The position numbers were made by a program, and so were the translations under genes. A stretch of 33,286 nucleotides of DNA from a virus, in IMG/VR virus record IMGVR_UViG_3300033145_001790, positions 1 through 33,286 of that record, one strand, 5' to 3'. The notes under the pieces are model-generated. The model was not told the origin of the DNA. It searched no databases and saw only the letters and a program-made list of their open reading frames with translations. Below, one piece after another: positions 1 to 33,286 of this stretch (positions are counted from its first letter, which is position 1; every line of letters begins with the position of its first letter).

Positions 1-3000
1 CAAGAGCTCCACCGAGCACACCACCCATTTTAGAAGTTCCCCATTCTTTACTTTTTTTAGCACCTCTAAACATATCGAAAATTGTCATAGCTCCACCGAC
101 AGCGCCAGCAGCGACTCCTTTAGCCCCCATTCCTAACATTTTCCCAATAGCACTTTTAGAAAGCCATGTAACAAAAGCTCCTATGGGTGCTAATATTAAA
201 GTTAACTTTGACATTAAAGGACTAAACAAAGTACCAATAGCACTTATTCCCATCATAATATATTTCCATATTCCTCCTCCAATTTTTTTCAAAGTTTTTC
301 CAAGCCAACTAAATTTATCTACTATAACAAATTGAGCTTTTTTAATTTTAGAAAGACTTCCAAGTTGAGCTTTAGCATTATCCATTCTTGATTTAAATTG
401 TTTTTTAGATGAATCTTTAAACTCCGATATTTTTTTGGGAAGATCATTTAACTGTTTCCATCTTTGACTTAACATTTGTTTTCTTGTTTTCCATTGTTCG
501 GCTCTTGCATCTTTTAATCTTTGTTTTAATATTCTTTCTTGAACTTTTGCTTCTTTTTTCATTTTCTTTGTTTTTTCTTTCATTTCTATCATTTTTAATT
601 TCATTTCTTTTTTAGCAGCTTTTTCTTTTGCCTTTAAAAAAGGTTTCATTGCAATAAGCTCACGTTTCTTTTTCATTGCTTCCATTTTTGCTTTTTGTTT
701 TGCTTCTGCAAATTTTAATTTTCCTTCCATTTTTGCAGTACGAGTAAGCTCTTTCATTTTTATTTTTGCTTCTGTTGTTGCTAATTTTTCTTTAAACTTT
801 AATTCACGTTTTTCCATTTTCATTTTTAACTTTTCAGTTTTTTTTAATACAGACATTTCTTTTTTTCTAATTTTATCTTGAAGTTTTTCAAGTTTAGTTC
901 TTTTCTTTAATTCTCTATTTTCCCCAGCTTTTTGTTTTTTGAAAATCCATTTAAAATATTTACCATGCTTACCCATTATTCTTCCTTGAAGTTTCAAAAC
1001 TTTATTAGCTTGAGATTTTTGATATTTTAATATTTTTTTATTTGTTTCTTTTTGTATATCTGATTGTTGTTTTAATCCTTTATTAAATATAGAAGCTTGT
1101 TTACGGGCCGTATTTATAGTAAATTTTTCTTTTAACCATGAAGTTTTTCTAGTAGATTTTTTATCTAATGATTCTTTTAATTTATCTATTCGAGAACTAT
1201 GTTCTTCAAATTTTCTTTCTCTATGTATTTTAGTTTTTTCTGATTTTCTTTCAAATCGTTCTTGACTTTTCTGAGATTTTTTAAAAAACTTGTCAATAAT
1301 TTTATTAACTTTACCCATTCTTTTTGAATATTTTTTTTCAAATTTCATTCCTTGAGTTCTTTGTTTTTTCTCAAATTTTTCTTCTCTTCTTTCTTGTTTT
1401 TTATTAAATTTATTAAATCTATATTGTGTTAATTTTGTAAAAAAAGAAAAAATAGTTTCTGTTGATTTAGCCATTTTTGTAAAGTCAGGTTTTGCAAATT
1501 CAAATGGAAATTTTTTCTTTTTTTGTGGACGAGAAAGTTTAAAATTTTTTATTAAATCTTTTGTTGATTTTGCAAAACTTCCAATTAATTCAAATACTTT
1601 TCGAACTGGCAGAATAATTTCTCCACGATGAGCTAAAATTTGCCCAGTTTCTTTCATTATTCCACCAATTGCATGACCTGGTATTCCATTTTTTTCAGCT
1701 TTTCTTTTTGCTCTTTCTTCTCTTGAAAAAATATTATCTGTTGGTTTTACTCTTTCTCTTATATTCTCTCGTGTAAAACCTATATCATGAGCTAAACCTT
1801 TTAATCCACCTCTGCCCATATATTTTGAAGCTTCTTCTGGAACATCTAAAGCACTTAAAATTTTATCTTTAAAAGAAGTTTTAGTATCTTTCTTACCTTC
1901 CATAAAATCTTTTATTTTATCAAAAACTGTCCAAGTCTTTTCTTTAGATTCTTTAGATTCTTTTCCTGTTTGAAATTCAAGAGATTCTTTTAAATACTTT
2001 TGTATATTAGAAATTTTTGGTAAAAAATCCATATACATTACAGAAAGAACATTAACAATTTTATCAAAAACATTTGATGTTCGTTGGGCTCGAGCTAATC
2101 TACTCGCAGCTCCACCTTTAGCACCAAATAAAAATCTTAATCCCCCAGTAAAAGCAGTTTTCATTGTTTGACCAAACATAATCATGTTTCGCATAACTGG
2201 ATGTTCTAATAACATAGTTTGCCAAGCTATTCTTAATCGTGAAGTCATTCCAATTAAACCAACTTTTAATTCAAGTACTGCTTTTAACATTCTATCTTGC
2301 CAACTTCTACCTTCTTCATCTTGAGCTATTTTAAAAGCTTCAATAAAATCTTTAATAAATCCTTTTCCTTCTGTTTTTTGATAACCTACATAAGTTTCAG
2401 CTCGCGCATATCTTTTAGACATTAAAGATATACTTTCACCTAATTTAAGAGACAACTCTTTTTGTGGTTGAGAACTTTGATCAATTCTTTCAAGAATTTT
2501 TTCTATAGGCATGACAACTTCAGCCGGATGGATTTTAGCTAACCCACCTTTTTCAACATATCCACCTTCTTGAAGTTTTGGAATATTTTCAAATTTACTT
2601 TTTAAATTTTCAATACTTGTTGATATATCTCCTAATGCTAATTTTGATTCTTCGGAGTATTGGACTTTTCCTTTTTTTCTTGGAATAATATTACTTATAG
2701 ATTCTGCTGCTCCTCTTGATAATCCTTTTAAACTTGCCCAAACACCCCCCATTCCTTTTTTAACATTTTCTTTCATTTTATCTGTGGAGCTTCTAAATAC
2801 GTCGGTTTCTACAAATTTTGCAGCAAAGTACCCAAATAAAGGTGTAGATTTAGAAAGAGCCATAGCGATTGTATTTTGTTTATCTATACTTATATCTTGA
2901 CCAACTGCTTTTCCGTATTGAGAAATAACATCTTTTGTAGCTGAAGCAGTCCCAACGGTAATATTTTTCATACCAGATGTAAGAACTTGAATAGTATAAT

Positions 3001-3250
3001 TTAATTTACTTATAGTTTTATTTATTTCAGGAATAGAATTTTGTATATCTTTTGACTCAGCAACTTTTTGAAGAGAAGCTGTTGCTTTTGATGTAGCGCT
3101 AATTTGGTTTTGTATGTTTTTTGTTTGTTTTGCCGTACGATTTTCAATTTGATATAATTGGTCAGAAAGAGAATTAATTCTTTTTGATCTAAACTGACTT
3201 TCAGAATCAGCACTCGTAATTCCTTGAGGAGGTTTAATGTCTTTTGCCAT
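1..3250 (-). CDS. Tape-measure-like tail protein, 3' end outside window
   Basis: An uninterrupted reading frame starts at ATG 3250 after an AGGAG site and runs off the left edge, giving at least 1083 residues. Two Gly-rich loops followed by His-(Pro/Arg)-(Ala/Gly)-Glu-(Val/Ile) and a hydrophobic-Pro pair (HPAEVVMP near residue 240, AHRGEIILP near 540) match the repeated motif common in phage tape measure proteins. From about residue 600 to 960 it is extremely Lys/Glu/Met-rich and surely coiled coil. A hydrophobic stretch follows at about 990-1030 and a Gly/Ala-rich segment at the edge. Tape measure proteins set tail length and can line the DNA exit path. The call rests on length, composition and motif, not on a matched family; another very long coiled-coil virion protein is possible. 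Confidence 0.75.
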   Translation of the reverse strand, partial: MAKDIKPPQGITSADSESQFRSKRINSLSDQLYQIENRTAKQTKNIQNQISATSKATASLQKVAESKDIQNSIPEINKTISKLNYTIQVLTSGMKNITVGTASATKDVISQYGKAVGQDISIDKQNTIAMALSKSTPLFGYFAAKFVETDVFRSSTDKMKENVKKGMGGVWASLKGLSRGAAESISNIIPRKKGKVQYSEESKLALGDISTSIENLKSKFENIPKLQEGGYVEKGGLAKIHPAEVVMPIEKILERIDQSSQPQKELSLKLGESISLMSKRYARAETYVGYQKTEGKGFIKDFIEAFKIAQDEEGRSWQDRMLKAVLELKVGLIGMTSRLRIAWQTMLLEHPVMRNMIMFGQTMKTAFTGGLRFLFGAKGGAASRLARAQRTSNVFDKIVNVLSVMYMDFLPKISNIQKYLKESLEFQTGKESKESKEKTWTVFDKIKDFMEGKKDTKTSFKDKILSALDVPEEASKYMGRGGLKGLAHDIGFTRENIRERVKPTDNIFSREERAKRKAEKNGIPGHAIGGIMKETGQILAHRGEIILPVRKVFELIGSFAKSTKDLIKNFKLSRPQKKKKFPFEFAKPDFTKMAKSTETIFSFFTKLTQYRFNKFNKKQERREEKFEKKQRTQGMKFEKKYSKRMGKVNKIIDKFFKKSQKSQERFERKSEKTKIHRERKFEEHSSRIDKLKESLDKKSTRKTSWLKEKFTINTARKQASIFNKGLKQQSDIQKETNKKILKYQKSQANKVLKLQGRIMGKHGKYFKWIFKKQKAGENRELKKRTKLEKLQDKIRKKEMSVLKKTEKLKMKMEKRELKFKEKLATTEAKIKMKELTRTAKMEGKLKFAEAKQKAKMEAMKKKRELIAMKPFLKAKEKAAKKEMKLKMIEMKEKTKKMKKEAKVQERILKQRLKDARAEQWKTRKQMLSQRWKQLNDLPKKISEFKDSSKKQFKSRMDNAKAQLGSLSKIKKAQFVIVDKFSWLGKTLKKIGGGIWKYIMMGISAIGTLFSPLMSKLTLILAPIGAFVTWLSKSAIGKMLGMGAKGVAAGAVGGAMTIFDMFRGAKKSKEWGTSKMGGVLGGAL

Positions 3251-3265
3251 TTAATTTACTCCTAT

Positions 3266-4246
3266 TTACAAACTATTTATAGCTGCATTAAATTTTGATG
3301 GTGAGCCTTTTTCAGACCATATTGCTATTATTTCTGATGGAAAAATAAGTTCTTGTATACACATACTAGTTAATTTTTTTAACCCAAAGACTTTTTTATA
3401 TGTTAAATAAATTGGGCCAATAATATGATTAAATTTTTGAATGTGACTAAAAAATATATTTATGTTTTTTATAAAAAATTTAATAGTTACAATATAATCA
3501 ACTAATATTTTTGTAAAATCTTTATCATTTAAATTTGAATATTTTTTTAAGTTTTCCATTAATTTATAATATTTTGTCAAATCGCTATTACTTATCATAG
3601 ATTCTTGTTTTTCTAATTTAAAAAGAAATGAAATAATAATTCTTAAATCTTTTTCTTTAATTTTATCTTTTTGTAATTTAAAAATTATTGACCATAAATA
3701 AGAATAATATAAAACTAAATCTTTATTGAATATTGATATAAACTTAGATTGTTTTTGTAAAGCTATCATATGTATTAATTCATGTAATGTTAATTGTGAA
3801 AGAAAACTATTTGATACATATGAAAAAATATTTAAATTATTGCTTAATATAATAATAATCTTTTTATTATTTGCGGAATAGAACCCCATAATAGAATGAG
3901 CAGCTTTAAGAGGGTTGATAGTTATAGTTATTTCTTTTCCTACTACTAAATTTCCTTGTGAATCAAAATCAAAATCAAAAGTTTTAATATTTATTGGTTT
4001 TGATTTAAAAATTCTCCAAGCAATAAATCCTCGAAAACTTTTAGACAAAAAACATGGAATAATTGTTTTATTTCTTATTAGTTTTTCAATAGTTTTAACA
4101 CTTCCTTTTGTTTGAGATCCTTTTGATAAAGCTTTAATAAAAGATTTATTAAGACGATCAGAACCATATAAAATATCATTATCAAATTTTATTACAGGTT
4201 TTAATCCAACAGGAAGAGCAATTATTTCTTTAAGATTTTTGTCCAT
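3266..4246 (-). CDS. Putative zinc metallopeptidase-like protein (HELIH motif)
   Basis: This 326-residue protein contains HELIH at residues 155-159 in a hydrophobic helix, the classic HExxH zinc-binding and catalytic motif. A conserved-looking C-terminal PSEIIAIWSEKG could supply a third Glu ligand as in gluzincins, but the spacing (about 150 residues) is long. There is no signal peptide. The middle is hydrophobic and Lys/Ile-rich, likely all helical. It lies 15 bases upstream of the tape-measure-like gene in the transcript, so a role in virion maturation, tail assembly or cell entry is plausible. I recognise no named family; the protease call is based on the motif alone. Confidence 0.5.
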   Translation of the reverse strand: MDKNLKEIIALPVGLKPVIKFDNDILYGSDRLNKSFIKALSKGSQTKGSVKTIEKLIRNKTIIPCFLSKSFRGFIAWRIFKSKPINIKTFDFDFDSQGNLVVGKEITITINPLKAAHSIMGFYSANNKKIIIILSNNLNIFSYVSNSFLSQLTLHELIHMIALQKQSKFISIFNKDLVLYYSYLWSIIFKLQKDKIKEKDLRIIISFLFKLEKQESMISNSDLTKYYKLMENLKKYSNLNDKDFTKILVDYIVTIKFFIKNINIFFSHIQKFNHIIGPIYLTYKKVFGLKKLTSMCIQELIFPSEIIAIWSEKGSPSKFNAAINSL

Positions 4247-4268
4247 TATATTTATTATCCTATTATGT

Positions 4269-5192
4269 TTAAATCATTTTAAATTTCAAATTTCCACAAT
4301 CCCAAATTCTAGAATAACCTTCTTTTTGTCTTAACACCCATTCAGGAATATCTTTGGGATCATCTTTAGTTTTTCTTAAATTAAACCGATGAATCCTTTC
4401 GAATCCTTTTAAATACCAATAATTAGGTTTAGTAATATGTTCTAACTCGAATCCTAATTTGTAATAAAGATTTCCTTGACTCCATCTTCTATCTGCATAA
4501 CTAAATATTTCTTTCCATTCAAAATTCTTCTTGAAATAACTTAAAAGTTTTCCTGCAATTCCTGGAATATGATAATTGGAATTACTACAGAATCTATTAA
4601 GTTCCCAGACTCCTTCTTTAGATTTAGAACCTTTGGAAATATTACCCTTTCCAAAGGTCATAATTGAAATTAGTTTATCTTCAAAAAATGCTCCAAGTTT
4701 TACTTTGGATGCATCTTTTCCTTGAATATGAAATTCTTCAAGAAATTCATTTTTAACTTTTGGTTCAATTTCTTTAATAATACATTTTCTTGCATGGATT
4801 CTTTCAATATTTTGATTAGCTCTTAATATTTGTTTAATTCGAGCCTTAACTATTTCTTTTTTGAAAATCCACTCATCCTCAAAAATATGAATTAATTGGA
4901 TTCCTTTTTCTTTACAAAGATTAGTTTTTTGAAGATGGTTATTAGTTGGATCCTCTGATCTGAATTCTGAATGCCAGTATAATCCATCATATTCGATTGC
5001 AATTTGTCTACTTGGAATATGAATATCTAATTCTAAAGATCTATTAGTTGTTAGATTCTTAATAATACTATAACAATTATGTTCAACTTTATCTTCTCCA
5101 ATTAGATCACAAATAAATTTGTATATCTCTTTTTCAGCTAAAGATGTTCCATCATTCCTTGGATAACATTTTGGACATAAATATCCTATCAA
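4269..5192 (-). CDS. C-terminal part of a split homing endonuclease (VSR/PD-(D/E)XK-like)
   Basis: The 307-residue frame opens with a zinc-type CPKC, then a nuclease-like core: ELDIHIPSRQIAIEYDGLYWHSE (Glu/Asp catalytic candidates near residues 54-70) and LIHIFEDEW near 100. This arrangement is typical of phage free-standing endonucleases related to very-short-patch-repair enzymes. The last 180 residues form a second conserved-looking module (HIQGKDASKVKLGAFF, FSYADRRWSQGNLYYKLGF, PNYWYLKG). The only in-frame start is TTG at 5192, with no Shine-Dalgarno site and a TAG three codons upstream. The preceding frame (5152-5799) carries the expected N-terminal modules, so this looks like the back half of one gene broken by a frameshift or deletion near 5190-5230. 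Translation as drawn is doubtful. Confidence 0.6.
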   Translation of the reverse strand: MIGYLCPKCYPRNDGTSLAEKEIYKFICDLIGEDKVEHNCYSIIKNLTTNRSLELDIHIPSRQIAIEYDGLYWHSEFRSEDPTNNHLQKTNLCKEKGIQLIHIFEDEWIFKKEIVKARIKQILRANQNIERIHARKCIIKEIEPKVKNEFLEEFHIQGKDASKVKLGAFFEDKLISIMTFGKGNISKGSKSKEGVWELNRFCSNSNYHIPGIAGKLLSYFKKNFEWKEIFSYADRRWSQGNLYYKLGFELEHITKPNYWYLKGFERIHRFNLRKTKDDPKDIPEWVLRQKEGYSRIWDCGNLKFKMI

Positions 5193-5799
5193 GGAGTTCT
5201 AATTTTAAATGTCCAAGATATTTAAAAAGTTTCTTTAAGAAATTATGTTTTTGTTTTTTCATATATTTTTCTATAATTTCTTTTGACTGTGCTGGGTATC
5301 TAACTCCATTATTATTAAAACAGGAATTTGAACATTTTTTTTGAAATGCTGGAACATTCATTGGATTTATAACACCATAGTTATTAAAACAAGTTTGTTG
5401 CATTTTTTCTATAAGGTATTTGGATTGAGCTGGATATTCAACATTATAATTTTTTAAACAAGTTTGTTTTTTCTTTTCTTTAAATTCAATAACTTGACTT
5501 ACATTCCTAACATTGTAATTTTTTAAACAAGTTTGTTTATATTTTTCTCGAACTATTGGATCATTACTTAAACACTTAGTTGAACAATATTTAACAAATC
5601 CTTTTGTTATTGATATAAATTTTGTATATTTTTTACATGAATTAATTTTTCCATACATTTTACATATATTATCATTTTTGTCTTTCATTAAATATTTTTT
5701 ATAATACTCTTCTTTTGAAATTTCTTTGTGACTTGCTGTTAAATGTTTACCTAATCCTATATTAGATTTAAATTCTCTTTCACAAATTTCACATTTCAT
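5152..5799 (-). CDS. N-terminal part of split homing endonuclease (zinc finger plus Asn-Tyr-Gly-Val repeats)
   Basis: It starts at ATG 5799 after an AAGGAA site. Residues 1-25 form a C2H2-like zinc finger (CEICEREF ... HLTASH). From about residue 85 there are four repeats of about 28 residues with the pattern T/S-C-hydrophobic-x-Asn-Tyr/Asn-x-Val followed by Pro-Ala-Gln-Ser or similar, as seen in DNA-binding regions of many phage free-standing endonucleases. The frame then runs into out-of-frame sequence (LELLDRIFMSKMLSKE) and stops, overlapping the frame that encodes the nuclease domain. Intact relatives, as I recall them, have another Cys-rich segment here. I infer a pseudogenised or deleted endonuclease lying just downstream of the terminase. 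Confidence 0.6.
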   Translation of the reverse strand: MKCEICEREFKSNIGLGKHLTASHKEISKEEYYKKYLMKDKNDNICKMYGKINSCKKYTKFISITKGFVKYCSTKCLSNDPIVREKYKQTCLKNYNVRNVSQVIEFKEKKKQTCLKNYNVEYPAQSKYLIEKMQQTCFNNYGVINPMNVPAFQKKCSNSCFNNNGVRYPAQSKEIIEKYMKKQKHNFLKKLFKYLGHLKLELLDRIFMSKMLSKE

Positions 5800-5813
5800 T
5801 TTAAAATTTCCTT

Positions 5814-7481
5814 TTATAAATTGTTATACAAAGATAATATATCAGTAACTCCACCAAAATCTTCTATATTATCTTTAACATGTTTAATAACATCTGGATT
5901 TGAAAATTCAGATAAATTTAATATATCTTGATTCATATTCATTATTTTTGACATTTCATTACTTTGTTCTGTAACTTTCTGTGGATTTATTAACAATCTG
6001 CTACTTTGATACTTCCGAACAAAAAAACAAAATGATGCACTCATTGCTATATCATCATGTACACCTTCATCAGCTTCTACTCTTCCATTTGGTTTTGAAA
6101 TTAATCCAGATAATTCAAGAGCTAATCTTTCAGATTTAATAATTTCTGGAAATTCTGTTACATAAGAATAAAGAGCATCTATCATTAAGGGTCTTGTTTT
6201 ACCAGATGTTGAAATACCCGGAATTAGAGTATTTTCCCCTCTTTTTTCTTTATAGATCATTGTACAGAATTCAGGTGAATCATTAATTTGTTCTCTAACT
6301 TGATTACCGCATGCATTTGATTCTATAATAACAAGACCATTCCTATAGATTCCACACGCAACTTTTACAACTTTTACAAAGTCTAAAACTTTACATTTGC
6401 CCTGATACTCCCAAACTTGTTCTAAAGTTTCATAATCCCAAACAGTGATAGCACTTTTATCTTCTCCATACTCAGTTGCTGTATCCACACCGATCAAATA
6501 ATATTGACCAGGAATTGGATTTTGAAATTTCCATATTTCTCCATTGAATATTTTAATTTTTTCTATGGGCTCAATTTTAGATGATTCTTGTATTTTTTCG
6601 ACTGTAGTTGATTCAAAGAAAGAACCTTCTGTTGATAGAAATTTTATCTCTAATTCTTGTTGGATTTTTCTTGGATCATTATCAAAAAGTTTACATTGAT
6701 TTGAGTACCATTCTGGATCATTTGCTAACTCAGAGATCATTTTCCAATGAATAATGAAAGGTTTAAAGATACTATCTCCGCTGATGGCTTTTGACCAATG
6801 TTTAAAATAAAAAGCACCAATTCCAACTGTGCGATTAGGAGTACTTAGTAAAATTGTACCATAAGGTACACCAGCTTTTCGAGCTGATTTTTGATTAGTC
6901 GCGAGTGCTGGCACTAAACTTGTCCAAGCTTCGTCCATTTTTGAGATGAATGCAATTTCATCTACTACTAAAAAAGTAATACTTTTACCCCTCAAAACTT
7001 TCCCAGGGGCCTGGGGAGAAACAGTAGCAGCAAAAACCTTAGATCCATTTCCCAAAATAAAAGATTGTTCACTTTTTTTTTTAAAGCCTGCTCCATGTCC
7101 AAAACTTCCTACTGGTTTCATCCATGTAGGTAATTTTTCTATAAAAACTCTTATTGTTCTGGCAAAGTCTGTGGCTTCTTTACCATCCTTGGAAATTATT
7201 CCTATAACACTATTTCTATAAAAAATAGCCATCCAAGCTATATAAGCTTCAACAATAGTTGAAATTCCGATTTGTCTGGATTTAGCAACAATTACATAAT
7301 GTTCTTTTTCAATTAAATCAATAAGTTCCTTCTGTTTATTGTAAAGAAAAAGATTTTGATCTCCACCTGGTAATTCCAACCAAATATATTTTGAACAAAA
7401 ATATTTGAAATTATTCTTACATCGAATAAATTCAGACACATATTTATTTGCTTGAGTTTGTTGTCTTTGTTGTTTGTTCAT
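5814..7481 (-). CDS. Terminase large subunit (DNA packaging ATPase/nuclease)
   Basis: This is the motor that packages the genome into the prohead and cuts the concatemer. The N-terminal ATPase has the Walker A-like AKSRQIGIST (residues 66-75) and Walker B VVDE (172-175). The LLSTPN segment near 211 fits motif III. The C-terminal RNase-H-like nuclease has GVDTATEYGEDKS (from 331), VIIESNACG (384-392) and HDDIAMS (475-481), giving the expected acidic triad. The 555-residue length and motif order match T4 gp17-type terminases. I choose ATG 7481 because AGGAAAGG lies 7 bases upstream; an in-frame GTG at 7508 has no such site. The start lies inside the last codons of the upstream HNH gene. Confidence 0.95.
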   Translation of the reverse strand: MNKQQRQQTQANKYVSEFIRCKNNFKYFCSKYIWLELPGGDQNLFLYNKQKELIDLIEKEHYVIVAKSRQIGISTIVEAYIAWMAIFYRNSVIGIISKDGKEATDFARTIRVFIEKLPTWMKPVGSFGHGAGFKKKSEQSFILGNGSKVFAATVSPQAPGKVLRGKSITFLVVDEIAFISKMDEAWTSLVPALATNQKSARKAGVPYGTILLSTPNRTVGIGAFYFKHWSKAISGDSIFKPFIIHWKMISELANDPEWYSNQCKLFDNDPRKIQQELEIKFLSTEGSFFESTTVEKIQESSKIEPIEKIKIFNGEIWKFQNPIPGQYYLIGVDTATEYGEDKSAITVWDYETLEQVWEYQGKCKVLDFVKVVKVACGIYRNGLVIIESNACGNQVREQINDSPEFCTMIYKEKRGENTLIPGISTSGKTRPLMIDALYSYVTEFPEIIKSERLALELSGLISKPNGRVEADEGVHDDIAMSASFCFFVRKYQSSRLLINPQKVTEQSNEMSKIMNMNQDILNLSEFSNPDVIKHVKDNIEDFGGVTDILSLYNNL

Positions 7482-8571
7482 TTTTACCTTTCCTATATCT
7501 CTTCTCACAAACTAGTTTTGCTAACTCTCCATATGAACATGGAGTTCTTTTTGGATGACATTTCTTTAAGTGACATTCAGGGCATACAATTAATCCATTA
7601 TCTGGATCTAAAGCCATATGAGGATAAGGTTTTCTTGGATAAATATGATGAGCAATCATATTTATTGTAACTCCACAAATCTCGCATTGAACTTTTCCAT
7701 ATGTCTCTTTATTTCTTCTAAAAATTTCATCTCTCCAAATTCCATAACCCGGAAGAGAACTTTCATCTTCTTCAATATGTCCGGCATTTATTAAATCTTG
7801 TTTTATGATTTGTGATGCCCTTTTTCCATATACATCACAAGTTAATTTACAATGTTCTGAACAATAAAAATAAGCTCCATCGTTTCCATCTTTATGTTCT
7901 AATTGTCTAATTCTTTCTCCAATTTGAGTTTTTGATGGAGTGAACCAACCACCTTTCTCTTTTGAATTTGAGCAATTATGGTTTTTGCAATGTCCTTGAA
8001 TTTCTCCAGATATTGGGTCTTCTCTTAGTTCTTCAACTTTATAAAAAAGTGGATGTTTTTCTTGATAATCTTTAATATTATATCTTTGATTCTTATATAT
8101 TCTATATCGATCTTTTTCAGAGTAGGAAAATCGTTTTCCTAAATTCCATGGAATTCTACCCATACATGAATTACTTATCTTTTTAATGCTATCTTTTGAA
8201 AAAATATTTGTTTTACCTTTATTCCATGGAATTCTTCCTTTGCGGTGAGAAGTACTCATTTTTTCTTTTTCATTTGGACACTTTGAATATGAATTTTCAC
8301 AGCACCATCTCTTAGATGTTTTAAAATAATAATGAGCTTTTTGTTTACATCCAAAATTACAAACATGACCAGAGTTTTCAACATATTCTGGTTTAGTATA
8401 TTTTTTGTATTTTTTTCCTTTACTTTTCTCTCCAATTCTTTTTTTCATGTTTGGACATTCACCAGTACTTTCTTCACAACACCACTTCCCATTTTTAAAT
8501 TGATAATGAGCTTTTTGTCCACAACCATATTCACAAATATGTCCTGAATCTTCAATATATTCATTGTTCAT
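7444..8571 (-). CDS. HNH homing endonuclease with duplicated zinc module
   Basis: The 375-residue protein starts at ATG 8571 after a strong GGAGG site. The N-terminus carries two copies of a Cys-rich module (HxCxxGCxQKAHYxFKxxxxWCCExS, residues about 11-45 and 70-105). NUMOD3-like GRIPWNKGK and GRIPWNLGK repeats follow, typical of DNA-binding tails of homing nucleases. The C-terminal HNH core has CEICG, AHHIYPRK and DPDNGLIVCPECHLKK. It is a paralogue of the HNH protein at 20071-20934, which has a single N-terminal module. Its last 38 bases overlap the terminase gene and contain the terminase ribosome binding site. It is a free-standing mobile gene inserted between the hub and terminase genes. 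Confidence 0.85.
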   Translation of the reverse strand: MNNEYIEDSGHICEYGCGQKAHYQFKNGKWCCEESTGECPNMKKRIGEKSKGKKYKKYTKPEYVENSGHVCNFGCKQKAHYYFKTSKRWCCENSYSKCPNEKEKMSTSHRKGRIPWNKGKTNIFSKDSIKKISNSCMGRIPWNLGKRFSYSEKDRYRIYKNQRYNIKDYQEKHPLFYKVEELREDPISGEIQGHCKNHNCSNSKEKGGWFTPSKTQIGERIRQLEHKDGNDGAYFYCSEHCKLTCDVYGKRASQIIKQDLINAGHIEEDESSLPGYGIWRDEIFRRNKETYGKVQCEICGVTINMIAHHIYPRKPYPHMALDPDNGLIVCPECHLKKCHPKRTPCSYGELAKLVCEKRYRKGKNEQTTKTTNSSK

Positions 8572-8610
8572 TTCATTACCTCCTGCAGTATAATTTCTGA
8601 AAATTATAAA

Positions 8611-8671
8611 ATAAGGAAACAGAGAGATTCAGGAATATCTCTTTTTCAAACCGTCGTTCTAGTCTCCTTAT
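8611..8671 (-). promoter_or_regulatory. Predicted structured leader of the HNH gene
   Basis: In the 138-base gap upstream of the HNH gene, ATAAGGA(a)AC at 8611-8620 can pair with GT(c)TCCTTAT at 8662-8671. This encloses a perfect 6-bp hairpin, AGAGAT/ATCTCT, at 8623-8642. There is no U-run on the transcribed strand, so it is not an obvious terminator. A leader structure or the scar of the inserted mobile gene are both possible. Confidence 0.35.
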
Positions 8672-8709
8672 ATATTTGTTCTATAAAATAAAAATAAAGT
8701 ACAAAAAAA

Positions 8710-9975
8710 TTAAATCTTTCTATTTGATCTTATTAAATTTACTGTACATGTACATCCCCATTCTCCACTTCTTATAAAATTTATAGACGAACTCCATAAA
8801 ATATATTTTCCACCCAGCTCAACGTACTCCAGGATTTGTGGAGAGAACATAATACACTCACCCACATTCATTAAATTCATAATCGGTAAATTTTTCTCAA
8901 TATTAATCGAAACTGTTGCAAGATCAGAAACTTGTCTACCTATTCGAGAATTGAATTGAGTTTCTAGTTTTTCATTTCCTGTATCTTCATTATAATATTT
9001 TATTCTTGTTGATGAAGAAATTGCAAGATCTACTTCAACATTTTTATTTTGATATGCACAACTATTATTAGCAATCACATCTGAAAGTTTTTGTTCAATT
9101 GTATAAGAGAGTGTATCTTTTGGTTTTACAATATGTTTTAATACTGGGGCTATAATAGCGAATTTTGCATTTCCAGAAAAATCAGTACTTACAGGATCAT
9201 AAGTATAAAAGACATCACCATTTAAACTTTTTTCCATAATGTCTTGACTATTACTACCTTCTGATAATTGATAAATTGTAAATGTTTGTGACTTATCTAA
9301 TTTTTTCGTTAAATTTTTTATATAAATTTTTCCATCATATTGACAAAAAACACCTGGTACACCATTAAATAATCCAAATCTTTGATCTAAATAACCATTA
9401 AATGTATCAGAACTATTTTGATTATATTCTTTAATTATTTTATAAAGCGTTGTTGGAGGTATACATACTTGATCTATAATTTCAGTATTTTCTCCATCAG
9501 AATCATATTCAATTTCAGTTCCAACTTTTCCTGATAAATCATTTATTATTTCACGTATTGTTGTTCCAATATATACCTCATTAACGAGTGTATTCATGGT
9601 TTTAAACGGTGTTCTGCAAATGGTTGATATAGATATAGGGCTTCTATCTTTTTGCTGTCCTTCCGACATCTGCCGTTTCTCCGTGGTTTTAAATTCACTA
9701 CTAATAAACATTAAATCAAAATCTATAGATTCATGTGGAATAGCATCTTGACCCATTAATTTAATTGAAAGTTTAAAAGAATCTTTACCAAAAATATCTT
9801 CAAGAATAATATCATTTGGATCAAGAAGTAATTCTAAAACTATAACTTGATAAGCAGTTGACAAAGAAGATACAATAGTGGCACTCATTAAATCTCCAGT
9901 ATAATCTAGATCTTTAATTTTTAATTGTAAATCATATCCACGTGATGGAGTAAAAACTCTTTCTTTTTCTGGCAT
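8710..9975 (-). CDS. Virion structural protein, probable baseplate hub-like
   Basis: The 421-residue protein is predicted to be almost entirely beta-strand, with no signal peptide or membrane segment. The opening (GYDLQLKIKDLDYTG followed by strands and an acidic LLLDPNDIILEDIFG) and alternating barrel-like strands resemble baseplate hub or tail-tip proteins of the gp27 / gpD type. The middle has long polar segments and the C-terminal third reads GGKYILWSSSINFIRSGEWG, a strand-rich tip. Position in the virion block next to the terminase and tape-measure genes supports a tail role. It follows a strong terminator (10053-10089), so it probably heads a late unit. Family assignment is an inference from pattern and context. 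Confidence 0.5.
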   Translation of the reverse strand: MPEKERVFTPSRGYDLQLKIKDLDYTGDLMSATIVSSLSTAYQVIVLELLLDPNDIILEDIFGKDSFKLSIKLMGQDAIPHESIDFDLMFISSEFKTTEKRQMSEGQQKDRSPISISTICRTPFKTMNTLVNEVYIGTTIREIINDLSGKVGTEIEYDSDGENTEIIDQVCIPPTTLYKIIKEYNQNSSDTFNGYLDQRFGLFNGVPGVFCQYDGKIYIKNLTKKLDKSQTFTIYQLSEGSNSQDIMEKSLNGDVFYTYDPVSTDFSGNAKFAIIAPVLKHIVKPKDTLSYTIEQKLSDVIANNSCAYQNKNVEVDLAISSSTRIKYYNEDTGNEKLETQFNSRIGRQVSDLATVSINIEKNLPIMNLMNVGECIMFSPQILEYVELGGKYILWSSSINFIRSGEWGCTCTVNLIRSNRKI

Positions 9976-10052
9976 ACTTTATATCTCCCTTATCTTTTAT
10001 AGTTTGTTCTACTAAATATATTAATTTATGAATTTTAATTCATTTAAAGAAA

Positions 10053-10089
10053 CAAAAAAAATGAGAATAAATTAAAATTCTCATTTTTT
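10053..10089 (-). terminator. Rho-independent terminator
   Basis: Perfect 8-bp stem ATGAGAAT/ATTCTCAT (10061-10068 with 10077-10084), 8-base loop, flanked by a run of A on one side and T on the other. On the minus strand the stem is followed by eight U. It sits just after the macro-domain remnant and before the hub-like gene. The A/T flanks could let it work in both directions. Confidence 0.85.
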
Positions 10090-10098
10090 CTTTTCTAT

Positions 10099-10375
10099 TT
10101 ATATCAATTCAACTAAAGTATGATCTTCGTCTATTAACTCTTTATCAATAATTCTTCTAATAATTTCCCAATCTCCTGCTGCAAGACCTGCTCCTATTTT
10201 AGGATAACCTATTCTTTTTCCAGAAAATTGAAATTTTATTTTTTTGAATACTTTTCTTAATGCTTTATAAGATTAACGCGAGAAAACCTCGTGCCCTTGT
10301 GGCCGAGGATGAGAGCGTCATTTATTTAGATAGCTTAAGGGCAAGTTTAATTAAATCTCCTTTTATTATTTTCAT
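10099..10375 (-). pseudogene. Deleted macro-domain (ADP-ribose-1''-phosphatase-like) gene
   Basis: An ATG at 10375 with an AAAGGAA site encodes MKIIKGDLIKLALKLSK and then stops at 10322. The first dozen residues match the usual start of phage macro domains. From about 10272 to the stop at 10099, in a different frame, the DNA encodes ALRKVFKKIKFQFSGKRIGY followed by PKIGAGLAAGDWEII and a DEDHTLVEL end, the expected C-terminal third of a macro domain. The central 70 or so residues, including the ADP-ribose-binding Asn loop, are missing. The copy of the structured repeat at 10263-10308 lies in their place. It cannot make an intact enzyme. Confidence 0.75.
10263..10308 (-). repeat. GC-rich structured repeat, copy 1
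   Basis: This 46-base segment is 42/46 identical to 17005-17050 and stands out as about half G+C. On the minus strand it folds as CCTCG-GCC / GGC-(A)-CGAGG with loop ACAAG, followed by TTTT. The CGAG arm can instead pair with the CTCG just downstream. It lies inside the broken macro-domain gene. Confidence 0.7.
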
Positions 10376-10389
10376 AATAATTCCTTTAT

Positions 10390-11286
10390 TTAAGTTTTTA
10401 AACTTTCGACTATATTCATCATTTGTGTAGGAATTGTTAAACATCTTTCTGCTATAGATTCTAATATAACTTTTGTATTAAGATTTCTTTCAATAGAACT
10501 AAATCTTGTAATTGCAAGAAATAAATTAAAAGCTGGAACTTCTTCCGTATTATTTTCTGTTAATTCTTCTAAAAATGATGAAATTTTATCTTTTCTTTTT
10601 TTACCGACTTTTTCAATTAAATCCATTGTTGTTAATAATTCATCTATAGTTAATTGATGATTAAAACTTGATTGAATAAGTTCAACTATATTTTCTGAAA
10701 ATGTATTAATATATTCCCCAACGGCAGTATTTAAAGTTGTTTGAGCATTTGAAATATGTATTTGATTCATTGTACTAATTTTTTCTCTAAAACCAAATCC
10801 AATATCTTTTCCTTGAGAATCTTTCATACATATACCAAATGATATATTAGCTGCACCTGTTCCATTATATGAATTTTTAACTATTATTTGTGGATAAATA
10901 TCTCCTTGAGTAGGAATATTTGTTGGATGTTGAACAACAATCTCATTATACATTTGTGTTAAATTTGTATTAAGAAAACAATTTTCTTTAAGTATTGGTA
11001 TTCCTATTTCATTAATTGATTCTCTTATTTGATTATTAATTACATCATAACCTATAAATTTATATTCTTCAGATACTACTCCACAATATTGGAATTCATC
11101 ATTTGGTTGAATTCCTTTTGTAAAAAGAGCCATAACAGGGACTGGAATTTCTACAGTCCCTGGAATTCCTTCATTTTGAGTTTGTAATTTTCTATAAACT
11201 ACTTCACCATATTTATCATTATAATAATAACAATTATTAAAACTATTTGACAATCCCATTTCTTCATATTTTTCTTCAAAACTCAT
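10390..11286 (-). CDS. Hypothetical protein
   Basis: A 298-residue soluble protein with a strong AAGGAGG site before ATG 11286. The first 100 residues are mixed strand/coil with a GIPGTVEIPVPVMALF segment. The centre has YPQIIVKNSYNGTGAANISF, faintly like the central Asn-Ser-Tyr-Asp-Gly segment of DUF932 phage/plasmid proteins. The last 130 residues look helical (TTLNTAVGEYINTFSENIVE; LTTMDLIEKVGKKRKDKISS). It follows the methyltransferase gene by 12 bases, so the two are co-transcribed. I do not recognise a function; DUF932 membership is only a weak possibility. Confidence 0.7.
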   Translation of the reverse strand: MSFEEKYEEMGLSNSFNNCYYYNDKYGEVVYRKLQTQNEGIPGTVEIPVPVMALFTKGIQPNDEFQYCGVVSEEYKFIGYDVINNQIRESINEIGIPILKENCFLNTNLTQMYNEIVVQHPTNIPTQGDIYPQIIVKNSYNGTGAANISFGICMKDSQGKDIGFGFREKISTMNQIHISNAQTTLNTAVGEYINTFSENIVELIQSSFNHQLTIDELLTTMDLIEKVGKKRKDKISSFLEELTENNTEEVPAFNLFLAITRFSSIERNLNTKVILESIAERCLTIPTQMMNIVESLKT

Positions 11287-11298
11287 GATTTACCTCCT

Positions 11299-11898
11299 TC
11301 ATATTTTCTCTGCTATCATCCTCAAATAAATATCTCTTCCATCAAAGTTATAACTTTGATTAATATCTTTAATTTTGAATCGATTTTCTAATTCCCAAAA
11401 ATATTTAAGCCTCTCATAAGTCCAAATAGAACAATGTGGATCTTCTTTTTCATTCAATAATTCTGTAGTTAATAAAATATTATCTTTTTCAAAATTTATA
11501 TTATTTTCGATTTTTTCATTTAGGATCATATTGGCAAGTATATTATAATTTGGAACAATAATATCTATTAATGCTCCAGGTTTTGTACAAGTTGAAATTA
11601 GATAAATAAAATAAGATATTTTATCCTTTGATATGTGCTCAAGAAATCTATATGCACAAACTTGATCAAATAAAATTTTTGTTCTTTCCATAAAAGTAAA
11701 AATATCTTCATTACAATATAAAAACTTAGATTTAGATTTAGATTTAATATTATCTTGATATATAGTTTCTACTGAGATAGGTCTTAAAGCATTATAATAC
11801 ATTGTATCAATATTAATTAAAAAATAATTTTTAAAATCAATATTAATTGGTTCTAATTTTCCTGCAGCTATATTTAAAATAGTTCCGTATTCTTTCAT
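11299..11898 (-). CDS. Class I SAM-dependent methyltransferase-like protein
   Basis: The 199-residue protein opens with TILNIAAGKLEPI, a motif I-like Gly-containing loop after a hydrophobic strand. Next come an acidic strand end (INIDTMYY), a D-containing motif (CNEDIFTFM) and DQVCAYRFLEHISKD, the usual pre-motif-IV/helix pattern. TKPGALIDIIVPNY matches the LKPGG...vPN signature of Rossmann-fold methyltransferases. The substrate cannot be inferred; short phage enzymes of this type act on DNA, protein, sugars or small molecules. The first loop is AAGK rather than the canonical GxGxG, as in some predicted methyltransferases. It has an AAGGAG site and lies in a run of small accessory genes. Confidence 0.65.
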   Translation of the reverse strand: MKEYGTILNIAAGKLEPINIDFKNYFLINIDTMYYNALRPISVETIYQDNIKSKSKSKFLYCNEDIFTFMERTKILFDQVCAYRFLEHISKDKISYFIYLISTCTKPGALIDIIVPNYNILANMILNEKIENNINFEKDNILLTTELLNEKEDPHCSIWTYERLKYFWELENRFKIKDINQSYNFDGRDIYLRMIAEKI

Positions 11899-11913
11899 TT
11901 AATTCTCCTTAAT

Positions 11914-12216
11914 TCAATTCCATACTATTTCATCAATAAATATAATATCTTTATATTCTATATTAAACTCTATTTTTTTTAGTTTTTCAAAAATCTTTTC
12001 TTTAAACTCTTTTAATGTTTCATTTTCTTTCATTTCTTTAGGATGCAACCCAATAAGTGCTTCATCTTCATCATAATTTTCAACATATTCTAATCCAACT
12101 TTTTCACATTGTTCTTCAATTTCATTATTATTTTTTGTAGAATAGTTTTTTCTTATTCCCCAAAAAACATAACTTGTTGAAGAAGAATTCGTTACAAAAT
12201 CTGTTTTTATTTTCAT
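11914..12216 (-). CDS. Small protein of the KIKTDFVTNSSS N-terminus family, copy 2
   Basis: About 100 residues. I place the start at ATG 12216 (MKIKTDF), which has AAGGAA upstream, rather than at the in-frame ATG 39 bases earlier. The first 12 residues, MKIKTDFVTNSS, are identical to those of the next gene upstream (12233-12643), and both continue with Ser and an aromatic/WG segment. The rest is acidic (runs of Glu, DEDE) and differs between the two. The invariant N-terminus on divergent bodies suggests a recognition tag or leader-like element. I recall this N-terminal motif in hypothetical proteins of bacteria and phages but know no function. Confidence 0.65.
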   Translation of the reverse strand: MKIKTDFVTNSSSTSYVFWGIRKNYSTKNNNEIEEQCEKVGLEYVENYDEDEALIGLHPKEMKENETLKEFKEKIFEKLKKIEFNIEYKDIIFIDEIVWN

Positions 12217-12232
12217 ATTATATTTTTCCTTT

Positions 12233-12643
12233 TCATCCATCATACCAACAATCAATAATAGATTGTATTTGATCTATTGTTACTTTTAATCCTAAATTTT
12301 CAAAATCTTTTTGTATTTCTTCTTTAAAATTTATAAGTGTTTGACATGGTTTCATTTTAAATGGTGATCTTCCAATATTAATATAATCATAATCATATTG
12401 TTCAAAACTATTTTCTAAATTTGCTTGTTCAATAAATGACATAAGATAATCTCTAAACATATCTGAGTTTTTAAAAAATTCTTCTTTTGAAATTATTTCT
12501 TTATTTTTTTCTGACTCATTGATAAAGTAATTATAAACTTTGTCTCCTATTAATTCTATAATAATACCCATATCGTATGATACTCCCCATACAATAAAAC
12601 TTACTGAAGAAGAATTTGTTACAAAATCTGTTTTTATTTTCAT
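12233..12643 (-). CDS. Small protein of the KIKTDFVTNSSS N-terminus family, copy 1
   Basis: 136 residues with a strong GAGGAG site 8 bases before ATG 12643. It starts MKIKTDFVTNSSSVSFIVWG, like its paralogue immediately downstream. It is acidic and probably helical, with no membrane segment. The stop TGA overlaps the leader of the next gene, so the pair is translated from one message. The segment IGRSPFKMKPCQTLINFKEE aligns by pattern with IGLHPKEMKENETLKEFKEK of the paralogue, so the bodies are also homologous. Function unknown. Confidence 0.7.
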   Translation of the reverse strand: MKIKTDFVTNSSSVSFIVWGVSYDMGIIIELIGDKVYNYFINESEKNKEIISKEEFFKNSDMFRDYLMSFIEQANLENSFEQYDYDYINIGRSPFKMKPCQTLINFKEEIQKDFENLGLKVTIDQIQSIIDCWYDG

Positions 12644-12655
12644 ATTGTTATCTCC

Positions 12656-12991
12656 TCATATTATTTCAAATCCCCAAATTCTACATTTATTTGAATTTTT
12701 AACTCTACATCCCCAATCTTCTATTTTAACTTTTACTTTTGTATTTCCTTTTGGAAAAATTCCAAAACCAAATGAATTTGCTTCATTTTCATCTACATCA
12801 CAATGCCAATCTTTATAGTATTTTCCTTTCCCATAAAAAATAGTTTTATTGAACAACCCCCTTCCAAATTGATCATGGTTTCTAAAAGCATACAAAAATT
12901 CTCCATCAAATTTTAGATTAAATTCTTTTGCATATGATTTCATTTCTTCTATTTTTTGTTCTTTTAATTTAGTGGTATGATGTTTTCTCAT
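12656..12991 (-). CDS. Hypothetical protein
   Basis: 111 residues. The N-terminal 30 are Lys/Glu-rich and helical; the rest is strand-rich with NSFGFGIFPKGNTKVKVKIE and many Trp/Gly/aromatic residues, suggesting a small beta-fold. The first ATG at 12991 has no good Shine-Dalgarno site; ATG 12943 is an alternative preceded by a weak AGAAGAA. It sits directly downstream of the duplicated promoter-like repeats at 13011-13145 and leads into the KIKTDFVTNSSS pair. I do not recognise it. Confidence 0.6.
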   Translation of the reverse strand: MRKHHTTKLKEQKIEEMKSYAKEFNLKFDGEFLYAFRNHDQFGRGLFNKTIFYGKGKYYKDWHCDVDENEANSFGFGIFPKGNTKVKVKIEDWGCRVKNSNKCRIWGFEII

Positions 12992-13010
12992 TTGAATTTC
13001 AATATTAATT

Positions 13011-13145
13011 TTATTCTTGAATTCCTTAATAAAGTTTTTTGAAAGTTTCTGATTATAAGAAATTTCGTTCCACTTAACTTTTATCTTTGAATTCTCGAAT
13101 GAAGTTTTCTGAGAGTTTCTGATTATAAGAAATTTGATTCCAACT
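13011..13145 (-). repeat. Two tandem 64-base direct repeats with TATAAT box
   Basis: 13011-13074 and 13081-13145 are imperfect direct copies. Each carries, on the minus strand, AATTTCTTATAATCAGAAACT: a TATAAT inside the short inverted repeat TTTCT/AGAAA. They lie in the gap upstream of the gene starting at 12991. A duplicated promoter/operator is the simplest reading. A convincing -35 box is not obvious, so recognition by the phage's own polymerase or an activator is possible. Confidence 0.6.
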
Positions 13146-13161
13146 TTGAAAAGTAAACCAT

Positions 13162-13899
13162 TTATACCTTGACAAATTCATATACAATTGTTTTAATGAA
13201 CGGGCTTATATAAAAATCAAAATATTTTTTTTTATCTATATCATTAATATCCATTATATTAATGGTAGATTTTGATATTTCAATTTCACCATATTGTTTA
13301 AGAAAAATAATGCTTTTATGTTCATTAACTGGAATACAAAAATCTAATGGATTATTCGAATTTATAAATTCATCTTTTATTTTTTGTAAACTTCTAAAAA
13401 TTGAATCTCTATAAGCAAAATTTATTCTTATAAGTTTTGAATATATTTTTTTAATATTTTCATAATTATGAGAAATTCCTTTTATTACATCTTTATTATT
13501 AGTTATATCAAAAGCTATATAACTTTTCCTATCAGTTGATATTATTAAATTTTGAAAATGTGAACGAAATTCAGGTATTAAAATATTTTGATTTGTTATA
13601 TTTATAGTTTTTGTAATAATGATTCCATCATATTGTCTTAAAATTATTTCATCTTTTGTTATTTTATTTTGAGATATAAATTCATCAACAATTGTTTTTG
13701 TAATAATTCTTAAAAAAGAAATTAATCTTGGATTTCTTTGCATCATTTTTCCAATTTGTATATTCCTTTTTAATTTATTTTCTTTATCTAAATGAGAAAC
13801 ATCAAATCCATATTTTTCTAGTATTCTAAAATGACATGATTTAATATCATATAAAAATATATCACGTAAAAAGAGATTGCAAGTTTGATTAAATTTCAT
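13162..13899 (-). CDS. Hypothetical protein with polymerase-palm-like motifs
   Basis: 245 residues. LYDIKSCHFRIL (16-28) resembles polymerase motif A (Asp-x-x-Ser-x-aromatic). KLKRNIQIGKMM, near 45, could be a motif B-like helix. LRQYDGIIITK (88-97) resembles motif C with its Asp in a strand turn. The order and spacing fit a minimal palm, but the protein lacks obvious thumb, exonuclease or primase domains. The start ATG 13899 has no Shine-Dalgarno site and is preceded by a long hairpin (13909-13948), so the gene may be 5'-truncated. The polymerase link is a weak inference; otherwise it is unrecognised. Confidence 0.6.
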   Translation of the reverse strand: MKFNQTCNLFLRDIFLYDIKSCHFRILEKYGFDVSHLDKENKLKRNIQIGKMMQRNPRLISFLRIITKTIVDEFISQNKITKDEIILRQYDGIIITKTINITNQNILIPEFRSHFQNLIISTDRKSYIAFDITNNKDVIKGISHNYENIKKIYSKLIRINFAYRDSIFRSLQKIKDEFINSNNPLDFCIPVNEHKSIIFLKQYGEIEISKSTINIMDINDIDKKKYFDFYISPFIKTIVYEFVKV

Positions 13900-13908
13900 A
13901 AAATTATA

Positions 13909-13948
13909 TTTGTAGAGAAGAAAACTTTAAATTTTTCTCCTCTACAAA
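13909..13948 (-). terminator. Long inverted repeat, terminator-like
   Basis: TTTGTAGAG.AGAAAA at 13909-13924 pairs with TTTTCT.CTCTACAAA ending at 13948, a stem of about 15 bp with a mismatch. It lies between the stop at 13959 and the start at 13899. On the minus strand it is followed by AT-rich sequence without a clean U-run. It may end the upstream unit or act as an RNA-processing stem. Confidence 0.5.
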
Positions 13949-13958
13949 TTTTCCTTTT

Positions 13959-14705
13959 TCACCCAAGAATTTTAATAATAATACTATCAATCTGTAATAA
14001 ATGATTAATGTCTGTTATTTCTGATTGTCGTTTTAAGAACCAATTAACAAAATCTTCATTTGTTATTTTATTATCTGCATCGGTTTTTATTTGTTTGTAA
14101 AGAAGTTTTATATTTTCTATTTCTGCATTTTGAGAAAGTTTTGTGTTAACTTCATTTATTGAATTTCTAAAAATATTAAGTTCTTCTTCTTCTTTCTTCA
14201 TTTTTATAATATGATATGGAATTAATTTCTCATTAATTTTATGACAAAATACAACTATTAAACTCGTTTTTACACCATAACATTTAATAGATATTTCTTC
14301 ATTATAATCATATATGATTTGAAAACCACTATTGAAAACATTCATATTTTTTCCTGGTAAATCTAAAACTATAGACTTATCAGTATCATCAAAAATAAAA
14401 AGTTTTTGTTTTAGATTACCATCATCATCCAATTCACCAGATGGAAGAGGAACTTTTACTACAATAACTTTATTTGGGTCTATTCCAGATGAAGAAACTT
14501 TTACTTGATTTATATTTTCAAACTTTTCACGATTATGTTCAAACCATTCATTTAAATGACATGTTTTAACTACTTCAGCCACAGGTGATGCTTCATCTTT
14601 AATCAATATTTCTTCTGAATTCTGATCGCCAAAATTAAAATCTTTGTTTGATTCATCATTATTTTCAATTTTCGGGTTTTTTACCATTTCTGCTAAGTTT
14701 TCCAT
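13959..14705 (-). CDS. Hypothetical acidic protein
   Basis: 248 residues with AGGAG before ATG 14705. The first 45 residues are acidic and Asn/Glu/Asp-rich, probably disordered. Residues 60-160 are strand-rich with repeated hydrophobic cores (KVIVVKVPLPSGELDDD; KSIVLDLPGK; SLIVVFCHKI). The last 80 are helical and charged (EEEELNIFRNSINEVNTKLS). No enzyme motif or membrane segment is visible. It follows the 14718-15056 gene closely, so they are co-transcribed. Function unknown. Confidence 0.7.
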   Translation of the reverse strand: MENLAEMVKNPKIENNDESNKDFNFGDQNSEEILIKDEASPVAEVVKTCHLNEWFEHNREKFENINQVKVSSSGIDPNKVIVVKVPLPSGELDDDGNLKQKLFIFDDTDKSIVLDLPGKNMNVFNSGFQIIYDYNEEISIKCYGVKTSLIVVFCHKINEKLIPYHIIKMKKEEEELNIFRNSINEVNTKLSQNAEIENIKLLYKQIKTDADNKITNEDFVNWFLKRQSEITDINHLLQIDSIIIKILG

Positions 14706-14717
14706 TTAACAATTCTC

Positions 14718-15056
14718 CTATTTAATTTGATTTAAATTTTTTCTCCATTCATCTACATCAATATTTGTATATGTTTCTAACGCAGCTCCTGCTAAAGTCA
14801 TTATTTTTATTATACAATCATATGTAATAACAGGAGCTGTTTTTTGTTCATCTGACTCAATACAATTTTTTAACCATGGTGGAAGATTACTATTCCATTC
14901 TTTTGTATAAGAAGTAGTAGCCTTATCAATATAAAATCTTAAAAATTCTAAGAAAGTTGCTACATTAAAACTATTTATTTTTTTATAATCACCAAACATA
15001 AATTCTTCATATTCTCTTTCTTTATCATATAATTTTTTAATTTCACTTCTTTTCAT
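14718..15056 (-). CDS. Hypothetical helical protein
   Basis: 112 residues from ATG 15056, chosen because GAGG lies just upstream; an in-frame ATG 12 bases earlier overlaps that site. The protein is helical with NVATFLEFLRFYIDKA, LPPWLKNCIE and IMTLAGAALETYTNIDVDEW. The Ala-Gly-Ala-Ala-Leu-Glu-Thr-Tyr helix looks like a conserved core that I recall from uncharacterised phage proteins. Function unknown. Confidence 0.7.
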   Translation of the reverse strand: MKRSEIKKLYDKEREYEEFMFGDYKKINSFNVATFLEFLRFYIDKATTSYTKEWNSNLPPWLKNCIESDEQKTAPVITYDCIIKIMTLAGAALETYTNIDVDEWRKNLNQIK

Positions 15057-15094
15057 TTTAAACCTCATTGTTATTTATTTTTGTATTCACTTCT

Positions 15095-15701
15095 TTATTT
15101 TTTTTGATCCCTCCTTTCTGGAGTCCCATAAAAAGAAATTTCCTGAATTATTGATTGAACTATATCCCATAAATTATAAGAAATTTTATATTCTTCTACT
15201 TTACAAGATTTTTGAACTTGTAAATTATAATATTCTTTTGATATAACTCCATTTTTTAATTTGATTGAAGTATCTAAATATTCTTTTAAAGGAAGAAAAT
15301 CTAAACCCCACTCTGGGTCATTGGCATTTTGATTAGATCCAGAAACATCAATAAAAATTTCACTTTCCTTTTTTCTTGTTCTATTAAAATATTTATAAAT
15401 TTTGTGAGTTGAATAAAAATGATATGGATTCTAAAAAACAATTTGATTGAGGGCATGATTTAAATTCTTCTAAATAACTTTCAAAATATAAATCTATTTT
15501 TTGAAGATCTGAATAATTCATTATCATAAGAAACCAATCTCTTAAAGAGTATCCTTTTTCTAATTCAATATTATATTTTAAAAAATTCAAAATAAAATTA
15601 AAATCATTTAATTTTTTTATTTCCCAATATCCTTTTTCATTATATTTTCATTTTTTAATTGAAATAAATCCTTTACTTTTTAAAATTAAAGATACACTCA
15701 T
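15095..15701 (-). pseudogene. Conserved phage gene broken by an in-frame UGA and a frameshift
   Basis: From ATG 15701 the frame reads MSVSLILKSKGFISIKK and then meets TGA at 15648-15650. It continues without interruption as KYNEKGYWEIKKLNDFNFIL, then LEKGYSLRDWFLMIMNYSD and FKSCPQSNCFLE to about 15424. There the coding sense moves to another frame and runs as HFYSTHKIYKYF, IFIDVSGSNQ, EWGLDFLPLKEYLD and LWDIVQSIIQEISFYGTP to a TAA at 15095. The two parts make one coherent protein of about 200 residues. Trp would fit the UGA position, so TGG to TGA is the simplest lesion. The ATG-initiated 65-residue frame 15393-15590 is only the middle of this gene. Family function unknown. Confidence 0.7.
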
Positions 15702-15731
15702 TAATTTTCTTATCCCTTTTTTTTGTTATAC

Positions 15732-16163
15732 TTAAATTAACCAATCTTTTTTCATATAGGATAAAGATAAATCTTTTAAAGAATCATAATGTTCATTATC
15801 TTTTTGAACTTTTTTCCAGGGTGTGTTCATATAAAATTTTCTTAATTTTCCCTGTCTATTTCCAGATAATATTATTATTATACTTCCATAATCATAATAA
15901 GTTCTTTCTGGTTTATATTTAACCCATCTATATCGTTCAACTATCACACCAAATTGATTTCTTGCATAATTAACAACATTATGGAAATCATTAAATTGAA
16001 TAATATCTCCAACTTTATGTTTTAACCGACTATTATCTAAAATTATTTGATATTCTGCTTTATATTCATATTTATATGGCATATATCGTGGCATATATCG
16101 TCTAGTATATCGTTGCGCTGTTTTTATAACTGTGTGAATTGTTTTATATTTTGTATTTTTCAT
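15732..16163 (-). CDS. Hypothetical basic, aromatic-rich protein
   Basis: 143 residues from ATG 16163, with a GGGGGA site; the TTG three bases upstream is unlikely. The first 40 residues are very basic and Tyr/Arg-rich (QRYTRRYMPRYMPYKYEYKA), which would suit nucleic-acid binding. The rest is a small beta-fold with HKVGDIIQFNDFHNVVNYA and IVERYRWVKYKPERTYYDYG. It overlaps the end of the FolE2 gene by 20 bases, so translation is coupled. I do not recognise a family. Confidence 0.65.
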   Translation of the reverse strand: MKNTKYKTIHTVIKTAQRYTRRYMPRYMPYKYEYKAEYQIILDNSRLKHKVGDIIQFNDFHNVVNYARNQFGVIVERYRWVKYKPERTYYDYGSIIIILSGNRQGKLRKFYMNTPWKKVQKDNEHYDSLKDLSLSYMKKDWLI

Positions 16164-16992
16164 CAAATCCCCCTTTCACACCTTTCCAATTAGTAGCTAT
16201 TGCATTACTAGTATGAATTGATTCTTGATGGACACAATGAATATGCCAATCTTTTATAAAAAACATAGAATTAATATTTTTAGAAATAGATCGAATAGCA
16301 TCTTCTACAAAAATAGGATTTTTTGCAGCTATCTCAGCAATTAATTGTTCATCCACACGTTTAATAATAGGAAAAGGTAAAGTTTTTATACTTTTTTCAA
16401 GAGTTTCAATAATATCTTCTAACCAAATATATTTATCTTTTTCAACTTCAATATTAACATAAACAAATGATCGTTGAGCATGAGGAAATCCAATAGACCC
16501 ATTTTTAAAAAGATCTTTTGATAATTCAGCACTACATGGGCAATAACTTGCGTATTGAAATTTAACACCTTGAAAAAATCTAAACTTTTTTAATACAGAA
16601 TTATAATGCATTTCAAATTTACAATTATGATATATTGGAAATTGGTTATTACTTTTTGGAGATTTTCTTTTTATTGGAAGTTTAAAATCAAATCTTATAA
16701 ATGAGTTTATAGAGCCAATATTTTTATTTAAATCTTCCATAATTTTTTTAATTAATTTATGTTTAAGAGGTAAATCTAAATACGGTTTTAAAGTTAATAA
16801 TAAACGACTCATTGAGATTCCTTTTGTATTATTATTTAAATTGGTTGTCATTGAAACTTTTGCAACCATTTGTTTAAACCCACCATATTTAGATTCAAGA
16901 GTAAATGGAACTTCAATATTATTAACTCCAACTTGATTAATTGGAATTTTAATTTGTGGTTCTGTAATTTGAATATCAGGTAAATCTGTCAT
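16144..16992 (-). CDS. folE2: GTP cyclohydrolase FolE2 (type IB)
   Basis: FolE2 converts GTP to 7,8-dihydroneopterin triphosphate, the entry to folate and to 7-deazaguanine (preQ0/queuosine) synthesis. The 282 residues show the family landmarks in order: VGVNNIEVPF (21-30), GISMSRL (58-64), the metal-binding Cys loop YCPCSAELSK (150-159), GFPHAQRSFV (168-177) with the conserved His, FVEDAIR (228-234) and ESIHTSNAIA (257-266). Length is normal. It is the first gene after rpoB, with an AAGGAG site directly after the structured repeat at 17005-17050. Phages often carry this pathway to make modified bases in their DNA, but no other pathway gene is in the window. Confidence 0.92.
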   Translation of the reverse strand: MTDLPDIQITEPQIKIPINQVGVNNIEVPFTLESKYGGFKQMVAKVSMTTNLNNNTKGISMSRLLLTLKPYLDLPLKHKLIKKIMEDLNKNIGSINSFIRFDFKLPIKRKSPKSNNQFPIYHNCKFEMHYNSVLKKFRFFQGVKFQYASYCPCSAELSKDLFKNGSIGFPHAQRSFVYVNIEVEKDKYIWLEDIIETLEKSIKTLPFPIIKRVDEQLIAEIAAKNPIFVEDAIRSISKNINSMFFIKDWHIHCVHQESIHTSNAIATNWKGVKGGFDEKYKI

Positions 16993-17004
16993 TTTTTTAA
17001 TCTC

Positions 17005-17050
17005 CTTTATAAGATTGACGCGAGAAAACCTCGTACCCTTGTGGTCAAGG
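17005..17050 (-). repeat. GC-rich structured repeat, copy 2, in the folE2 leader
   Basis: It matches 10263-10308 at 42 of 46 positions. Two of the four differences are a compensating pair (GCC/GGC becomes ACC/GGT) and a third turns C-G into U-G, which supports an RNA stem CCTTG-ACC / GGT-(A)-CGAGG. TTTT follows, then CTCG, which can compete for the CGAG arm. The folE2 Shine-Dalgarno site begins at its downstream edge. It could be an rpoB terminator, an attenuator, or a mobile hairpin. Confidence 0.7.
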
Positions 17051-17073
17051 TAATTGACTGAAAATTAAATAGT

Positions 17074-20070
17074 TTAATTTTCAATTCCAATTACTGTAAA
17101 ATATGCATTTAAAAGTTTAATTGATTCTGGTATTTCATCATATTTTTGAGGCAAATTTATTAAATCAGTATTTACAAACTTTTTAATATATTTATTTTTT
17201 AAATCAATACAATCTGATTTTGTTGTGAAAAATTCAAATAAATTAATAGGTGCATCATGACCTATAAGACACGCATTCTCTTGTTCCCCACATCTCTGAC
17301 CTCCTTTATTTTTTCTTCCTCCTAAAGGTTGTAGTGTGCGGCGTGAATATGACCCAATCCCTCTCGCTGCTAATTTTCCATCAGCTATATGCACCATTCT
17401 AAAAAAGTATATTTTTCCAATAGCAATTTTATTAACTATATTTTGTTGTGAAATTGGATCAAATATTTTTTGTTCTGGTTTAGTATTTGTAAATTTAAAA
17501 GCTTTTTTAATTTGATCAATATTTAATGATTCAAATGGGGGTTGAATAATTGTTAATTCTTTAATAAATTGTTTATCAATTTTATCTGGTAATTGTTTTT
17601 TAAATTGATTATAGTACCAATTATTTTTTGTATTATCAATAATTTTAATATATGATAACAAATGTTCTCTAATTTGTTTTTGGTTCTTATTATCAAACAT
17701 TTGATTTAATTGATTTTTTAAACCACATAAAGTTTCAGATAATTGAAGTTCAAATAATTGACCTATATTCATTCTTGAAATTATACCTAAAGGATTGATG
17801 CAAATATCAACATGTTCCCCAGATTCAGTTAATGGCATTTTATCATGATCTACAATTCTAGAAATAACTCCTTTATTTCCATGTCGATTAGCTAATTTAT
17901 CTCCAACTTGAACTTTTCTAAAAAATATACTATTTATTTCAACTAACATTCCATTAATTTTTTCACCTTTATTTTTAAATTTACCAACATATGAAAATTT
18001 ATTTAAACTATTATCTCTTATAAAAGTGGAAGCTTCAGCTTTATCTAAATTTTCATTAAGAACTTTCTTTAATACATTTTCTTCACTTTTTTGATTTTCA
18101 ATTCTTTCTTCAACCCATTTTTTAAATTCAGGAATTTCATCATTCCATTCATTTGGATAAATATTTACATCTGTTATAATATAATTATTTACTGCTTTTA
18201 AAATAACTTTCTCATTAAATGAAGAACATAAATCAAAAGAAGACATTTCTTTAATTATTGCATATGGATTTCCGGTTTTAATTTTTTCAAGTTTATCTGG
18301 TAATGGTTTATAACAATTTGTATTTAATGATAACAAAACTCGACTAATAGGTAATATAAATGATAAATTTCTACAATGGACAGATGTTAAAATATTTTCA
18401 TCAACTAATTTTTTAGAAATAACAATTCCATCTTCATAATTATTTCCATAATAAGACATAACTGCTGTTAAAAGATTTCGGCCAATATTTATTTTTCCAT
18501 CTTTACAAAAATTACTTTCAGCTAAAATATCTCCAGCTTTAAATTTATCACCTTCATTAACATAAATATTCATAAAGTCTATATTTTCAACATAAATATT
18601 TTTAAATTTAATATTAAAAATTTCAACTTCTTTATCAAGATATTGAACTATAATATATTGATTTCCAATATATACCACATACCCATCTTTTTTAGCTCTT
18701 TTTATAAATTGGGTAAAATCTGTATATAAACCTTCACAACCAGATCTTATTAAAGGTTGTTCAAAATTTTTTAACATAATCGATTGTCGCATTTGGGAAG
18801 AAGACATCTGTAATCTTGTCTGGTCGTCATTTTCACAAAATGGAACTAATGAAACTGGTATTGAAATTGGTTGATGTTTTAAATAATCTGTTCCAAATTT
18901 TAAATTTTTATCTAATATTACATTGGGAATTAAGTTTTGTAAAATACCACAATTATCTCTGTCAGGAGTGTCGACAGGACAGATTCTTCCAAACATAGAT
19001 GAATGAATATCTCGTAAATGTTTAGGCACATTATCTCTTTTAAAACCTCCTGGCCCAAGTAAACTAACACGAGAAAGTTTTGTAAGTTCTTCTATAGGAT
19101 TTATTGAAAAATCAAATTGAATAATATCAGAAACATTACACTCCTTTAAAATCTGAGTTGAATTAATATTAAATTTTGGTTGTTTTGCAGTTCGATTAGA
19201 AATACATAAATCAAAAACAGATTTTGAAATTTTTGAAAATATCATATATTCTAAACATCTAATACGTTTATTTACAAAATAAGTATCATCAATATTTCCA
19301 TTTTTTAAAACATTTATAATTTCTTCTAATATAGAATTTGTCTTAAAAAATCTACTAGATAGAATGTCAATTTTTGGAATTAACTCAAGAGCATATATGA
19401 TATCCTCACCTTTTGATTTTGCATTATATTTTGAATACATTCTACCAACTTCAGCAATAAAATCATCTTGTGTATAATTTTTTGATTCTTTATAAAAAAT
19501 CTTAAGATCATATAAAAGATTTTCGTATAGATTTTTTGAATCTGTAGATACATTTATTTGATTAAAATCATATGTTTTATTAAGATTCTCTGCATTAAAA
19601 AAAGCAAACATTAAAAGAGCTAATGGTACTTTTTTCGATAAAAAACTAACTGTAATAAAAGGTGGTTCTTTTTCTTTAAAAATCATCATAGTTGCAACAT
19701 TTGTACGTAATTTAATATTTTTTCCTCGTGTACATATAGGAATATCAAATAATTGAAAGAGGGGTATTTTCTTTTTTCCATTTATAATTATATAATTATT
19801 ATCTATTAATTTTGGAATTACCATACTTAAATCAATTTCTGAATTTTCTTTTTTTAATCTAATTATTAAATTTTGTTTTACTGTTTTTGATAATTCACCT
19901 GATGAAAATTTTGAATCTTTTAAATATAATTCATTAATAATAAATCCTAAATCCTCAACAGGTTTTAAAATTTCTGAAACTATATTTATGATATTGTCAT
20001 ATTCTTTTTTTCTTATATTAAAAATATTTTTATCTTTATTAATTTTAAAATTTGGGTTAATTATATTCAT
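17074..20070 (-). CDS. rpoB: DNA-directed RNA polymerase beta subunit, phage-encoded
   Basis: This forms half of the catalytic core of a multisubunit RNA polymerase. The 998 residues are shorter than bacterial beta (about 1150-1340), but the universal blocks are present in order. They are LGPGGFKRDNVP and GRICPVDTPDRDNCG (about 336-370, fork/rifampicin region), NNYEDGIVISKKLV (about 538), GDKLANRHGNKGVISRI (about 722) with the active-site-proximal Lys residues, and NPLGIISRMNIGQLFE (about 755). DGKLAARGIGSYSRRTLQPL and GGQRCGEQENACL (about 893-925) form the C-terminal clamp/switch region. CPVDTPDRDNCG differs from bacterial CPIETPEGPNIG, showing deep divergence rather than recent capture. The gene starts right after the HNH stop, and its AGGAG site lies within HNH codons. 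Confidence 0.95.
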   Translation of the reverse strand: MNIINPNFKINKDKNIFNIRKKEYDNIINIVSEILKPVEDLGFIINELYLKDSKFSSGELSKTVKQNLIIRLKKENSEIDLSMVIPKLIDNNYIIINGKKKIPLFQLFDIPICTRGKNIKLRTNVATMMIFKEKEPPFITVSFLSKKVPLALLMFAFFNAENLNKTYDFNQINVSTDSKNLYENLLYDLKIFYKESKNYTQDDFIAEVGRMYSKYNAKSKGEDIIYALELIPKIDILSSRFFKTNSILEEIINVLKNGNIDDTYFVNKRIRCLEYMIFSKISKSVFDLCISNRTAKQPKFNINSTQILKECNVSDIIQFDFSINPIEELTKLSRVSLLGPGGFKRDNVPKHLRDIHSSMFGRICPVDTPDRDNCGILQNLIPNVILDKNLKFGTDYLKHQPISIPVSLVPFCENDDQTRLQMSSSQMRQSIMLKNFEQPLIRSGCEGLYTDFTQFIKRAKKDGYVVYIGNQYIIVQYLDKEVEIFNIKFKNIYVENIDFMNIYVNEGDKFKAGDILAESNFCKDGKINIGRNLLTAVMSYYGNNYEDGIVISKKLVDENILTSVHCRNLSFILPISRVLLSLNTNCYKPLPDKLEKIKTGNPYAIIKEMSSFDLCSSFNEKVILKAVNNYIITDVNIYPNEWNDEIPEFKKWVEERIENQKSEENVLKKVLNENLDKAEASTFIRDNSLNKFSYVGKFKNKGEKINGMLVEINSIFFRKVQVGDKLANRHGNKGVISRIVDHDKMPLTESGEHVDICINPLGIISRMNIGQLFELQLSETLCGLKNQLNQMFDNKNQKQIREHLLSYIKIIDNTKNNWYYNQFKKQLPDKIDKQFIKELTIIQPPFESLNIDQIKKAFKFTNTKPEQKIFDPISQQNIVNKIAIGKIYFFRMVHIADGKLAARGIGSYSRRTLQPLGGRKNKGGQRCGEQENACLIGHDAPINLFEFFTTKSDCIDLKNKYIKKFVNTDLINLPQKYDEIPESIKLLNAYFTVIGIEN

Positions 20071-20934
20071 TCATTTTTTCTCCTTTCTATATTTCTTCTC
20101 ACATACTAATTTTGCTAAAGCTCCAGGTGAACAATCTCCTTGATGCCCATATTTTAAATGGCAATTATTTCCTTTTCCAAATGAACATAAAACCCACCCA
20201 TTTATTGGATCCAAAGACATTTCAGGGTGAGTTTTTTGAGGCATTTCATGATGAACGCTCAATTCATCTTTATTTATATTTCCACAAATTTCACATTGTA
20301 ATTTTCCATATTCTTCTATATTTCTTTTAAAAACTTCGTGTCTGAATATTTCAGATCCTTCACTTCCTAATTCTTCAGTAATATGTCCTGAATTAATTAA
20401 ATCTTGTTTCATTATTTGTTCTGTAGATTTTCCAAAAAGAATACATGATTTTTTGCATTCTTCAGAACAATAGAAATATGAACCTCCATTTCCGCGTTCT
20501 AAACATATAGCTCTATCATAAAGTTGACTCCCAAATAAAATAAACCACCCATCCATTTCTTTTGAGTTTGGACAATTATGATTTTTACAATGACCTTGGA
20601 TTTTTCCAGTTTTTGAATCTTCTTTTAATTCTTCTACTTCAAATAAAAATGGATGTTTTTCTTTCCAATCTTCAAGAGAATAACTTAATTTTTTTCGAGT
20701 TTTTTCTGTATGATGTTTTCCAAAAAATGGATTATTTTTACCTATAAATTTTCCTTTATGACTCTCGCTCATTCTTCTTCTAGATTCTATAGAAGGAATG
20801 AATTTTTTATGTCTCTCACTATTTTTTTTCCTTATAATTGGACATTGACTATAATGACTTTCACAACACCACTGTCCATTTTTAAATTGATATTTCGCCT
20901 CCCTTCCACAACCATAATCACAAATATGGTTCAT
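20071..20934 (-). CDS. HNH homing endonuclease between rpoC and rpoB
   Basis: 287 residues. It has an N-terminal Cys module (HICDYGCGREAKYQFKNGQW then CCESHYSQCP), NUMOD3-like HKGKFIGKNNPFFGKHHTEK and a long conserved middle. The HNH core has CEICG, VHHEMPQK and DPINGWVLCSFGKGNNCHLK. It is a paralogue of the protein at 7444-8571; the shared C-terminus is ELAKLVCEKRYRKGK in that copy and ALAKLVCEKKYRKEK here. The start codon overlaps the rpoC stop as ATGA. The stop is followed at once by the rpoB start, so the endonuclease sits in the polymerase operon with no spacer on either side. It probably targets the corresponding junction in related phages lacking it. Confidence 0.88.
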   Translation of the reverse strand: MNHICDYGCGREAKYQFKNGQWCCESHYSQCPIIRKKNSERHKKFIPSIESRRRMSESHKGKFIGKNNPFFGKHHTEKTRKKLSYSLEDWKEKHPFLFEVEELKEDSKTGKIQGHCKNHNCPNSKEMDGWFILFGSQLYDRAICLERGNGGSYFYCSEECKKSCILFGKSTEQIMKQDLINSGHITEELGSEGSEIFRHEVFKRNIEEYGKLQCEICGNINKDELSVHHEMPQKTHPEMSLDPINGWVLCSFGKGNNCHLKYGHQGDCSPGALAKLVCEKKYRKEKK

Positions 20935-23636
20935 GTTATTCTTTCTCCAATAAGAATTTTATCAATAATTCCTTTATAATTACCTTTATTTAAAAGACCT
21001 TTTAAAATATGTCTTTTTGGATTAGAAAAACTTAAACCTAAAATCCAACTTTCTTGACTTGGTGTCGATTGAATACTAAAATATTCTGGGACTAATTCAT
21101 TTCTATTTTCATAAAGTCTCCATTTTTTATGTTTATACCACATCAATTGAGCTACAATACATTCAAAATGGATATGATAAATATCTTGATTATGAGAATA
21201 AACATCAAATAATTCTGAAGTAATTTCTTTATAAGTTTTTCCTTTAAATTTATGTAATAATTTTGATATTGTTGATAAATCTGCAACAATATCTTTTTGT
21301 TTCATATCTGTATTTTTTCCTTTTTCATTATTTATAATTGCTGATCCACTGAAATGAAACGTCCTTAATATTAACTGAGTTCCTCTTTCCCCTAAAGTTT
21401 GGGCTGCAATAATTCCTATATATTTACTATGTAATTCTTCATATGTATTACCATAACATTTATGACATATATTTTTATTTTTACATAAAATAGGACTTCT
21501 TAATTGAATTGTTTGCCCTAATAAATTTTTAACATCTTCTTTTTTTATTTGTATTAAAATATTATTTTTAATATAAAATCTTCCTATTAACATTTTAGCT
21601 TTTCGTTTTGTATTAATAAAAACTTCTAAACAATCAGTAGTTCCACAATCATCAGAATTTCCTAATTGTAAATTAGCACAAGTAAAAATTAATTTTCTTG
21701 AAAGATAACCAGAAACTCCTGTATTCAACGCTACATCCAAAAGTCCTTTTCGACATCCATATGTCGAATTAAAAAATTCTTTTTCATCTAATCCTTCTAT
21801 CAAACTATGTTTAATAGGAGTTTCTAAAATTTCACCATCAAAATTTGAAATAAACCCTCTTGTTAATATCATTTGTTTAATTTGTTCCCAACTACCTCTT
21901 GCTCCAGATTCAAGCATATAAGCATATTTAAAATTCTTTTTTAAAAATTCTGTAATATCATTATTAGAAAATTTATTTAATTGTTCTATAATATTATCTG
22001 AAGAATATATTTCATTACATATTTTATTTGATTCATTTATTACACATTCATTAAGAACCATAGTAGTTCCAAATAAAGTTGCAAATTTAAATCCTATTCT
22101 TTTTATTTTATCTAAAGTTTTTGTTATTTCTTCAATTGGATATAAATTTTTAATATCATTTAGAATTTCTAATAAACGTTTTTTATCTACTTTTCCAAAA
22201 ACAACAGGGTAATCTTCTGGAAGACATTTATTAAATTCAACTTCCCCCTTACTTATATTTTCATTTTTATATTTTATTATATTTTTATAATCTGGTAAAT
22301 TATTTGTAGTTAAAGCATATATTCCTAAAATTATATCTTGAGTCGGAATAGTTGATAAAGATCCATTAGCTGGACTGCTTAAATTTTTAGTAATAAAAAT
22401 TTTATCTTTTATTTCTTGTTTTGCTTCTTCAGAAATTGGAACATAAACTGCGATACAATCACCGTCAAAATCTGCATTTAATGGAGCACATATCATAGGG
22501 TGTATTTTAATGACAGAATCTAAACTTATTTTGATTTTAAATCCTAACATTCCTATTCTATGTAATGAAGGTTGTCTGTTTAAAATACAAACTTCATCTT
22601 TAATAATCAATTTACATAAATCAAATAAAACTGGAGAAGAATTTTCAATACATTCATCAATAAAAGAAATAGCTTTATTAAGAAGTTTGAATTTTCCGAT
22701 CTCTATTAATTTTTTAGAAATTTGAAGTTTAAATATTTCTAAAACCATTTTATAAGGTAAAATACATTCATCTATCTTTAAAGTTGGTTCTGGAGTAATT
22801 ACAGCTCGACCAGAAAAATCAATTCTTTTTCCTAAAATATTTCCTCTAATAAGCCCTTCTTTTTTAGACATTTTTTCTAAAATATGATGATAAAGTTCAT
22901 TAACGTCTTTTTGTAATTGTTTAAAATAAATATAATATAACTTTTTATTAGTTCTTATATCAATAATTGTATTTTTCATAGATTCTTTTTTTGTTAAAAT
23001 TTGCATATAGAATCTATTTATTTTATCAACTATCTGATTATTTTTTTTAATACCTTTTGCAGCCGGTCTTAAATCTGGAGGTAAAACTATAATTTGATTA
23101 ATGATGAGTTTATCTAAATTATTTTTTATAAGTTTCCAATCTGCAATCTCTTCTGAAAGATTATTTGCAAGATCTTTTATTATTTTTTGAATAGCATTAA
23201 GACCTTCCCAAGTTTCTTTATTTTTTGGAATTAGTTCTGAGTTTGTTGTTATAACATGTTCATCTTCATCTAAATATAAAATACTTTTATCATTTTTCAT
23301 TAATTCAGTTAACGCACCTTTTAAATTAGAACCACCCAATACTATTAATAGATCATAAAATATTGGGTTTATAACAGGAATAGGTAAAATTATTTTTGCA
23401 AATCTTTTTCGACGTTCATTACTATTTACAATATCAACTTTACATATTTCACAATTATTTCCTGATTTAGAAATACCATAATAAGTTCCACATTGACAAG
23501 TATAATTCTTCATTGGCCCAAAAATTTGCTCAGAAAATAACCCTTCAGGATGAAATTTTTTTTTATTCATAATTTTTGTTGTAGTAATTTCTTGTAAATT
23601 TTCACAAAAATTTTGAAAATCTAAAAGTTTTGGCAT
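20931..23636 (-). CDS. rpoC: DNA-directed RNA polymerase beta-prime subunit, phage-encoded
   Basis: This is the catalytic subunit. The 901 residues contain the Mg-binding signature NADFDGD (385-391). Before it come GKRIDFSGRAVITPEP (about 270) and LNRQPSLHRIGMLGF (about 350). The bridge-helix/trigger-loop region is very recognisable: ESGARGSWEQIKQMILTRG (about 575), GLDEKEFFNSTYGCRKGLLD and ALNTGVSGYLSRKL. Zinc ligands are present at the N-terminus (Cys47, 49, 62, 65) and in the second site (DDCGTTDC with NICHKCYG). IGIIAAQTLGERGTQLILRT completes the core. It lacks most lineage-specific insertions and about 500 residues of E. coli length. AGGAG precedes ATG 23636. No alpha, omega or sigma gene is visible in the window. 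Confidence 0.95.
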   Translation of the reverse strand: MPKLLDFQNFCENLQEITTTKIMNKKKFHPEGLFSEQIFGPMKNYTCQCGTYYGISKSGNNCEICKVDIVNSNERRKRFAKIILPIPVINPIFYDLLIVLGGSNLKGALTELMKNDKSILYLDEDEHVITTNSELIPKNKETWEGLNAIQKIIKDLANNLSEEIADWKLIKNNLDKLIINQIIVLPPDLRPAAKGIKKNNQIVDKINRFYMQILTKKESMKNTIIDIRTNKKLYYIYFKQLQKDVNELYHHILEKMSKKEGLIRGNILGKRIDFSGRAVITPEPTLKIDECILPYKMVLEIFKLQISKKLIEIGKFKLLNKAISFIDECIENSSPVLFDLCKLIIKDEVCILNRQPSLHRIGMLGFKIKISLDSVIKIHPMICAPLNADFDGDCIAVYVPISEEAKQEIKDKIFITKNLSSPANGSLSTIPTQDIILGIYALTTNNLPDYKNIIKYKNENISKGEVEFNKCLPEDYPVVFGKVDKKRLLEILNDIKNLYPIEEITKTLDKIKRIGFKFATLFGTTMVLNECVINESNKICNEIYSSDNIIEQLNKFSNNDITEFLKKNFKYAYMLESGARGSWEQIKQMILTRGFISNFDGEILETPIKHSLIEGLDEKEFFNSTYGCRKGLLDVALNTGVSGYLSRKLIFTCANLQLGNSDDCGTTDCLEVFINTKRKAKMLIGRFYIKNNILIQIKKEDVKNLLGQTIQLRSPILCKNKNICHKCYGNTYEELHSKYIGIIAAQTLGERGTQLILRTFHFSGSAIINNEKGKNTDMKQKDIVADLSTISKLLHKFKGKTYKEITSELFDVYSHNQDIYHIHFECIVAQLMWYKHKKWRLYENRNELVPEYFSIQSTPSQESWILGLSFSNPKRHILKGLLNKGNYKGIIDKILIGERIT

Positions 23637-23653
23637 AAAAATTTCTCCTATTT

Positions 23654-23854
23654 TTAAAATTTCTTATTAATAAATTCAGAAAGAACTTTAATATGTTCTT
23701 TAATTCTTTTAGATATTAGTTCATCCATTGCAGGAATTATATATTGAACAATTTGTTTTGCATCTTTACTTGTTATCTTTTCTTGAGTTTTTTGTATTAT
23801 TTTTTGAATAAGTTCTTTGATTTCATTGTCAATCTTTTTATTTTTCATTGTCAT
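23654..23854 (-). CDS. Small helical protein upstream of rpoC
   Basis: 66 residues if started at ATG 23854, which has GAGGAAA about 8 bases upstream; an ATG at 23869 has none. It is entirely helical and Lys/Ile-rich, with KDAKQIVQYIIPAMDELISK as its core. It overlaps the preceding gene by 17 bases and ends 17 bases before rpoC, so the three are co-expressed. A small polymerase-associated subunit is conceivable from position, but no omega-like motif is visible. Function unknown. Confidence 0.6.
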   Translation of the reverse strand: MTMKNKKIDNEIKELIQKIIQKTQEKITSKDAKQIVQYIIPAMDELISKRIKEHIKVLSEFINKKF

Positions 23855-24074
23855 TTTGAATTTCCTCATTTTTTCTTTTTTTTTTGAGTTTATTTTTTAA
23901 AAGTAATTTATTTTTTAAAATTATATGATTAATTTTTTTAGTTGCTTCATAAGTTGCAGCTTTAATTAAATCACTTCCAACTTCACGGCAGATATTTTCA
24001 AGTTTATCCAAAGAATTTAAAACTATATCTAATATTTTATTTTCTTTTTCAAAATTCTGGTTTGATTTCTTCAT
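23838..24074 (-). CDS. Small helical basic protein
   Basis: 78 residues from ATG 24074 with GAGGAAG upstream. It is helical, with ILDIVLNSLDKLENICREVG and a strongly basic tail (KNKLKKKRKNEE). It overlaps the E2-like gene upstream by 26 bases and the next small gene downstream, so translation is coupled through the whole string. I recognise no family. The basic tail could bind nucleic acid. Confidence 0.6.
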   Translation of the reverse strand: MKKSNQNFEKENKILDIVLNSLDKLENICREVGSDLIKAATYEATKKINHIILKNKLLLKNKLKKKRKNEEIQNDNEK

Positions 24075-24381
24075 ATTTTATATCTTCCTCTGTAGGTTTA
24101 AAATAACAATCATTAAAATTATAAGTTGTTAATATATTTTCGATATTTTTTTTAAGAATACTCCCTATTTCAAAATTTATCATTTGAGAAGGAATACAAA
24201 ATTCTCCTAATAGATTAGCATTTGGATGTAAAGATTCAATAAAAAGTGACACAATTTTATTTTTTATTGATTTAATAAAATATTTTCTTATTACATATTT
24301 TTTATGAATATATGTAATTTTAAATAATTTTTTTTCATATATTACTCTTGATGGTATAATAATTTTATTAACAATTTCCAT
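24049..24381 (-). CDS. Candidate E2-like (UBC-fold) protein, short form
   Basis: 110 residues. Four predicted strands (KIIIPSRVIY, LFKITYIHKKYVI, KYFIKSI, IVSLFIES) lead into LHPNANLLGEFCIPS. This places His-Pro-Asn (52-54) seven residues before Cys62, the same spacing as the HPN...G-x-x-Cys active-site loop of ubiquitin E2 enzymes. A helix (MINFEIGSILKKNIENILTT) follows, as expected after the catalytic Cys. The protein lacks the usual first helix and is shorter than the 150-residue UBC core. It starts three bases after the stop of the ThiF-like gene, with its ribosome site inside that gene, so E1-like and E2-like proteins are made together. The E2 assignment is inferred from one motif plus context. 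Confidence 0.5.
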   Translation of the reverse strand: MEIVNKIIIPSRVIYEKKLFKITYIHKKYVIRKYFIKSIKNKIVSLFIESLHPNANLLGEFCIPSQMINFEIGSILKKNIENILTTYNFNDCYFKPTEEDIKYEEIKPEF

Positions 24382-24384
24382 ATT

Positions 24385-25242
24385 TTAAGCAGCTCCTGTT
24401 TCAGGAATTAATTCAACATAAAATTGTTTGTTAAATTTTGTGGTAGATATTACATAATTATTAAAGCAGTTTGGAATATTTATCATAGAAACTAAATTAA
24501 ATATTATATCATTACTATTAAGTAATGTTTTTGCTGGAACAATTTTTTCACAAATTGGTGAATCTTTTGTTCCGACACACATATTAATTTTGGAAGTTTT
24601 ATTCGCTTTTAAAATTGGTAAAATATTATTAGCGAGATTTATTAGTTGATCTTCGCCAGGTACTGAATCATAAATAATATCTTTCTTTCTTTTAATAAAT
24701 TTTTTTAAATAATCTAAATCAAATTTATGAACACTTTGATCTAATATACAATCTCGAATTTGATTATTGTCTATTAAATTTGCAAAAATAATTGAAGCAT
24801 TTCTTAAATCATTTTTTGTTAAATAAGTAATATATTTTCCTTTATGTTGTTTTTCATAATAAACATTTCTTCGACAATCTATAATTAAATATCTTGAAGA
24901 AATATATAATCGGGTATCAATAGATTTACCTCGATTATATGTATAATCTCTACAATCTATAAGGATATCATATTTGGGGATTTTAGTTACATTTTCTATA
25001 TATTTTTTATTAATTTTTTTAATAATAATATCTTCATTTTTATTTTTTATAATATTTTCTAAAGCATCAACTTTTAATATTCCGACATCTTTTTTTCTAT
25101 AAATTGTATTTTTTAAATTATTATCTTCAATAATATCATGATCAATTAAAATTAGTTCATTAATTTTTTCTAAATTAGAAATATAATTAGCAACATAACC
25201 ACCAAGAGACCCAATTCCTATAACAGCAATTTTTTTATACAT
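24385..25242 (-). CDS. ThiF/E1-like adenylating enzyme 1
   Basis: 285 residues with an N-terminal Rossmann nucleotide site, IAVIGIGSLGGYVA (GxGxxG at about 9-14). The E1/ThiF signatures follow: LIDHDIIEDNNL (acidic residues and Asn for ATP), the Arg/Lys segment YRKKDVGILKVDALE, and LIDCRDYTYNR, matching the Asp-x-x-Asp-Asn-x-x-x-Arg pattern. Such enzymes adenylate the C-terminal Gly of ubiquitin-like or sulfur-carrier proteins. A CxxC zinc site is not obvious and the catalytic Cys is uncertain (DSPICEKIVPAKTLL near 240 is one candidate). It is coupled to the HPN-Cys protein downstream and is clearly distinct from the second ThiF at 26682-27359. Confidence 0.8.
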   Translation of the reverse strand: MYKKIAVIGIGSLGGYVANYISNLEKINELILIDHDIIEDNNLKNTIYRKKDVGILKVDALENIIKNKNEDIIIKKINKKYIENVTKIPKYDILIDCRDYTYNRGKSIDTRLYISSRYLIIDCRRNVYYEKQHKGKYITYLTKNDLRNASIIFANLIDNNQIRDCILDQSVHKFDLDYLKKFIKRKKDIIYDSVPGEDQLINLANNILPILKANKTSKINMCVGTKDSPICEKIVPAKTLLNSNDIIFNLVSMINIPNCFNNYVISTTKFNKQFYVELIPETGAA

Positions 25243-25265
25243 AAAATTATCCTCTCTTTTATTTC

Positions 25266-25511
25266 TTAAGAAATTGGGTTCATTAATTTTATTATCTCGT
25301 CAGTTTTATCTACTAAAAATAAAATTTCGTTTTTTGAAAGTCTCCCTGATGATCCGTATCCAATGGTTCCATCTTTTTTATTATAAGTTCTTGTAATTTG
25401 AAGTTTTGGTTCAGCCTCATTATAAGAAAAAATAATAAATTGCAAACTTCCATTTTCTTGTTCCATTTCAAAAAGTTTTATCATTTTGTCATTTTCTTTA
25501 TTATAACCCAT
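25266..25511 (-). CDS. Small protein, possibly PC4-like
   Basis: 81 residues after GGGGGGGAG. LFEMEQENGSLQFIIFSY, EPKLQITRTYNKKDGTIGYG and SSGRLSKNEILFLVDKTDEI give four strands and a C-terminal helix. The pattern 'strand-Arg-x-Tyr-x-x-x-Gly-x-x-x-x-x-x-Gly-x-x-Leu-(T/S)-x-x-E' recalls the PC4/YdbC single-stranded DNA-binding coactivator fold. That would suit a gene close to rpoC, but the similarity is faint. The run of seven G in its ribosome site is unusual in this AT-rich genome. Confidence 0.6.
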   Translation of the reverse strand: MGYNKENDKMIKLFEMEQENGSLQFIIFSYNEAEPKLQITRTYNKKDGTIGYGSSGRLSKNEILFLVDKTDEIIKLMNPIS

Positions 25512-25548
25512 ATAATCTTCTCCCCCCCTATAAATTTATATTTTTTTA

Positions 25549-25582
25549 ATAGTGAGATTATACATAAATATAATCTCACTAT
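25549..25582 (-). terminator. Perfect 14-bp inverted repeat between genes
   Basis: ATAGTGAGATTATA (25549-25562) pairs perfectly with 25569-25582 across a 6-base loop, directly after the stop of the 178-residue gene. On the minus strand the stem is preceded by TTTTTT and followed by AAAAAAA, so the U-run needed for minus-strand termination is absent. It may be an RNA-stabilising stem or an operator. Confidence 0.5.
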
Positions 25583-25588
25583 AAAAAA

Positions 25589-26125
25589 TTATTTTAACAT
25601 AGACATTTCATCTGCGGTCAACTCTGATTTATATGAAGCTTTAAAATTAAACAATTTATGAGTTTCTCTAATAGAATAATTTCTCGGAATTTTAAAAAAC
25701 ATTTTTAACTTTTTTCCATTTTGAATTTTTTTAATATAAAATGTATCTATTAATGGAATTATTTGTTTTTCAAAATATTTAAAATCATTTTTATTTTTTA
25801 TATTAAATTTTCTGGAAATATTTTTTTGTTTCCATCTATGAGAATTCATAATTTCAATTTTTAAAGAATCTTTTTTCTCTTCAATAGCTTTTAGTGCTCG
25901 TGATAATGATTTACTTCTTCCTTTTTTCTTATTAAAAGTATCAAGAACAGAACATATTGATACACCCCTTGACATAACCTCATTATTTTCATCTAAAAAT
26001 AAACATACCGTACAAACATTATTTACTAATTCTGTTTTATAATAATAATATTTTATTCTTTTAACTCTAATTTTTTTAAGATATTGTTCAAAGTTAAGTT
26101 TTTGATCTTTCTTAACTTTTTTCAT
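25589..26125 (-). CDS. Hypothetical protein with RGVSICS...GRSKSLSRALKA motif
   Basis: 178 residues with a perfect AAGGAGG site. The N-terminus is Lys-rich; LVNNVCTVCLFLDENNEVMS leads into RGVSICSVLDTFNKKKGRSK and SLSRALKAIEEK at about residues 53-84. This segment has the look of a conserved signature seen in phage and plasmid proteins that I cannot name. The rest is basic and mixed alpha/beta (FFKIPRNYSIRETHKLFNF). It lies between the two halves of the ubiquitin-like region and is bounded by hairpins on both sides. Function unknown; a link to conjugation is only positional. Confidence 0.65.
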   Translation of the reverse strand: MKKVKKDQKLNFEQYLKKIRVKRIKYYYYKTELVNNVCTVCLFLDENNEVMSRGVSICSVLDTFNKKKGRSKSLSRALKAIEEKKDSLKIEIMNSHRWKQKNISRKFNIKNKNDFKYFEKQIIPLIDTFYIKKIQNGKKLKMFFKIPRNYSIRETHKLFNFKASYKSELTADEMSMLK

Positions 26126-26141
26126 TTTCTTCCTCCTTAAT

Positions 26142-26185
26142 AAAAATTAAAGGGAATATTTTCATATCCCCTTTAATTTTTTAAT
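26142..26185 (-). terminator. Terminator-like hairpin after the ubiquitin-like gene
   Basis: AAATTAAAGGG (26144-26154) pairs perfectly with CCCTTTAATTT (26169-26179), 14-base loop, with A-runs and T-runs outside. On the minus strand the stem is followed by UUUUU. It closes the cassette 30780-26205. The next gene starts only 17 bases further on, leaving no room for a promoter, so termination is presumably partial. Confidence 0.8.
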
Positions 26186-26204
26186 TAATAATTCTTAATT
26201 GTTT

Positions 26205-26663
26205 TTAACCCTTTTTTCCAGCCGGTTTAATAAATTCAAGAATATCACCATCTTTTAAAACATATCCATCTAATACTTCTTTTCCATTAACCAAACCTTT
26301 TGACATACGAGCTACATTTAAAACTTCACGTAGAAATTCTGAAACAACACCAACTGATTTTCCAACTACTGGAAATTTCCCAGAAGAAGCTCCAGCTGAA
26401 ACTTGAATTGTTGTTTTTGTTTTATTCCCAAATGATGCATTCGGATTTGTTAAAGAACTTGTAAAAGATCCATCCAATCCAGTAACTTTATTATTTTGAG
26501 TTTTGGTCGTTATTTTCTTTTTAATTGATCTTGTGTTTTTAAGAATAGCTTCTATAATGATATCTTTACGTTTTTTAGTCATTCCTGGTATTTCAAGAGT
26601 ATGAACACATATTTGACGAAGTTCTACTACAGTTTTGTTTTGTAATTCTTCTTTTGTATACAT
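26205..26663 (-). CDS. Ubiquitin-like beta-grasp protein with N-terminal SAP/HeH-like domain
   Basis: 152 residues with a GAGGAG site. Residues 1-42 (VVELRQICVHTLEIPGMTKK then RKDIIIEAIL) form a helix-extended-loop-helix, SAP/HeH-like, often nucleic-acid binding. A Ser/Thr/Asn-rich linker follows. Residues 84-147 read as a beta-grasp: two strands, a helix (VSEFLREVLNV), then LVNGKEVLDGYVLKDGDILE and FIKP, as in ThiS/MoaD and ubiquitin-like folds. The C-terminus is PAGKKG. A terminal Gly is needed for E1 activation, and PRTRC protein C, as I recall it, also ends in Gly-x-Lys-Gly. It lies directly after a ThiF gene and a JAB gene. Role as a conjugated modifier is inferred. Confidence 0.75.
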   Translation of the reverse strand: MYTKEELQNKTVVELRQICVHTLEIPGMTKKRKDIIIEAILKNTRSIKKKITTKTQNNKVTGLDGSFTSSLTNPNASFGNKTKTTIQVSAGASSGKFPVVGKSVGVVSEFLREVLNVARMSKGLVNGKEVLDGYVLKDGDILEFIKPAGKKG

Positions 26664-26681
26664 ATAAAAAACTCCTCTCTT

Positions 26682-27359
26682 TTAGTTTTTACAAATTCTT
26701 TTTTTAGAATCTGCTTTCATGGTTAAAATATCAAAATAAATTTCACAAAATTGGTAATTTTTTTTTACAATAACATTATAAAATGCCCAACACATAATAG
26801 TTGCAACACCCAAATTAGTAAAGAGTAACTGTGGTTCTGATTTTGAAAGTTCTTCACATGACATTTCATCTGGATGTTTATCATCTGGATTTTTAATTTC
26901 TTGATGATAATCACATAAACTTGGTGTAATATTTTCACCTCCTTTTCTTATATAAATTTGTACATTACCATCTATAAAATCATTCCCCCCAGAAATAAGA
27001 ATAATTTCATCAAGACAATTGCAATAATTTGAAATCAATTGTCGAGTCTTATGATTATCAACTCCTAATAAAACAATATCTTTATTTTGAATAATAGTAG
27101 ATATATTTTCATCATTAACATATTGATTAATTGAATTAATTTTTAATTGTTTAAATTTAATTTCAAGTTCTTTGGTTTTAACTTCAGCTTTATTTCCAAT
27201 ATAATTAAAATCTTGTCTTTCATAATTTTTTAATTCATATTGGTCTCCATCTACTAAAGTAATATTTATATCATTCTCCTTCGAATAATTAAGAAATTTA
27301 CATAATTTATCAGTTAAAATTGACCCAATTCCACCAAGACCAATAATTTTAATATTCAT
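26682..27359 (-). CDS. ThiF/E1-like adenylating enzyme 2, PRTRC-ThiF-like
   Basis: 225 residues. IKIIGLGGIGSILTDKL gives the GxGGxG nucleotide loop at 7-12. LVDGDQYELKNYERQDF (35-51) supplies the acidic/Asn residues and the Arg finger, followed by a Lys near 59-61. VLLGVDNHKTR is the second ATP-site segment and ISGGNDFIDGNVQ follows. The C-terminal MSCEELSKSEPQLLFTNLGV (166-185), with Cys168, matches the Ser-Cys...Gln-x-Leu-Phe-x-Asn-x-x-Val-Ala pattern I recall from PRTRC-system ThiF proteins. It probably adenylates the C-terminal Gly of the adjacent beta-grasp protein and may form a thioester on Cys168. AAGGAG precedes the ATG. Confidence 0.85.
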   Translation of the reverse strand: MNIKIIGLGGIGSILTDKLCKFLNYSKENDINITLVDGDQYELKNYERQDFNYIGNKAEVKTKELEIKFKQLKINSINQYVNDENISTIIQNKDIVLLGVDNHKTRQLISNYCNCLDEIILISGGNDFIDGNVQIYIRKGGENITPSLCDYHQEIKNPDDKHPDEMSCEELSKSEPQLLFTNLGVATIMCWAFYNVIVKKNYQFCEIYFDILTMKADSKKRICKN

Positions 27360-27371
27360 TTATTTTCTCCT

Positions 27372-28274
27372 TTATAAATAATTCATTAAATTTAAATTAT
27401 CTTCATCTTCATCAATTTCTTGAGTCATTTTTTCAAGCATTAAATCAATTTTATAATCTTTAAAAACACATTCTTTACATGGATTAAAATCATCATCAGT
27501 ATTATTATTATTGTCACTACCAAATGACAATGAATCGATTATTTTTTGATTCCTTATTCTTGAAAAATCAAAACTATTAATATTAATTGGTAATATTTCT
27601 TTTTTAGAAACATTTTTTAACCATTTTTTATTAAATTTAGCTTTTATAATATTTGAAGATTCAACTATATAAAAAATACCATCTTTATTAAATTGAACAA
27701 TACCTTGAATATATTCTCCTGGTTCTGTAATAAATCTTGACCCATTAATTACAATAGATGATGAAATACTAAATGATAAATCAGAATTATTAATATTTCC
27801 AAGAGTAATATGTAAACCATCAAATTCTTTTTCATCATGACTATCAACTCCAGAATGAAAAGCTGATAATGATCCGTGACTATGAATATCTCCTATTAAA
27901 TTATAATTAGGAATATTATTTATAGAATAGTCTAATGAACATGAAGAAACAGTTTGGGTAGGAGCATATAATTTAAATTTTTTAGACAATTCATTATAAT
28001 AAATTAATACAATTGCCTCCCCTTTATAAAGTTCATAAACTTTTCTAAAAAAAGTAATAATTTTAAGAAATTTAATTGTTGATATTTTAGGAATATTCAT
28101 TTTAGCTTTAGAAACTATATTTAAATTATTCAAAATTGAAATTTGATTAACTGGGGTAATACTTTCTAATAATCCTAATTTCTTTTTTAAAAATATCCCC
28201 TCTTTAGAAACTATATAAAAAATATCGTCTTTAGGAATTTCTTGATTTCCATCATTAATAAATATTTTAAACAT
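27372..28274 (-). CDS. JAMM/JAB metalloprotease (deconjugase-like)
   Basis: 300 residues. GDIHSHGSLSAFHSGVDSHD provides the full JAMM zinc motif: His131-x-His133, seven residues, Ser141, two residues, Asp144. Glu86 in KGEAIVLIYYNE is the likely catalytic acid. JAMM peptidases cleave isopeptide or peptide bonds next to ubiquitin-like proteins, either maturing the modifier or removing it. The N-terminal 70 residues and the C-terminal 100, including CKEC, are additional. The start overlaps the end of the 837-residue gene, and E1 and the ubiquitin-like gene follow with short gaps. This is the gene content of PRTRC-like and other bacterial ubiquitin-like operons. Confidence 0.88.
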   Translation of the reverse strand: MFKIFINDGNQEIPKDDIFYIVSKEGIFLKKKLGLLESITPVNQISILNNLNIVSKAKMNIPKISTIKFLKIITFFRKVYELYKGEAIVLIYYNELSKKFKLYAPTQTVSSCSLDYSINNIPNYNLIGDIHSHGSLSAFHSGVDSHDEKEFDGLHITLGNINNSDLSFSISSSIVINGSRFITEPGEYIQGIVQFNKDGIFYIVESSNIIKAKFNKKWLKNVSKKEILPININSFDFSRIRNQKIIDSLSFGSDNNNNTDDDFNPCKECVFKDYKIDLMLEKMTQEIDEDEDNLNLMNYL

Positions 28275-30780
28275 TTCTGATATTTATCTCCCTATCTTGT
28301 TTGAATGAAAAATTTGATGAATTATTTTTTGTATACATCCCATGAAAATTTGGAAATCCTGAAAATTTTTGACATATTGTTTGTTGTTTTTTAGTATATC
28401 TTGGAGTAATAAAACCATGATGATAATAAGGATGTTTTTGAAAATTTGAATTATAATTATTTCCTCTTATAAAATTTCTGATTTTTTCTATTTGTAAAAT
28501 ATTATTATAATAAATATATAATATACTATCTAAAAAACTATCTCCCTCAATAGAAATAAAATCTCCAGGTTGAAATTTAATTTTAGACAGATTAATCGGA
28601 GCATGTTTTAATTTTTTCCATTTAAGTGAATCATTTTGAATTAATTCAAAATTAGTTTTTAAATCACTATACCATAAAGTACAACAATTAGAACAAAGAA
28701 CTAAAGGTTCTCCTCCAGTATCTATTAAAAATCCAATAATAATGTTAATATCTTTTTTAGGAAAATTTGAAATTTGAGATTTATTAGCTCTTATTTTTGT
28801 TCCTGATACAATTCCTTTATATTCTGTTTGAATTTTTCTTATAACTCCTATATTTATTTCAATATCTATAAATTGTTTATTTTTTCGAATATAGGGAATA
28901 TGTTCTATTTCTCCCTTTTTATTTTTTAAATGTATTTCAATAATATCTTCTGTTTTATTAAAATAAAATTTATCAATTGTTTGAATATTAAACATGTTTG
29001 TTGGATTTTCCCAATCTGCTTTTACAACTTGATCTCCAATTTTAAAATTTATTTCATTATCAAAACTTGTAACTTTAAATTTTTTATTTGAGGAATCTAT
29101 GCAAAATTTGAAAACTTCTTCTAATGATGGATTCTGTAAAATTTCATTTCTTAAAAATTTAGTTTTAGTTATAAAACTTTTTTGTTTATCATTCAAAAAT
29201 AATTTCGCACCGATTCTAAAAATACGAGGACATAATTTACAATCTGTTATTTTATGAATTATAAAATTAGTACTATCAAATAATGGTATACGAATTTTAT
29301 TATTATTATTATTATCTTTAAATGTTAATATGATTTTATTTTGTATACTTATATTACACTCAATAAATGTAGCTTTTATATAGTTTGTAACTACTAATTT
29401 ATAATTATTATTTTCTAATATATAAATTTCATTTTTCTTTAATTTTATATTTTGAAATTTTGGATTTTTATTATCAAAAATAGTAGCTTCTAAATTTTTA
29501 GCTAAATAATTATCATTATTTAGAATAATTTCAAATTCACCATCTCTTGCTTTTTTAATTTTATTTACTCGTTTATAACCTTTAAATGGAAAATCAACTA
29601 TTAATATATCTCCTTTTTTGACAATAATATTATTTTTTAATTTAATAAAATCTATTTGATTTTGATTTTCTAAAAATTGATTAATATTTGATTTGAAGAT
29701 TCTATCTATTTTTAATTTTGAAAAATTATGTTCAGAATCTTCAACTTTGACATATAATGGATCGGATAATGCATCATTACCAATAAATGTTTCTATAAAA
29801 AATTCTTTTTTATTAAGTATAAAAGAATCACCAATTGATAATACTCCATTTTCAAAAGCTACTGATTCACATATATTTTCATATAATTCTTTTTTATCTT
29901 CTTTTTTATCTTCTTTTTCATCAATTTTATAAAGTCTTGTGAAAATTTTTTCAAGAGAATAAAAATTAAATGAATCATTGCATAAATTTATATTATTTTC
30001 TATTTCACATATTTCTCGACTTAAAGTATAAAAATGGGGAATCCATGAAACATCAAATATAAACATTGGATCTTTTTTAGTATTATACTCCCATGTTAAA
30101 TAATCACTAACTTCATTATTTTTTTGTGCATATTTTTCAACATGGGATATATAATCATTATTAAAAATAGCAGACCAAAATTTCAATAAAATATTATCAC
30201 ATGATTCAATTAATGTTATGTTAGATGGTTGGTCGAATACACCAAGACATACTGTTTGTTTTGAACTTATATTTAACAAATTAGCATTTAATAAATAGTC
30301 TGCTTTGCTTGATATAGGTGATAATCGAAAGAAAACTTCTAAACGAATTAATTGATTTTCTGGATTTAAAACTATAATATAAACAATATATGGAAATGAC
30401 AATAAAAATCTATATGGTTTTTTATTTTCTTTTAAGAAATTTTTAAAACCATATTTTTCTAAATGACCTGATAATTTTAATTTTTCAATAACATATTCCA
30501 TACTTAAATCAACTAAAATTGTTCTTACTCTTGGTTGGTCTTCAAGTATAACCATTTTTGAACCATCTGAATAATATTTTGAATATCTGCAATTTAAAGG
30601 GAGTATTACATCACCACTTTTCATTTTTAATTTTTCTTGAATTCTCCCTAAAAAACCTTTAGTTGATTTAATACAATCTCTTATCATTGGAATTGTATCT
30701 TTTTTATCATTTTGAGTTATTTTAGAAATTAATAAAGATGTACAATTATTATCTATTCTTATTTCTTTTAAGTCATGCAT
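28267..30780 (-). CDS. Large multidomain protein with E2-like N-terminal signature
   Basis: 837 residues with AAAGGAG upstream. Residues 55-200 include MKSGDVILPLNCRYSKYYSD, LEDQPRVRTILVDLS and FLLSFPYIVYIIVLNPENQL, then EVFFRLSPI and LLNANLLNISSKQTVCLG. Asn170 is eight positions before Cys178, the spacing between the HPN Asn and catalytic Cys of E2 enzymes, and VCLG resembles the loop of PRTRC protein B-type E2 relatives as I recall them. The remaining 600 residues are strand-rich with several SH3/KOW-like pieces (KKGDILIVDFPFKGYKRVNK; FKIGDQVVKADWENP) and isolated CxxC pairs (DCKLCPR, LCSNCC). It may combine conjugation with substrate recognition. The E2 assignment is an inference. Confidence 0.6.
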   Translation of the reverse strand: MHDLKEIRIDNNCTSLLISKITQNDKKDTIPMIRDCIKSTKGFLGRIQEKLKMKSGDVILPLNCRYSKYYSDGSKMVILEDQPRVRTILVDLSMEYVIEKLKLSGHLEKYGFKNFLKENKKPYRFLLSFPYIVYIIVLNPENQLIRLEVFFRLSPISSKADYLLNANLLNISSKQTVCLGVFDQPSNITLIESCDNILLKFWSAIFNNDYISHVEKYAQKNNEVSDYLTWEYNTKKDPMFIFDVSWIPHFYTLSREICEIENNINLCNDSFNFYSLEKIFTRLYKIDEKEDKKEDKKELYENICESVAFENGVLSIGDSFILNKKEFFIETFIGNDALSDPLYVKVEDSEHNFSKLKIDRIFKSNINQFLENQNQIDFIKLKNNIIVKKGDILIVDFPFKGYKRVNKIKKARDGEFEIILNNDNYLAKNLEATIFDNKNPKFQNIKLKKNEIYILENNNYKLVVTNYIKATFIECNISIQNKIILTFKDNNNNNKIRIPLFDSTNFIIHKITDCKLCPRIFRIGAKLFLNDKQKSFITKTKFLRNEILQNPSLEEVFKFCIDSSNKKFKVTSFDNEINFKIGDQVVKADWENPTNMFNIQTIDKFYFNKTEDIIEIHLKNKKGEIEHIPYIRKNKQFIDIEINIGVIRKIQTEYKGIVSGTKIRANKSQISNFPKKDINIIIGFLIDTGGEPLVLCSNCCTLWYSDLKTNFELIQNDSLKWKKLKHAPINLSKIKFQPGDFISIEGDSFLDSILYIYYNNILQIEKIRNFIRGNNYNSNFQKHPYYHHGFITPRYTKKQQTICQKFSGFPNFHGMYTKNNSSNFSFKQDREINIRNV

Positions 30781-30785
30781 TTTTT

Positions 30786-31160
30786 TTATTCTCCTTTTAG
30801 ATATTTCATAACTTTCGCATATTCTCTTAATATTTTTGGAGCAGAATCAAATTTATCAATATTCCATGTTTGTATTCTTTTAACTTTTTCATTACCAATA
30901 ACAAGATTTTCAGAAAACCCAGTCCATAATGATATAATATATTTTTCCTTATATTCTCTTTCAAGACTTAAAAAAGAAATTTTATTCTTTGAAATTTCTG
31001 GAACTTCTAAAGATAAAAATATATTAGCACCTTGAGGAATATATTCTGAATATTTTGTATTAAGCTGCTCTTCTTTCATAATTTTATCACATAATTCTAT
31101 AACTTGTTCATCTAATTCACTACTTTCAATTTCTTTTAAAAGTTGTTCAATAATTCCCAT
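30786..31160 (-). CDS. Hypothetical protein
   Basis: 124 residues with AAAGGAG upstream. A helical acidic N-terminus (IEQLLKEIESSELDEQVIEL) is followed by strands (GANIFLSLEVPEISK; YIISLWTGF) and a helical end (KILREYAKVMKYLKGE). No motif is recognised. It lies five bases before the E2-like gene in the transcript and may belong to that cassette. Confidence 0.65.
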   Translation of the reverse strand: MGIIEQLLKEIESSELDEQVIELCDKIMKEEQLNTKYSEYIPQGANIFLSLEVPEISKNKISFLSLEREYKEKYIISLWTGFSENLVIGNEKVKRIQTWNIDKFDSAPKILREYAKVMKYLKGE

Positions 31161-31180
31161 TTAATTAATTCTCCTTTAAA

Positions 31181-31489
31181 TTATTTTTTTATAGAATAAC
31201 GAGTTCGATCTGGAGTTTGAAGCCAATCAACATTATTAAAAGGTATTGATCTCCAACCTCTTTTTTCAAGATCATAAACATGAACAATTTTAGCTTTTTT
31301 TACTAATTTTAAAATTTTAGGAATATTTATATTTTTAGGTTTATCAGCTCTTGGAATTCTTTTAAAATCTAAAGTACAATTCATAATACGAATTGTACCA
31401 TCTTTTTTTATAAATTTTATTATTACTTCTTCTACACTTCGAATTTTTTCCCAAAATTCTATAACATCATCAATAATATCTTTTGGCAT
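31181..31489 (-). CDS. Small phage protein, possibly DUF2693-like
   Basis: 102 residues. After a helical start, IIKFIKKDGTIRIMNCTLDF, IPRADKP and IVHVYDLEKRGWRSIPF form a compact beta-fold. The Lys-Lys-Asp-Gly-Thr-x-Arg pattern followed by a short strand resembles small phage proteins of the DUF2693 type, as I recall them. No enzymatic motif is seen. It lies between the radical SAM gene and the 124-residue gene in one transcript. Confidence 0.65.
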   Translation of the reverse strand: MPKDIIDDVIEFWEKIRSVEEVIIKFIKKDGTIRIMNCTLDFKRIPRADKPKNINIPKILKLVKKAKIVHVYDLEKRGWRSIPFNNVDWLQTPDRTRYSIKK

Positions 31490-32524
31490 TTATTTTCTCC
31501 TCTTTTCTAAATGTGCAAGTTCATTAATATTACTTTTTCCTTTTGAAATTAAATTTGACATTCCCATACAAGTCCAATTACATTTTCTGCAGAATTTTAT
31601 TTTATCTAATATAATTGACGATTTTGCAAATTGTATAATTTGCATATTTTTATCAAATAAACGATTATTCAATTTTATATATTTTGGAGTATTTACTCCT
31701 CTAATTCTTAAACAAAGTCTTATAGATCCATCAGCATCAATTGTAATATTATGTAAATTATTTTCTATTTTACAATCTAAATTTGATGGAAGAATTTCTA
31801 AAACTTTATCCATATGAATTCCTAACATATGAGCATCTAATTTATCATTTCTTATTAATTGCAATTGTTCTTTAAGAATATCTGAATTATGAACTAATAA
31901 ATTTTTATCAGTAATATTTGAAAAATCATAATATGGACTTTTAGAAATATCTATAAATGTAATATCTGTATTAATATTATGTTCGCTGAGTTCTTTAACT
32001 GTTTGATATAAATATTTAACATTTTCGTTTGAAATTGTCATTTCTGCTACTAAATCTTTTATATACGGGCGAAGTGATATTAATTGAGACATTCCATAAT
32101 AACTTTTTTTAGATTGATCTGTATTTTTATCTTTATATAATGGATCAATAGAACTTGTCAATCCTTGTATATAATCAACACTTGATAAAAGAGTTTCAAT
32201 TGAATCTTGAATTCCAGGAGAATTATTTGTAATTATTGTATAATGAATATTCTTTTTATTACAATAATTTATTATTTCTGGAAGGTCTGATCTTAAAAAA
32301 GGTTCTCCTCCATAAAATATATGAAAACAATCTGGATTATGTTTTTTGAGTTTCTTTAATCCTTCAATAATATATTCAGTTGACATTTCATTTTCAATAT
32401 AATATTTCATATTAGGATATTCTGCTGGTTTATTTTTATAATTTTTTGTGATTGCACAATATGAACAATTTAAATTACATTTTCTTGTCAAAAGCCAATT
32501 TACTATATGTATTTTATTCTCCAT
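31490..32524 (-). CDS. Radical SAM enzyme with SPASM-like C-terminus
   Basis: 344 residues. CNLNCSYC gives the CxxxCxxC motif for the SAM-binding 4Fe-4S cluster (Cys16, 20, 23). YGGEPFLRSDL (71-81) is the canonical GGEP SAM-binding strand. Later strands include IITNNSPG and DITFIDIS. The C-terminal part has DCKIENN, IDADGSIRLCLRIRG and CRKCNWTCMGM, resembling a SPASM/twitch region for auxiliary clusters. Such enzymes modify peptides, proteins or cofactors. No small precursor peptide gene is obvious next to it, and QueE-type function is unlikely given the length and extra Cys. AGGAG precedes ATG 32524. Confidence 0.9.
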   Translation of the reverse strand: MENKIHIVNWLLTRKCNLNCSYCAITKNYKNKPAEYPNMKYYIENEMSTEYIIEGLKKLKKHNPDCFHIFYGGEPFLRSDLPEIINYCNKKNIHYTIITNNSPGIQDSIETLLSSVDYIQGLTSSIDPLYKDKNTDQSKKSYYGMSQLISLRPYIKDLVAEMTISNENVKYLYQTVKELSEHNINTDITFIDISKSPYYDFSNITDKNLLVHNSDILKEQLQLIRNDKLDAHMLGIHMDKVLEILPSNLDCKIENNLHNITIDADGSIRLCLRIRGVNTPKYIKLNNRLFDKNMQIIQFAKSSIILDKIKFCRKCNWTCMGMSNLISKGKSNINELAHLEKRRK

Positions 32525-32549
32525 TATTAATTCTCCTATAAAACTTAAT

Positions 32550-33260
32550 TTACAATATCAATTTTCTTATTTCTGGACGATCTTTAATATTTTTACAATA
32601 ATGATAAGCATCTATTGATTCAGTAATATTCTTTCTTATTTCTGGACGATCTTTAATATTTTTACAATACAAATAAGCCCACCTAGAATTAGTAATATAT
32701 TTTCTCATCTCTGGACGATCTTTAATATTTTGACAATAATAATAAGCATAATCTGATTCAGTAATATTCTTTCTTATTTCTGGACGATCTTTAATATTTT
32801 TACAATACAAATAAGGCCACCTAGATTCAGTAATAAATTTTCTTATTTCTGGACGATCTTTAATATTTTGACAATAATAATAAGCATAATCTGATTCAGT
32901 AATATTCTTTCTTATTTCTGGACGATCTTTAATATCTCGACAATACAAATAAGCCCACCTAGAATTAGTAATATATTTTCTCATCTCTGGACGATCTTTT
33001 ATATCTCGACAATACAAATAAACATCATAAGATTCAGTAATAAATTTTCTCATCTCTGGTCGATCTTTAATATTTTTACAATAATAATAAGCATAATCTG
33101 ATTTAGTAATATGTTTTCTAATTTCTGGTCGATCTTTAATATCCAGACAATAATAATAAGCCCATTCAGATTCAGTAATTAAACTCCAATATTCTTCTTT
33201 ATCTTCTTCAAGACAAAGATTATACATTATCTCCGACATTTCTTTTGGATTTATCCACAT
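32550..33260 (-). CDS. Tandem 23-residue repeat protein
   Basis: 236 residues. After a 27-residue head, nine repeats of 23 residues fill the protein, with the pattern ITES-x-x-AYYYC-x-NIKDRPEIRK. Each would form a helix pair, giving a solenoid. Every repeat keeps a Cys and an Asp-Arg-Pro-Glu turn, and positions 5-6 vary (RW, DY, EW, ID), as expected for a binding surface. I recall a repeat family of this general form (Trp-Ala-Tyr-x-Tyr-Ala...) in other phages without assigned function. AAGGAT precedes ATG 33260. Repeat number is probably variable between relatives. Confidence 0.8.
   Translation of the reverse strand: MWINPKEMSEIMYNLCLEEDKEEYWSLITESEWAYYYCLDIKDRPEIRKHITKSDYAYYYCKNIKDRPEMRKFITESYDVYLYCRDIKDRPEMRKYITNSRWAYLYCRDIKDRPEIRKNITESDYAYYYCQNIKDRPEIRKFITESRWPYLYCKNIKDRPEIRKNITESDYAYYYCQNIKDRPEMRKYITNSRWAYLYCKNIKDRPEIRKNITESIDAYHYCKNIKDRPEIRKLIL
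32559..33179 (-). repeat. Nine tandem 69-base coding repeats
   Basis: These are the DNA of the nine 23-codon repeats. Neighbouring copies are nearly identical in places (GGACGATCTTTAATATTTT recurs on the plus strand), suggesting recent expansion or gene conversion. Because they are in frame and coding, they are not a CRISPR array. Confidence 0.9.
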
Positions 33261-33286
33261 GATTTAATCCTTAAAAATTTTATCTC

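Follow-up and report, generated by a model that had tools for sequence, protein, structure and literature searches.

A ThiF-like and minimal E2-like gene pair beside phage RNA polymerase genes as a possible second branch of a ubiquitin-like conjugation operon

Known bacterial ubiquitin-like (Ubl) systems, i.e., CBASS Cap2 and Bil, serve defence against phages. Operon type 6d, as presented in Iyer et al. 2006 (PMC1779556), associates a Ubl, a JAB protein with an N-terminal domain, an E1-like protein, an E2-like protein without the classical His and a helical protein; according to the profile names, this type probably corresponds to PRTRC. A search of the open-access PMC literature by title and start of the abstract, with subscription papers outside its scope, returned no paper describing an E1-E2-Ubl-JAMM operon in a phage. 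In a survey of 224 jumbo-phage genomes (PMC7824862), the words ThiF, JAB, E1-like, E2-like and Ub-like are all absent, thus such an operon appears undescribed there.

The whole stretch of DNA analysed (hereafter the window) is a phage fragment of 33,286 bases from an IMG/VR virus record, with a G+C content of 24%. The genes of the operon and the adjoining RNA polymerase (RNAP) genes lie on the minus strand. In the direction of transcription the order is: an 837-aa protein (28267-30780) containing a PRTRC_B/Prok-E2_D-like E2 domain (E2a) near residues 160-225; a PRTRC_A-like JAB/JAMM protease (27372-28274); ThiF1, a PRTRC-type E1-like protein of 225 aa (26682-27359); a Ubl with an N-terminal Rho_N domain, a C-terminal beta-grasp-like domain and the end KPAGKKG (26205-26663); a 178-aa ORF (25589-26125) and an 81-aa ORF (25266-25511); ThiF2, an E1-superfamily protein of 285 aa (24385-25242); and E2b, a minimal E2-like protein of 110 aa (24049-24381). 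Downstream of E2b are two small ORFs, then the phage RNAP subunits beta' (20931-23636) and beta (17074-20070), both with PHROG RNAP matches. The first E1/E2-like pair is thus ThiF1 and the Prok-E2_D-like domain of the 837-aa protein. The first-pass annotation had described two E1-like and two E2-like candidates within 6.7 kb, and a ThiF-like gene followed 3 bases on by a 110-residue ORF; both descriptions are correct, the former for positions 24049-30780 and the latter for ThiF2 and E2b. Two other ORFs were recognized by eye only: (i) a 287-aa HNH endonuclease-like ORF between beta' and beta (window 20071-20934), not seen at that place in contigs L002, L018 and L019; (ii) a GTP cyclohydrolase-like (FolE2-like) ORF downstream of beta (window 16144-16992), present likewise in these three contigs.

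ThiF2, E2b, beta' and beta were also found together on nine other viral contigs. The ThiF2-E2b pair stands beside RNAP beta' in all ten records and the gene order is the same in the nine relatives. The complete block, i.e., E2a-JAB-ThiF1-Ubl-ThiF2-E2b-beta'-beta, is kept in 8 of the 9; the ninth relative (L028) starts inside ThiF2, so that the upstream half of its block is outside the contig. Counts on E2b hence refer to ten records, and those on complete ThiF2 and on the upstream genes to nine. The E2b proteins of L025 and L028 are 98% identical, thus nine well-separated lineages are represented. The 178-aa and 81-aa ORFs, located between Ubl and ThiF2, are found in only three records (window, L022, L027) and two records (window, L002), respectively. 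The longest relative, G009 (L033, 223 kb), is by its gene content a jumbo myovirus, since it has matches to sheath, baseplate, terminase, portal and DNA polymerase and carries a second multisubunit RNAP beta/beta' pair (L033:7573-11649 and 11818-14838) besides the pair adjoining the conjugation operon.

These relatives were reached via RNAP beta' (one relative), a DNA pattern of beta' (two new related contigs) and an alignment of ThiF2 (nine in all), single-sequence searches being mostly blank. No relative was obtained when viral contigs were scanned with the single window sequences of ThiF2, E2b and RNAP beta, nor when 50,697 phage records were queried by tblastn with the first two. In genome contigs from 84,980 species, the pattern search gave 39 stretches but no ThiF2 relative. 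The E2b of L026 against phage records and that of L025 against plasmid records gave no match. With the ThiF2 of L027, tblastn gave partial matches in 42 phage records; the best 20 of these 42 span 22-38% of the query, with an E-value of 6e-9 at best. Several candidates were set aside: (i) G002, from the beta' DNA pattern, is an unrelated contig without ThiF2 or E2b match; (ii) a match of the ThiF2-tail pattern in the Caballeronia contig L041 has no ThiF2- or E2b-profile match and was taken as chance; (iii) L004 (MT836236.1) and L005 (CAKLQH020000005.1), found as RNAP beta matches in the phage collection, were dropped as cellular contigs. It should be mentioned that L004 and L005 are labelled phage yet carry ribosomal-protein and rpoB-rpoC operons, and are probably mislabelled host contigs.

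The E2b HMM gave no match in six other ThiF neighbourhoods (L042-L047). One of them belongs to the Bacillus phage vB_BauM_KLEB27-3 (L043, OM634661.1), a large phage as well, in which PRTRC_A and ThiF genes are adjoining (6458-8708); it differs from the present lineage by having only one ThiF and no E2b-like protein (E up to 1) within the 16.5 kb examined. KLEB27-3 might serve as a tractable model of Ubl systems in phages.

The phage operon resembles PRTRC-type operons (type 6d, as described in PMC1779556) by the grouping of an E2_D-like domain, a PRTRC_A-like JAMM, a PRTRC-like ThiF and a Ubl with a C-terminal Gly. It differs from them in that (i) it has an additional ThiF2 and HPN-type E2b, neither of which is part of type 6d in the same description; (ii) E2a is located inside an 837-aa protein and the Ubl is fused to Rho_N; (iii) it adjoins RNAP genes; (iv) the PRTRC profiles match below their cut-offs. 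Indeed, JAMM matches TIGR03735 (PRTRC_A) at 3.6e-9 with 36.5 bits vs. an equivalog cut-off of 101.8, and ThiF1 matches TIGR03736 (PRTRC ThiF) at 8.7e-10 with 38.3 bits vs. 144.75. PF14460 (Prok-E2_D, PRTRC_B) has matches in 9 of the 10 records, above cut-off in one. The residues N170, C178 and G180 of E2a, the JAMM motif HxHx7Sx2D and the residues Arg48, Lys57/Lys61 and Asp101 of ThiF1 are each kept in 9/9. In several relatives, JAMM has a long, Cys-rich C-terminal extension (11 to 14 Cys in five of nine, e.g., L018:8037-9668 and L019:7820-9460), possibly zinc ribbons.

The Rho_N domain of the Ubl is above cut-off (1.2e-6), while the beta-grasp domain is weakly assigned (TGS; window E 0.0067, best E 0.00086). 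Rho_N is a domain of nucleic-acid-binding type. Such a head on a ubiquitin-like modifier is unusual (window 26205-26663). The C-terminus of the Ubl is P-[AS]-G-[KR]-K-G in 9/9, with an additional Cys behind the Gly in 2/9, i.e., the precursor-like Ubls of L022 (near 6881-7324) and L023 (near 7467-7916); these KKG-Cys ends are consistent with trimming by JAMM.

BilABCD and CBASS Cap2 are likewise Ubl-type cascades of bacteria, comprising E1, E2 and JAMM protease, and ThiF2 resembles the E1 domains of the CBASS E1-E2 models. However, these are host defence systems whereas the present operon is phage-borne. In type II CBASS, E1 and E2 (Cap2) are fused, while ThiF2 and E2b are separate ORFs. No PADLOC model matches E2b, Ubl, JAMM or the 837-aa protein. 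BilB, as presented in PMC11354881, has a CEHH active site, unlike E2b.

The E2b of the window contains LHPNANLLGEFC, with HPN at residues 52-54 (24220-24228) and the predicted thioester cysteine, Cys62, at 24196-24198. Pairwise identity among the ten E2b proteins is 31-98% (median 50%). The alignment has 15 invariant columns in 10 rows, including H, P, N and the predicted thioester C; the loss of HPN or Cys62 in homologues, named by the first-pass annotation as refuting its reading, was not observed, and neither was its other refuting outcome, a non-UBC predicted fold. Since both genes are found, ordered alike, in nine relatives and all ten E2b proteins keep HPN and Cys, the ThiF2/E2b pair is more than a chance association. 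A His-to-Cys offset of 10 is the typical E2 value. It was claimed that E2b keeps the exact eukaryotic spacing; this holds for the window (offset of 10) but not for the family, the offset being 11 in the nine other E2b proteins.

Sequence comparisons of E2b are statistically weak. The 10-row profile gave two matches under E 10 among 177,635 PDB sequences. The better one (E 0.29), from a plant, does not include the motif in its alignment. The other, at E 0.82, is 5nkz, the ubiquitin-conjugating enzyme E2-21 kDa, aligned over PHPNVNFKTGEIC; Cys62 is aligned to the Cys of 5nkz within this segment, and the offset in 5nkz is 11. We take 5nkz to be Pex4, a genuine E2. Pfam UQ_con has a weak match in one of the ten E2b members (E 0.16, 12 bits vs. 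a cut-off of 27), which spans the active site (residues 9-69 to profile 33-85); two other members match unrelated Pfam families at E 0.12. A search of PF00179 on all ten records gave no match at E up to 10, which counts against the reading preferred below.

The AlphaFold2 model of E2b (best pLDDT 86.3) shows meandering strands, two short helices and the segment with HPN and Cys; it was built from only 4 sequences and is the best of five models, the others ranging from 63.9 to 31.5. The model begins with strands and has no N-terminal helix alpha1, in agreement with the missing first UBC helix of the initial description. With Foldseek on the PDB, the best 50 rows among the matches listed are all E2/UBC chains (best E 0.024). 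With VIA-align, 50 rows among the matches listed are all E2 or E2-containing chains (Z 4.0-4.7), and the aligned part starts past the first ~30-50 residues of the E2s, i.e., without helix 1 (from residue 42 for UBE2S). It must be kept in mind that TM values against UBC structures are 0.29-0.44, i.e., <0.5, and that Z <5 is a range which the tool itself calls common. In the viral structure library, the best row (E 0.21) is an E2 from Bodo saltans virus, and the rows below it are unrelated. A UBC fold, proposed at first from the motif, is thus favoured by the identity of the matches listed, all UBC/E2, while the matches themselves are weak (E 0.024, TM about 0.4, Z 4.7). From this model, E2b probably has a UBC fold. 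The agreement of motif, structure rows and operon context outweighs any single statistic, none being significant alone. In summary, E2b shares with eukaryotic E2/UBC proteins (e.g., Pex4, Rad6, UBE2S) HPN, Cys, the 11-offset of Pex4 and a UBC-like model, and differs from them by its 110 aa, the lack of N-terminal helix and scores below every curated sequence cut-off.

The short length and the missing N-terminal helix would also suit a non-catalytic UBC/UEV- or RWD-like partner, which would position the Ubl or the substrate for E2a. Catalytically inactive UBC-like proteins are indeed described in prokaryotic operons in PMC1779556, but these relatives are described there as lacking the Cys, whereas HPN and Cys are among the 15 invariant columns of E2b. 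A non-catalytic role is therefore considered improbable. Another explanation involves no Ubl conjugation: the pair would be a small adenylating/redox module, HPN...C would be convergent, and Cys62 and Cys92 would have metal or disulfide roles. Cys92, in CYF, is invariant in 10/10 too, and the weak fold match agrees with such a module; on the contrary, the pair is linked to a Ubl, a JAMM and a recognized Prok-E2_D domain in all nine records covering that region, and this explanation appears very improbable indeed.

By its matches, ThiF2 is a member of the E1 superfamily: PF00899 (ThiF) matches residues 4-114 (E 3e-13, 49.9 bits vs. a cut-off of 28.1), the 9-row profile matches MoeB (1jw9, 3.3e-9), the PADLOC E1-E2 models of CBASS match with E down to 1e-10, and the Foldseek rows, obtained from a low-confidence model (pLDDT 54.6), are from the E1 family. 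The resemblance to E1 is recognizable only in the first ~115 residues; past this point there is no family match and the model is poor. No catalytic-Cys domain was identified in ThiF1 or ThiF2.

The gap between ThiF2 and E2b is -1 in seven records and 0, 1 and 3 bases in the other three. A probable Shine-Dalgarno element for E2b, GGAG (24393-24396), is contained in the last codons of ThiF2; GGAGC is found at this place in 8 of the 10 records, GGCGC and GGGGC in the remaining two. These short gaps and the Shine-Dalgarno-like element suggest that ThiF2 and E2b are translationally coupled, and the tight coupling noted in the window thus extends to the family. The C-terminal tail of ThiF2, EL[IV]PETGAA (24388-24414), is unusually conserved (10/10), while the third codon bases vary. 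A conservation purely as Shine-Dalgarno was rejected in part, the codons for P, E and T varying synonymously.

According to PMC12355090, Gly41, Arg73, Lys86 and Asp130 of MoeB are residues matching UBA1. In ThiF2, most of the nucleotide pocket is kept: Lys57 and Asp99, equivalent to Lys86 and Asp130, are present in 9/9. The Arg73 equivalent is not; it is Asn in all nine complete ThiF2, in a MoeB alignment with a one-residue gap just there. In the tree, ThiF1 and ThiF2 form separate single clades (support 99/98 and 100/99), and six other phage/plasmid ThiF proteins are distributed, four and two, on either side of the deep split between them; this split has a support of only 92/94 and the tree gave long-branch warnings. 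The direct comparison of the ThiF1 and ThiF2 profiles covers 102 columns only. A recent duplication of ThiF1 into ThiF2 was rejected as unlikely, since each protein forms its own clade and other ThiF proteins group with either, though the deep branches are long.

Cap2 and MccB adenylate non-Ubl protein tails. ThiF2 might thus be an active E1 in a fully parallel pathway, adenylating a second, unrecognized Ubl or a non-Ubl protein tail which E2b would conjugate. The retention of Lys57 and Asp99, best matches among which are MoeB, MccB and CBASS E1-E2 proteins (PADLOC, E 1e-10), and the separate clades of ThiF1 and ThiF2 are in favour of such a pathway. Against it, the Arg73 equivalent is lost in 9/9. 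Moreover, in the 220 of 223 kb of G009 that were examined, E2b, ThiF2, Ubl and ThiF1 were each matched once and once only (E up to 5) and the JAMM motif occurred a single time; ORFs cut at piece ends and a remote Ubl could escape this count. A fully parallel pathway is thus unlikely, although it retains a real chance. Two parallel routes or a relay had been envisaged at the outset: the former is weakened by the single Ubl and JAMM motif detected in these 220 kb and by the loss of Arg73. A branch or relay sharing the Ubl is a better fit, as is a heterodimeric E1.

The interpretation that we favour, with modest confidence, is that the phage encodes a single, reversible Ubl conjugation operon in which ThiF2-E2b provides a second E1-E2 branch, with ThiF2 as the E2b-side partner of ThiF1. 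(i) JAMM would trim the Ubl precursor where an additional residue follows the Gly; (ii) ThiF1 would adenylate the single Ubl at its C-terminal Gly; (iii) the Ubl would be passed to an E2 cysteine, either in the 837-aa protein (Prok-E2_D domain) or in the minimal HPN-type E2b; (iv) the JAMM protease would take the tag off. ThiF2 would most likely assist E2b from the E1 side, as a partner or docking platform in a heterodimer with ThiF1, rather than be an independent E1. Eukaryotic E1s pair inactive and active adenylation domains. The same pairing is described for BilD in PMC11354881. The end of the Ubl, GKKG and not GG, counts against this interpretation, as do its weak beta-grasp assignment, the poor model of ThiF2, the weak fold statistics of E2b and the failure to identify a catalytic-Cys domain in either ThiF protein. 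What the sequences show is the gene order, the invariant HPN, Cys and JAMM motifs, the homology of both ThiF proteins to E1 and the tight ThiF2-E2b arrangement; the UBC fold, thioester chemistry on E2b, the ThiF1-ThiF2 partnership and any substrate are what we infer.

Transcription is a plausible target, the adjacency to the RNAP genes being the only evidence. A more speculative version, with a small chance of being right, is that this jumbo-phage lineage has a self-contained reversible system of two E1 and two E2, in which the Rho_N-headed modifier would be put by E2b on the phage's own or the host RNA polymerase, tethering or switching polymerases; the invariant PETGAA tail could be a built-in pseudo-substrate.

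The phage lineage itself keeps a Ubl system, and this system adjoins its RNA polymerase genes. The results suggest that the phage may tag proteins through a two-branched ubiquitin-like pathway. In eukaryotic E2s, helix 1 contributes to the face that binds E1 and E3; because E2b lacks it, a free-standing 110-residue E2 with the HPN...Cys site of eukaryotic enzymes would offer a minimal case for testing UBC requirements. If two different E1-like proteins act on one Ubl, they could illustrate the origin of heterodimeric E1s.

Follow-up and report, generated by a model that had tools for sequence, protein, structure and literature searches.

In plasmids, PRTRC (ParB-related, ThiF-related) cassettes encode proteins A (JAB), B (Prok-E2_D) and C (Prok_Ub) together with a ThiF protein. 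Tagging machinery of this sort is known from cells and plasmids, and the bacterial ubiquitin-like cascades whose roles have been worked out serve anti-phage defence. In the open literature searched, we found no report of a phage that encodes a complete cassette. Here, we analyzed a phage contig of 33,286 nucleotides (the window), which has a G+C content of 24% and encodes a T4-type terminase and its own RNA polymerase (RNAP). Our results make it likely that four of its genes encode a PRTRC-type cascade for ubiquitin-like conjugation; no experiment was performed, and both conjugation and its targets are inferred.

A previous reading of this DNA (the sequence-only reading) had proposed four consecutive genes encoding an E2-like protein with an Asn170-x7-Cys178 signature, a protein with a perfect JAMM motif, a PRTRC-like ThiF with an Arg finger and a candidate catalytic Cys168, and a beta-grasp protein ending in Gly-Lys-Lys-Gly, the group being closed by a terminator-like hairpin. 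The four open reading frames were confirmed, all on the minus strand and tightly spaced (gaps of -8, +12 and +18), and each of these motifs held in the comparisons presented below. The hairpin, which stands immediately 3' of the modifier gene and has a U-rich tail, was also upheld, though it is absent from the output of a simple terminator scan. What had been overlooked is a second E1-like protein (ThiF2), the long extension of the E2-like protein and three further genes of the directon, including those for the WYL_2 and radical SAM proteins. All features are summarized in Table 1.

Table 1. Features of the cassette and its neighbourhood (positions refer to the window).
Feature	Position	Strand	Basis
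ThiF2, second E1-like protein	24385..25242	-	Pfam ThiF E 3e-13; model pLDDT 87.3
Terminator-like hairpin closing the directon	26142..26181	-	18-bp stem, -21.3 kcal/mol, z -5.2
Ubiquitin-like modifier, 152 aa (SAP/Rho_N head, linker, beta-grasp, GKKG end)	26205..26663	-	Pfam, hhalign, conservation
Gly149-Lys-Lys-Gly152, predicted activated C-terminus	26208..26219	-	G149, K151 and G152 invariant in 34 sequences
SAP/Rho_N helix-extended-helix head, residues 6-43	26535..26648	-	Rho_N 28.8 bits, cutoff 24.9
ThiF1, E1-like, 225 aa	26682..27359	-	ThiF Pfam E 4.7e-19; PRTRC_ThiF E 8.7e-10
JAMM (JAB) metallopeptidase, 300 aa	27372..28274	-	PRTRC_A TIGR03735 E 3.6e-9; Prok-JAB Pfam
JAMM motif H131-x-H133-x7-S141-x2-D144	27843..27884	-	67/68 distinct orthologues
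E2-like protein, 837 aa	28267..30780	-	Prok-E2_D weak Pfam hit; hhalign; structure model
Asn170-x7-Cys178 catalytic signature	30247..30273	-	Conservation; alignment to plasmid E2_D
Conserved 124-aa protein, function unknown, cassette directon	30786..31160	-	5-bp gap to E2 gene
WYL_2-domain protein (Sm-like SH3 fold), cassette directon	31181..31489	-	Pfam WYL_2 E 3.5e-9; conserved neighbour
Radical SAM protein, cassette directon	31490..32524	-	Family profiles; cassette neighbour

The modifier aligned with PRTRC-C-type ubiquitins (hhalign 96.8%, E 2e-10) and with proteins recognised by Pfam as Prok_Ub, ThiS or TGS, and its C-terminal part gave a TGS-type beta-grasp match in Pfam. It closes with PAGKKG and has no di-glycine end. 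A C-terminal GxKG was found in 56 of 68 distinct modifiers, residues lie beyond the motif in 23, and the modifiers of two relatives (L063 and L064) end in GDKA. A SAP hit was obtained in the modifier head of another relative, L056. In L056 and L060, tandem modifiers are joined at GRKG, and four tandem modifiers occur in Bacillus phage KLEB27-3. Processing of modifiers by JAMM would predict such tailed and tandem forms. Sequence profiles thus make a beta-grasp protein with an exposed C-terminal Gly the probable identity of this protein.

In ThiF1, Arg48 (the finger), Lys57, Asp101 and Cys168 are all invariant within the clade, and Cys168 is common to ten PRTRC-like ThiF proteins. An ATP site, an Arg finger and a candidate catalytic cysteine are therefore inferred, from sequence alone. 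The JAMM protein is predicted to be the processing and deconjugating enzyme, its activity being likewise inferred.

The E2-like protein comprises a UBC-like N-terminal domain (about residues 56-242) followed by a C-terminal extension of 570 residues, the fold of which is unknown. It aligned with plasmid Prok-E2_D/PRTRC-B proteins (hhalign 97.1%, E 5.6e-11), Asn170 and Cys178 being placed opposite Asn142 and Cys150 of plasmid E2_D. Neither residue varies across 34 aligned orthologues, the signature is also kept in a short single-domain phage E2, and an E2-like protein with the conserved Asn/Cys is present at nearly all loci. When the model of the N-terminal region (pLDDT 90.3) was compared with the PDB, Foldseek alone gave no match at E <= 0.001; UBC folds emerged only on re-alignment with VIA, in which the top 19 rows were all UBC/E2 with a modest best Z of 5.6. 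The sole match to the extension was weak and NusG-like (E 0.049), and no alignment was obtained with the large protein encoded upstream of plasmid E2_D genes (1.8%). A UBC fold with Cys178 as candidate catalytic residue is thus likely, as predicted by the model and the sequence profiles. A test had been set beforehand, in which the absence of a beta-grasp fold in the modifier or of a UBC fold around Cys178 would have counted against the cassette. The test did not refute the cassette, the Cys178 region being modelled as UBC-like and the modifier aligning as described above.

The sequence-only reading had also called for a search for the cassette in related phages. The full set of four was present at 93 loci, which encode 64 distinct E1s, and at 90 of these loci the genes run E2-JAMM-E1-modifier. 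The cassette neighbours are RNAP and radical SAM genes, and no recognised tail genes adjoin it. The radical SAM gene adjoins the cassette at 78/93 loci; the scores of its product as a viperin-like or PapB-like protein are under the curated cutoffs. Of the 46 relatives in which this could be tested, 44 carry all five genes, the cassette and ThiF2, upstream of RNAP beta'. The cassette is missing from at least one related contig, L107, both at the equivalent site and elsewhere in its 43.7-kb fragment. The four cassette genes travel together among relatives. A host assignment search matched only metagenome bins of mixed taxa. Matches to Acinetobacter 'phages' were set aside, as these carry ordinary chromosomal genes including moeB.

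ThiF2 consists of a ThiF fold (residues 1-183) and a C-terminal strand-strand-helix-strand-strand domain with a conserved TGAA tail, in which T282 and A285 are near-invariant. Its model matched Cap2 with a VIA Z of 18.7. The counterpart of the C-terminal domain in two distant relatives (L126 and L127) is a free-standing ORF of 94-95 aa behind a short ThiF. Nothing was found for this domain by profile comparison with the modifiers or with a PDB sequence profile, and its beta-grasp nature, resting on secondary structure only, is no more than a possibility. The ribosome site of the next gene (GGAG) is present at the ETGAA tail, whose codons vary synonymously, and some relatives show no evident start nearby. 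The tail could be a by-product of this ribosome site, which cannot be fully separated from a protein-level cause. ThiF2 may be a partner of the cassette, but joint action has not been shown.

Together, these sequence and structure comparisons show the identities of the four proteins, their catalytic residues, the gene linkage and the tandem modifiers. Support for each identity came from family profiles, from structural comparison or from profile-profile alignment with plasmid proteins of the PRTRC type. The steps that follow are all inferred. JAMM would trim the modifier, where required, to its C-terminal Gly-x-Lys-Gly. ThiF1 would adenylate the terminal Gly with ATP and take up the modifier on Cys168, from where it would be handed to Cys178 of the E2 in a thioester relay and then transferred covalently to an amino group of a target, chosen perhaps through the long E2 extension. 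Removal of the tag would also fall to JAMM. Through the SAP/Rho_N head, every tagged protein would gain a nucleic-acid-binding module. The earlier suggestions that the phage tags its own or host proteins and that the SAP/HeH-like head steers conjugation to DNA-bound targets remain inference. Against a cascade stand the modest Z, the lack of a significant Foldseek match, of any recognised E3 and of a di-glycine, the GDKA ends in L063 and L064, and the absence of the cassette from the L107 fragment. A bolder reading, which we regard as unlikely, is that a clade of large RNAP-encoding phages tags its own transcription or replication proteins with a nucleic-acid-binding module and that the conserved C-terminus of ThiF2 (TGAA/GGA), on a beta-grasp-like domain fused to this second E1, is itself activated, giving two ubiquitin-like pathways in one phage.

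Three other explanations were considered. The set could oppose ubiquitin-like host defences (CBASS Cap2/Cap3, Bil), with host conjugates stripped by JAMM while the other three proteins serve as decoys. Bacteria do turn such conjugation against phages (PMC10097602; Hor et al. 2024 as cited in PMC12660748), and counter-defence has been proposed for deubiquitinase-like JAMMs in Borgs (PMC12660748). However, a full catalytic set kept with its own modifier at a fixed site exceeds the needs of a decoy, and PADLOC gave only E1-E2/BilD matches that are generic to the ThiF fold. We consider this explanation improbable.

A sulfur carrier is very unlikely. ThiF1 would activate the modifier for thiocarboxylation (as for ThiS and MoaD), sulfur would pass to a small molecule or tRNA without protein tagging, and JAMM would free the carrier. 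The modifier beta-grasp is indeed nearest ThiS/TGS in Pfam, ThiF1 resembles ThiF/MoeB, and a radical SAM gene adjoins the cassette. Against it are the near-universal E2-like protein with its Asn/Cys, the lack of any rhodanese or cysteine desulfurase recognised among the proteins scanned (Pfam and NCBIfam profiles), and the tandem modifiers, an arrangement that is uncommon among sulfur carriers. Maturation by processing only, in which JAMM would cut the modifier during assembly without conjugation, a model put forward for the lambda tail protein TAPI and the TAPK JAB (PMC1779556), fits the cutting that tailed and tandem modifiers require but does not account for an E1 and an E2 whose catalytic cysteines are conserved, is at odds with a location beside RNAP rather than recognised tail genes, and is likewise very unlikely.

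If the preferred reading, a conjugation cascade, is true, a complete and nearly fixed cassette in a phage lineage, its tandem modifiers reminiscent of polyubiquitin, would mean that bacterial viruses operate a protein-tagging pathway of their own. What PRTRC-type cassettes do, so far unknown, would become testable in a phage, the sequenced KLEB27-3 being a possible entry point.

Among known systems, the lambda tail assembly genes likewise pair a ubiquitin-like protein encoded by a phage with a JAB protein (PMC1779556), but they lack E1 and E2 and lie in a tail cluster, whereas the present cassette has both and lies near RNAP and radical SAM genes. CBASS Cap2/Cap3 (E1-E2 fusion and JAB) and BilABCD/BubABCD have the E1, E2 and JAB logic in common with it, and the domains of Cap2 are matched by the ThiF2 and E2 models. 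Unlike type II CBASS, where the fusion protein stands next to a CD-NTase, the phage cassette has E1 and E2 in separate genes, has its own modifier and is phage-borne; no CD-NTase was recognised among the proteins scanned. Bacillus phage vB_BauM_KLEB27-3 (OM634661) and Bacillota megaplasmids carry PRTRC-like cassettes that also group JAMM, ThiF, E2_D and modifiers ending in GxKG/KG, but KLEB27-3 has a four-copy modifier polyprotein without SAP head, a short E2 and no RNAP neighbourhood within the stretch read. Compared with PRTRC, the phage modifier gene comes after ThiF and bears the SAP/Rho_N head, the E2 has 837 aa instead of about 250, and the cassette lies beside RNAP genes without a recognised ParB nearby (none of the 10 proteins encoded in 24385-32524 matched it with Pfam and NCBIfam profiles, the remaining window being scanned only in part). 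The curated NCBIfam cutoffs were not reached (PRTRC_A 36.5/101.8 bits, PRTRC_ThiF 38.3/144.75 bits). The PRTRC-type combination held for the families and not for membership: with scores far under the cutoffs and a non-plasmid context, the cassette is not a PRTRC member and is inferred to be PRTRC-like in its working. The likeness lies in the same four families (JAB, ThiF, E2_D and Prok_Ub-like), in a modifier ending in KG and in the E2-JAB-ThiF order of PRTRC-like plasmids.

The sequence-only reading had proposed that four consecutive genes form a phage cassette for ubiquitin-like conjugation, encoding an E2-like protein, a JAMM peptidase, an E1-like protein (ThiF1) and a beta-grasp modifier. 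All four were confirmed at the coordinates given there, and they lie on the minus strand. The intergenic gaps within the cassette are -8, +12 and +18 bases, and a hairpin with an 18-bp stem and a U-rich tail (z -5.2) lies 3' of the modifier gene. Upstream of the E2 gene, genes for a radical SAM protein, a WYL_2 protein and a 124-aa protein are spaced by 0, 20 and 5 bases; the directon therefore probably starts further upstream than in that reading. The radical SAM gene adjoins the cassette at most loci. Profile hits for its product are viperin-like (pVip, E 6.7e-15) and PapB-like, and those from NCBIfam fall below the curated cutoffs.

Features of the cassette and its surroundings in the window
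Feature	Coordinates	Strand	Remark
folE2	16144-16992		Type I GTP cyclohydrolase (Pfam E 1.4e-64); may contribute to the synthesis of deazaguanine or folate compounds
RNA polymerase beta	17074-20070
NUMOD3-motif protein	20071-20934		between beta and beta' genes; probable homing endonuclease
RNA polymerase beta'	20931-23636
ThiF2	24385-25242		ThiF fold, VIA Z 18.7 to Cap2
Hairpin	26142-26181
Modifier	26205-26663	minus
ThiF1	26682-27359	minus
JAMM	27372-28274	minus
E2-like	28267-30780	minus
Radical SAM	31490-32524

The window (33,286 bases of a virus record, G+C 24%) also encodes a T4-type terminase large subunit. Related viral loci were retrieved with ThiF1 (7, then 42) and with RNA polymerase beta' (78) as queries. 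All four core genes were found at 93 loci (64 distinct ThiF1 proteins), several of which overlap the same contigs, and the gene order was the same in 90. Where a locus reached at least 8 kb upstream of the beta' gene, with a beta' identity of about 50% or more, the four genes and ThiF2 were present in 44 of 46 cases. At one related locus, L107, the cassette is absent while the WYL_2 and RNA polymerase genes are kept, and none was found elsewhere in its 43.7-kb fragment. The cassette is also absent from the corresponding site in more distant RNA polymerase phages. Some contigs carry two distant beta' genes (loci L115 and L140 on one, L085 and L146 on another), possibly reflecting two phage RNA polymerases.

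The 837-aa E2-like protein gave a weak Pfam match to Prok-E2_D (E 0.019). When 34 phage orthologues were compared, profile to profile, with seven proteins of E2_D/PRTRC-B type, encoded by plasmids and by Bacillus phage KLEB27-3, the match reached 97.1% probability (E 5.6e-11, 201 columns), and Asn170 and Cys178 aligned with the conserved Asn and Cys of these proteins. Both residues are invariant across the phage alignment. The strict N-x7-C-x-G pattern is found in 50 of all 62 orthologues retrieved, most of the remainder retaining N and C with changed spacing or context. An AlphaFold2 model of residues 1-275 (pLDDT 90.3) was submitted to VIA-align: rows 1-19, among them the E2 domain of Cap2, are all E2/UBC chains (Z 5.6 to 3.6), and the next row scores 2.8. 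Foldseek alone gave no significant match in the PDB; in BFVD it found four viral proteins at E <= 0.001, none functionally named. No fold was identified for the remaining 570 residues.

The JAMM protein (300 aa) matches PRTRC_A (E 3.6e-9), and its HxHx7SxxD motif is present in 67 of 68 distinct orthologues. ThiF1 matches ThiF (E 4.7e-19) and PRTRC_ThiF (E 8.7e-10); Arg48, Lys57, Asp101 and Cys168 are all invariant in its clade, and Cys168 is also found in ten PRTRC-like ThiFs.

The modifier (152 aa) carries a Rho_N/SAP head, which exceeds the cutoff at 28.8 bits, and a C-terminal part giving a TGS-type match. Against a set made up of PRTRC-C modifiers and others related to them, its profile reached 96.8% (E 2.4e-10), a score partly owed to the modifiers of locus L060, close kin of the query. 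Among members of that set, Pfam recognises ThiS in L060 (E 8e-10) and Prok_Ub in KLEB27-3 (E 5e-27). Of the 68 distinct modifiers, 56 share a C-terminal GxKG motif in an EF-x-K context, and in 23 of those the motif is followed by further residues, most commonly a single Cys. Tandem forms occur: two full head-plus-modifier units in L056 (207-kb contig) and three modifiers in L060 (181-kb contig), both with GRKG junctions, and a four-copy ubiquitin-like protein with GVKG junctions, annotated hypothetical, in KLEB27-3 (L009:718-1422). Head number also varies, from two in loci L042 and L053 to none in L060. Such junctions and tails are the substrates that a JAMM processing enzyme would have to cut; cutting by this JAMM is inferred.

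By analogy with established E1-E2-JAMM biochemistry, the likely working scheme is that JAMM would trim the modifier, ThiF1 would adenylate it and then form a thioester with it, and the modifier would pass to Cys178 of the E2 and finally to target amines. No step has been shown for this phage.

ThiF2 lacks an Arg at the finger position. Its last 67 residues, when modelled, show the beta-grasp element order (strand-strand-helix-strand-strand). The C-terminal tail, TGAA/TGGA, is near-invariant. In a retrieved set of 70 proteins, which takes in a few unrelated ThiFs, 36 finish with TGAA, and small residues plus Ala close the majority of the rest. Two distant phages, L126 (8002-8825) and L127 (7780-8608), encode a short ThiF (175-180 aa) and, behind it, an ORF of its own for a 94-95-aa protein that ends in VTDAA or IPSSA and resembles a free-standing ThiF2 C-terminal domain. 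Because profile comparison of this domain with the modifiers gave no match, a second ubiquitin-like pair remains a lead only.

The open-access literature searched (subscription journals and preprints were outside the search) yielded no account of a phage that encodes an E1-E2-JAMM-modifier set; single phage proteins bear the automatic name PRTRC_ThiF. The lambda TAPI/TAPK pair, unlike the phage cassette, is without E1 and E2 (PMC1779556). The nearest known kind is the PRTRC plasmid cassette, which the phage genes resemble in homology and in E2-JAB-ThiF gene order. However, they score far below the curated cutoffs, no ParB was recognised near them, and the architectures of the modifier and the E2 differ. 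We therefore consider that the phage cassette, whose function is inferred, works like PRTRC without being classed as a member.
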